This document shows, piece after piece, positions 1 through 64,000 of a stretch of DNA of 64,000 nucleotides. The DNA is taken from assembly GCF_025698545.1 (NCBI RefSeq), contig NC_068572.1:682001-746000 (forward strand), in the 5' to 3' direction. The position numbers and the translations under genes are program-made. Under the pieces are notes generated by a model. It was not told the origin of the DNA and searched no databases. It saw only the letters and a list, made by a program, of their open reading frames with translations. Source of the DNA: Gossypium raimondii (Eukaryota > Streptophyta > Magnoliopsida > Malvales > Malvaceae). Position 1 is the stretch's first letter. Every line of letters begins with the position of its first letter.

Positions 1-156
1 TTAGTAACTATTTAGTTATTATACAATAAAATGAATAGAATTTTTAACAAAAAAATTAATTTACTTTTTAATATAACGAACAAACACTAATTTTCACATT
101 TTTTGAATGAAAAAGGTAAAATGCAATTTGACAGGGACCTCCATGTTAGTTTTACT
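1..156. repeat. MITE-A copy 0 (cut by window edge)
   Basis: This is the right part of a palindromic element that recurs about ten more times in the window. It ends with the family's signature: an 'aaaatgcaatttgac' block, then 'gggacctccatgttagttttact'-like sequence, matching the right arm of the better copies. The left arm lies outside the window. Confidence 0.6.
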
Positions 157-593
157 CCTCTCTCAAACTGTCAATATCACGAGATTTCAGTCAAGCTAGT
201 TAAGTAAAAAACAATGACTAATAAGCCTTTAGTACTATCCATTTCGCCATTTGTACGGACCTCACAAAGCTTGTACGTTGAGACTTCAATGGAGACTGTA
301 TAGTGAGAAAACTCTTTACTAAAACAAACCAACCAAAAGATACGGTTTTTAATCAACAACCCCAATTCAAAGCAAAAAAGTCTAAATCCCAAAGTGAAAA
401 AGATCCCGGTTCTTTATTTTCTATTTAATGATTTTCATGGAACTTTAAAAGTAGTGAACACCCATCATCTTCCATTGTTGAACCCTTACTTTTTCAGGTC
501 AGGTTCCTATGGATTATTGTCTCATTTTTGGGTCATCATTGTTCTGGGTTTTTGATAATATTTGTGGGTCTTTAATTCCTTTGGAGATTTTTT

Positions 594-839
594 TAGCATT
601 GTGTTGAGAATAGTAGAATTTATGTTTACTTTTGCCTTCTTTGTATTTTAATCATTTGGGTATTAGAGAACCAGGTTTGGATTTTGGATCAATGATAGCA
701 TTTGGGTTTTTATGCTACTAATATGGCTACTTGTGTTGTAACATTTGGTTCTCAGTCATCTACTGGAGTGCTATCCTTTTGGAGAGACTATAGTTTGAAG
801 GAGCATATTGTTGGATTTTTAATTCATTGCTGATGATGT
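594..839 (+). repeat. Tandem copy of the FTSZ2 5' end (unit A)
   Basis: About 245 bp starting 'tttagcattgtgttgagaat' repeats at 840. Unit B runs into the real FTSZ2 first exon but is interrupted by a MITE-A copy. Unit A carries its own ATG at 723 and about 28 codons nearly identical to the start of FTSZ2 ([20 protein letters not shown], then RDYSLKE). It then leaves the FTSZ2 frame and stops at codon 37. It therefore looks like a truncated, non-functional duplicate of exon 1, or an upstream ORF if transcription starts before 723. The MITE is present in only one unit, so it most simply inserted after the duplication. Confidence 0.8.
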
Positions 840-875
840 TTAGCATTGTGTTGAGAATAGGAGAATTTAGGTTAT

Positions 876-1186
876 GGTAATATGCAAGTCCTTGTACCAG
901 TAGTCAGATTGCATTTTGTCATTTGTATTAAAAAAGAAATGGTTAAAATTAGTCATTATACATTAGATCAAAGAGCAAACTTATCATTCTGTTAAAAACT
1001 CAATCCATTTCTACTGTTAAGTGATATGTGATTGATAGAGCAAAATGCCACCTCAGAATGAGGTACATGTGGAATTTTTACAATAAATAGAATTTTTACA
1101 AGACTTAATTTACCCAATTTTTTGAGTGGAGGGGACAAAATACAATTCAACTCCTAATACAAGGACTTCCGTGATACTTTTACTGG
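876..1186. repeat. MITE-A copy 1, upstream of FTSZ2
   Basis: This palindromic element shares the family's two arms (left arm with 'gtcagattgcattttg', right arm with 'caaaatacaattcaactcct'). It is inserted inside unit B of the FTSZ2 5' duplication. 'GTTAT' occurs at both flanks (871-875 and 1194-1198) and may be part of a target-site duplication. Confidence 0.75.
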
Positions 1187-1344
1187 GAAAAAAGTTATGT
1201 TTACTTTGCCTTCTTTATCTTGTATATTTTCTTTTAACAATGTGGAACTGTATTTTAACCAGGTTTGGAACAATGATTGGTAACCTAATGTTTGGCATTT
1301 GAGCATATTGGTTTTAAGTATATATCTCTTGGAATTTGGGTTTT

Positions 1345-4300
1345 ATGGCTACTTGTGTTGTAACATTTGGCTCTCAATCATCTATTGGATTGCTATCCTT
1401 TTGGAGAGATTATAGTTTAAAGGAAAGGTTGATTAATAAAGCTAGTTCCTTGAGATATTTCAATGGTGTTGCTTACAAAAAGCAAACAAATTTGCTAAGT
1501 TTATTGAACTTCAAATGTTGTGTTAATTCTCACAATGTTGGTCCAAATCATAGTAAAGAATCTTTCCTTGATTTACACCCTAAGAAATTGAAGCTTAGTG
1601 GTGAAGAGAATGATGCAATGTTTTATTCTACAACCATCAACGAGAGTTTGAGAGAAACTTGTAATCCAAGTTATAACTATGGTGAAGCTAAGATCAAAGT
1701 TGTTGGTGTTGGTGGTGGTGGGTCGAACGCGGTTAATAGGATGGTCGAGCATTCGTTGAAAGGGGTGGAGTTTTTGATAGTTAACACTGATGCTCAAGCC
1801 TTGAAGATGTCTCCTATGTTGCCTAATAAGTGTTTGCAAATTGGTCAGGAGTTAACTAGGGGTCTTGGTGCTGGTGGTAAACCGAAAATTGGCATGAATG
1901 CCGCGAATGAAAGTAGAGAAGCTATCGAGGAAGCTGTTCATGGTGCGGACATGGTATTTGTGACGGTAAGTTGTATTTTGTTATGTTCAATTACTGTTTT
2001 AGCGATAAAAGTATCATGAAGGCCATTATACTAAGAGTCGGATCGCATTTTGCTGCCTCTACTAAAAAATGGGCAAACTAGTCCCTATATGTTAGGTCAA
2101 ATAGCAAACTAGTCATTTTGCTAAAAATTTCATCCATTTCTACGGTTAAAAATTGGTCCCCATGTGTAACTGTCTTGTTATTCGTCAGTCAAGCCAACTT
2201 TTAATAGTAGAATTGGATGGAATTTTTAATAGAAAAGACTCTTTGATCTAACATACAGGGGACTCCACGGTACTTTTACCCTTTTTAGCTGATCTTTGGG
2301 CTAAACAATATGGTATCTGACGCTCTGCTGTACTAATGAAGATTTTTGTGAATGAACTTGATTTCTCTAACATTTTGATACCTTTTAAAAACCATATATT
2401 CAATCTAAAATGATAATGCCGTTCAAGCTTTCTAATTTTTGAGGGTGCCGGAGACCTGCAGGCAGGAATGGGAGGAGGAACTGGCACCGGTGGGGCTCCG
2501 GTAATTGCCGGCATAGCAAAATCAAAGGGAATCTTAACCGTTGGCATTGTTACGACACCATTTTCTTTCGAGGGCTGGAAGCGAGCGGTCCAAGCTCAAG
2601 AGGGAATTGCAGCCCTTCGTGAAAATGTGGACACACTTATCATTATTCCTAATGACAAGTTGCTGGCTGCAGTTTCACAAGCCACCTTAATGACTGAAGC
2701 ATTTAATCTGGCTGATGATATACTCCGGCAAGGCGTTTGCGGTATCTCCGATATAATTACGGTATGTATTCCAAATAAAAGAAAAAGGATATTTTTTATG
2801 CCTAGCACAAAATTATATCAAAACAATAGATGAAAAATGAGACATGTCCAGTAGAGGTTTCCTTGCATTCATCTTTTCTTATTCTGATTCGGGTTTATCA
2901 AATCAGATTCCTTCATCGATTCCATTCGGCATTTTTATGTTACCGTCTGCCTAACGTTTTGCAAAACTCATATGCAGATTCCAGGCTTAGTTAATGTTGA
3001 TTTTGCCGATGTGCATGCTATCATGAAAGATGCAGGCTCTTCCCTTATGGGGATAGGTACTGCAACTGGTAAGTTTTAGCTCTATAAGATAATTGATTGC
3101 CATATCTCACGGACTATGTTACTTGGACTTGCATTCGAGTGTTGGATATGGATACATGTCCAATATATATATTAATGGTAAAAGTATTATGGAAACCCCT
3201 GTACGAGGAGTCAGATTGCATTTTGCCCCTCAACCAAAAAATGAGCAAATTAGTTCTGTATGTTAGATTAAAGAGCAAGTTGGTCATTCCTGTTAAAAAT
3301 TTCATTTATTTGTACTGTTAAAAATTGGCTTGACTGATAGAATGACTAGATAGTGAGACATGGCGTACCACGTGTACCTTATCCTGATGTACAATGATCA
3401 ATTTTTAACAATAGAAATGGATGAAATTTTTAACAGGACCAGTTTGCTATTTGATCTAACATATAAGGACTAATTTGCTCATTTTTTAAGTAAAAGGGGC
3501 AAAATGCAATCTAACTCCTAGTATAGTGGCCGCCATGGTAATTTTACCATATATCAACACAGTGATAACTAATCACATTAAGCTAAGCTGCAGGCAAAAG
3601 TAGAGCCAGAGATGCAGCATTAAATGCCATTCAGTCGCCGTTACTCGACATTGGGATCGAAAGAGCTACTGGTATTGTCTGGAATATAACTGGTGGAACC
3701 GATTTAACTTCATTTGAGGTAAGCCATAGCATTTTGGTTTTGTATAATGTGCACATTTTGTTGTGGGGGATTGAAATGTTAGCCTTTTTTTTATTCTTGT
3801 AGGTGAATGCTGCAGCAGAGGTTATATATGATCTTGTAGATCCTAAAGCAAATTTAATATTTGGAGCAGTGATAGATCCATCACTATGTGGCCAAGTAAG
3901 TTTCAATTTGTTAGAATGATAAAAGCAGAGCTTAGTCTTATAGTTATACACTAAAGAAAATAAGACATGAAAATGGTGGTGGTAGGACGGTGGAGGATAC
4001 GGTGCCGAAGGGGAACACGGAGGTGGATTTGGATGTGCCAAAAGGGCACATGGATATACCTGTTGAGGGGAAAATGTGATGGAAGCTAATGTGACGGTTC
4101 ATTTGGTGGGCTGAGAGCCGTAAGGTGATGGTGGAGCGAGAGGGAGGAAGAGCGAAGAGGAAAGAAGGATGGTGGAGCTGGTTGGAGAGGGGATCCCTTT
4201 GTTAAGGAATAGGAGAGGTGTATAAATGGGTTGAGCGCAGTACTATGTGGGCGTGTCCTGATTGATAGGTTTGTCAGTCATTGGTCCCTACTTAGGTTGA

Positions 4301-5493
4301 TAAGATGATGTGATGTTATCAAATTGCAAGGTATGTGAACAAGATGAAGTGATATTATTAAGTTGCAGAGCGTGTGAGTGACAAGTGATTGATATCTTAT
4401 CCAAATGGTTAAGTTGTTAGGAACAATTGATTTGTGTACTTCTGACAACCTGATAGAATAGTTCCCTTAGAGAAAGAGAAAAACACTAATGAATATATAA
4501 ATGAATGTTGGTAATAGACAAAAGCTTCCTTATGCTTGTAGCTCAGCATAACTCTGATTGCCACTGGATTCAAGCGTCAAGAAGATGGGAAAGGCAAGGC
4601 AAGTCTTTTCTCACATTACCTCTTTCCAACATTTTGGTCTCACTTCGGGTCAAACTTAAGCATGATATTAATCTTATATACGCTTATTAAAGTCCGATTT
4701 AACCTGCCAATAATTCTAAATGGGTAGACTAAGTATCAAGTTCATTTTTTTCTTTTTCGGGTCAAATTATGCTATTAATCTCTACTATGCTCTTAAGTTA
4801 TAGGTTTAGTGCATTTATTTTAATTTAATCAATTTTAGTTCTTATATTTTTCGAATTTTAGAATTTCAATCTCGACTTAAAAGGTAGCATATAAATATGT
4901 TTGGTTAAATTCTACTATTAATCTTGTACTATGCATACAGTTGTAGATTCGGTCTATATTATCCAATTTGATCATTCTTAGTCTCAATATTTTTCAAAAC
5001 TTGAAAATTCAGTTTTAACAGAATTGGCTATTGTTAAATCCATTAACTGACTTTTTGTGAGTAATAAATGAAAATAACAAACTGACATATCATTACAAAT
5101 GTGATAATATATGTGTTTTGCCGCATAAAATATTGAAAATATTAAAACTTAATGGATTTAAAATTACTGTTTAGTTATGACTGAAATTTTAAAACTCGGA
5201 AAAGTATTAAGAACTGAAAATTATTAAAATTTAAAGTTCAAAACTAAATCCACAACTTACGCATAATACATAAACACAAACACTAATAACAGTCAGGTTC
5301 AAGCCCTTGAAATATTGAATCTCAACTTTGTTCAAAATTAAATTTTCGAGTCTAATATTTATATCTAAATTCTCTCTGAAAATATATGCAGGAAAATGAA
5401 GGTGATGTTTCTAATAATTTTAATAAGCATTTTCCATTTACCAATGATGGTTCATTAGAGATTCCCAAGTTCTTAAAGAAGAAAGGCCGTTGA
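1345..5493 (+). CDS. FTSZ2: Plastid division protein FtsZ2 (tubulin-like GTPase)
   Basis: FtsZ2 polymerises with FtsZ1 into the stromal ring that constricts the chloroplast. Exons: 1345-1965, 2462-2761, 2978-3068, 3594-3718, 3803-3895, 4542-4598, 5392-5493. They join in frame to 462 aa, close to the usual ~470-480. Residues 1 to about 110 are a low-conservation, Ser-rich transit-type leader. The GTP-binding core follows: T1 loop [11 protein letters not shown] near residue 121, tubulin signature GGGTGTG at 211-217, synergy loop NVDFADV in exon 3. The C-terminus [12 protein letters not shown] is the FtsZ2-specific tail that in Arabidopsis binds ARC6. The start was set at the first ATG in frame with conserved MATxV. 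Intron 6 has a GC donor (AAG|GCAAGT). MITE-A copies sit in introns 1 and 3. Several usually invariant positions differ (EGWKRA, QGVCG, ADVHAIM). The gene looks intact, but I cannot test expression. Confidence 0.93.
2004..2280. repeat. MITE-A copy 2, in FTSZ2 intron 1
   Basis: A shorter family member with both terminal arms (ATAAAAGTATCATG at left, GGTACTTTTACC at right). The flanking 10-mers TGTTTTAGCG and CTTTTTAGCT are similar, as expected of an old Mutator-type target duplication. Confidence 0.75.
3177..3548. repeat. MITE-A copy 3, in FTSZ2 intron 3
   Basis: A full-length palindrome that starts GGTAAAAGTATTATGG and ends GCCATGGTAATTTTACC. Flanking 10-mers ATATATTAAT and ATATATCAAC match at 8 of 10 positions, fitting a 9-10 bp target-site duplication. 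Confidence 0.85.
4759..5291. repeat. MITE-B copy 1, in FTSZ2 intron 6
   Basis: An AT-rich inverted-repeat element. The left side carries 'tactatgcatacagttgtag' and the right side the reverse-complement-like 'aaatccacaacttacgcata'. The same sequence recurs at 43250-43770. It lies in the GC-AG intron of FTSZ2. Confidence 0.65.
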
Positions 5494-6963
5494 AGTTCAG
5501 GTTATTTAAATCTCTGATTTTATTTTCCTGAAAATATTGTAAATAGCTTCTAAATATGCTGAAGTTCATTTTCATGTCTGTGGGGTTCAAATATGAATAT
5601 ATATATATATATATATAATATTAGTATGTTTATTTTCGTTTTTATGTTTTTCAATATATTATACTCATCCTTATATATAATAATACGGGTGATAATGAGA
5701 TTTTGATAATGTTGGTAAAGATTGAAGTCTCGAACCTTGAAAGCCTAGGTTTTGCGATGTGTGAGTCTCTTTCCCACTATATGTAGTATGCCTTATGTGA
5801 ATTTTGTCTAGTTTTTCGTCTACTATACATTGTATTGATTGATGCTACGCTCTATTATAGTTGGTTGGATAAGTATTTATATTTGTAATGTCTTGTATTA
5901 GCGAGACTTAGTAGCTAATGAAGTTTCGGCAACCTTGGCAAAGGTTAAGACTTCAACACCATGAATGTTTAAGTTTGAGTTTTATTATGTACAAATATTA
6001 TGTGTGGATTTTTTTTTAATTAAGAGTTTTAAAATAATGGTGTTTTAGGGTGGAATATCACAATTTGTTTTTTGATTAATTTTATATAAAATATTAAAAG
6101 AAAAAGAAAAGCATCATCTAATAATATAAAAAAAATATTTAGTCATTTCATTGAAATTCAGTTTAAATATATATAATTATAATTTTATTACCACTAAGAA
6201 AGCAACTCCTTAAACCCCGCCCGGCATCATACCCATGTTCTTTTGGTTGGTTAAGATGGCAAACTTTTGGTTATATTCTATTAAAGGTCCCTGTATTATG
6301 TACTCTTTTGTAAATTTAGTCTTTTTTTATTATAATTTGATTGTTTTTCCCTACTTATCGAAATGTGTATTTTCAGTATTGAAGCTAGCTTCTTTTGGTT
6401 AATTTCACCAAAATTCTTGATGAGCTCTTTTTCTCATCTTATCATTTTTTTGGTTAATACTCACGTACACACGATAGGGACATACTTACATCACACATGC
6501 ACACATTATGTTAAAAAAAAGAGCTGTCCAAATAAAGGACTACCACTTGCTCCTTTGGAGGTTCGAACTCGAGTGAGTTCTTAATTACGCAGCATATATA
6601 TCAGTATTTTTTATACTATTAGACAAATATTATACATTTTTCTTTTTTTTTTATCCTTTTTAAACATGCGGAAAACCAATTATATATATATATATATATT
6701 ACATCATCACATATTTAAAAAACTAATTTGATGGAATTTTTGGAAAACAAAAAATATACATTTCGAAGAGAATAAAAAAATCAAATTATAATAGAGAAAT
6801 TAAATCTATAAAAAAATTATTTAAGGACTATTTGTAGAATTTGGAACTTCTTTTGCATGTGGGATGATGAAGTCAATATTTTTCTCTACAAGTGGAGAAG
6901 CCTGTTGGTATATACCAAATACACATTATGATAAATTAAAAAATTCTGGCATCTCTAAGCAAG
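5494..6963. other. Intergenic, FTSZ2 to tRNA-Tyr
   Basis: No gene seen. It holds (TA)n microsatellites near 5598-5616 and 6682-6700. Otherwise AT-rich sequence; the FTSZ2 3' UTR must occupy its first few hundred bases. Confidence 0.6.
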
Positions 6964-7050
6964 CCGACCTTAGCTCAGTTGGTAGAGCGGAGGACTGTAG
7001 TGGCAATCATGGCTATCCTTAGGTCGCTGGTTCGAATCCGGCAGGTCGGA
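6964..7050 (+). tRNA. tRNA-Tyr: tRNA-Tyr (GUA) with intron
   Basis: The acceptor arms CCGACCT (6964-6970) and AGGTCGG (7043-7049) pair fully, followed by discriminator A. The D-arm contains TAGCTCAGTTGGTAGAGCGG and the T-arm GGTTCGAATCC, which are the A and B boxes of RNA polymerase III. The anticodon GTA is at 6997-6999. A 14-nt intron (about 7001-7014, tggcaatcatggct) sits one base 3' of the anticodon, the usual place. Removing it restores a 7-nt anticodon loop. Plant nuclear tRNA-Tyr genes typically carry such an intron. A T-run right after (7051-7064, broken by one A) is the likely Pol III terminator. Confidence 0.97.
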
Positions 7051-7065
7051 ATTTTTTTATTTTTT
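7051..7065 (+). terminator. Pol III T-run after tRNA-Tyr
   Basis: The tRNA is followed directly by 'atttttttattttttatttt'. A run of four or more T is the RNA polymerase III termination signal. Confidence 0.7.
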
Positions 7066-7530
7066 ATTTTAACTTTTTAGGTTACAATTTGGTAGCCAAA
7101 ATTGATTTCAGTGTTTAATTTATACACGATTTCTTTTTCCTGCTATTTGTATTTGGCTTCAATTTCAATATTCAATTTGGTACCTAATTTTTTCTCCTAA
7201 CTAAATATCTTTACAATTTGGTACTTAAATTTGATTATCACCTAAGTTTTTTCAATTTGGTACTCAAATTCTTTTTCAAGCAGTTGCATTTGAATTGAAT
7301 ATTCAATTTCATATTTTTAGTTTTCTTTTATCTGAACTAAATACATTTTTACTAAAACACGTTTAATAAATATTATTATTATTCATTGAGCCGTATAGAA
7401 ATAATGCATTAAACCTTTTTTATTGAAAAAACCATGCCGCTAGTGATTGGCCATTTTGCCGGTCAACGAGTACCAAAAGCCAAAAACCCCTCCAAGCGCA
7501 CCAAGAGGTTCACTGCAACCCAACTCTCTC
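7065..7530. other. Intergenic, upstream of ferredoxin
   Basis: AT-rich. Contains several repeats of 'caatttggta' between 7085 and 7265, which resemble fragments of the dispersed palindromic elements seen elsewhere. No gene seen. The ferredoxin promoter presumably begins towards its end; TATATATATACA lies near 7549. Confidence 0.5.
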
Positions 7531-8221
7531 CCTTAATTTATGCATTAGTATATATATACATACATACTGAAGTTGGCAACTGAGTTGAGCTGAGGTGATC
7601 CGACCCCCTCATCATCACATTCACTTTATTTAGGCTTCCTCTTTTTTTTTTTTTTGTATAAGTCTCAAAGAAACTTAGACCCCTTCGTATTCTCCGCTCA
7701 TACCCCAAATCCCCATACCCCTTCTGTAAGCTCTCTATCCCCTTTTTCTTCATCTTTGCTTGTGTGATCTGTTTTTCTGCTTTTGAAATCTGGGTTTTCT
7801 TCCATTTTTCTTGTTTGATCTTTTACAAACTTTGGGTGCTTTTTTTTTGGGGGAAAAAAAGTTTGAAACTTGAAATCCAAAAGGAAATAAAAGAACAGAC
7901 TTTTTTTTATCTTTGGGGTTTGATTAATTGATCCATTTTCATTATTATCAGTCAATTTATTTATTTTTTTATGTTAGTGAAGGGTGAAGAAGTTTTTGTA
8001 TTGATTCACTTATCATTCATTTTGTATTTATTTTGTCTGTGACTTGTTTGCCTATGGGGGTTGATGAAATTGTAGCCTTGTTTGATGAGTTAAGGTCTGT
8101 TTTAACACGGATTTCGGCTAAGTGTTGGATACAAGCACATGTTTATGCATATAACCGCGCCCGAATATCTGTTGGTTTGCTTATGATGCAATTCAGCTTC
8201 TTTATTGGTTGTAATTGTTCT

Positions 8222-8700
8222 ATTATGTTGCTTGGGCTCGGGGACAAAACACATCGTTCGTGCCTCTTGGCATCTTGGAATGTTTATAGTTCTTCGAGAT
8301 TTCGAAACCCAATCATATACATAGCTTCTTAACCAACTGCTAAATGCCATTATGTTGCTTGTGATATTAAAAGTTTTAAGACTCTTAACAACATATTACA
8401 GTTGCTGATAAATGATCTTAATTCATTAGTCATTGTTTCACTACTTGGAGCCTGAATATTAGCTTATTATGTTGCTCGGGCTCGGGTATAGAATACACTG
8501 TTCACACCTTTTGACATCTTGGAATAGTTATGATTCTTCGATATGTTGAAACACGATATTGTATAAGTCTATATGCCATTATGTTGCTTGTGATATTTTA
8601 AAGTAACAGCATATCAAAATTGCTGGTAAGTGATCTTAAATCATTAGCAATTGTCTCATAATTTGGAGCATGAATATTAGCTCATCGGTCCCAGTTTTTC
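8222..8700 (+). repeat. ~241-bp tandem duplication in the ferredoxin leader intron
   Basis: 'attatgttgcttgggctcgg' at 8222 recurs as 'attatgttgctcgggctcgg' at about 8463. The two units stay alignable over roughly 200 bp (shared 'acatcttggaat', 'gttgcttgtgatatt', 'agtgatcttaaatcatta'). Confidence 0.75.
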
Positions 8701-8718
8701 TTTTAATTATTGCTATTT

Positions 8719-8965
8719 GCTTAGCTTGTATGTATGTGTGTATGTGTGTTATGTGTGCATGTGTGCATGTGTGTGTGTGTGCGTGTATATCTATCTGTGT
8801 ATGTGTTTGTGTGTGTTCATTAGTCATTGTCCAATAGTTTGCTTGCCTTGTATGTATATATACATTTGTATGTAAGTAGGTATGCATGCGTGCATGTATG
8901 TTTGTATATATACATATGTATGTATGCATATGTGTTTGTATGTGTGTATTAGTATATGTATGTGT
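8719..8965 (+). repeat. Degenerate TG/TATG-rich simple repeat
   Basis: Purine-pyrimidine alternating sequence such as (TGTA)n, (TG)n and (TATG)n in the leader intron. It makes long spurious His/Thr-rich reading frames on the other strand. Confidence 0.85.
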
Positions 8966-9033
8966 TTGTTAAATGCTTGTATATGTCAACCACTTGACAA
9001 ACTGACCATTGTTATTTAGGTTCAACAGCAAAG

Positions 9034-9486
9034 ATGGCAACTGTGCGGGTTACCTCCTCTAGTATCGTTCAAGCTTCAATCCCGAACCGATTCACAAGTG
9101 CCATTGTCAAGGCCCCGACTTCTCTTGGATCTTTTAAGAACATCTCCAAATCTTTTGGCTTGAAATGTTCCTCCAATCACAAAACATTAATGGCAGCTTA
9201 TAAGATTAAGCTTGTAGGACCGAATGGTGAGGTGAGCGAGTTTCAAGCCCCTGACGATCAATACATTTTAGATGCAGCCGAGGAAGCCGGAGTTGAACTG
9301 CCATACTCTTGCCGAGCTGGAGCTTGCTCCACATGTGCCGGGAAGATTGTGTCGGGTTCAGTTGATCAATCGGACGGATCCTTCCTTGATGAAAAACAAA
9401 TTGCCGATGGTTACGTGCTGACTTGCGTTTCGTACCCGACCTCAGATTGTGAGATCCACACTCACAAGGAAGCTGATCTTTACTAG
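9034..9486 (+). CDS. FD3: Plastid [2Fe-2S] ferredoxin, root (non-photosynthetic) type
   Basis: A one-electron carrier in the plastid stroma. Root-type forms take electrons from NADPH through FNR and feed nitrite reductase, sulfite reductase and glutamate synthase. The coding part is one exon of 150 aa, as in the family. Residues 1 to about 53 are a Ser/Lys-rich transit peptide, and the mature domain starts near [12 protein letters not shown]. Cluster ligands are Cys93, Cys98, Cys101 ([12 protein letters not shown]) and Cys131 (LTCVSYP). The C-terminus [10 protein letters not shown] is closer to the Arabidopsis FD3 ending (IHTHKETELF) than to leaf ferredoxins, which is the reason for calling the root type; this is from memory. 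The ATG is the first after the leader-intron acceptor at 9019. Its nearest neighbour is the convergent CML48-like gene, as in Arabidopsis At2g27480-27510. Confidence 0.95.
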
Positions 9487-10475
9487 GTATTTAATGGTTT
9501 GAAATCAGTAGAATCTATCTAAAAAAACCCAGAAATTTCATCTGAATTGGGTGGAAAATAAAGGGTAAATGACTAAATGTTTATCTGGGACAATTTGTTG
9601 CTTAATATGCTTAGTGTTTGCTCTAAAGTTTGTAGCTGAAATTAGGGTTTCAATAATATTTGTGGATTTGCCATAGAAAATATATACCAATATTGTCTTT
9701 TATGATCTAAATTGAGTTTAGAGTTTGAGGTTTGAGATTTTAAGTTTGAGTTTGGGGTTCAGGATTTGGGATTCAAGGTAAAGAATTTATCAAAACATGA
9801 AAAATTTTGTTAAAATACCATTAAATAATTGGAGGATCATAGATGATATAGTGATAAGGGTCCATAAAACAAATTCCTATTGATTAAGCTAATAGATATG
9901 GTGATAAATTGTTTCAAAATTTAAGACTAAATTAAATTTAAGTTATAATTTGTGGATGTTTAGTATAATTAATTTGATGTGTAGATTACACTATTAGGAA
10001 AAGGAAACTCAAATTTAAATATTAAAATAAATTAATAAAAGAAAAATGATATTATCAAAAACGGAACCCTAAGAAAATAATTTTCATAAATATGAAAATT
10101 CGACCCCACATAAATTTTAAACATAATTACGATTTTAACACTCCAAACGCTCCTTTTCTACCCTTTCTAACACAGCCAAGACATGCATGAGTAGTTAACC
10201 AAATCTAAAAACTTAAATCCTAAAAAATAACAACAAATAGTTCACCGCATGTCCAAAAAATACTTGTATTCGACACTATTTTATATTCAACATTTACGTA
10301 GAATTACAACTTCCACATATCTTAAAAATACTTATATTTAACACATATTAACATATATCCCAACATTCCCATAATAAAAAGGTCTACATTTTACAAAAAG
10401 GTGAAGCTAAACTCAAATGGTTTTAAGAACACAAACAACATCATAATTGGGTATTTAGGGTTTGATATTACACAA
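9487..10475. other. Intergenic between convergent FD3 and CML48 genes
   Basis: Holds the two 3' UTRs. Around 9716-9778 there is a degenerate run of 'gtttgagtttg/gtttgggatt' units. No other gene or clear element seen. Confidence 0.55.
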
Positions 10476-13312
10476 TCAATCATATGAAACAAGAAACGGA
10501 ATGACCAAAGACATGAATGAATCGTACGAAAGCGTTGCTGAACCTGTATAACCTGGGTCCTTTTCCTTGAATTTTTCGGTCAATCCCTGAAAATTACAAC
10601 AATCATCATAAATTCATAGTCCCATTTTTTAAACAATACCAAAATCTTCCATCAAACAACGGCAAACTATTTCCGATCCGATTTTATCATGAGCCTTACC
10701 AACTAGAATCCAAATAGATCTTAACTCAAACAATCCGAACCCAAATTTAAACAATCCGAACCCAACATGACCTAAACTTATGTTGCTCGGACTCTTTATT
10801 TTGGTTGAAGTACCCAGTTTAGACCCTCTGTTCGACATATGGATAAAAGAATATGACGTCCAAAGATCTTTGGAATGCATCAAAAATCTTACAAAAGTCT
10901 AACCATACCCATGTGAAATACGTATCTATATCCAATACACACACCTGTGTTCGAGTAATATAGACCTGAACAAATAACCTAAAATGATCTGAAATTAAAC
11001 CTGAAGTGAATAGAACTCAAAATACACCAAACCTATAATAACTCAACCTAAAAAAAAAATTAAACCTCAAACCTGAATGACCCGAACAAAAAATAATCTT
11101 CAACAAAATTGACCCTAACCAAAAAGACAAAAAATTTAAAACTATATTGACTCGAACCAAAATCAACCTAATTTGCCCAATTGACAAATCTAGTTAAACC
11201 CTATAAGTGTGGCAAAATCAATTTTGATCGCCAATCCGGTTTTCTTATCATTACTAATAATCAAGAATTTTCCAGATGAATTAAATGAGTTTAAAAATAA
11301 AAAAATAAAAAAAGGAGATGAAAAGGGAGTGAGTAATCTCTAACCTTGATGATCATCCCACATCTGCAAATCAAAATAGAAGATGAGAAAACAACATCAG
11401 TCAGATCGTAGATTATCACATTTCAAATCTTTGAAAGGAAAAAAAAGAAAAGGAAAATGAAGAGAAAAATGTTGCAAAGAAGAAGCCTTACTCAACAAAA
11501 CTATCGAAATTTAGTCCATTATCATACTTGGAAATTAGAAGTTGAAGAACAGAAGGTGGAATTGCATATCCAAGACTGTATAAAGCATCCCTTAGTTCCA
11601 TCAAATCAATTTTCCCACTCCTATCTCTATCAAATCTCTCAAATACAGCCTACAAATTTCGTATCCATGAACGTTAATCGAGTGACTAAAGATGATGTTA
11701 AATCGATGAATGCTATGTTGCTCGGACTGGAGCAGATTGGATGCAAGTATATTCCAACACGAGGATAATTATGTATTTGAAAAGTTCTTAAAAGATAATA
11801 TCTTTGTATGTGTATGGAAAATCAGAGCAAATATTTAATCGCTTACCCGCCAATGACCAAGGCAGCTCCAGAGTGCAGCAAACTCCATGGGGCCTGAAAT
11901 TGAAAATTTTTGCAACAATCATCTAATTGAGCTGTTTTCAAAGGAGAAGTTGAGAAAGCTAATGAGTGCCTAAGAGCAACTTAAAACATTTCTTATACTG
12001 ATTATGTAGCATGACTTACGTGAAAATGATAAACGCTAAAGTGACGTCCGTTTCGTACAATTTTTTCTTATCAGACCTGAGCTTATGTATGATATCAACA
12101 TTATATATATTTGTTTAAGTTAGGCTCAAATTACAAGTTCCGAATTCTGTTCAAGCTTTATCCATATTGTATATTTGGATAAACTAAACTGTTTAGATCC
12201 ATCCGTATTATACAAATAAAAAAGGACTGAATTGAAATAGGCTGAGGCCCTAAATGTTTGAGTATATAATATATAAATAAAACCAATATATTATATAATT
12301 AAGGGTAAATTTAATTTTTGGTCCTGATCTTTACAATAAGGTTACTTCGGTACTTAAACTTACCAATTAGGTCTATTTGAGTCCTGAACTTGAATTTCAT
12401 CAAGATTTGATGTTAACATTTGATGATGTTAATGCATGACACAATCTCAAATTGTCATCATCAAAAGATCAAATTTAGTATCAAAATGGACTTAATTGCC
12501 AAATTGAAAAAAATACAGATACCAAAATGAAACTAGTTGCTAAGTTGGGAAGAAAATTATTTACAATATATATATAACTGAAAAGGCAAATTTCAAAAGC
12601 TAAGAATCCAAAAAGTAAAAGAAAAGCAGCAAGTGGTGACCATTATTTAATTCAATGGGACCAGGAAATAAAAACAATGCTAAAATCCAAAAAAAAAAAA
12701 ACCATTGGAATGCAATCATACTCAAATTTGAATCTGATAGCTTTGCATTTAAGCACCTTAAAATAAACAAATAAATAAAATAGCAACAAGGCAGTTCAAT
12801 TCAATCAATGAGTTTTGTGGTAAACAGTGATTTTAAGACCACTAATTCTTTGATTCAAGTCTCAATTTATGCAGATAATTTCTTCAATTTTATGTTGAAA
12901 ATAGTTAAAAAACAAAAAAAACAAAAGAAATCAACTTACCAATTCTGAGTGAATCATAAGGATTCTTGAACAAGAACATAAGCAACCTTATAGTTCTAAG
13001 ATTAAACCTCTGGTAACCTGAAGACAGTGCCTGCTGCAACTCATATTCATCGATGAATCCACTTCGATCCCTATCTACCATTTGAAACGCCCTTATAACA
13101 TCTGGAGATGTTCCTGCTGGAAATCCGCCACCACTCGGCCCATAACTTGACGATGACGAAGGCGGCGGAGATGGCGTCGGGTACTGTCCGTAATAGCTCT
13201 GGTGCTGCTGATGCTGCTGCGGCGGCTGGTGGTGGTGGTCGTATGACTGTGGAGGCAGCTCCGGCGCCGATGGAGCCGTGGAATGAGATGAATAAGGCCT
13301 CGAAGTTGCCAT
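10476..13312 (-). CDS. CML48: Penta-EF-hand calcium-binding protein (CML48-like)
   Basis: A calcium sensor of the PDCD6/peflin group. Plant members (CML48-50) have unclear partners. Exons, 5' to 3' on the minus strand: 13312-12940, 11893-11847, 11649-11492, 11363-11345, 10586-10476. They join in frame to 235 aa. Residues 1 to about 70 are Pro/Gln/Tyr/Ser-rich (PPQQHQQHQSYYGQYPTPSP), the flexible head typical of penta-EF proteins. EF-hand 1 is DRDRSGFIDEYE and a later one is DRDRSGKIDLME; both keep Asp at positions 1, 3 and 9 and Glu at 12. The rest (FAALWSCLGHW, VECGMIIK, SYDSFMSLVIPF) follows the family's helix pattern with degenerate hands. The start is the only ATG before the Pro/Gln-rich head. 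A 19-bp fourth exon is small but needed to keep frame. Confidence 0.92.
12300..12565. repeat. Palindromic AT-rich element, CML48 intron 1
   Basis: The left part reads 'ggtaaatttaatttttggtcc...ttcggtacttaaacttaccaattagg' and the right part is its approximate reverse complement ('cttaattgccaaattgaaaa...accaaaatgaaactagttgc'). The middle contains 'gatgatgttaatgcatgacaca'. The design resembles the elements at 33245 and 35590. Confidence 0.55.
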
Positions 13313-14957
13313 TTGATTTCAAATTTCAAAAAAAAAAATTCAATTTCAAAGATCTTTGTGCAGAAAGTAGATTTTCAAGTTGGCGGTGGCTTGTATTTAT
13401 ACCAAGGGCTAATTGCACAAGCTTCCTAAACTATGATTTAAATTTTAAATTGATTTTTAAATTTTAAATATTTTTAATTAAGTCCTTAAAGTATCAAGAG
13501 GTCATATCAAATTGGATTTATCTATGGGTATCTGATAAATTGAAAAAAAAAAAAGGATCTTTGTACAATTTTAAGTTGGCGGTGGCTTGTATTTATACTA
13601 AGGTTTAATTGCACAAACCTCCTAATTTAAATTTTAAAATATTTTTAATTAAGTCCTTAAAGTATCAAATAAGGCCATTCTACTAGTTCAATTAAATATT
13701 AATTTGGATATATCTATTTTTGAAACATGCTCATTAAATTGTAAATATATGTACATTATTTGTATGATTAATTTTATCTAAATTTTAAATATTTTAAGTC
13801 ACTTCTTAAAATATCAATATTGTATGAATAAGGCTTTTCTATTCAGGGAGAAACTACGAGGCTCGGCTTCCTTAAAATAGAAAATTTTTATTTAGGCCTT
13901 TTAAAATTTTTAAGTTTTAAATTAGTAAAGGTAAAATTACACTTTTCCCCTAAAAATATAAAAATTAATTTAATCCTTTAAAATCATAAAAATATAAGCT
14001 ATTAAAATGATGAAATTACATTTTGCTATTGTAAATATTATAATTTAATTTCGCCCCTAAAAGAAGTTTTTGGTTTCGTTTCTGTTTCTATTATTTCAAT
14101 TAAATATCAAATTGAATCATTGTACATATATTTTAAAATATTATTAAACTATAAATACTGAATAGATACATATCAATCATATGTTTAATTGGATCTAAAA
14201 TGTTAAAATAGATATCATTAAATTTTAAATGTATATAATTTTAGCTCATCAAATTGAATGATATTTTGAAAATTTAATTAAAATATTTTTAAATTTGAGA
14301 GAGACTTAAAATTTAGCTCATAATTTAAGTGTCTATAATGAAATTAACCCTTTTAGTTAAGTAATAATAATGCAAAACAGATAAACATAAAATATAGAGT
14401 GAAGAGGACACATAGTTTACGTAAGCGTGTATGGTACTTAATTTCCATGTCTTCTAGAGTTTTCTTTCTTATTAATGTTGTTTTAAAGAATTAGTAAAAT
14501 TATAATAAAGAGTTTAATTCCAACCTTAATCATAATAGCTTAAACACTTAAGTGATAATAATATTTCATTTTATAAATAATATAGACAAACTTGAAATAA
14601 ATTTGAGTTGATATTTTAAACACGCAAATATAGACCCAACTCGAACCTAATATCCTGACTCAAGCCATGATTTCATGGCTAAAACCAGTGAAATTACCTC
14701 TAAATAAAAAAATATATATATGAATATCAACAAGGTCATATAGATTCAACGTTTCAACTTAGATGATTTCATGCACAATCATTTTCCTACAAAACGGAAA
14801 AAAATCCCAATCACACAATCTTAAAAAACTAAGCAGTTAGGTTTTTTTTTTTTTTAATAGCTTAAAAGCTAACTATTTGTGGAGATTGCAAAGGAATTTT
14901 GATTAAATAAACATTCCATCTCACCAATTATATAATCCATATTCTAATATAAGCAAA
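13313..14957. other. Intergenic, CML48 promoter side to hnRNP-Q 3' end
   Basis: Contains the CML48 upstream region (a duplicated block: 'agttggcggtggcttgtatttata' occurs at 13378 and again at 13573, about 195 bp apart) and a dispersed repeat at 13860-14075. No other gene seen. Confidence 0.6.
13860..14075 (+). repeat. Repeat G copy (dispersed AT-rich element)
   Basis: Shares the ordered blocks 'tttttatttaggcc', 'taaaattacacttt', 'atttaatcctttaaaa', 'aaattacattttgctattg', 'aatttcgcccc' with copies at 27010, 42090, 45485, 54260 and 62500. Function and class unknown. Confidence 0.6.
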
Positions 14958-17900
14958 TCAATACGGCCGATACCGCCTGTTACTGTTGTCGTTGCTACCG
15001 TGCTTTCCCCTACTGCTTGAACTGCTACCGCTCTTGCCACCACCTCGATTACTACTTTGATGTATCGGCGGGCTTTGTAGTTGCGATCCCGGTTGTTGCC
15101 TGCAGCAATAGATTATCAAGGTTCAATCCTCAGGCAAGCAACCAAGTTACGACTATCGGGTTGTATCACAGCTGGTTATTAGATGATATACGAGACATCC
15201 GGCTTTGTATGGAAAGAACGGGGATACAGATTTTAAGAGGTATGAAATATTGGAATGGAAATAATGTGGAGTTAGATTGTATTTTATCCATTTACTCAAA
15301 AGATAAGTAAATTAGTCCCTATATGTTAGATTAAAAAACAAACTAATCCTTTCTATTAAAAATTTCATCCATTTCTATTAAAAACTGGTGAAGCTGACGA
15401 AATAACTATACAGTTACACATAATATGCCATGCGCATCTCATACCGACATACATAAACCAGTTTTTAAAAGTAGAAATAGATGGAATTTTTAACAAAATA
15501 ATCAGTTCACTTTTTTATCTAACATATGGAGACTAAATTATTCTATTTTCAGAGAAGAATGGGCAAAATACAATTTGATTACTAGTGTAAAGGACTTCAT
15601 GGTACTTTTACCAAATAAAGTTATTGAACTTACAGAACATATCCAACCCGGCCATCGGGTAAAAGCATCGGCATCATTGACATGCCAGTAGGTGTTGGTC
15701 CTCTTCCATAGATTACAGGCTGTAGGAGACAAATTAACACAAAGTTTTAACCATGTTCAACAATCTAATGAACTTTTGCCTCTTTTCCTCGAGCACCCCA
15801 TTGGCACCCGAGAAAGGAAGGAAAAAAGCAGTAAGGTTTTTCAAACTTAGAACCGAAAGCAAAACTGAAAACCCGAACAAACAAACAAATAAACAATCAT
15901 CTGCAGAATATCAAGAAAAAATGATGAAGATATGGATGGAAGCAGTTTAACACACGATCCTATACATGTACGGACAAGTATCTCACCTGTGGAAGGCCTG
16001 CAACACCGTATCCTGGACCTAGAGCACCATAGGCACCCCCAACGGGACCATACCCGACCTGAGGTGGATAACTAGGAAGAAAACCAGAATTCTGAGAACT
16101 TGAACCCCCTGAGGTCTTTTGATCAGTTTGTGGCTTTGCAAGAGAACACTCTACAACTTGTCCTGAAAAAACAGAATAATAATATTCGGAATTACATCCA
16201 TTAAACAAAAACGTAAAATGGATAAGAACTCGATAATCACCATCCAATTCATATTTTTCTGAGCTCTTGAGTGCTTTCATGGCACAAGATCTCTCTGCAA
16301 AATGAACAAAACCAATTCTATTTCTCTCTTGTCCGGGTTTTGCGGGAGGCAGAACCACTTTAGTTATCTTTCCATGATGTTCAAATAGCTTCTTTAGCTG
16401 ATCTTGTGTTACGTCCTTTGGCAAATTCTTCACATACACGGCCTTTACCTACATAAGATAGGTTACCTTAGATTAACAAATCCAAAATATGATAAGGACG
16501 ACACTGACGTTACCAACATGCGATATGCAAAAGAAAGTACGCATGTCAGCTTCAAAGGAAATGAAAAAGGAACAAAGTCCTCAAATGAGACAAGCATGAA
16601 ACTTAAACTACCAAAAGAACCCCGCAAGAAGCTAGAAAGTGAAAGAGAGCAACTTAACTATACCTGAGAAGCAGCAGGAGAATCAGCATTCTTAGGATCA
16701 GCCCAGCTCACACTTGGAGCATTATCACCAAGCCTGAATTCCGGGCTCATCATCTTCTGCCTTGAATACTCGGCACATGCATTGTTATAATACTCAACAA
16801 AGGCAAAACCCCTGTTACTACTTGAGTTCTTCATATCCTGCAAGCACAAAAGCAAATTCACAATATGACATTACCACTAAACATCCCCTTAGAGATCACA
16901 AGTAACCAATAATCGGCAAAAATGCACAAGGTCATTAAACTAACCTTCACTAATTCCAAACCTGTAACTCCAAGACCAACCTCTGACACAACCTTCCTCA
17001 AGTCTTCCTCCCCCCAGTTTCTCGGAATATTACCAATAAACAACCGATGTTTTGATTGGGATGTAGAACATCTAATTTTTCTACCCTGGGAGAGAAAGAT
17101 AGAAGCTACAAAGTTACTTAACAACCAAAGAAACAAGAATGCCATTATCAGAAACAAATAGAACACGGAAGCAGGTACTCCCTATGAGATAATAGAAGAC
17201 TTGTCACCTTAAATTCGGAATTATTTAGCTCATCAATGGCTTTAGACGCCAATTCTACACTTCTAAAGGTCACAAAAGCAAAGCCCTTGTTTTCACTTGT
17301 ATCTTTACCTTTCATAATCCGAACCTATCATAACAATTACGATGTGTCAATGTTTATCTTGTGAAAAGAAAAATAGGGTAAAAGTATCATGCACAAAAAT
17401 GGACAAATTAATCCCTGTACATTAAGCTAAAGAGCAAATTGGTCATTTCTAGTAAAAGTTTCATCCATTTATACTGTTACAACAGGCATGGCTGACGAAA
17501 TAACTAAACAGTTACATGTAGTGTGCCATGTGTACCTTATGCTGACATACAAGGACCAGTTTTTAACCGTAAAAATGGATAAAATTTTTAACAAAAGGAC
17601 TAGTTTGCTCTTTGATCTAATGTATAAAAACTATTTTGCCCATTTTTTGAGTAGGAGCAAAATGCAATCCTACTCTTAGCACAAGGGCTTCCAAGATACT
17701 TTTACCAAAGTTTCTCACTATAGCAAAAGAAAATACCTCAGTAACCTCTCCAACAGATTCACAAAAATCCTTCAAATCCTCTTGAGAAACATCATGTGGT
17801 ATGCCTCCAATATATACTTCGGAACCATGAGGAGGACGAGCAAGAAGCTCGGCACGTTTCTTCTTTTCATCCTCACCTTCAGCATCATCATCCCCATTAG

Positions 17901-18114
17901 CATTTTCGACATCTTGATCTTCCTCTTCTATTTCTTCTTCCTCCTCCTCCTCCTCCTCTTCTTCTTCTTCCTCTTCTTCTTCTACCTCCACTTCTTCATA
18001 CTCCACCTCTTCTTCCATAGTCTCCTCGGGATCGTTATCTTCTTCATCAAGATTGATCCTCTCATCAGATTCAGCAGGCTGTTCAGGCTCATTTGGTCCC
18101 TTTGGCCTCAGCAT
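14958..18114 (-). CDS. hnRNP-Q / LIF2-like RNA-binding protein, three RRMs
   Basis: A nuclear RNA-binding protein. The Arabidopsis relative LIF2 acts with LHP1 at Polycomb-regulated genes, a role I infer only for the family. Exons on the minus strand: 18114-17737, 17324-17208, 17085-16945, 16837-16664, 16448-16241, 16162-15987, 15719-15634, 15099-14958; in frame, 473 aa. Residues about 16-85 are strongly acidic, with a long Glu run. RRM1 has VYIGGI and KGFAFVTF, RRM2 has LFIGNI and RGFAFVEY, RRM3 has VYVKNL and RIGFVHF. A Gly/Pro/Tyr-rich segment and MLLPDGRVGYVLQ follow, and the protein ends RRYRPY, as LIF2 does. MITE-A copies lie in introns 1 and 7. The leader appears to contain a further intron (about 18125-19566). 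Confidence 0.93.
15239..15612. repeat. MITE-A copy 4, in hnRNP-Q intron 7
   Basis: A full-length palindrome; left end GGTATGAAATATTGGAATGG, right end CATGGTACTTTTACC. It makes up most of the last intron (15100-15633). Confidence 0.85.
17377..17706. repeat. MITE-A copy 5, in hnRNP-Q intron 1
   Basis: Ends GGTAAAAGTATCATGCAC and GATACTTTTACC. It fills nearly all of intron 1 (17325-17736), leaving about 50 and 30 bp at its sides. Confidence 0.85.
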
Positions 18115-18124
18115 CTTATGTATC

Positions 18125-19566
18125 TATTTAAACAAGCTTGCAAGGCAATTCTGAAGAAGGCACAGAGGCCAGAAGAATTCAAGGGTAGAAGTACACACAT
18201 ATTGAAAGGAGGAAACAAAAATGATGGCCACAAGGATTTTCAGATATGTATCTCAATTGAAACCCGTGTCACGAGATAAAAAGATTCAAAGGGGTTGCAA
18301 GGTATAATTAAGCAGTCGATTTTAAAGAGAAAGGAAAAAAAAAAAAAGAAATTTCCGAATGATAATTAAGAGGCTTATGTAGTTGGTGCAAGTTTTCAAG
18401 GAATATGAACTTGCTCAAAATCAGAACAATAGTCACAAGACTGCTGTCGAAAAAACAAACAAAAAAGAAAATATTGACATGTTTAAGCTTAAGCCAGCTT
18501 CACGTAATGCAAACTTACAAAAAAAAATTAAAATATATATAAATCAGGCATGACTTTAATGGAAAATGAAAATCAGGCATCATATATATAACCTAATGAC
18601 CAAAAAGTAAAACCAGTCTCAAACTAAATATACAATCACTATACCCTGGTAATAACTTTACATATAATATAAGCACCAAGATTCTTACAGATACCGTAGT
18701 TCGTCCAGTAAAAGTACCATGGAGACTCTTGTATTAGGACTTAGATTGCATTTTTCCCCCACTACTCAAAAAATTGGGCAAATTAGTCTTTATACATTAG
18801 ATCAAAGAGCAAATTAATCCTGTTAAAAATTCTATCCATGTATACGGTTAAAAACAGGTTACTATATCTCAGCATGAGTACACGGAACATACCACATGTC
18901 ATTATATGATTATTCTGTCAGCCATTTCAGTTTCTAACAGTACAAAAGGATGAAATTTTTAACAGAAATGATCAATTTGCTCTTTAGTCTAGCATATAGG
19001 GATCAATTTGTCCAATTTTTTGAGTAGAGGGGACAATATGCAATCTGACTCTTACTACAAGAGCCTTAACTGTTCCGGATTGACCATCAATAAAACAAGT
19101 TTTATGATGGTTCAAAATCTCTCGAAATTATAGAGAGTGCACCCCAATCGACAAATTCAAGAAATTTAAGAATAAGGCCAATAAAACAACACAAAAGTTC
19201 TAACAATCTGTCTTTTGGTATACTAATTAAGGACTAAATTGCAAAGAATGTCATATCTTCCAAGCTACTTATTACATTTCTTAGCAAATCTCAGCATATA
19301 CATAGCCTCAACTAGGAAGCTTTTTTTTCCCTTTTTTTCCTCATGCCTAAAATAAACTCTTTGCTCCACTAAAAGTTCAAATTTGAAGTTCAAAAAATTT
19401 CAAAAACCCCATTGAAGTTCAACAAATACCCACTTCAAATCAGCTCTGAATTAAACGAAATGGGGGGGGGGGGGAAGAAATTAAACCCAGTCTTTTTTCT
19501 CGAGAAACAAGCAGAAATTAGTACTATTTTAATTATGGGTTTTAAGAGAGAAAGAGAAAAATACCC
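18125..19566 (-). other. Probable leader intron of the hnRNP-Q gene
   Basis: On the minus strand, CAACTCGG|GTATTTTTCT near 19566 is a plausible donor and TTTAAATAG|ATACATAAG, a few bases before the ATG, a plausible acceptor. The stretch has no coding potential and carries MITE-A copy 6. A tract of 13-14 G sits at 19461-19474, just outside the inferred intron. Confidence 0.45.
18708..19075. repeat. MITE-A copy 6, in the hnRNP-Q leader intron
   Basis: Left end AGTAAAAGTACCATGGAG; the right arm contains 'gcaatctgactcttactaca'. Both halves match the family palindrome. Confidence 0.8.
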
Positions 19567-19981
19567 GAGTTGAAGCTGTAGAGAAAGAATCTTAAGAAGC
19601 TTCGACAGCTGAGAGAGAAAGTGGCTAAGCTTTAAAGTGTAAAGGTTGGAAGTAATAAAAGGAAAAAAGGAACGCCTAGATTTTCTTTTCCTTATTTTCT
19701 CGGGAAATAAGCATAATATGGGTTGAAAGCTTGAATGCAGAAAAACAAACAAGCCCTAAAAAAGCTTTGATTGAAGAAAGGTTGTACTTATCTTTTAATA
19801 ATCCATTTTTTTCACATTTTTTTTACAAACCATGAACAAATGAATTTGAAGCAGATCTTTATTGATTTTTTTTTTTTCGAAACCACCCACAGTTATAGGA
19901 AATTTTATTAAAGGCACTCAACTTTCTTGTCATTTAATAATATACCACTAATAATAATAAATATTAACTTATGGGTTTTCT

Positions 19982-20345
19982 GGTATAAATACCACAGAAG
20001 TCATTGTATTAAGAATCAGATTGTATTTTGTTCCTCTACTAAAAGAAGACAAATCTATTCTTATATGTTAGATCAAGGAGCAAAATGATCCTTCTATCAA
20101 AAATTTCCCTTTTTACTGTTAAAAATTGGTCTTATACGTCAACATGATATATATATGGTACGCCACGTGTAACTATCTAGTTACTCCGTTAATTACACCA
20201 ATTTTTAATAGTAGAAATAGATGAAGTTTTTAATAGAAATGATTAGTTTACTATTTAATCTAACGTACAGGGACTAATTTACCCAATTTTCGAATAAAGA
20301 GAATAGAATGCAATCTAACTCTTAAAACAATAGCCTCTTTAATAT
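19982..20345. repeat. MITE-A copy 7, intergenic
   Basis: Left end GGTATAAATACCACAG; the right arm contains 'gcaatctaactcttaaaaca'. A diverged full-length member. Confidence 0.75.
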
Positions 20346-20464
20346 TTACAGATTTTTCCTTAAATAATCCCTTAAATTATGCTCTTCTTTTTTTTTCAAC
20401 TTTGGTTATTTTTTCCTTATTTTATTACCTAAACTATAAGCTAATTTACTAAAAAACCTTCACC

Positions 20465-20885
20465 TTCATAATCTTAATATATATTTATATCCAAATTTAA
20501 CTTTCAACGTTTATATTTTTATCAATTTGACCATTTTAAAAGAGTTGAATTATTAATTTTAACATAAATACTAACTAAAACATTAAATGTTCAAATATAA
20601 CAATCCACATGTACTCCATGTTAATTTTTTAATTTTAATTTTGAATAATTTTATAATTTTAAATTATTATTTGACATTACAATGTCATGTTAAAATAAAG
20701 GTGAACTATAACGAAAATTGTCATCTTAACATCATTAAAAATTTAATATTTTAATTAACATTTCCTTAAAGAAAAGCTGTTTGATTTTTTTAAAAGATTA
20801 AGAATTAAATTTAACTAAAAATAAAAACTAAATTAAGAAAATATATAAATATTAAATACTAAATTTGAGATTATCATTCTTGAAA
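20465..20885. repeat. MITE-E copy 1 (AT-rich palindrome)
   Basis: The left part has 'caacgtttatatttttatcaatttgacc' and the central part 'acatgtactccatgtta'; the right part ends with 'aatactaaatttgagatta'. The same order of blocks is seen at 44395-44885 and 61570-62070. Confidence 0.5.
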
Positions 20886-21271
20886 TCTCTACATTCCTCA
20901 TTGTTTTTATTCTCACTCAAAATGGCAAAAATAAGTGTTCCTCAAAATCAAAGCCTACATTTATGTTCTACAAATTAAAAAAGAAAAGTACATTTCTTAA
21001 TAGCAACCATTTGGTTTATGAGAGGCAAAGGAATTTGCTAATAAGGTAGAATAGGTAAAATGATAACAACAATCTATGTTTTACCTGAAGTTTGGGTGAG
21101 TGTCGGAGACAGATAAGTATCCAAGAACGGTATACTCAAATTTTCTGAAGTTTTCCCATATGTTTCAAAGATCATACCCGTACGGGTAGAGCCCCGATAA
21201 CACGAATTACTCGTGTCCGGAAAGGTTGTAGGGAGATATCCAAAATATTGGGAAAATGTAATCTTTTATTT

Positions 21272-24200
21272 CTATTTCATGTATTCCAATACGCTTTGGG
21301 TGATATCTTCAAGGAAGGATACAAAACCCATGACACTTGTTAGGCCGGTTCCGTTGACATCTTGTTCCTCGATAAGGTAGTTCTCGAACACTGAGGCATC
21401 GTCTTGCCCTCCTCGGATGAATATGAGTTTGGGGGTAATACAACGTTCTTGCTTCAATTTGTTAATCGTAGACCGTAACAAACCTGATAAGTACACAATG
21501 GTCTCAGAATAAATCACAAGCTAAAACGGTTTCCATTTCGACTTGTTTGTGCAAGTGATAAAAGAGCTTACAGTCGTGGGGTGGAGGAAAAGGAAGGCTA
21601 GGATCTGCTGTAGATGAGTAAAAGACGATTAATGTCGTATATGCATCGAGGAAAAATATTGGACTACCACTGGTGATCAGAGCAGCACGACTCAATGAGT
21701 GCCGCGGATAGGCTTGTTTATCTGGTGTTGAATATGATGTTAGGACTGGATAGATTGCACGGTGAAGAGAACTTGGTTCCAACGCACTGCACCATATGTA
21801 TGGGAAAAACGAAAAGAAGATCAAAATATGCAGTAAGAATACGAGTTTGCATTTACACTAACATTACAATTAAATCCTCTACCGCGTGTTTGGATCTGTT
21901 GATTATTTTAAGAGATTGTGGCATAAAGAATAACCCAGATCCAAAAATGGAAGTACCATATACCTGAAAAGACATTGCACATAGATCCGGTAGTCAGGGT
22001 GAACACCTTCTTCGTGGAAACGCAGAAGAGGGTTTCGAAGCAAAGCAAAAACCAATCGAGGCAAAGGTTGCAGTTGGGGGCATTGCGAGAATGTAACATC
22101 GAGCTGACCCGTGATAGAACTACTTCCATTCTTGTATTGGATAAGGTTAAAAGCCTCATTATATTGAGAAGTGAGGATTACTAGCCAATCATGAAGCAAC
22201 ATCCTGCCCTCTCTAACTCCTTCCTCCAAAGAGGCTAATATGACCTGTAGAATTGATAAAATGCATATAAACTACTAGAGATGATACTCAGAAATAAAAT
22301 GCTCAAGAACGGAGCATGGACACATGCACGGAAAAGTCAAAAAGAGAGACAAAGAAAGAAGGTGAACCTTGTGAACAAGCAATGATAGAACCACTTCAGG
22401 ATCAACACCATCATAGAGTTCATTAAGATTTCGGGCTGTTCCATACTGCAAAGTTCGTATCCTAAGTCTTCGTTTAATAGAATGTTTTCCTCTGCATAAA
22501 AATTTCACATCAAGCCAATCCAAAAAGTAGCGCCAGAAAGCAATATTGTCTATCAAATATGGTTAACGATTTGAACTTCTAGAAGATTTTGTATGAATTA
22601 TGATAAACCGAAGTCTAAGTTCCTCAACCTGCAGATGAGGCTAGAATATTCATGTCCTCATGAATGACACTCGCATGTATATTTACAACGTTTTTCATAT
22701 TTTTAGACTGACAAAGCTGGTAAGAGTGATTTAGGATCTGAATTTCCGATGGGAATAATATACCTACTAGAAGAAAGCAATTCAGAACCAGGGAGTTCCT
22801 CGGGGGGCACGACAACAGTGTATTGAAATGCAATCTGCACCATAGGTTGTTCAGATGAATGTCTGTAAAGGAGGGGGGAAAAAAGAGTGATTATACAATC
22901 TGAATATATTAACATTGATGCTCCTCAAATGGTTATCACCGAAAATAATGTGGAAGAAAACAAAGAAAATGGAAAGGGGGGATGTTTCAAGCATTCACTC
23001 CATACAAGAAATTAACATAATGGAAAGATGTAAATAACATATAATCAAAATAAAGATAATTACCACTGGGCTATTCATACCTTGAAAAACCAACATTATT
23101 AGCAAATTCAAAGTCATAAGCATATGTTGCATACGAATCACAGCAAATAATGTGTTGCACATTTTCATATTGCGGATCTGGGAAGAAGTGACCATACTGC
23201 AAAAGAAGGGAAAAAGAAGTGAGAAGCAAGAACTGATATATAAAGTTCCTTAGCAAGATGATTTGAAAGAAGTAAGAGGCAGTTACGGAATGGCCAGGCT
23301 TGAATTCAGTAGATGTCCTCAATCTTAGTACACAATTAAAAGCATATGGTCGACTTAGCATTCGATACCTGCAAAATAGCATTAATAAAAGAACTGAATT
23401 TAGTTTCATGTCATTAACAAAAGTAATGATGAAGTGCTGAAACAAAAATATGCACAAAAATCCATCTTTAAGAAAAAGAAGAATAAATTAGAAGTGTATC
23501 TAACCTGAAAGAAAATAACTAATCTACTATCCTTTTGTTATGCCATTAACCAATAGAACAACATTTTAGTCCATTAAAACCTAATGATAGAATTTGAGGA
23601 GAAAACAATTGTACTTACATGTCCTGCGGAAGTGTTGAATCATCTGTATTTGAATACAAGAACAGTGAGCCACCACTTTCTATGCTAAGAAATTTAAGAG
23701 AAGCCAAATCTGTATACTCATTTGTAACAGCAAAAATGTCCACACAAACACCAGCTTGAACAGCCACAGCAGCCTGTAAAATATGTCAAGGATACATTCT
23801 CAACTCATACAGCTAAAATTAGAGAAACTGAAAGTCAATCCAAATCTACCAGATCTTTGTAGAATGGTGTCTGCTCGGGAAGTAAAGCACGGTCTGCATC
23901 CTCTCCTTTACTGGCATATTGCTCACCATACCTTCTTGTATCAAGTTGCCCAGGTCCATGATCAGGAGGACCCGAGAGAAAGGCAAAGACTCTAGCTGCA
24001 GTTACGCACAGAGACACAACAGTATGTAGCACATTACATAGATATTTATGATGCTAAAAAGGAAAAACAAGAGATAAAGATATTGCAATTCAGAAGACCT
24101 CTATGCTTATCACACATACCTAATGCAAATGTATTTCCATATTCGGACCCAAGGTAATTGCAAAGAGCTTCCATTGCCATACCAAAACCTCGACCACCCA

Positions 24201-26086
24201 TCAATACACCATTTAACTCTTGACCTGTTCCTGGGGGCGTTCTCTCCCATGAAGTAGTTGGTCTGAGAGTTTCAAGTGCAGATGTGATACGATCCTTACA
24301 AGTATCAACCTGTATAGGTTATTGATTTCCAGGAGACCAGTAAATACTAAATTACATAGAGGGTTCGATTGATATAAACAAGGCAACAGAACAATATCAT
24401 AACTAAAAGACGCTACCAACTAGGCCTTTTTCCAAATACAGACAGATATACCTCCCCCCTCTTTTCCCAATTCTATTCTTATAGAATAACTATTTCATTC
24501 TTTATATATACCATTCAGAGAATCCAATGGGCCACCCGTAAGTTTTATAAAGGCTGTGGCAGAGGACAAAAATAAAGGAAAACAATAAGTGAAGATTACA
24601 TACTGGAGCCAGGAACTGTAACAAAGGCATGACATCTTCAAGCTCAATTGGCAAGGTACCCTCCGCATCTTGAGGGATAAAAACATTCTTTACAACAGGT
24701 ATAGGCCCTTGAACATCATATAACCCTAATTTGTGGCTGAAAGTGGCAAGGCCAAAAAGGGACTCAGGTGCAAGGGCTGCAATGGAAATGAAAATGAAGG
24801 AAAGAATCAACCTTCCAAGAACAAAAATCAAGAATAAACAAAATCAATAAATCATTTGTATCCAACATTAGAGAACCTTCCAATGCCGCCTGCAGTGCAC
24901 TTTTAGTAAGCTCCAAAAATTCTTCAGAAGCTGAAAACAAAAAGGAAGTTTTATATAAGTCTATGTAGATTAAAGAATAGAAACAAGAGCATAATGAGGT
25001 AGTCATCATGCATGGTATCTGCAAAGAGAAGACCTGAGTCAAATACCAACTGCCTTCCCCCCCCCCCCCCCCAAGAACATCCTACTACGAGCAACATAAA
25101 AACTCATATTTATTACACAAAAGCAATCTTTGTTAAAAGTTAACTGTCAAACAACTAATAGATGCCCCCATATTCATGTGTACTATATATACATGGAGGA
25201 GCCGCATGTAAACATGAACTAGTATAAGAAAATAAGGCATATAGATTGAAACCTGAGTGTATCAAATAACGTAAAATGTGCTTTAACACTTTGTCACTAT
25301 CAACTGCTGCATTCAATAATCTTTTTCAGTTTCTTATAACTTCTTTGTACTTTTCACTCTAGAAATGGTCTTAACTACATAATACTCAAATCCAATACTT
25401 TAACTTCTGTAATAATTTTGATCATTCAAGAGTGTCCAATTCAAAATATTTCTTCCACACAAATTTGCAGGAAAGAATTAAAACTAAAAAAAAAAAATCC
25501 ATTTCGTTACCATAAATTCAGCACAAATAATTTGAAATTCAGATAAAAATAATCACAATATTAGAACATTAGAACAAAGTGAAGATCTCACACGACAAAT
25601 CAACGGCCGCAACATACACCGGACGAGCATGCAGAATTTCCTCCTCCGATCCTTCCACTACACAGAAACAATAAAATCAAAGAGTTAATGTAGTAAAAAA
25701 AAATTCATTATCCCTCACTTTCTTCATAATTTTTTCTGAGCAACCAAATCAGACTTACAAGGAAACTCGAGATCGACAAAAGACGACATCATTTCAGCAC
25801 AAGACTGAGGTCGAGAGTATCTAGCGATGGCTTCAGAAGAGAGGCCGTTGAGCGTGCCGCAAAGAGAGCAATTCCATGCCCATTGATCGAGCTCGCAATA
25901 GGTGTTGAAATAAGCGTAGCAATTCTCGCATCGAGGTAAAAGATGTCCGTCCGATCCATAGACCGGCGCTTGACCGTTCTCGTCTTTAGCAGCGAAAGGT
26001 GTTACCGTTAATCCCCAAGGAATGCCACAAGCTTCTTGCGCATCGGAATCGATCGGGAACCGTGACACCGTCGCACGAACCGCCAT
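21272..26086 (-). CDS. SEC23D: COPII coat subunit SEC23 (SEC23D-like)
   Basis: SEC23 pairs with SEC24 in the inner COPII coat at ER exit sites and stimulates SAR1 GTP hydrolysis. Fourteen exons on the minus strand: 26086-25759, 25657-25592, 24930-24877, 24776-24604, 24309-24120, 23995-23850, 23773-23619, 23368-23287, 23196-23081, 22862-22764, 22491-22368, 22244-21964, 21786-21572, 21483-21272. All phases agree, giving 746 aa, near the family's ~760. The zinc finger is Cys53, Cys56, Cys73 and Cys76. The trunk follows (VYVAAVDLSSSEEFLEL, then GVLMGGRGFGMAMEAL), then the beta-sandwich, the helical domain (RRLRIRTLQYGTARNLNELYDG), and the gelsolin domain ending FIRGGQDDASVFENYL. The N-terminus MAVRATVSRFPIDSDAQEA marks the divergent plant SEC23D/A-type clade, recalled as needed for pollen wall formation. 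The D label is by recalled similarity and synteny. Confidence 0.92.
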
Positions 26087-26348
26087 GGCTTTTCCGTATC
26101 CTTTTTTCTTTTTCTCTTTCTAAATTTTCCCGGAAAATAATGTGGTCGTTTTTCCCTGCGGTGTATGTTAGCTAAAGTGATATTCGTGGAGATAGCCAAT
26201 AAGAAACAGAGAATATGCCACGTTGGAATTTGGGCGATGACGTGGCAGATCTCCTTTTATTTTTAATTCGAGTTTTTTTACTTAAATGACTTTTCTTTAC
26301 TCCTAAAATTTCAACTCAAAAGCTAACTCTTTAGTATATTAATTAAAT

Positions 26349-26390
<42 letters not shown>

Positions 26391-27009
26391 CTTTTTGTAT
26401 TTTAATATGATTAATGTTATTTTAATTAACTAAAACAATATTAAATATTAAATAATTAATAAAAGTATATTAAATTAATGATAAAATTTTAATATAAATT
26501 TAAAAATACACCTCATCATTTATAAAAGGTATAAATCTAGTTTTAATTTTCTATGTGATAAAATTTAAATTCAATCAACTGTTTATAAAATATCATATAT
26601 TTTTTAAAAGAGTTAATATTTTTAAATGTTTTAAAGACATCTTTTATATAGTAAATAATAACTCTATTATATTTTAGATTAAATTATACAATTGTTCCTC
26701 TAATTTTTTTGTTTTGAGCAATTTAATTTTTATATTAAAAGAAACGAAGAAGAGGGAAGAAGGGGGGAATAGAAAGAGAAGCTGGAGAGAGTGAAAAATA
26801 AAGAAAAAAATGAAAGCTAAAAGAACATAAAAAAAATTACTCAAAATGAAAAAAAATACGGGGACCAATTATATAATTTAACCTATAATTTTTGTTTGAA
26901 ATGATGATTTAACGTGTCTCGTCAGCTTACTGTTACACCGTTAACGACAATTAACGGCTCAGTGATTAAAATATTACAACACGTTAACATAAGTGACTAA
27001 AATGTAACC
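26087..27009. other. SEC23 upstream region and AT-rich spacer
   Basis: The first ~200 bp hold the SEC23 leader and promoter. A long (AT)n microsatellite occupies 26346-26388. The rest is AT-rich with no recognisable gene. Confidence 0.6.
26346..26388. repeat. (AT)n microsatellite
   Basis: About 20 uninterrupted AT units. Confidence 0.95.
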
Positions 27010-27260
27010 TGAGGGCAATGGCGGAGCCAATGGGGGTCGACAAAGCCCTGACCCCCCGAAAATGAAAAAATTTTCATTTAGGCCATTTATAATTTATAAA
27101 ATTTTAAATTAGTAATAGTAAATTTACACTTTGGTCCCAAAAAAATAATAAAAATTTGATTTAATCCTTTAAAAATATAAAAATATAAAAATATAGACTA
27201 CATTTTTACTATTGTAAAAATATACAATTTAATTTCGACCTCCCAAAAATTTGAAAAGAA
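27010..27260 (+). repeat. Repeat G copy
   Basis: Begins 'ggcggagccaatgggggtcg', followed by the blocks 'aatttacactttggtccc', 'tttaatcctttaaaaat' and 'tttaatttcgacctccca'. This is the best-preserved 5' end of the family in the window. The 'ggcggagcca' start is widespread in plant genomes. Confidence 0.65.
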
Positions 27261-27914
27261 AAATAACTATTTTAGTAGTTTACCCTTCTTTTTAATAATA
27301 TAGGGACTAAATTAATCTATTAAATGATAAGACTAATTTGATCAAGCTCCTATAATACAAGACTTCCCAAGTACTTTAACTAAATTTTAATTCTACTTTA
27401 ATTTGACTTACTTTTTATAACATTTTAACAAATCCATAAGTGATGGTGTGAATATTTTAGTATTATTACATGTAGTGTCATGCCAAAATTTAACATTTAA
27501 CTAATAATAAATTTACCACTGATTGAGGTTGTTTTAGCAAAAATTCACATAATTACTTTAATGATGACTTATTAATTATTAACATCCAAACAAACTAATG
27601 AAAGGACCCAATTGATATGAAATTAGTACTTTTAAGGACTTAACTATAACATTTCAAAGTTCAAGAACCAATTTAAAATTTGAATCATAGTTTGAGGATA
27701 TATGATACAATTAACCTCAACTGCGGGTAGAACCCTTCAAGTGTCCTATACTCAAGGTCAAGTGCGATGCATATAAATCCCAGAAAAAATGCATGAAATT
27801 GTAATATTTATGCCATCGAAGGAACATAACCAACTCGTCTCAAAAAAGTTTGGTTTATTTTCAACTATCCGTGCCATGTTTTGGTTCTAAAATCCGATCG
27901 GTTTCGTGTTAACC

Positions 27915-29608
27915 TCAGTCCTGGGTTTCTTTCTTCTTATCTGCAGATATCATATACCATCCCAAAGCACTTGCAAAGGTTACAACACCAGTAAGAACTG
28001 CATAGTTTTGATACTTATCGGTCGATACTTTCTCGGTCGATGAAGCTCTTGATGTTGATGTAGAGCTACTAGGCTTAGCATCAGTCACAGAACCCCCTGA
28101 ACCAACAGCTGGTTTCTCCTCTGGTTTCGGTCCCTGAACATTTCAACAATTCCTTCAATACTAATGACTCGAAATTTACGCACTCATGAGCGTAAACACC
28201 TTAATCGTTAACCAATTACATGACCTAATTACTCACTAAAACTAGTCCACACGGAAACCACTATAGCACATTGGCAGCTAATATAAATTTCATCACATGA
28301 GATGGGATCAAAACCATAGCTTTCAACATTCAACATGCTCGACAAATGAAATACAAAGCATCATATCAGCATGCATAGTTGCAAGTGTTTTCGCATGTAA
28401 TATATCAGCTGTTGCATAATATGGTTTGTGGGAATAAAAAGGTTGATTCGAAGAGTATTTTGCTTGGATTATTTAAAAAAAACCCTTTTAAGCATCTAAT
28501 CTGAATTCTACGAATTTCAGGTCAAAATCGATCAAAGACTAAAAGGATAAGAGCTTACCTTGCGTGCAAGTTTCTCCAATTTCTCTTTCTCAGTTTTCTG
28601 CAATTATACAACATTTTGGTTAGTACATTAACAAATTGTAACAAAAAAAAGAACATAAATTCTCATGATCGTGAGGAGTGGCAAAAAGAGTTGAAGGGAT
28701 GCGGCGGAGATACAGAAAGTATGAGAGATGCTTAACAAACTATCACTTGTACAAACTTCTATGATGCAAAACGTAAATATAACACACGCATATATATACC
28801 ATTACAAATTACACACCACTTGAGCATCACAGATTGCTTTAAATCCATAATATTTTCCATTTAAATTTCGAGCATACGAACTCAGTTATGAGAAAATAAG
28901 CCGGGAGGATATCCACATTATTCGACAGATGATAGCTTTGTTTTTTTACTACTATTGCTAGCAATGCTGAAAATTTTTGAAGTACCGTTAAAAAGAACTG
29001 GATTATGTAATTGGAAAAAAAAAATTATCGTCTTTAATTGGAGGATTTAAGTCATATCCGAAGCAAAGAATCCGTGTTTATAGAATAGAAAGGGGCACAA
29101 TCCGCATCACAAGTGGAAAGAGCTTAAGAATGTGTGTTTGTCTCTTTCGGGACTAAACTAAACTGGTATCAGATATATTAGCTACTAGAATGACCCGAAT
29201 AGCACAGTAGGAGGCATTCAAATGTCTACGAACATTTCAATCTTCAAAACTATAAAAAACTACTATAACTAATTTTACATTTTAAGTTTAACAGACCAAC
29301 ATGTTATTGTGTCAAGAGCCTTAGATATCCCTAGTCACTGCTCGGCCAAAAACAGTTGAACCCCGTTTTATTCATCGAGACCTTTGAACCTAATAGAGAA
29401 TGATTAAGAGCAACATAAACTTGTTGATAATCCCGAGTCAGATACAATGAGACAACTATATTTACGTGCAAGTGATAAATGAAAACAGTGAGAAGAGAAT
29501 GTGTACCTTGATGTAAACATTTTCAGCAGCTTTTTCCTCCTCACTTAGTACTTTCCCACCACTTGAGAACCTTCTAGACATGTATCTAGCAACCATTCTG
29601 GTAGCCAT
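27915..29608 (-). CDS. Small mitochondrial protein, At2g27730 type (IF1-like)
   Basis: Exons on the minus strand: 29608-29507, 28597-28559, 28133-27915, giving 119 aa. The N-terminus MATRMVARYMSRRFSSGGKV is a mitochondrial presequence: no acidic residues, many Arg, and RRFSS cleavage-like sequence. Next is a charged helix, LSEEEKAAENVYIKKTEKEK, which resembles the ATPase-inhibitor IF1 helix, then a Ser/Thr/Pro linker. One membrane span (YAVLTGVVTFASALGWYMIS) precedes a short basic tail DKKKETQD. The Arabidopsis homologue is annotated as a mitochondrial protein and sometimes as copper-binding; its biochemical role is unsettled. The ATG follows a leader-intron acceptor (TTGCAG) at about 29633. 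The inferred leader intron reaches about 30630 and contains the ~100-bp tandem repeat. Confidence 0.88.
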
Positions 29609-29670
29609 AGTTGGACTTAAGCACAAAAAAACCTGCAAGGCTGCAACACAATCATGTAACCCAAATATAT

Positions 29671-30270
29671 GGAAGTAATTATCCTGTATCACAGCCGTCA
29701 CACGATATCTCTCAACGCAAGGGTCGATATCATCAAATTAAAACTACATTACATAACCATGACTCATATAGAAGTAATTATCCCGTATCACTGCCGTCAC
29801 ACGATTTCTCTTGAGGCAAGGATCAAATGATCAAATTAAGACTACATATTACATAACCATGATTCATATACAAGTAATAAGCCCTTATCAAGGCTGTCAC
29901 ACAATTTCTCTCGAGGCAAGGATCGAATGAGCAAATTAAGACTACATATTACATAACCGTGATTCATATACAAGTAAATATCCCATATCATCGCCATCAC
30001 ACAATTGCTCTTAAGGCGAGGATCAAATGATCAAATCAAGACTACATATTACATAACCATGATTCATACACAAGTAATAATCCCTTATCACCGCCGTCAC
30101 ACCATTTCTCTCGGGGCAAGGATCAAATGAGCAAATTAAGACTACATATTACATAACCATGATTCATATGCGAGTAAATATCCGTATCATCGCCACCACA
30201 CGATTTCTATCAAAGCAAAGACCGATACAGTTGAATCAAAACTATGTATTACATAACTATGATTCATTAA
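29671..30270. repeat. Minisatellite, six ~100-bp units
   Basis: 'agtaattatcc', 'gtatcactgccgtcacac', 'atttctcttgaggcaagg', 'tcaaattaagactacatatt' and 'acataaccatgattcatata' recur in this order six times (unit starts near 29671, 29769, 29870, 29970, 30071, 30171). Units differ by scattered substitutions. There are no spacers, so it is not a CRISPR array. It lies in the leader intron of the mitochondrial gene. Confidence 0.9.
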
Positions 30271-30734
30271 CACTCGAAACTCAAATCAGCTTCAAATGAT
30301 AGCTTCAAAGACCTCAATGATTAAACCACTAGAGAATCTAATTCAAAAACGTTATAAATACCCAATCATTATCTCTAAGCATTTTAAACTAAAACCCATA
30401 TTTTGTTTTCCATTTCTGAGTTCATTTCATTAAATCCTATAGTAACCCAGTAAAAGATTGAACCCAGCTTTATATTCTATACCACATTAAATTAGGATAT
30501 AAATAAGCAAATAATTTTCCATATAAAAAACTGCCCATCACTTCGATTAAACCATCTAAAGAGAAGCACAAATGCGTTACTAAAGAAAAAAAGAGCAAAC
30601 GAAAATGGTGAGAGAGAGAAGGTGCTTACCGAGCAGCTGAAAACTGGTGAAAATGAAAAGAGATTGTAAGGTTTTATAACCTGCTCGGGTCGGGTTGGTT
30701 TTCCATTAGGTTTCGATGGATCAATTATAATTAT

Positions 30735-31160
30735 TTAAAAAATAGTCCTTAAAATTCACATAATAACAACTTTAATTTTTAATATTTATAAATTATGTCA
30801 ATTTAATCTTGATTATAAAAAAATTAACTCTTAATATTTACATATTGTGTAATTTAATTATTATTATTTTTATAATTTTACTTTCATTTGTGACATTTAC
30901 GATTAATTTTAAAAATGAAAAACAGATTTTTGGATGTTTACTTTTTTTATATTTTCAATTAAATTGAATAAATTTATTTTTAGCTTTTTAGATTAAAGTG
31001 TCATTAAAAAAGCAAAATGTATTAAAAACAATAAATTTTACAATGCGTAAATATTACGAGTTAAATTTTTAGAATCAAAACTAATTTGACACAATACATA
31101 AATGTTGAGGTTAAAATTGTTATTATATCAATTTTAAAATTTATCACATTTAATTATTAG
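30735..31160. repeat. MITE-C copy 1 (palindromic)
   Basis: The left arm has 'aataacaactttaattttta', 'atttataaattatgtcaattt' and 'aatatttacatattgtgta'. The right arm has the complement ('acaatgcgtaaatattacga', 'gacacaatacataaatgtt', 'aaaattgttatta'). The same plan is seen at 36080-36465. Confidence 0.6.
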
Positions 31161-31739
31161 TGATCAAGAAAGACAAATTTAAATAGTTGGTGATTATTTT
31201 ATAACTTTTAATAATTGAATGACAGAAAAATTATTAATAATTAGATATTATTAGTGTAGTTTATTAAGTTAATTATTCGGATCATAAATTTATCAAATCT
31301 TATTTGTGCAAATAAAAGTAATTTTATTATATTATTTTTTAAAATATACTAAATATAAATTTTCCATAAAAATAAATTACAACTTTATCAATTTAGGCTT
31401 AATTTACCCATAAATCCCCAACCTTTAATTACAACTTTTGCATAACCATATTATATCAATTTCATAAAAAGTAAATATGATTAGGTGATTAAGTTTTATT
31501 TAGCATAAACCATACATAAGCTTAGCACATTAATTAAACAAAAGGTCAAATTCTGATTTTGGTCCTTTTAACATATACAAATTTGAAATTGAATCTGTAT
31601 ATTTTAATTTAACACAATTTAATCTCTCTACTTTCATAATATCATGACTTAATTCACATATTCTATACCAATTAAAATTTCAATAATTGATGGTGTTACT
31701 ATTTAAACTAGTATACAACATTTTAAAAGTAAATTTTAC
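31161..31739. other. AT-rich intergenic spacer
   Basis: No gene, tRNA or clear element recognised. Confidence 0.5.
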
Positions 31740-32076
31740 GGTAAAAATATCATTTTGGCCTTTATACCGTGAGTCGAATTGTATTTTGCCCTTCAACTTA
31801 AAAGTAAGTAAATTTATCCCTATACAGTAGTAAAAGACAAATTTGTCTTTCATGTCAAAAATTCAATCCATTTTATTATTAAAGTATTATCTTTATACAT
31901 CAAAATGAGATACATGTGAGTGTCACGTGTAGCTGTTTAGTTATTTCGATAGAATTTTAACAAAATAATCAATTTACTTTTTAATTTAACATAAATGACT
32001 AATTTACTTATTTTTAATAAAAAAATATAAAATACAATATGACTGCTAATACATAAACCTCCATAATATTTTTAAC
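31740..32076. repeat. MITE-A copy 8, intergenic
   Basis: Left end GGTAAAAATATCATTTTGGCC; the right arm contains 'acaatatgactgctaataca'. It lies about 100 bp from the LEA2 stop codon. Confidence 0.75.
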
Positions 32077-32177
32077 GTATTATATCAAATTAAAATCCAA
32101 AGGCCGAATCTCAAATTCAAGCATAAATAAAAGGGACCAAAACCAAATTTTACCTTAAAACAAAAACAACAATAGGA

Positions 32178-32732
32178 TCAAGAGGCAAGAAAAATCTCCA
32201 ATTGAGATCTATTTTCCTGATCAATCACATCAAGAAAAACAGGATCAACGGTAATATGACTATCCACGTGGACTTTAAACCTATGACCCCACCACAACAC
32301 CTTAGCCTTACCACCAATATCCACTTGAGCATCAAGCACCATCTCTCGTTTCGCCACGTCAGCAAAGAACTTCCCGGCGTGATGAGCCAGCTCCACTCCA
32401 TCAAGCCGAGTCGGCAGCTTCAAAACTTGACAAGACCGAGCCCGTTGTGACCCGGCTTTCACCTGAGCCGCTCCGAGCAACGTCCCTTCGTAAAAAATAG
32501 ACATGGCGGTCGAACCGTAATGGATGGGTGCGATGTTGGGGTTAGTGACGTGGACGGTCAGGATTAACTCAGCGTCCACGTGAGGAAGGTTAAGCTTAAA
32601 AGCAGTAAGCTTGATTGAAACTAAGTGGAAAGTTGGGTCTTTTGGTCTTGCACTGAGAAGAGTAGCCACCGCCGTCGCCGACGCAGCTCCGACGAATGCG
32701 GAGGTCCAGCTCCATTTTACCTTTTTGCCCAT
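32178..32732 (-). CDS. LEA2-family protein (LEA14/WHy fold)
   Basis: A single exon of 184 aa. After the start MGKKVKWSW comes a short hydrophobic stretch (SAFVGAASATAVATLL), a possible membrane or signal anchor. A LEA2/WHy beta-sandwich follows: FHLVSIKLTAFKLN, then LILTVHVTNPNIAPIHYGS and FYEGTLLGAAQVKAG. That order (strand, NPN motif, YGS, G) is the family hallmark. These proteins are folded, unlike most LEA proteins, and some protect under drought or act in defence. The exact role cannot be told from sequence. The next in-frame Met lies outside the domain, so the MGKK start is preferred to any upstream non-ATG extension. High GC and no intron contrast with its neighbours. Confidence 0.88.
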   Translation of the reverse strand: MGKKVKWSWTSAFVGAASATAVATLLSARPKDPTFHLVSIKLTAFKLNLPHVDAELILTVHVTNPNIAPIHYGSTAMSIFYEGTLLGAAQVKAGSQRARSCQVLKLPTRLDGVELAHHAGKFFADVAKREMVLDAQVDIGGKAKVLWWGHRFKVHVDSHITVDPVFLDVIDQENRSQLEIFLAS

Positions 32733-33244
32733 CTTTTTGGTTGAAAAATACAAGATAAACCTTATCTTACTTTCTGGGTTTTTTTCGGTCGGAAAATGGA
32801 GAGTGGTGGATGGGAAGTGGAAAGTGGAAAGTAAGCTAAAAGGTGGAGGACGATGTTTGAAATTACGAGATTATCCTTACATTGTAAATTATTATTTGGA
32901 TCTACAAGGGTGTTTTTGGAATTAAAAAAGACAATAAGGAATTAAGTATGGAGATGTCTAAAAGCACGTTTTTGGGAAGGTAAGACACGTGGCTATAATA
33001 AATGGGCCAATGGTAAGCTGACACGCTAGTGATGTAACTAATGATTGGATTACAGCTCGTATAAAAAAAACATGTGATTTTTATTGTTTTAGTGCTACAC
33101 ATATGTACTAATAAAAGTAGCTTTAAATTTCTGGACACAGTAATTTAATTTCAATTTAATGAATAAGAATATTCCAAACAAGAAAAATAATTGAATTGAA
33201 AATAAATACATCCATTATCTCTATTAGGATAATATTTTTTCGGG
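32733..33244. other. LEA2 upstream region
   Basis: Holds the LEA2 promoter and leader. 'gtggaaagtggaaagt'-type short direct repeats occur near 32800-32832. No other gene seen. Confidence 0.5.
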
Positions 33245-33840
33245 TAATTAAGTTGATTTTGGTATTTGAATTTTGACAGTTAAATTTATTTTGATTCTTA
33301 AATTTGAAAATATAAAAAAAATTAATAACGTGACATTTTGATATCATGTCATATCATTACCTGAAAATTAAGAAATTATATGAATTTTTAGATGATAATG
33401 CGGTATATTCTTAAAGTGTCATATACAATGTTTTAATTATTAGATCAGTGGTTGAATTGGTTAAACCATCGGCCCCGATTCAATTGGTTTGATCAGTTCA
33501 ACTTCTAGACCAACAACAATTAAATAAATAATTAAAAATTCATGAAAGTTAAAAAAAAATACTAAACCTATTCAACTTGTTCAACTATTGATTTTGTCCC
33601 AGTTTTCTATTTTTACCGATTTTGAGCAATTTTTTATTTAATCAGTTCAACCCCTTTGTTAGGATAAATATATTGATCGATTCTTAGTCCAATTGACCAA
33701 TCCAATCATATGCCAAGAATACTTTTCAAATCGTCAAATCTTGACAGAATCAAAGCTTAATGACCAAGATATAGTTGCCAAATTCAAGTACCAATGTGAA
33801 CCTAATTGACAAGTTGAGGAGCAAAAAATTATATTATCCC
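33245..33840. repeat. Nested palindromic elements
   Basis: Outer arms: 'ggtaattaagttgattttggtatttgaattttgacag' near 33242 and the approximate complement 'gccaaattcaagtaccaatgtgaacctaattgacaag' near 33777. Inside, 33435-33715 has its own inverted ends rich in 'ttgaattggtt/aattgaccaatcc', so one element appears inserted in another. Confidence 0.5.
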
Positions 33841-34337
33841 TCAACTTTTTACTGAGATTATAGGGTATCAGCTTAGTTGGGTAATGACAAAAAATGACCT
33901 AATTTTTACAAAGTAAATGATATTATTTTGAACGTGTTTTTGTCATTTTATATCTTTTATGTAAAAAAATATATAAATATAAATACACAAACTGAGATTC
34001 GAATCCAAATATCTATCATTTTCAACACTTGTATTTACGGATGCTTCGTTTATTATTTATATAATTTTTATAAATATATTTATTATATAATTTTCAACTT
34101 CAGGATCATTGTTTTGGTTACATTATTATTAAGTGAATATTTTTTTTAATTTCAAAATGTCACACTAACAAAATTAATAGTATTAACAATTGGATTGAAT
34201 TTTGAAATTTTTATAAAACAGAGCGACTAAATTTCATATTTGTGAAAAGTACAGGGATCTATGCAACATATTTTTTTAACATTAATCTCATTATAAATTC
34301 TTATTGAATCTACCATTTTTGATAAAGTGTCCTTCCC

Positions 34338-34437
34338 AACTTTGAATAGGAGAATAATGCGCTTTAGCGCACTCGAACCCATGTACTCCTGTACTGACAA
34401 CAATACCAATACCTATCGAACTAAGATTCAATCAACA
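34338..34437 (-). repeat. SINE-like fragment (tRNA-related head)
   Basis: On the minus strand it reads 'ttcgataggtattggtattg', then 'caggagtacatgggttcgag', then 'tgcgctaaagcgcattatt'. It has a B-box-like GGGTTCGAG and matches the arms of the elements at 37786 and 63441. Confidence 0.55.
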
Positions 34438-34671
34438 AATCTATGCATATTCTAACCTATATACATTTGTATATTATCAATGCATAAAATATAAATACCG
34501 CAAGCATTTCATATATCAATTACATTACCCTCTACACCCTAAAAAGTTTTAAACAAAGAAGGTCAAAAGCTCAATATGGTAAGAGATTACAAGATACTAT
34601 GATTCACTTGAACATATTACGTATTTAAGCCAACTAAATTAAGCACCAAGCTTACAACATATCACCCACCT

Positions 34672-34992
34672 TTACGTATACACAAAGCAGAAAGACGTGA
34701 AGATGACTAAAACCAAACGACTCGAGGCAATGCGATTAATGGTATCACTACTAGACCCACTGTGGTGTTGAGTTTGTTGACGATGACGACGGTTACTGTT
34801 CACGGCACCGGCTGTATACACGGGGATTAGCGCTCCGCCACGCTTATTGGATAATTTTGTCTTTCGACCACCAGCATCGGCTGTGACACCATGTTGTCCT
34901 CCTTTTTCGCCATCGTTGGCAGCAGTTCTTTCATTAGCTTTGGTTTCATGTTTGCCTACTAGATTAACTGAGAATGACAATTTCCTCGACAT
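34672..34992 (-). CDS. Small unrecognised protein with C-terminal hydrophobic tail
   Basis: A 106-aa reading frame starting MSRKLSFSVNLVGKHETKAN. It is rich in Gly, Lys, Arg and Asn (NKRGGALIPVYTAGAVNSNR, then RRHRQQTQHHSGSSS) and ends with a hydrophobic segment RLVLVIFTSFCFVYT. That tail could be a membrane anchor or GPI-type signal. GC content and codon use look gene-like against the AT-rich flanks, and 'cccaccttt' and A-rich sequence follow its 3' end. I do not recognise a family, and homology searching would decide. It could be a chance ORF, but the length in this composition argues against that. Confidence 0.5.
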   Translation of the reverse strand: MSRKLSFSVNLVGKHETKANERTAANDGEKGGQHGVTADAGGRKTKLSNKRGGALIPVYTAGAVNSNRRHRQQTQHHSGSSSDTINRIASSRLVLVIFTSFCFVYT

Positions 34993-35344
34993 TTTTGGTT
35001 CCCTACTAATGTTGTTTCCGTCACCTAAACGATCAACTTTAAATTAACTCGAATTTAAAAAAAAAAACATTAAATTATTTTATTTTTCACAGATCATAAA
35101 AACTTAACAAAATAGATACAAATATTAAAAAAATAAAGATAACTCCACCACTTTAATGATAGAAATTAGCAACATTATTAATTTAGACATGATAATATCA
35201 TTATAAAAATAAAGGATTATTTTATACCAAATTAAATTTCAAATTTCAAACATAGTAAAAGAACTAAAACGGTCAGAATAATTATTTAGTCCACTGACAA
35301 TAAAGTAAAATTCTTCTCGAGCAAGTTATGTTGTTAACAAGAAG

Positions 35345-35580
35345 GGGTGAATTTAGGAATTTGTTTAGCGAGTCAAAATTTTATTAAATTTTTATAAAAC
35401 CAAAATGCAATCTTTTTCATTGTAAGCTTAAAATTTTATAATTTTGAAAAAGATTAAATTGCAAGTTTATTATTTTAAGGGGTTAAAATATAATTTTATT
35501 ATTATTAATTTATAAAATTTTAAATTTTAGTAAGGCTAAAACATCAGTTTCTCATTTTAAGGGCGTCAAGGCCTGCTTGC
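35345..35580 (-). repeat. Repeat G copy, reverse orientation
   Basis: Carries complements of the family's blocks ('aaaccaaaatgcaatc', 'aagattaaattgcaagttta', 'ggctaaaacatcagtttctc', then 'tgcatccctct'). Confidence 0.45.
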
Positions 35581-35589
35581 ATCCCTCTA

Positions 35590-35900
35590 GTGTAGCCCTT
35601 AAACTTCTTTTTGGTTCACATTAGTCGCGAACTTGGTAATTGTTTTCAATTTGGTTCTTAAATTTGGATTTCATTGATTAACACTTTGAGTTTGTGTCAC
35701 GTCATCACTTAAATTTTTTTTAGTATTACATATTTAGATTTTATACATTTTTTTAAAATTTTCAAGTGATGACATGACACATTGTGAGAGTGACACATCA
35801 TCACATCTTAATGGAATCTAAGTTTAAGGACCAAGTTAAGAAAAAAATTCAAGTTTCAAGACTAATGTGAACTAAAAAAAGTTGAAGCACCAGATTTAAA
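35590..35900. repeat. Palindromic AT-rich element
   Basis: The left arm 'cttaaacttctttttggttcacattagt' pairs with the right arm 'actaatgtgaactaaaaaaagttgaag'. The centre holds paired 'gtgtcacgtcatcactt' and 'aagtgatgacatgacacat'. Confidence 0.7.
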
Positions 35901-36079
35901 AAAGTGTAAATTACTTTAACAATCACCCAACTATGCAATTTTGTTTTTTTGGTTAAAGTCGTTAAATGATCACCCAATTATGAAAAATTACAAAATAATC
36001 ACCAAACTATACGACTTTGTCTTCTTTTGTCACAACTGTTAAATAGTTAACAGAAAAATGACGTGACAACTTCTAAAAT

Positions 36080-36465
36080 TGACATAATAACAACTTTAAC
36101 CCTTAACATTTATACATTGTATCAATTTAGTATTGATTCTAAAAATTTAACCCTCAATGTTTACATATTGCATAATCTAGTCATTTTTATAATTTTATTT
36201 TTCTTTATGATCCCTTTCACCTCAAAACTAAAAATAAAAAATAAAAATTTATCATCTAAATTTGATAAAATATATATATACACCAAAAATTCAAGATATT
36301 ATCTTTTTCGTCTTTTCGATTCTTTTAAAATTAACCTTAAATTTTATAAAGAAAACTAAAACTATAAAAAATTACACAATATATAAATGTTGATAGTTAA
36401 ATTTTTATAATCAAGGCTAAATTAACACAATATATAAACATTAAAAGTTAAAGATGCTATTATTT
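36080..36465. repeat. MITE-C copy 2 (palindromic)
   Basis: The left arm has 'aataacaactttaaccctta' and 'acatattgcataatctagtc'; the right arm has 'acacaatatataaatgttga' and 'aagatgctattattttt'. Same layout as copy 1. Confidence 0.6.
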
Positions 36466-36859
36466 TTACTAATAATTAAATAACTAACAATATGATTTAC
36501 ATTTAAAAAATTGCTAAATTCAAAAATAAAAGTTTGCTTTTAAGCTAAATTAGTTAAATATGCCGGAAAAAAAAGGTTAATTAGTAAAATAGGTAGCTTT
36601 TTTTAAAAATTTAAGGAAATAAACTATTTTTTAAAAAAGTGTATGAAAGCTCATCCAATTGAGCGTGCTTACTCCATAGTTGGCAGGAAAACGCACCCAC
36701 TTAAAGAAACTTTCCTGTTGAGCTAGACATATTTTTTTGTAATTATCGAAGAATGTATTCAGCTGTACCGACTTTCACGTACTTTTCCTAAAACCAGTCT
36801 ATTTCTCTAAATTTCAGAAAAGTCCACCTATTTTGCCAAAAAAAAAAATTGGGGGAATA

Positions 36860-37450
36860 TTTGGCTAATTTAACCTTGCTTTTATCCCTCTGTCAAACTA
36901 GAACTTTGATTTATATACATACAAGAAGACATACATCCATCATCCATTCAATCAGCCAAAAAGAGAAGTCCTTTGGTTTTTTTTGTTATCATCTACTAGA
37001 AATAGTTTCAATCAATTTCAACTCATTTTGACTCATTTTTTTGACTTCCAGATCCGATTTTCTTTTTCTTTTAAATTCATCGAATCAACAGCAGAAAAAT
37101 CAAACAGAAATTCGATTCGAAAACAGAAGAATTACCTGAAACAACAACTGGATCTTGAGGAACCGCAACAAGAAGATGAATCTGAAGAGAGATCAACAAC
37201 GAAAAGAAAAAGAATCGGAGATTTTTGAAACCGATCGGTTTCGATTTCAAGCTTGCTTCCATCATCAATTCGCCAAAAAAAAGAAAGAAAATCGAGGTTT
37301 TAAGCTTCTCAGGTATTATTTCTTCCCCAATTTATCTGTTTCATAAAAAAAAAAACTGTAAATCAATGTCGATTTTCCCATTTATTTCCTCTAGAAAGAG
37401 AGTTTTCTTTTTCCCGCTACTTGTTCCTGTCCACTTACACTAGTGCGTGT
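36860..37450. other. Orphan promoter/exon-like patch
   Basis: On the plus strand, TTTATATACATACA near 36908 looks like a TATA box, followed by a CT/CA-rich leader-like stretch and a donor-like CTTCTCAG|GTATTA near 37313. On the minus strand, 37262-37133 encodes a signal-peptide-like start (MEASLKSKPIGFKNLRFFFF, then SLLISLQIHLLVAVPQDPVV), ending at a donor-like TTTCAG|GTAATTC. I could find no following exon on either strand. It may be a non-coding first exon, a gene fragment, or chance. Confidence 0.3.
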
Positions 37451-37785
37451 TACTATCAATGGGTGGGTCAAGTAAAGAGATGGTACTGAAAGTTAGATCG
37501 CCATCTTTGAAAAATAATTGAATTATTACGTTTATTTTAATGAAAGTTTTCTTAAGTAAATCTTCTTAGTAGATTTAGAATCTTTTAGTGAATAAGTTTA
37601 TCAGAGAATAAAATATTTTAGTGAATAAGCCGTATTGTTTTTTGGGGTTAAAATATGCTTGTGCATGTTATACCTTTGAAATTTAGTTTAGTTATTATTA
37701 TTATTATTTAAAGAATTTAAGCTCCTTTGTTTGCTAAACCAAACTCTTTTTTTTTTAAGTTTTCTTGAAAAATAAAAATAATTAA

Positions 37786-38094
37786 GGTAGTCGATTAAGT
37801 TTTAGTTCGCTTGAAATGGATATTATTGTCAATATATAATATGATATGTATTCGAATGCGCTGAAGTGTATTATCATCCTATTTATAAGTTGGAGAGGAA
37901 TTATGGATAGTCTTAAGTATTGTGTAAAAGAGCAGATATGATCAAAATTTATAATAATAAAATTGTTCAATAAAAAACAATTTTGGCCCTCCCCAACCCA
38001 TAAATAGAGGATAATATGCTTCAACGCACTCGAATCAACATCCTCCTATATTGACAACAATACTTATGTCAATCGAATTAAAACTCAATCAACA
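37786..38094. repeat. Head-to-head pair of SINE-like arms (palindrome)
   Basis: The left arm ('gtattcgaatgcgctgaagtg', 'tatcatcctatttataagttg', 'agcagatatgatca') is repeated in reverse on the right ('aacccataaatagaggataat', 'ttcaacgcactcgaatcaac', 'tgtcaatcgaatt'). Confidence 0.65.
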
Positions 38095-38204
38095 GAAAAC
38101 AATAAAAAGTTGTTTTCATTGATTTCGTTAACAATGATGAAAATAAGAGTTTTTAACTTTAAATGAAGTGGTTCGGTCTAAAATTCATATAAATGTAAAA
38201 ATGT

Positions 38205-38590
38205 TTTTTTTTTGTTAAAATATATAAGTTCTTGTACTCTCCACAAATTTGAAACTTAGTCTCTAAATTTTTATTTCAAGGAATTTAATCCTTTTACTTT
38301 TCAAATTTCAATATTTAGGTTCAATTATTATAGCTATTAAAATTATTTTGTTAAATTTAGATTCATTACATCGTCTTTTTTTAGTTACAAAGATACCAAA
38401 TGAGTTTTTTTCTTTAATTTTAAAATGTCACACCATTAAATTTAGAAAAATAATAATAATGTTAGCAGTTGGACTTAAAGTTTGAAATCCGAAAAATAGA
38501 GAGGCTAAATTCTTAAAATAAAAGTATAGTGATTAAATTTTAAATTTGTGAAGCATGTAAGGACCTATGGAATAGATAAACCGTATTTTA
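38205..38590. repeat. MITE-D copy 1 (palindromic)
   Basis: The left half has 'gtactctccacaaatttgaa' and 'ggaatttaatccttttactt'; the right half has the complement ('gaggctaaattcttaaaata', 'aaattttaaatttgtgaagc'). The centre carries 'aaaatgtcacaccattaaat'. A second copy occupies 55855-56545. Confidence 0.65.
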
Positions 38591-38599
38591 ACAGTGTTT

Positions 38600-40320
38600 C
38601 ATATATTAAAATTGATACATTAGTTTGAATCCATATATAAATGTAAAAAAATATTCCTCGTGTTTCTATTCTATTATAGAAACACAATTACCTAACATGT
38701 TTTTATGATTGAAAATATTTTTTATTTTCATTTAAATAATAAAAGATAAGTTTTTTAATGAAAATGAAAATAAAAGTAGAAATTATTGTCAAAAACGAAA
38801 TGGAACTAAAATTTATTTAGTTTTTTAAATTTTAAAATGGAACAAGGTTAAATTTCTTTCTAGAATTTTAACAGTATTAAAATTGTATCTGAATTTCAAA
38901 ATTTGAGCAGTAAAAGTTAAAACTCGGTTAAACACTTTTACCTCTATCGATGCTTTACCCTTATTTTATAAAAAATTGAATTTAAACTTTAAAGATGACA
39001 TTATTGGAACGAAATAAATATATTTATTTTATTTAAAATTTAAACTAATATTCATTGTTTTAGATAAATTTCTCGTTTTTGTTTGATTACAAATTAAGCT
39101 AACTTCTATGATTATTAAAATGGGTAATTAAAAGCCAAAATTCAGATTCTTTGGTTATTAAAATGGATAATTAAAAGCAAAAATTCAGATTCTTGTAAAT
39201 TGATTTCGTTGTGTTTTTTTTTCTCAAGACAGCTTTTTCTAAAAAAGATTAAATTATGGAGATTTTAAAATATTAATATTTTAAAATTTATCAATTTAAA
39301 ATGTTAATAAGTATAATTGCTTTGTTTGAATAAATATTTTTATAAAAATAATTATATTAAAATATATAATAAAAAATATTCAATATAAATATCACTAAAT
39401 TTATATATATTATAAATATTTTTAATAAAATAAAATGTTTTAAATTTAAATATTTTATTTTATAATAGCAATATGTGTATTAAATAAAATAAAATTATAA
39501 AGAATTTTAAGAAAATCACTTCTACATCTGAAATTCAAAAAAAAAAATTGAACTACTAAATTACCTTTTATAATTCTTTATAAATTTTGAAAGTCTTAAA
39601 TATTTTCAACCAAATCACGACTTGTTTGTTTTAATATTATTTTATAATAATTTATTTAGTTAAATTAAAAATTTGTTGAACAAAAATTGATAGTTTGATT
39701 GATTTGATCATCAATTTGATTTTGAAAAGCTATTTATTCTTATCGAAATTATTTTCTCAATATGAAATTAAAGCCAAAAGTTTTAAGAACCAAGTCGAGA
39801 GTCAAATTGATTTTACCACTAATTTATAATTAAATAAATTATTAAAAAATATTTATAAAAAAAGATTAACTAGTTTTTTAACCTAATTCAACCATTTATA
39901 CAAATACATAAGGCAACCAATTTGATGCCTTTTCCAGCTTGATACCCAACCTAAGGCAACCAATTTGATGTCTTTTCCAACTTGATACCCAACCAATTCC
40001 TGATTAAACCGATCAAATCCAAACATCCATGTGGACCAATTTGATCAAGTTCAAACATCCATTATGTAAACAAGAGTTTTGCAAGAATCAAACACGTTTT
40101 GGGCTTTTCAATTTAACTAAAATAGATTTTTTTTTTTTTTATAAATAAATTCCACATGAGCATTAACTTGCAAAAATAAAAAGTTACAAAACAACAATGA
40201 TAAAACCCACAAATTTTAAAAAAAATATCACCACTATTTTCATTAAACATTTCTACTTATAACATGAGATCATATAAAACATTACCAAAAACATGAAAAA
40301 TGCGATTGATAGATCCATAG
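38600..40320. other. AT-rich intergenic spacer with two small duplications
   Basis: 'ggttattaaaatggataattaaaagc' and 'attcagattctt' occur twice around 39115-39195 (unit about 41 bp). 'aaggcaaccaatttgatg' with 'cttttccaacttgataccc' occurs twice around 39910-40000. No gene seen. Confidence 0.55.
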
Positions 40321-40469
40321 TTCATTATGTTCTACAACTCCAATATAGAATATACCGATATAAAACTATGAAAAAGGGCTCATAAAGAACAGTTATTACC
40401 AAATAACCAAATGCCAATACCACCAAAAAAACACTTAAGGATAGATTTGCTAGAACATAATGTGCTAGT

Positions 40470-42969
<2,500 letters not shown>

Positions 42970-43054
42970 GGCTGATGATGCGATAAGCAGAGGCGTCGAT
43001 GGGGAACGAGATTTCAAATGACGGAGAAGATGAACTAAACTTTAAGCTTTGGCT

Positions 43055-43090
43055 TTTATATATAAGTGGAAAGGGCTAGCTAGGGTTTTA
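43055..43090 (-). promoter_or_regulatory. uS11 promoter: TATA box and telo-box-like motif
   Basis: Reading the minus strand, AAAACCCTAG (complement of 'ctagggtttt', 43079-43088) is a telo-box-like motif (consensus AAACCCTA). It sits about 20 bp upstream of TATATATAAA (about 43055-43064), which is about 90 bp from the ATG. Telo-boxes are frequent in plant ribosomal-protein promoters. Confidence 0.7.
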
Positions 43091-43249
43091 CGGGGGTAAG
43101 TTACATAATTTCATATTTTGGTCCTTGGTTTCTTGTTATTTCTTTTAAATGGTTTACGTACTTTTCTTTCTTTTCAATTTAATCTTTTAACCCTTGAACT
43201 ATACCTTTATCGCACTTTGGCATTTTAAATTATTTTAGCCCAATTTAGG

Positions 43250-43770
43250 TTAAATTCTGCCATTAGTCCCTGTACTTTACAAAATTTGCGGACTTAGTCC
43301 ATGTACTTTCATTTGATCACTTTTAGTCCCTGTACTTTTCAAAATTTAAAATTTTAGTCTTGACCCAAACAGCGCCAGTTAAATCCGTTTGGTTAAATTC
43401 AATTACTAGTCCTGTACTATGCGTATAGTTGTAGTTTTAATCCATATTCTCCAAATTGAACATTCTAAGTCCTTATACTTTCAGAATTTTGAAGTTTTAG
43501 TCTCGATGCAAATGAGAGACGTTTATACATTAACTAGATTTTTAGTGAATAATATGTGGAAATAATAAGCTGACATAACATTATACATATGATAATATGT
43601 TTAGTGCATCAGAATTTAGAAACAATAGATGTTTATGTAATGAATTTAATAATTATTATTTGGTGAGAAGTAAAGTTTTAGATTTTGAAAAGTACATAGA
43701 CTAAAACAACCAGATAAAGTGCAATGATTAAAACTACAACTTTCGCAAAATACAAAACAAAATTTAACCC
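43250..43770. repeat. MITE-B copy 2
   Basis: Shares 'tactatgcgtatagttgtag' and 'gttttagtctcgatgcaaat' at left and 'tgattaaaactacaactttc' at right with the copy at 4759. Central 'agctgacataacattataca' is also shared. It begins a few hundred bases upstream of the uS11 promoter. Confidence 0.65.
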
Positions 43771-43963
43771 CAATTTATTATGTAAAACTACATTTAATTA
43801 TATGGTTGACTTCAATTTTTGTAACGGAGTAAAAAATTGAACATCCAATTATAATATGACACGTGTCATACTATAAAATTCATGTCATCAATGATATGGC
43901 ATTCAAATTTATTGCATTTTTAATTTAAAATATTAGTCTAACCATTAACATTGTTATTATTTT

Positions 43964-44330
43964 GGTAAAAGTACCATAAAGGCCTGTACACTAAAAGTCA
44001 AATTGTATTATACCCTAAATTAAAAAATGAGCAAATTAATCATTGTACATTAGATTAAATAGTAAATTGATCATTTTGTTAAAAGTTTCATATATTTTTG
44101 TTGTTAAAATATATTCTTTATACAACAACATGAGGTGTAATGGCATGTCACCTATAACTGTTTTGTTATTTTGTCAACCATGCTAGTTTTGAAAAGTACA
44201 ATCGGATTAAATTGTAAACTAAAACGATCATTTTGCTATTTGATCTAATGTATAGGACTAATTAGCCGATATTTTTAGTTAAAAGAGCAAAATGCAATCT
44301 AACTTCTAATACAATAACCTCCACGGACGT
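43964..44330. repeat. MITE-A copy 9, intergenic
   Basis: Left end GGTAAAAGTACCATAAAGGCC; the right arm contains 'gcaatctaacttctaataca'. Confidence 0.8.
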
Positions 44331-44394
44331 TATTTCCTAATATTGGGAAATGATAGAATAATATATATTAAAACTACTTTGTTTTTTTACCATT

Positions 44395-44885
44395 CTTATG
44401 TTTGTTTTGGCATAATAATAAATTTAAGTCTCAACGTTTACATATTTGATCAAATTAGTCATTATTCTTTTCTTTAAATTAAAATTGACTCTCAATATTT
44501 CAAAACTAATCAATTTCCTTTTTTAATGAAAATGCTGAATAAAACATTAATTTCTTAATGATATTGGTGTAATAATCTAGATGTACTTCATGCTAACATG
44601 CCGTTATTTACCTTATATGTTACGTAAACAAATAATTTTGAAATATTTTGAATAAAAATAAAAATAATATAAATGTTCATACAAAATCAAAAATTAGTAT
44701 GAAGTATCGTAGATTACCATGTTTAAAATTTTAATATTTTAGTTAAGAAAAGTAGTTCAATTATTTTTAAAGGTTGATGGTCAAATTTGACTATTTTTGA
44801 AATGTTCATGCCAAATTTAGCTAAAAAGAAGAATAAAACCGAATTAACAAAATATGTAACCATTAAGAGTTAAATTTACCATTAT
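44395..44885. repeat. MITE-E copy 2 (palindromic)
   Basis: The left part 'atttaagtctcaacgtttacatatttgatcaaattag' pairs with 'gaattaacaaaatatgtaaccattaagagttaaattt' at right. Central 'atgtacttcatgctaacatg' also occurs in the copy near 61750. Confidence 0.6.
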
Positions 44886-46205
44886 ACTTTTGTTTTATAA
44901 TTATATGAATCAATCACAGATATTGATTTTTTTATTTTCTAATAAATAAGTTAGGGTTTAGTTTTTTTTTTAAATTACAAGCATATGTACTTTATCTCAA
45001 AAATAAAATAAAATAAAAAGACATTTAAAGAGTTTAGATAAAATATTAAATAAAAATTATAATTTTGTATGACTTATTTAAAATATAAGTTATGAGTTTT
45101 AATATTCAAGATCTGAATCGAATATAATTTAAAAGTTTATAATACATTATTTCTCTGTTAAGGTATTTATCTTTAAAAATTGATAAATATATAATTTATA
45201 ATTATTAAATAAAATGAACAATTTGTAAATAATGTTAGCTTGGAACTTGGATAATAATGTATATGTTTTATTATTGAATTACATGATTTGAGTTAAACTC
45301 AACATTTTCATGAACACCTTTAATTTTAAATTGATTAACTCAATTTGATTTAGATAATTTTAAAATTAATCAGTTATCAACAATTAATTAATTTGATTTG
45401 TATACTGATTGTGAAGTTATTTAGACAGATAAAACGGATAATTATGTTTTACCTCTTTCAAAACTTAAAACTTTTTTAAGATAACACATGGTAAAATTAC
45501 AGTTTGTCCCCTCCAGACGACAAATTTTCGATTTAATCATTCTAAAAGTTACATAGATACACGTCAATAAAATGATGAAATTACACATTTGTTATTATAA
45601 AAATATATAACTTCGCCCTCCAAAAAACGATTATCTAACTTCGTCCTAGTTTTCAAACTCCACAAGCGGGTTGAGAGTGTAATGCTGTCATATTTATCGA
45701 ATACTACCAAGCTTGAGCTCGATTAAGCTCATTTACCAATTTTATATTTGAGCTTGACTCGATAATTAAGCTTAAGATTAATAATAAATATTAGGGACAA
45801 TATTGTAATTTAATATATAAAAAATAAAAAGCTCGATAAGATTTACAAATCGTTCGAATCAAGTATTATTGAACTCAAGTTCGACTAGCTCAAACTCTGC
45901 TCAATAATTACCAAATCAAAATTAATTTTTTAAATTTAAACTCAAATAAGATATGAGCAACAATGTCTCATTCCCCCCTTCCTTGCTCAAAAATCAATAT
46001 ATCCAACGAATGATTTTTAATTGAAGTCAATTTCGGTTTTTTTTTTTTTCAATTATTCCGTGGATTTTCTTTTATAAATTAATTATATTTGCTCAATTAA
46101 TTTTTATTTTCCAGCAGGCAAAATTCCCAGTTTGGTTCAACTCGTCCCAAAACAAAGTTTCTTTTAAGACTAATCCCCAAAAATTTCGCATAAAATACCT
46201 CTTCG
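44886..46205. other. Intergenic up to VAMP714, with repeat remnants
   Basis: 45485-45650 is a repeat-G fragment ('ggtaaaattacagtttgtcccc', 'gatgaaattacacatttg', 'aacttcgccctcc'). 45710-45905 is a short inverted pair rich in 'agcttgagctcgatt' and 'cgactagctcaaactctgctc'. The last ~150 bp should be the VAMP714 promoter and leader. No further gene seen. Confidence 0.5.
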
Positions 46206-46269
46206 TTGCCGCCTCCGCCATCTAATTTAGCTTTGAAATCAGTGAAAAAAAGAAGAAGGAAGGTTCTCG

Positions 46270-49249
46270 ATGGCGATTCTTTACGCCGTGGTGGCTCGAG
46301 GCACGGTGGTTCTAGCGGAGTTCAGTGCCGTAACGGGGAACACCGGTGCGGTGGCACGACGGATCCTCGAGAAACTCCCGCAAGAAGCCGATTCAAGACT
46401 CTGTTTATCGCAGGATCGATATATCTTTCATATACTTAGATCGGATGGCCTCACTTTCCTCTGTATGGCTAATGATACCTTTGGAAGTACGTTTTCTTCA
46501 TGAATTTTGGGTCTTTTTATCCTTTGTTACGAGTTTAAATTTTTAGGTAAATGAAGCAGTAAAAATATATAATCGTTACTTGAAATGCGCGCTTCATTTT
46601 AATTTTTAGTACTTGTAACTGATTTTATTGTGTAATTGTCGATATAATTTTCATTTAATTTAGCATTGATTTTTTTTTAAATACTTTAGTGCTATGTTTA
46701 GGAACACGAATTTGGAGATTTGGAATTTTATTTACCTTGTAAAATTTGAGAAGATATGCATAAATTAGTTGAGATTCAATATCCTTATATCCTTGTTGGA
46801 TAGGTTGTTTCCGCACTTTCTATGATCTAAAAGGTTAAACATGATTATGTGTGTATATAAATTTAATAAGAGGTAAGGGGTCGGGATTGTATCCAACCCG
46901 GGACTGATGATCTCAAGTCCTTTGGCACTCCACCTATGTCAGTCGACAATCATGCATAAATTAGTTCAAGTTTGATATTTGCCTTGCACCTGTCCGGATG
47001 AGAATACAAGTTCATCTTCTGGGAAGTACACTTGTTGGGAGGGTTTTAGCTGAAAACGTTATTGGCTTGCCCGGATTTAGTCCCTAAGTTCAATGTGACT
47101 TGGGATACCTTGGGATTACACTAAAGGGTAAAAAAGAAAAAGATAGAGATGACTATAATTATGAGTCACGATTAACTATTGTGTTTCAATGCAGGGAGAG
47201 TTCCATTTTCGTACTTGGAGGATATTCACATGAGGTTCATGAAAAATTATGGTAGAGTGGCTCGTTATGCACCAGCATACGCGATGAATGATGAGTTCTC
47301 ACGGGTATTGCATCAACAAATGGAGTTTTTCTCCAGTAGTCCAAGTGCAGATACTCTCAATCGTGTTAGAGGTGAAGTGGGTGAGGCAAGTATCTTGCAT
47401 TGGTTGGAATTTCATTTTCTACATTCTTTTTTTTTTTTACCTTGGGCCTGAAAATGTGTTTATTGGTTGCAAATTGACTTGCTTTTCATACTAAGTCAAG
47501 TATGCTCATATTTTTGACTATCCACTTCCTAAGCCATAGTCAGTGTAATGTCTTGTATATTCAAATCTAGTCCTTGTTGAGGGGGTCGGCTCTCTTTCGG
47601 GAGAAGCCTTTGAATTTGAAGTGTCGTCAACTGAGCAGCCGATCGGACTCTTAAACATTGGAGGTATTGTGCCCGGGATGTTTATGCTCGGTTTTTGCCC
47701 CGGGGTTTCTCTCCCAACTTCAAGAAGAACCCAACGGGTTCATGGAATTCAGGGGCTAAAACCGAGCATAGACGCTTTGGGCACAATACCTCCACTGTTT
47801 GAGGGTCCGATTGGCTGCTCGGCAGACAACACTTCAAATACTTCTCCTGAAAGAGAGTTGGACCTCCTCAACTGTCCTGAATGTGGCAGTTTTCCAACTT
47901 TGCAAACAACATACTAGTGTAATCACTAGTTTGGCTGAGAAAAAAACCCGTCAATTGCTCAATATCTATTCTGAAAATGTGTGTGCATGTTATTGTCTTT
48001 ATTGACATCATTGAATGGAAGCATATCAAGTGATCAATGTGCCCTGAATTTGTTATTTTTATTTAATTTTCAGATACGTTCAATCATGGTGGAAAACATT
48101 GAGAAGATACTCGAGAGAGGTGACAGGATTGAGCTTCTTGTTGACAAAACTGCTACAATGCAGGATGGTGCATTTCACTTCAAGAAACAGTCTAAACGCC
48201 TTCGTCAAGCACTTTGGATGAAAAATGCCAAACTCTTGTAAGTACATCCAACTTTTTTTTAACTGATTATATTTACAGAAATATAGAGAAATAGCCAATT
48301 TACGAGTCCTCTTATCATCTATAATCTTGGAGCAAAAGCATGAATAGTGGCTTCCATTGTCAAGGGAACCACAATGGAGCAATTTTTATTTTATATCTAG
48401 AGATTTTATCTTGCCACTGACCTTGTTCAATTTGGGTTGATCAAAATGGTGAAATGTCAATCCTCCGATGCATCTAATATGAATACTGTGTACAAGGCTC
48501 GTTATAAAAGGAAAACCGGACAAACCGAGAAAAACATCACTTTTAGCTTTGATTATCATTGAAGGATGTTTTTTTTGAGTAGTCAGTTGAGTAGCCACTG
48601 GTTTTGACCAATTTTCGTGGACAATTGACACAGAAAACTTATCTGATTGTACTTTTAGCTTGCATTTCTTATTATCCATGCACATGGATAGAAAATCATC
48701 CTAACATCGGTAAAAGTATCATGGAGGTCCTCTACACTAAAAAATGGGCAAATTAGTTACTGTATGTTAAATCAAAGAGCAAATTGATCCTTCTGTTAAA
48801 AATTCCATTAATTTCTACTATTTAAAACTGATCCCTATACAACAGCATGAGATACACATGACACATCACGTGTCACTGCTCGGTTATTTTGTCAGCCGCG
48901 CCAGTTTTTAATTGCACAAATGGATGAAAACTTTAACAAAAATAACCAATTTACTCTTTGATCTAATGTTCAAGGATTACTTTGCCCAGTTTTTAAGTAG
49001 AAGGGGCAAAATGCAATCTGACTCCTAGTACAGGGGTGTCCATGGTATCTTTACTTCCTAACATCTAATTAATTACACGAACTGTAAACTGCTCACATCT
49101 TTGGTGCATGTTGAATACCACATAAGGGAACTTATACATCTACTTTTACAACAAGCAGGGCCATGCTAACATGCTTGATCGTGCTGATACTCTACCTAAT
49201 AATTGCTGCTTGCTGTGGTGGTATCACTCTACCATCATGCAGATCCTGA
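46270..49249 (+). CDS. VAMP714: R-SNARE of the longin type, VAMP714
   Basis: A vesicle SNARE of the plant VAMP71 group, which acts in fusion at the tonoplast and endomembranes; VAMP714 has been tied to PIN vesicle delivery in Arabidopsis. Exons: 46270-46486, 47195-47385, 48074-48237, 49159-49249; in frame, 220 aa as in the family. The longin domain covers about 1-120 (MAILYAVVARGTVVLAEFSA, then FHILRSDGLTFLCMANDTF). The SNARE motif covers about 135-190, with the zero-layer Arg in GDRIELLVDKTATMQD. The basic juxtamembrane FKKQSKRLRQALWMKNAKLL is followed by a C-terminal anchor LAMLTCLIVLILYLIIAACC and the VAMP714 tail GGITLPSCRS. Intron 2 has a GC donor (GAG|GCAAGT). Intron 2 also holds a hairpin element and intron 3 a MITE-A copy. 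Confidence 0.96.
47571..47880. repeat. Compact hairpin element in VAMP714 intron 2
   Basis: The left arm has 'gagggggtcggctctctttc', 'cagccgatcggactcttaaa', 'ggaggtattgtgcccgggat' and 'atgctcggttttt'. The right arm has the reverse complement: 'aaaaccgagcatagacgctt', 'gggcacaatacctcc', 'gggtccgattggctgctcgg' and 'gaaagagagttggacctcct'. Arms are about 120 bp with a ~50-bp loop. The GC content is higher than the surrounding intron. It looks like a young MITE or a long-hairpin RNA source. Confidence 0.85.
48709..49056. repeat. MITE-A copy 10, in VAMP714 intron 3
   Basis: Starts GGTAAAAGTATCATGGAGG and ends CCATGGTATCTTTACTT. It is flanked by an exact 9-bp direct repeat CCTAACATC (48700-48708 and 49057-49065). 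A 9-bp target duplication is the hallmark of Mutator-type transposition and gives the family its likely class. Confidence 0.9.
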
Positions 49250-50950
49250 GTGACGCACTCACTGGTTTAAATTCCTCTACTAAGGATTATTTTATGCAAG
49301 TTTGTTCCAATAGTTCATCTGTTTCGAGTTCGGTTTTGAGGAATATTTGTAAACATAGTGTTTATTACGATACTGCTCTAGAATCCCAGCAAAATATCTA
49401 TATAGTTCACAACTCTTCCTGCACCTCACCACCTAGATATTGTAATCTCGGAAGAATGAGTTGCCATTAAAGTTGCTGTGGATCATCTTTGTATTCTGTA
49501 AATGCATGGAATGTATGTAGTAGTGAATTTTTTATTTGTTTTCTGGGTTCAAATAAATGCTTTTTTAGACTATACATTTTCATATATGTTATATACTAGA
49601 ATCCATGTATGCATTTCTTGGTTTCAGTTTGTGTTTCCTGTGTAATACAAATTAACACATTATTAAATGTGTCATATTAGTCGTCTTCCGTATTCTCTTT
49701 TTATATTTTTATACTTGAAAATAGTAATAAAAAAAGTTTTTCTTTACCCTACCCATGGGGTTCATTGTGTAACATATATTTGTTAAAAATCAGGGACAAA
49801 ATTTGTAACTTTCCATGAATACTCTTGATTTTTATTGCGATCAACATAATTTGAGGATAAAAAGTAATATCTAAAATAAAATTTAATTAATTAATAGTAT
49901 GCAAGAAAATATCAAAATTTTATAATTAAAAAAAGCATATGATGTCAATGTTTCATATCTTTGATTTCTACCTTGAAGAGTTGTATTTAATTATGAGAAT
50001 ATAATAAATAATTTTATATGATTGTTTTAAATATCCATAATATTATTATAAGATGTTGCTTTACCATTGCATATTTTGTAGTTTTCTAATTGTTTTCAAT
50101 TTTATATGAAAATTGTACTAATATTTCCATTTTAAATTGTAAGGGCTTAAATGAGAAATATTTCATACTTCAAAAGGACTTAATTATATAAGTAAAAGAA
50201 TCAAATTAACCTTAATGTATAACCTTCTAAAATTATTATAAGTTTGAATAGTTGAAATCTTATTAAAGTTTTAAAATAAAGAAAATGTAGTTGATTAAAT
50301 TAGAGATCGTTGTGATTGACATATTGAAGAAGAGGTCAAATAAAATTGAAAGAGTTCTAGTTATTGGTGGCCAATGGTAACATTAATTACATAAAATTAA
50401 ATTTAATGTTGTTTTTAATAGATTAAAATTAACAATTGTGAAAATAAAATCAATTCAATTCTTAAAATTATTAGTGAAATTATTCCGTACATGTCAATGG
50501 AGTTTTAAACTCTAACAGTCTAATAAAATATTAAAATAAACATCTTAAAAAAGAAACAAATATCAATTCTCGAAACAAAACAACTATAATGCCAATGTAT
50601 CAAATATTCACTTCAACATTAATCATATAAAATTAAAATTAATGGTTGAATTAAGTATTTTATATGATATAAATTATATAATAATTATAGATATATTAAA
50701 GCATTAATTGAATTAACAAATTGCAAATTTTCATTTATTTTCCTACAAGTTCCATTTATATTTGGGAGATTCTTTAACATTAAGTATAAATTCGCCTAAA
50801 AATAATTTCATAATGGTCAATAAATAATTTAATCCTTCATTATTGACATGTCATGCATAAAGAGACACCACATAAATTTTTTTGGGTAAAACATTAAAAA
50901 ATTCTTAAATATATTTACTTTGTAATATAATTTATGATATGATGTATATT
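49250..50950. other. VAMP714 3' UTR and AT-rich spacer
   Basis: The first ~400 bp are probably the VAMP714 3' UTR (several AATAAA-like signals, such as 'caaataaatgc' near 49550). The rest is AT-rich with no gene or clear element. Confidence 0.5.
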
Positions 50951-50952
50951 AA

Positions 50953-51347
50953 ACCTGTCCATGGGCCCGGCCTGACGGCCCGTCTGAAATATGGGAGGGT
51001 TAGGTAAAAATATAGGCCCGAAATATGGGCTTGGGCAAAAAATTGGGGCCCGTTTAAAAAATGGGCCGGGCTCGGGCTCAATTTTTTTGGCCCGAGCCCT
51101 GCCCGAATATAATAAATATATATTTTTTTATTTTTATTTTTTAATTTTAAAATACTTTAAACTTTTTTATTTTTAAAATATATATTTTTTGTGTTTATTA
51201 AAAATCGGGCCGGGCTCATTATTTTTTCCTGGGTCGGGCCTGGGCAAAATTTTAGGCCCATATTTTAGGCCGGGCCTAAGAGTCAGGCCAAAAAATTTTC
51301 CCGGACTCGGCCCGAATCCAGCCCGGCCCGGCCCATGAACAGGTCTA
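50953..51347. repeat. GC-rich palindromic element (CCTGTCCATGGGCC ends)
   Basis: Terminal inverted repeats: CCTGTCCATGGGCCCGGCC at left and the complement GGCCCGGCCCATGAACAGG at right. Inner arms are rich in GGGCCGGGCTCGGGC and GGCCCGAGCCC, around an AT-rich centre. Similar 'cctgttcatgggcc' elements are widespread in plants. The target duplication is unclear (TAAA on both sides). Confidence 0.8.
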
Positions 51348-52280
51348 AATGTATATGCTGTTGTACTTTATTTTATAGCAATCAATTAAGGAAAATTTAA
51401 AAATGTTCATAAAAACGTTTAATATATCTGGTTTATGACCATATTATTGGTAGAAAAATTTATGTTACCTAAAATGTAATTTAATTTACTAATACCATAG
51501 GAGGGTTTTTATCCAAACATGTAAAATTCTAGATAAGTTTGATGTGCAATATTTGGCATCATATTACATCGCCACGTGTATTTTTTGAAAATGATGTTAG
51601 ATACTTTCAATATAAATTTATTTATTGTGGTTAATTACATAAAATTAAAGTTTATGTATCAAATTGTACATCAAAATAAAGTTCATGTATAAAACCGATA
51701 TTTATCGTTATTTTCTTTTACTTTCTAAATAGTTACGAAAAATTAAATATAATATGCTCAAAGTGACTACATTATTAATAACTTTATGTTTTTGTTATTC
51801 AACTTCAAAAAGTTAGAAATAATCGCTGAACTATTTGAAAGTTTTCATTTAAGTTACTATGCTGTTAAAATCACTACTATATGTCCTCTGCTTGCACCAT
51901 TGCATCAGTCGAAAGCTCTCATTCCCCTTCTCTTCTACAATTCAGGTTTTTTCATAAAACAACTTTGAACATCATAAATCTACAAGCTAAAATCCAAACA
52001 ACTTTCTTCTTCAATCCTTGACATTAACCATCAGATTGACTTGGATTTAAAGTATATTCTTCTACTCGTCTATGAGTAATGATCTACTGTACCGATCGTC
52101 GAATCATTATTTGGACCATTTTATAATCTTTTAATAAACTTATTAATAGTTTAACCTACTATAAAAAAAAAGAAAAAACAACCATGTCAACAACTTGGGA
52201 GGAAGACAAAAGGGGCACCTTGGAGATTTAATCACTTAAATTTTCATGAAATTATATATTAATAAAATGGTAAAATTGCT
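51348..52280. other. AT-rich intergenic spacer
   Basis: No gene or strong repeat recognised. 'caagttcatgtat/aagtttatgtat' short repeats near 51640-51690. Confidence 0.45.
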
Positions 52281-53359
52281 GCTATTTTACTTATCTAACC
52301 CACAAAATTTAATATTTACAAAAATGACATTAGTTTAAAAATATTTACCAAAATAACCTGAAATAAACAGTAGATTTAGGTTTTTGGGATCCCAATGGCT
52401 AGCACTACCTAGTGTTTTGGCCCCATGGTTACCTGATGATTGTGTCAGGTTTTAAAAGAAATGATTTTTTTTTTTTTAGTTTGGGAACCTAATGGCGGAC
52501 ACCAGGATATTTTTTTTTAAAAATCATATCATACTGGTATACAAAAATACTAGTATTTAATAATTTTTTTTTGGTTCTGGCCATGTAATGGTCGGCACCA
52601 AAGACATTAAAATGTTTTTTTTTGTGCCGGCCGACTCCAGGTACAATTTTCGGTTCCCAAGACATTTTTTTTTACTTTGGGACACTAATGGTCGGTATTA
52701 GTGTATTTAAAATTTTTTTACATGGCCAGCACCAAGTATAATTTTCGGCTCCCAATGTATTTTTTTTTTAATTTTGGAACATTGTTGGTTGGCACCAGTG
52801 TATTTAATTTTTTTAGGGTCCTAGCCATCAGTGTCCCAAAGTAAAAAAAAAAAAATTTGCCTTAGGGACCGAAAATTGTACCTGGTGCCGGCCATCTACT
52901 GGCTAGCACCAAAATTTTTTTTATTAAATGTACTTGGTGCCGACCATTACATGACCAGCTCCTAAATTTTTTTTAAATATACTGGTATCGACTATCAGTG
53001 TCCCAAAATAAAAAAAAATATACATCTTGGGAACTGGAAATTGTATTTGGTGCAGGCCATTACATGGTCAGAACCAAAATTTTTTTATTAAATATTGGTA
53101 TTTTTGTATATCAATATGATATGATTTAAAAAAAAAACCCTGGTGCCGGCTATTGGGTTTCCAAACTCAAAAAAATCATTTTTTTAAAGCCTGACACAAT
53201 CATCAGGTAATCATGGGGTCAAAACACTAGGTAGTATCGGCCATTGGGTTCCCAAAACCCAAATCTACGGTTTATTTCAGGTCATTTTGATAAATGTTTT
53301 TGAAGTAGAATTATTTTTGTAAATATTAAATTTTTTTTGTGTTAGATGGGTAAAATAGC
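52281..53359. repeat. ~1.08-kb near-perfect hairpin element
   Basis: The left arm begins GCTATTTTAC and the right arm ends GTAAAATAGC. Arms of ~500 bp remain alignable throughout: 'aacctgaaataaacagtaga' pairs with 'acggtttatttcaggt', 'ccatggttacctgatgattg' with 'caatcatcaggtaatcatgg', and 'tagcactacctagtgttttg' with 'caaaacactaggtagtatcg'. The central part has several shorter repeats of 'ggtgccggccat' type. TAAAATT occurs just outside both ends, a possible 7-8 bp target duplication. No coding frame. Class unknown: a fold-back or hAT/Mutator-like non-autonomous element. Confidence 0.85.
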
Positions 53360-53638
53360 TTAAAATTTCACATTAAACTCTTAATAATTTATGACAAATT
53401 TCTGACTTTCAAGTACTCTCCATCTTCCACAAGCAGAGATGTACTTAAAGCAAAAAAAAAAGGTCAATATTTTCCTAAAACATTGTTCGAAATGAAGTTG
53501 TTGAAAATGGAGCAGTTTAACACCAGCACTGCAACAACAACAACTCCAATCCACTACCTAAAATGGCAGAATCAAATATATGTACATACACATATACATA
53601 TATCTAATCCATTAACCATCCATTCCATTTTCATCCCC

Positions 53639-53646
53639 TATATAAA
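53639..53646 (+). promoter_or_regulatory. TATA box of the first CASP gene
   Basis: TATATAAA lies 91 bp before the ATG. The second CASP gene has the same octamer 78 bp before its ATG. Confidence 0.75.
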
Positions 53647-53736
53647 CCAACATTCCACTAACCATTTTTCTCATCAAAATCTTAAATTCCCATTTCTCTT
53701 TTCAACAAACAAACACACATATATTCTCTCTCTCTA

Positions 53737-55712
53737 ATGGCGACAGCTGAGAAAAGCGGTGAAATAGCAATCAACATGTCGGAGACAAAAGCCAGTACTA
53801 AAGGAAAAGCTCCATTGTTAAACTCTTCCAAAGCTTTCGCCGTCGTCGAACCACCGAACCGAGGAGCCAAAAGAGGTATCGCCATTGGTGATTTCTTTTT
53901 GAGACTATGTGCCCTTGGAGCCGCCCTCGGTGCCGCTATATCAATGGGGACCGCCGATCAACTTCTCCCTTTTACAACTCAGTTCCTCCAATTCGAAGCT
54001 CAATACGATGATTTTGATGCTTTCCGGTATGTTTTCTTTTTCTATAATTTTATTTTTTGGGGAAATTAACATTTAATCCTTAAACTTGTTAATTGTTTAC
54101 ATTTTGGTCCTTTAATATTTTTTTTTTGGATCCACGTTAGTTTTGGAGCTTGGTAGATTTTTTTTCCTCAATTTATCTTTCAACTTTGAGATTGTGTATA
54201 CCATCATTTGAATTTTTTGTATTTTTATTTTATATAAAATTATAAATTTTAGATGATGATAGAAAAAACCTTGACTTTCTTAAAATAGAAAATTTATGTT
54301 TTAGCTTCTCTAAAATTTTAAAATATTATAAACTAATATATAATAAAATTATATTTTAATCCCTAAAATAAAAAAAAATTGTGATTTAATCTTTTGGCTC
54401 TCGTACAAAGTTTGAATTTATGTTCAATCCTTACAAAATAATTTCCTGTCTTCATCCCTATGTGTTTTACGTCAAAATTTTAATCAAAATATGTTAACTA
54501 TTTGAATAAAATATTAAATTTATTCTTTCTTTTAAAAGTTAATAAAAATTATAAAAGTAAAAGGAATCAAATTATATCAAATTAAAATATAATGATAAAT
54601 TCTCAAATTTAAACATAATTGAAGGATGAAAATCGTAATTTGATCAAATTCAAATAAATATGTGTTATCTAATATATATATATATATATATATTAATTAT
54701 GTAGGTATTTTGTGATCTCACTTGCCATGGTTACTGGTTATCTTCTCCTTTCATTGCCATTTTCCATAGTCTGCATCATTCGGCCACTTGCAACAGCTCC
54801 AAGGCTCTTCCTTGTCATCTTTGATAGTGTAAGTTAAACTCGGGAACCAGTAGTCAAAAAATTGGTTTAATTTCATTAAATGTCCTGAAATTATCGTCTG
54901 TATTTTAAATTGGTCATAAATTTCAAAAGTTCTAATTATGTCTTCAAAGTTTTAGCATTGTAACGATTAGGTCATTCTGAAAATTTAGTTGCCAATTTAG
55001 ACATTAACTGTCGATTTAAATATGAGGTGGGTTTATATTTAGAATATGTATACTTATAGTTTCTTTTATCAAATCACGTTTTTACAATTTGATCCATTTA
55101 TTTTAAATATATTCCACATAAAGTTCGAGTTAGTATTTAATGCTCAAGCTAGTAACTCGATTGATATTCGATACTTTTAAAAGTTTAATTAGAATGTTAG
55201 TCATAATTTAAAGATATATAGTGCAATTAACTGTCGTATTTAAAATTTCCTTAATGTGAGGGGAGCCAAAGGTGACCCCTTCAAAAATTTGTAAAGTTGG
55301 CATTAAGCTCTTCAAAATTTTTGAAAATTTCAATTAGACCCTCCCAACTTAATGCCACGTTCCGCCACTGGTTTTCAACCAAGATCGAAACATGAATACA
55401 GGGATTTAACCCTCATACCAAAATCTCAATAATATTTAATTACCGAGTATAATCTATTCATCATTATGATCGTTATTTTATGATGTCTAATTACAGATAA
55501 TGGGGGGTGTAACCATAGCAGCAGGTTCAGCTGCTGCAGCAATTGTATATGTGGCTCATACAGGGAACCCAAACACCAATTGGCTTCCTATTTGTCAACA
55601 GTACGGTGATTATTGCCAAAGTGCAAGTGGAGCAGTGATAGGTTCTTTAATAGCTGGTGCAGTCCTCTTCTTTATAGTTATACTTTCAGCTTTTGCTCTT
55701 AAAAGAAGCTGA
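53737..55712 (+). CDS. CASP: Casparian strip membrane protein, copy a
   Basis: CASPs are four-pass membrane scaffolds that mark the endodermal domain where lignin of the Casparian strip is laid down. Exons: 53737-54026, 54705-54828, 55497-55712; in frame, 209 aa. The N-terminal cytosolic part (to about residue 52) is variable. TM1 contains the conserved Arg ([18 protein letters not shown]). Extracellular loop 1 is [22 protein letters not shown]2 is [19 protein letters not shown], and TM3 begins after the conserved Asp of LFLVIFDS. Loop 2 is [22 protein letters not shown]4 ends ALKRS. The usual LPFFTQF loop motif reads LPFTTQF here. It is a tandem paralogue of the gene at 61240, with identical exon structure; both introns carry repeat-G material. 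Confidence 0.95.
54260..54470 (+). repeat. Repeat G copy in CASP-a intron 1
   Basis: Blocks 'cttaaaatagaaaatttatg', 'aaaattatattttaatccc', 'gtgatttaatcttttgg' and 'ttcctgtcttcatccct'. Confidence 0.5.
54670..54693. repeat. (AT)n microsatellite before the CASP-a exon 2 acceptor
   Basis: A run of alternating TA at the end of intron 1. The second CASP gene has a (TG)n(TA)n tract at the same place (about 62119-62140). Confidence 0.85.
55255..55375 (-). repeat. Repeat G-like fragment in CASP-a intron 2
   Basis: 'gaggggagccaaaggtgacccc' and 'cgttccgccactgg' resemble the termini of the family at 27010. Confidence 0.4.
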
Positions 55713-55854
55713 AAAAACCACTTCCCATGGAAGTTAAGTTTCCATTGATTTATGAAAAAAAAGCATTTGAATGATTTCCTTTGCTTTTTTTGGTGTGTAA
55801 TCTTATGTTCCCAACTTTCTTTTTAAATGTTGAATGTAATACACTTTCATTCTA

Positions 55855-56545
55855 TGTAAGTCCCTTTACTCTCTAAAAATTTGAATTCTATCCCTTTGCT
55901 TTTTTATTTTTGAATTCTTGCCCAATTGTTAACTTTGTTAATTTTTTTCTGTTAAAATTCATTTTCATTACTGTTATAAAGAACGTTGATAATGGTGGTA
56001 AAAAGATCGCAAAACAATAAGAAAAGAAAAATAAGAACACACAAATTTTACGTGAAAACCCTTTTGAAAAAAAAAATCACGAGCAAATGAGAAGAAATTC
56101 ACTAATATTGAAAAACGAATGATATAAGAGGAGTTTTTACTCCATCTATTTAAGGATTGAAAAACTCTATTCTAATCAAAGTCAAATTGTAGAAGTATAA
56201 TTCTATATGGACTCAACTTGTGACCCTCGGCCTCTCGCCCCATAGATTCCTTCATTTTGTCACTATATTTATTCTTCAACAAGTGACGAGATTCGGGTCA
56301 TACAATCACTAACAATTATAATTTTATTCTTTTTGTTACATAGTTAACAAGAGAGTATTTTCTTATTTCAAAATGTCACACCGATGAATTTAACAAAAGA
56401 ATTTTAATGGTGTTAACAATTAGACCTAAATTTTGAATTCTAAAAAGTAAAAGGGCCAAATTCTTAAAATAAAAATAGAGAAAATAAATTCCAATTTTCT
56501 AAAAGTATAGATACCTAGAGCATATTTTAACCATTATACAATGTA
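55855..56545. repeat. MITE-D copy 2, split by an LTR remnant
   Basis: The left half ('gtaagtccctttactctcta', 'ttgaattctatccctttgc') lies before 55982 and the right half ('caaaatgtcacaccgatgaa', 'aaagggccaaattcttaaaa') after 56326. The copy at 38205 has the two halves joined, so the LTR sequence inserted into this element. Confidence 0.7.
55982..56326 (-). mobile_element. Solo LTR remnant, Ty1/copia family
   Basis: Minus orientation. Ends are of the TGTTAG...ATCAAC type, and the body matches the LTR-like sequences at 57688 and 59341. No internal region is attached. It is a fossil nested in MITE-D copy 2. Divergence from the other two LTRs is visible throughout, so it is not recent. Confidence 0.7.
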
Positions 56546-57059
56546 AATCTGTCATTCAATGTTCCTACTTCCAATTTTCATTATAAAAGTTGTGCTCTAA
56601 GCCAAACTTTGTGTACTTATTAAAGAAATGAAAATCATTATTAACTTGATCAAAGAGATTAATTGATACAACTTAAGAGTTTGTAAGTTTAATTAATTTT
56701 TCATCAAAGTTTAAGGGTTTAGCTAAAATAAATAAATTTGGGTAAATTCAATTATTAATCCTAATCAATTTAGTCCAAATTTCACTAAAAATCAATTTGA
56801 TCCAAATTCAAAATTTTGTTTTAATCCCAAATATTGAAAGAAATTCAATCTAAAACCTCAATTCAATAATACAAGGCCCAATAAGCTCGAAATTAAAATG
56901 CTTAGAGAAAATTAACACCCACAATACGAGAGAAAATTTTATTTAACAAATTTATAAAAAAATTGATATAAAAGTCAAATGTGGCTTTGGGTTTAAATCT
57001 TATAATCTTCATCATGTGTATGTATTTTGCTAAATTTATCAAAATATAAAAGACATGAA

Positions 57060-57560
57060 TACACTAAAAATAATATTTGTTACTTTATAAAAGGAATGTG
57101 CTTTTGGTAATTTCACAACTGAGTTATGACCCGGTTGATGGATGATACCAACTCAATCAAACTCTTAATAATTATACAGAGAGATATTTAAAAAATATAT
57201 TTATAAAAAATTGATATATAAACAAATAAAGATATTTAAAACCATTGTGTTTTAAATTCAAAACCATAATATGCATTCTTGTTTTATATATAAATGATGT
57301 AAAAGGATAAAAATACCCTCGAAATAATATAATTTATCTTGTAAAACAATGATATTTTAGTCATGATCTAACTAAGTTAGTGTCTAATTGACTTGTGACA
57401 CCAACTCAGTCAAGTGCTTAACCTATGTTATACTATATTTTTATCGAGTTAGTGTCATCTATAGCCAGGTCCTAACTCAGTTGTTAAATTTCCAAAAAAA
57501 CATTTATTTTAACAAAGAGATATATATGAATGTAAGGGTATTTTTGTCTTTTTCTATAGA
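57060..57560. repeat. Inverted-repeat element, family H copy 1
   Basis: 'ggtaatttcacaactgagtt' with 'atgacccggttgatggatga' near 57114 is mirrored by 'tcatctatagccaggtccta' with 'actcagttgttaaatttcc' near 57449. A related element lies at 60265-60650. Confidence 0.6.
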
Positions 57561-57687
57561 ATCAGAAAAATATATACTTATGATGAGATTTGAATCAAGA
57601 CACTAAACACACAATCTCTCAACTTCACCGTTTTAACCAGAGTAATATTTGATTTTTACATTAATTCCTAATAATTATGTTATAGTG

Positions 57688-58180
57688 AATGTTGATAATG
57701 ACAATAGAATGATCGCAAAATAAGAAAAATAAGAACACACAGATTCCCTTATTTTGCCACTGTATTTATTTCTTCAATAAGTAACGGGATTTGGGTCACA
57801 CAAACTCTAATAATCTCCACATTGATACACGAATTCTCAACGAACAAGTTCTCTACCTCTTCCACAAAACCTCTAAAAGGGTATTCTTCACCAATAAACA
57901 TCAACCAAGTCCAAGCAATGCTCAAACTTGGTTATAGGAAGTGATTTAGTCATCAAATCTGCAGAATTATCACGAGTACTAATTTTGCTCACAACAATAT
58001 ATTATCACGAACAACAATATCATATACAAAATGATACTGAATATCAATGTGCTTTGTTCTCTCATGAAACATTTGATCATTTGTAAGGAATATGACAGTC
58101 TGACTATCACAAAATACTGTACTGATATGAAAGTCTTTATTGAGTTGACTAATATAAATTTTTTTATTATTTTAAACAAA
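57688..58180 (-). mobile_element. Ty1/copia fragment: LTR part plus 3' end of pol
   Basis: 57688-57815 matches the LTR family. 57830-58180, read on the minus strand, contains short stretches resembling copia RNase H (for example a DSQ-type and a HIDIQYHF-type motif), placed correctly next to a 3' LTR. The element is broken and incomplete, with several interruptions, and is clearly old. Confidence 0.7.
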
Positions 58181-58729
58181 TTTTTGACAAACACTTAAAA
58201 ACATAATGTAAAACACGTTTTTTAAACATGTTTTTTCCGACCCTAATTTTGTGGGTATAATTTTATTTTTCTAACACTAACCTTTAATGGTCAAAAGATG
58301 AAGGAAGAAGGGATTAGTTTCAACCCCACATCTTCCATTTTTCCCTCTTACAAAAAATAAAGCCTTTTGCCCTAAGTTTGCCTACAAAAACTACTGCTTT
58401 GCTTGTTTTATGCCAACTCAAAAAGTTCATTTCAGGAAAAAAAAAAACCCACTACCCTTTGGCTCTTGTTATTTGATTATGACCTTCAAGCTTTGTTTTA
58501 TGGCTTCAGATCTCCATAAATATCTTCCTTCTACCCTTCTCTTAATACTTCAATCTTTCCCCATGGCAGATATATATATATATATGTATATATCTGTATA
58601 GAGAAATATGAGCTTCGTGTTGAAGAGATTGTGAAGATCATTAACATCAGCATTAGCATCATCCCATAGCATATTGCACTGTTCCATGCATTGTTATCAA
58701 GCATGACATGCAACCATGCATATGTTTTG

Positions 58730-58860
58730 GCATCCATGTGTGTATCATGTATGTGCCTGGCTCCCTGTATGCCATCCGCAGAACCTATCGAACAACGATG
58801 GCATCTGTGAATGGCGTATGAGGAGTCAAGCATATATTTCTACATATATATATATATATC
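58730..58860 (+). ncRNA. MIR160: MIR160 precursor (microRNA miR160)
   Basis: miR160 silences ARF10/16/17-type auxin response factors and shapes root cap, leaf and flower development. The mature 5p strand lies at 58754-58774 (starts TGCCTGGCTCCC, ends TATGCCA) and agrees at all 21 positions with the conserved plant miR160 as I recall it. The 3p strand lies at 58814-58834 (starts GCGTATGAGGAG, ends AAGCATA). With 2-nt 3' overhangs, 17 of 19 duplex positions pair, counting G-U, with mismatches at 5p positions 4 and 12. The 39-nt loop is 58775-58813. The lower stem continues into 'atgtatg' and the AT-rich 3' side. An ATAAATA (58516-58522) could be the TATA element of the primary transcript. The gene lies between the two CASP genes on the same strand. 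Confidence 0.95.
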
Positions 58861-59340
58861 TCCATCAATATACTTCTTTTGCAGGCTCTACTTTTTTCAT
58901 CTTCTTGCTTTCCAGTTAAACTAAAGGGCTTCAAGGTACTTCATTTTCCTCATCCTCATCTTCTGCTTTAGTCTTAATATCTGTTATTAGGGATTTTCTT
59001 CTTCTTTGCTATTATTGTTATTTAGTACTCAAGTCTTGTCTGATGGATTTTTCATGTGATCTCTGCTAACTTTATCTTATCACTGTGTTTTCAAATAAAT
59101 AATCTCAGTTCTTTAATCATTCATTTAAGTTAAGCTCTTATAGACAAGCATAAAAAGCAAAGGGATAATGGAAGTTCTTCAACTTCCACTGTAGTTTGAA
59201 TGAAATTTACAGTAATATGATATTACAGATTAATTCTAGTAATTTGTATGTTCTATCTGTAACTTTTTTGCTTAAAAAATATGAATTATGGAAATAAGAA
59301 ATGAATTTGATTACAGTATATCAATCTTCCAATTAAATCA

Positions 59341-59655
59341 CGTCGATAATGATAATATGATGATCGTAAAGCAATAAGAAAAAAGGAAAAATAAAACAGA
59401 ACGGGGAAATTCTTTCGAGAAAAAATCACGGACAGAAGAGGAGAAATTCACTAATATTGAAAACTAGAACGTTACAAGAGGAGTTTCGACTATATCTATT
59501 TAAAATTTGAAAAACCCTATTATAATCAATATCAAATAGAAGAAGTGTAGTTTTATACATATTCTACTTGTGTGCCATGGTCCGTACCATTTTTGCAACT
59601 GTATTTATTTCTTCAACAAGTGACAGGATTCGGGTCATACAAACTCGAACAACCT
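59341..59655 (-). mobile_element. Solo LTR remnant, Ty1/copia family
   Basis: Third LTR of the family in this interval, same orientation as the other two, with no internal region attached. A fossil, diverged from its relatives. Confidence 0.65.
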
Positions 59656-60264
59656 GCATTGTAGATTTACCATAATCTAATTTTTATTTAAGTATTTAAT
59701 TCTGTTGATGTTACCCATCAATCGAGTACCAATGGACGTACAATTTTTTCTACTGGAATTAGTACATATCGATTCTAGTCTATTTCAGTGTATCATTTCA
59801 AATTGATTGACATTTAAAAAAAATATTTACAAATACCAAATAAATGATATTGAATAAAGTTTAAATATAAAATATTCATCAATTACATAAGATTTTTTAT
59901 AAAAGAAACTGAAGGATGAGTACGGATTTTTTCTTTGATATTTGGGTCAGTGGATTTTTATTATTATATTTTAAATATGAAAGTATGTTTGAGAAAAAAA
60001 ATGTTAAACTTTACTTTTCTTTGTAATATTTTTTTTATTGGTCATTATATTCCAATTAAATCTTTCGTATAATAGTAAATAGTTAAAAGTTTTATATTTT
60101 TTAACATTATTCATGCATCAGATGCACCATGTTCTAGCCGGTGCGACTGGTGAAAATCGAAATTTTCACCAGTGCAAAAAAAAAGTGTTGCTTGTTCCGT
60201 TTTAGCACTAGAACAGTGCGCACTGAATAATACGGTCGAAACCGGTGCGAAATCGGTCACCATA

Positions 60265-60650
60265 ATCCCATCTCAGTTGTGAAATTACCAAAATCCCTTT
60301 CCATTTACAAAGTTATAAACGTTACAATAAGGGTGTTTTTGTTTTACATTGTTATATAAAATATAAAGAAATAAGCATCTTTACCATTTCAATAAAAGTC
60401 TCATTTATTTTTTTATATCATTTTTTTATAAATATATTTGTTAAACAATTTTTTACTTACAACGGGTGTCATTATTTAGTATGTATATAAGATGTAAAGA
60501 GATAAAATAGCCTCAAAATAATATGAATTACTTTATAAAAAATAATATTTTAATTATTATCTAACTGTATTAATGCCCAATTAACTCATGGTGTTTTATA
60601 TAAAAAAATATATATATATATATATAATCAACTCTACAATGAGAGTTTTA
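60265..60650. repeat. Inverted-repeat element, family H copy 2
   Basis: Left 'tctcagttgtgaaattaccaaaa'. The right part has 'attatctaactgtattaatg' and 'cccaattaactcatggtgt', as in the copy at 57060. A (TA)n tract lies at 60607-60626. Confidence 0.5.
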
Positions 60651-61154
60651 AACGTACATGTACATTTTCAATTTAAAATCCTAATCCAATGTTATCATCG
60701 TTGATAATTTCATTACAATTTGTCAACTTAACATATATATTTCCGTCAGTCACATGAGCTTAACTTAATCAATATGTCAATAAATTGAAAAATTTTGATA
60801 GGAAATATTTACGATTTTAATTATTGGAATGTGATTCTTAAATCAAAACAATTGGAGGACTTAATTTCTAACCTTTTAAGTACAATGACTAAATCTCAAA
60901 ATTTATTAAAGTACAGGGACAAACAACATATTTAAACCATAAAAAAAAAACTACTCCATCTTCTACTCTCCTAGAAAAATTCTGCATGATTTGTTGGAAA
61001 TGGTGCAAGTAGCAAAACAACTCCAATCTTACATAATAAATTGATACCGTACCAAATACAATATCAAATATATCTCTAACTACACCTAGTCAACTCTATA
61101 TTTTATATTATTTATTTAACCTTACATTTTTATTTTTATTTAATTTCATCCCTC

Positions 61155-61162
61155 TATATAAA
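61155..61162 (+). promoter_or_regulatory. TATA box of the second CASP gene
   Basis: TATATAAA, 78 bp before the ATG, in the same setting (after 'catccctc') as the first CASP gene. Confidence 0.75.
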
Positions 61163-61239
61163 CACGACATTCATCTTTAATCCCATTCATCTTTCAACAA
61201 AACATATTGCTCTTTGATTTCCTTTACAATCTCTCTTTA

Positions 61240-63177
61240 ATGGCGACAGGCAAAAATGGTGAAACAGCTATCAACATGCCAGAGACAAAAGCCAGTGTTA
61301 AGGGAACAGCCCCATTGTTAAACTCCTCGAAAGCTGTCTCCACGGTCGAACACCCGAACCGAGGAGTGAAAAAAGGGTTCGCCATCGGCGACTTCGTTTT
61401 GAGACTATGCGCCCTTGGAGCCGCCCTTGGCGCCACCGTAGCAATGGGGAATGCTGATCAAGTTCTTCCTTTTTTCACTCAGTTCCTCCAATTCGAAGCT
61501 CAGTACGATGATTTCGATACTTTCCGGTATGTTTTTCAAGACTTAAATGATAAATTAAATAGTTAACATTTACAATTTTTTTGTCAATTTGACCGTTATT
61601 TGTTTTTTAGATAAATTTGACCCTCAAACTTTAAAAAAAATTCAATTTAATCATCAGCTTTTTGAAAAATAGTTGAATCTATGTTTTTAATGAAAATACC
61701 GACTAAAATGTGAAAATTTTAAACATAGCATTTTGCATGGCAATCTAAGTGTACTTTATGCTAATATTTTTTGAATTTTTATGAAATTTTTATAATTATT
61801 TTTAAATTTAATTTATTTTTATAAAATTTAAATTATTTATTGATGTGACATATAAAATAAATAATATTATGCCAGCATGAAGTGCACGCGGAATGCAATG
61901 CGAGTTGCCACGCCAATTTCATTAAAAAAAATTAATGCTTTAGTTAGTATTCCATTAAAGAAGGTTTGACACTTTTTGAAAAATTAATGACTAAATTTAA
62001 CTAAAAAATAAAAATAAAAATAAAGGTCAAATTGACCAAATATTATTAAAGTTAAGGACTAAATTTAACATTATAACTTTATTTATTAATCTAATTTTAT
62101 ATTTAACCATATATCATATGTGTGTGTGTATATATATATACTGATTTTAATTATACAGGTTTTTCGTGATGGCAATGGGCATGGTTTCTGGTTATCTTTT
62201 CATTTCATTGCCTTTCTCCATAATTGGCATCATTCGTCCATTTGCAACAAAGCCAAGGCTCTTCCTTGTCATCTTTGATTCAGTAAATTCAACTCACACT
62301 ATATATATATATATATATGAACTTTTTTAGAGTTATTTCAGTTAGAAATTTGATAATTTCGATCGATTTAACCGTTAGTTTAGATATCATGCGAGTATAT
62401 TTAAAACACGTGTACATACTGCATGAATTTAATGTGGATCAATTTCTATAACATGTTGAATCCAACCACGTGTTTATAGTTTGATCCATGCGGAGACGAG
62501 TACAAGGAAGTAGACAGGGGCTTTGGCCTTCAATGGAAACTGGCCTTTTAGTCTCTTTATAAATGATGAAATTAAAAGTTTTTTTGGTAAAATTTCATAT
62601 TGGCTTCCTCAAAAAAATGAAAAGATTTCTATTTTATCCCTTCAAAATGATAAAACCATAAGTTGATATGGATAAAATTACACTTTAGTCTCTCAAAATT
62701 TTCATAACTCAATTTCTATCCTTAAAAAATTTCTAAATTCACCTCTAGATCCCAGTATTTTAAATATGTTACTCATTAGATTCAAGCAGGTATTTAATGC
62801 TTAAACTAATAGCTCGACTGACAAAAGAACTCGAAAACATTTTAAAATTAATCCCATCTCGAAACAAAATAGTATTAAATTAGTGGGTATAATGTATTTG
62901 GTTGTTATGATGGTTATTTTATGGGTTTGAAGGATAATTATTAGTTGTTGGATTGTTGCAGATGATGGCAGCTTTAACCATAGCCGCAGGTTCAGCATCT
63001 GCATCGATGGTGTATTTGGCTCATAACGGGAACGATGACGTGAATTGGCTTCCTTTTTGTCAACAATTTGGTGATTTTTGCCAAAGTGCAAGTGGAGCAG
63101 TGATAGGTTCTCTATTAGCTGCTGCACTCCTCTTGGTTATAATTATCCTTTCAGCTTTTGCTCTTAAACGAAACTAA
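61240..63177 (+). CDS. CASP: Casparian strip membrane protein, copy b
   Basis: Tandem paralogue of the gene at 53737, with the same three-exon structure and phases: 61240-61526, 62159-62282, 62962-63177; 208 aa. It has the same role in defining the Casparian strip membrane domain. Loop 1 reads [20 protein letters not shown] and keeps the canonical LPFFTQF. TM1 keeps Arg ([18 protein letters not shown]) and TM3 keeps Asp (LFLVIFDS). Loop 2 is [20 protein letters not shown], with both conserved Cys. It ends ALKRN. The start is the ATG of [20 protein letters not shown], aligned with [20 protein letters not shown] of copy a. Intron 1 holds a MITE-E copy and intron 2 a repeat-G copy. The 3' UTR shares a block with copy a. 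Confidence 0.95.
61570..62070. repeat. MITE-E copy 3 in CASP-b intron 1
   Basis: The left part 'caatttgaccgttatttg' with 'ttcaatttaatcatcag' pairs with the right part 'atgactaaatttaactaa' and 'ggtcaaattgaccaaatatt'. The centre has 'gtgtactttatgctaat' and 'gccagcatgaagtgcac'. Confidence 0.65.
62500..62745 (+). repeat. Repeat G copy in CASP-b intron 2
   Basis: Blocks 'gggctttggccttcaatgg', 'ttctattttatcccttcaaa', 'aaaattacactttagtctc' and 'aaattcacctctag'. Confidence 0.5.
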
Positions 63178-63440
63178 GAAAATCTCACCCCAAAAATTAA
63201 AAGAAAAAGCTTTTGTTGTTGTTGTTTTCATTATTGGAGGTTAGTTTTCATTGATTTACGAAGTGTGTGTGTGTTGTGGAACAAAGCATTTGAATGATTT
63301 CATTTGCTTTTTGGTGTGGAATTTTAATGTCAAATGTTATACACTTTTAACAATATGTAAAATCATTTTATACATGTAAATGTTTGATTCATTAGTGTTA
63401 CAACTTCCAATGGTTAAATATATATATATTATTTTCGATT

Positions 63441-63745
63441 CAGTCTTAGCTCGATTGACATGTGTATTGTTGTCGGTATAGGAGGACGTGGGTTTGAATA
63501 TGCTGAAATACATTATCTTCCTATTTAAGAGTTGGGAAGGGCTATGGTAGTTCTAGATATTATATCAAAAAGAGCAGATATGATTAGAACCTATAATGAG
63601 GTTGTTAAAATATATATTATTACAAAGCCCAGAACTACCATAATTTTTCTTCAACCCTTAAATAGGAGGATAAAAATACCTCAGCACACTCGAATGCAGG
63701 TCCCCTTGCACGATGAACAATGCCAATGTCAATCGAATTAATGAA
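63441..63745. repeat. Head-to-head pair of SINE-like arms (palindrome)
   Basis: The left arm has an A-box-like 'tagctcgattgacatgtg' and B-box-like 'gtgggtttgaatatgctga'. The right arm is the reverse complement ('caacccttaaataggagga', 'cagcacactcgaatgcagg', 'tgccaatgtcaatcgaatt'). Same design as the element at 37786. Confidence 0.7.
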
Positions 63746-64000
63746 TATAATATATTTGTATAAAGGGAGAATATTCTTAAATTTGTATAAAGGAATATAA
63801 TAATTGCATTATTATAATTATTTTTAATTCTTCTCGATTATCTTGATTTCAAAATTTAAGAATTACTACTGAATCATAGCTTTTGCGTTTAAACCTAGCA
63901 CACACATCATCTTTTGACTTATAGATGCTTTAGTGAGTTGGTTAGGCTTAATAAATTAGAGTCCAATGTCCTCGTTGCTGAGGATTGCTGGCTAGTGAAT
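63746..64000. other. Window end, no gene seen
   Basis: AT-rich sequence after the SINE-like palindrome. No gene or element identified. Confidence 0.4.

Follow-up and report, generated by a model that had tools for sequence, protein, structure and literature searches.

The occurrence of a MIR160 hairpin between two Casparian strip (CASP) genes on the same strand in Gossypium raimondii raises two questions: whether the hairpin is a genuine and intact microRNA locus, and whether its position beside endodermal barrier genes carries any meaning for the regulation of either. Both were addressed in a 64-kb stretch of contig NC_068572.1, referred to here as the window, and all coordinates given below are those of the window.

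Identity and fold of the MIR160 hairpin

A Rfam covariance-model scan placed the MIR160 precursor core at 58751-58835 on the + strand, with a score of 72.0 bits against RF00247 (gathering score 48) and an alignment running end to end over the model (positions 1-90 of 90). The antisense of the hairpin scored 39.3 bits, under the cut-off of 48, and in a permissive scan of 55700-61240 with E up to 0.1, MIR160 and its own antisense were the sole matches. The guide strand, miR160-5p, occupies 58754-58774 (+ strand) and was assigned through sequence identity and duplex geometry, being the exact canonical 21-mer. The star strand, miR160-3p, lies at 58814-58834 (+ strand) and pairs with 5p. In the predicted fold, the 5p positions 58754 and 58772 are paired with 58832 and 58814, respectively, so that each end carries a 2-nt 3' overhang, and the duplex contains two C/A mismatches, at 58757/58829 and 58765/58821. 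The arms and the proper duplex that the initial annotation had read from the sequence were therefore recovered at the same positions. Plant microRNAs are recognised by a hairpin, a miRNA/miRNA* duplex, 2-nt 3' overhangs and at most five mismatches, and the locus agreed with the sequence criteria tested, having two mismatches and the 2-nt overhang at both ends.

Folding of 58730-58860 gave a minimum free energy of -58.4 kcal/mol. Dinucleotide shuffles of this segment averaged -32.17 (z -7.43), and none of the 200 was as stable. The miR160/miR160* stem was kept in the longer folds of 58700-58900, an interval that had been put forward earlier as a check, and of 58600-58950. Folding also delimited an extended hairpin, including a lower stem, at 58736-58849 (+ strand), the ends of which are only approximate because the A/T-rich base of the stem adopts other pairings when 58700-58900 is folded. 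The 21-mer was found once in the window when both strands were searched, where the chance expectation for an exact match is ~3e-8 by our own arithmetic, and Rfam, 21-mer and similarity searches of the window found neither a second MIR160 nor a relic of one. The description of this locus as an intact MIR160 gene was thus upheld by its Rfam score, its exact mature sequence and the stability of its fold.

In its exact mature 5p, star arm, hairpin and strand the locus is the same as the MIR160 family at large (RF00247; Arabidopsis MIR160A-C). It differs from the Rfam consensus in having a shorter loop, with five model positions deleted, and from the family in having CASP genes as its genomic neighbours. 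Extracts from two cotton studies bear on the mature sequence: an identical miR160 21-mer, common to several MIR160 loci, is listed with 1383 reads in Table 2 of one (PMC3726788), and the other (PMC4321542) reports miR160-ARF pairs backed by degradome data. A literature text search did not find the star sequence in any paper, and the 21-mer had no match among viral or prokaryote contigs.

Sequence around the hairpin and repeated elements in the window

The hairpin was held to lie in a stretch otherwise full of repeats, a description that stood in part. Of the 5527 bases separating the two CASP genes, 1848 are similar to some other part of the window at an E-value of 1e-5 or less, a count of within-window copies only, by which repeats having no second copy there would be missed. 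MIR160 itself, on the other hand, sits in a low-copy island of 1.1 kb between the repeats (58240-59330, 1091 bases), for which a similarity search within the window returned one 29-base match elsewhere at E up to 0.01. A dispersed repeat of ~340 bases is present on both sides of MIR160, at 55977-56315 and 59334-59652 (73% identical), with partial similarity to it at 57663-57819. An inverted repeat at 57004-57590, with arms of ~155 bases that are 73% identical, is probably MITE-like, and the stretches adjoining it show similarity to segments at 60272-60454 and 60480-60586. Upstream of the hairpin, a word search identified a TA-rich stretch with TATA-like words at 58570-58593 (+ strand) as a weak candidate for the pri-miR160 core promoter; these words sit mostly within a simple TA repeat.

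Over the whole window, 13 matches reached the Rfam gathering score, comprising 12 microRNA matches, 11 of which were to MIR7502, and one tRNA. The MIR7502 matches fall at seven places (3291-3435, 48794-48938, 17450-17593, 15354-15495, 18821-18964, 20095-20235 and 2119-2231), with both strands matching at four of the seven. At six of these places the inverted repeat extends into the flanks, where 16-18 of 25 bases match (10 at the seventh), as compared with random pairs used as a control, for which the 95% level stood at 13 and the maximum among 500 at 16. The seven places have the look of a MITE-type element in several copies more than of seven separate microRNA genes, a caution that calls of this kind ought to be backed by small-RNA data. 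Available extracts of PMC5471329 describe gar-miR7502 as having seven precursors, six of them in introns. By title, 14 of 16 papers naming miR7502 deal with cotton, the other two being on peanut and on legumes, so that the MIR7502 matches would point to Gossypium or a close relative as the origin of the window. The tRNA-like gene at 6964-7050 (87 bases) scored 60.2 bits in Rfam, and ARAGORN, run with the bacterial code, assigned it no anticodon.

Two intact CASP genes flank the hairpin

CASP gene A, encoding 209 aa, extends over 53737-55712 on the + strand (exons 53737-54026, 54705-54828 and 55497-55712) and matches PF04535 at 8.4e-44 and TIGR01569 at 1.7e-41. CASP gene B, encoding 208 aa, extends over 61240-63177, also on the + strand (exons 61240-61526, 62159-62282 and 62962-63177), and matches the same two models at 7.2e-44 and 1.2e-41. 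Our gene models gave both a three-exon structure and a tandem arrangement, and both genes are intact, with GT..AG introns, open frames and coding sequences of 630 bases (A) and 627 bases (B) that end in stops. MIR160 lies ~3.0 kb downstream of A and ~2.4 kb upstream of B, on the strand of both, so that the tandem CASP genes first noted on either side of it proved to be real neighbours. The two proteins share 153 of 208 aligned residues. Their first-loop stretches differ, the motif being changed in CASP A relative to CASP B, and QLLPFTTQF occurs where the first-loop signature of true CASPs is approximately ESLPFFTQF. No PDB chain reached an E-value of 0.001 or better in a search with CASP B, which in viral contigs gave three pattern matches, none of which was confirmed.

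The DNA similarity detected between the two copies lies within 53727-55805 and 61230-63326 and takes in the exons, parts of both introns' sequence and a small segment on the 3' side, the stretches of CASP A similar to B being 53727-54035, 54675-54841, 55091-55164, 55428-55482, 55491-55717 and 55757-55805. The 300 bases upstream of the two genes align poorly. MIR160 is not included in the duplicated stretches that were detected, and none of these resembles MIR160. NG86 estimates over ~150 synonymous sites gave a dS of 0.36 and a dN/dS of 0.43, values to which we attach no date for the duplication, since their noise is too great and gene conversion may have acted on the pair. The placement of MIR160 between two CASP genes would be most simply accounted for by tandem duplication of the CASP gene adjacent to it.

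As tandemly arranged three-exon genes for PF04535/TIGR01569 proteins, the two resemble the cotton tandem CASP pairs Ga03G0527/Ga03G0528 and the Ga08G0113-0118 group (PMC7199351, extracts). The same extracts count four tandem CASP pairs in G. arboreum, on Chr03 and Chr08, one of the four being printed twice, and give five root-expressed CASP genes for the Chr08 group. Extracts of PMC13205616 and PMC7084617 place that group near the fuzz gene GaFZ/GaGIR1. The pair in the window is a candidate member of the Chr08 group or a candidate counterpart of Ga03G0527/Ga03G0528. Only two CASP genes are present in the window, as against the five root-expressed genes of the Chr08 group, and since the window stops 0.8 kb past CASP B, more CASP genes may lie beyond it.

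A Pfam scan of 18 non-CASP gene pieces left six without a family and one with a sub-cut-off match only. Among the others are a tubulin/FtsZ GTPase (1318-2827), a 2Fe-2S ferredoxin (8998-9480), EF-hand (12911-13318), RRM (15966-18123), Sec23/Sec24 (21909-26119), LEA_2 (32184-32870) and longin/synaptobrevin (47176-48235) pieces. In Arabidopsis, CASP3 has a Sec23-like gene and a ferredoxin gene of root type in its neighbourhood, and CASP A and B may therefore be CASP3 co-orthologues.

Search for a functional link between MIR160 and the CASP genes

The 5p and 3p strands were each scored for target sites against both CASP genes and both coding sequences (eight comparisons), with 200 shuffled microRNAs scored on identical stretches as a length-matched control. 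Over the eight comparisons, the best scores ranged from 9.5 to 14.5 penalty points; on the coding sequences of A and B they were 14 and 14.5 for 5p, and 11.5 and 9.5 for 3p. Shuffles of 5p did as well or better in 97 of 200 cases on gene A, 43 on gene B, 188 on coding sequence A and 195 on coding sequence B, the corresponding numbers for 3p being 184, 39, 105 and 14. The lowest of these, that of 3p on coding sequence B (9.5; 14/200), is unremarkable because it is the best of eight comparisons. A miR160 5p or 3p target in the CASP genes was thus rejected, the scores lying within length-matched chance.

Promoter words were counted on either side of the hairpin. The auxin hexamers TGTCTC and TGTCGG are absent from 56315-58750 and 58836-61000, an absence that counts for little because only 0.24-0.72 of each would be expected from their density in the window. 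AC-type MYB words number two on one side of the hairpin (3.1 expected) and one on the other (2.8 expected). CNGTTR words, also of MYB type, number 0 within 1 kb upstream of CASP A, 3 upstream of CASP B and 1 upstream of MIR160, each against 2.2 expected, and the 2.4 kb leading up to CASP B holds seven against 5.4 expected.

Published work places both modules in roots. In cotton, silencing of GaCASP27 led to more lateral roots, and GaMYB36 bound the GaCASP27 promoter in yeast (PMC7199351), and in Arabidopsis the miR160-ARF10/16/17 module affects root growth (PMC11675975). As to the two together, among the literature matches listed for MIR160 and Casparian strip, as far as their extracts go, there was no report of a MIR160-CASP gene order or linkage, from which we do not claim that such an order is unpublished.

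Discussion

Taken on its sequence, the locus is very probably an ordinary and functional MIR160 gene that works by the standard mechanism, that came to be flanked through tandem duplication of a CASP gene, and whose neighbours are regulated independently of it. A transcript of 58751-58835 folds, by computation, into the hairpin. As judged from the overhangs and from the family, the DCL1 complex would cut this hairpin to release the 5p/3p duplex, and 5p would be loaded in AGO1 to direct cleavage of ARF10/16/17-type mRNAs transcribed elsewhere in the genome, a step that is established for the family and is expected of this copy. The CASP gene beside MIR160 would have been duplicated in tandem, and each neighbour would be under its own control.

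An intact hairpin could nonetheless be silent or redundant, one of several paralogues that is no longer meaningfully transcribed. MIR160 is a multi-gene family, with three loci in Arabidopsis (AT2G39175, AT4G17788 and AT5G46845; PMC11675975, extracts), and one copy can therefore be dispensable; the lack of a clear promoter, with the TATA-like words lying in a simple TA repeat, points the same way. We regard this reading as unlikely, however, given that neither arm nor the stem shows damage and the mature sequence is exact, where an unconstrained copy would be expected to decay. Much further from the data is a resemblance to MIR160 in an inverted repeat that arose by chance or from a transposon. 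Inverted-repeat elements scored as microRNA by Rfam do occur in the window, namely those matching MIR7502, yet the hairpin has no second copy there, fits the MIR160 model over its full length and contains the mature 21-mer unchanged, and we give this origin virtually no credence.

The remaining alternatives concern the position of the gene, and not its nature. MIR160 and the CASP pair might form a functional neighbourhood, in which cis-elements or chromatin of root or endodermal type, common to these genes, would bring about co-expression of auxin tuning and barrier formation. That both modules act in roots, as mentioned above for GaCASP27 and miR160-ARF, that the three genes lie on one strand within 10 kb, and that CNGTTR words slightly exceed expectation over the 2.4 kb before CASP B would all suit such an arrangement. 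We nevertheless consider it quite improbable: the CASP target sites are no better than chance, repeats separate MIR160 from the CASP genes, CNGTTR words over 1 kb ahead of CASP A, CASP B and MIR160 stand at 0, 3 and 1 where 2.2 would be expected, and the auxin hexamers are absent from both flanks, the last being a weak argument. The Arabidopsis MIR160 loci, which by locus number are not known to be adjacent to CASP1-5, were also counted against it; locus numbers for CASP1-5 were not found in PMC11431883. Still harder to credit is an old selected linkage of the order CASP-MIR160-CASP, with root elements in the 5.5-kb interval serving both MIR160 and the downstream CASP gene, although if true it would couple auxin-response tuning to endodermal differentiation.

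The initial annotation had singled out the neighbourhood as unusual, and had itself called any regulatory link speculation. A link between auxin response and endodermis through the proximity of MIR160 and the CASP genes stays speculation here, and the notion of a meaningfully unusual neighbourhood is left unsupported by the want of a CASP target beyond chance, the (weakly informative) lack of auxin hexamers and a duplication that left MIR160 out. Thus an ordinary MIR160 gene beside a duplicated CASP gene is the reading we retain. It confirms a further intact locus of a deeply conserved and already well-studied microRNA, together with two intact CASP paralogues, and the MIR160-CASP neighbourhood would matter only if the gene order were conserved and the genes were co-expressed in the endodermis.
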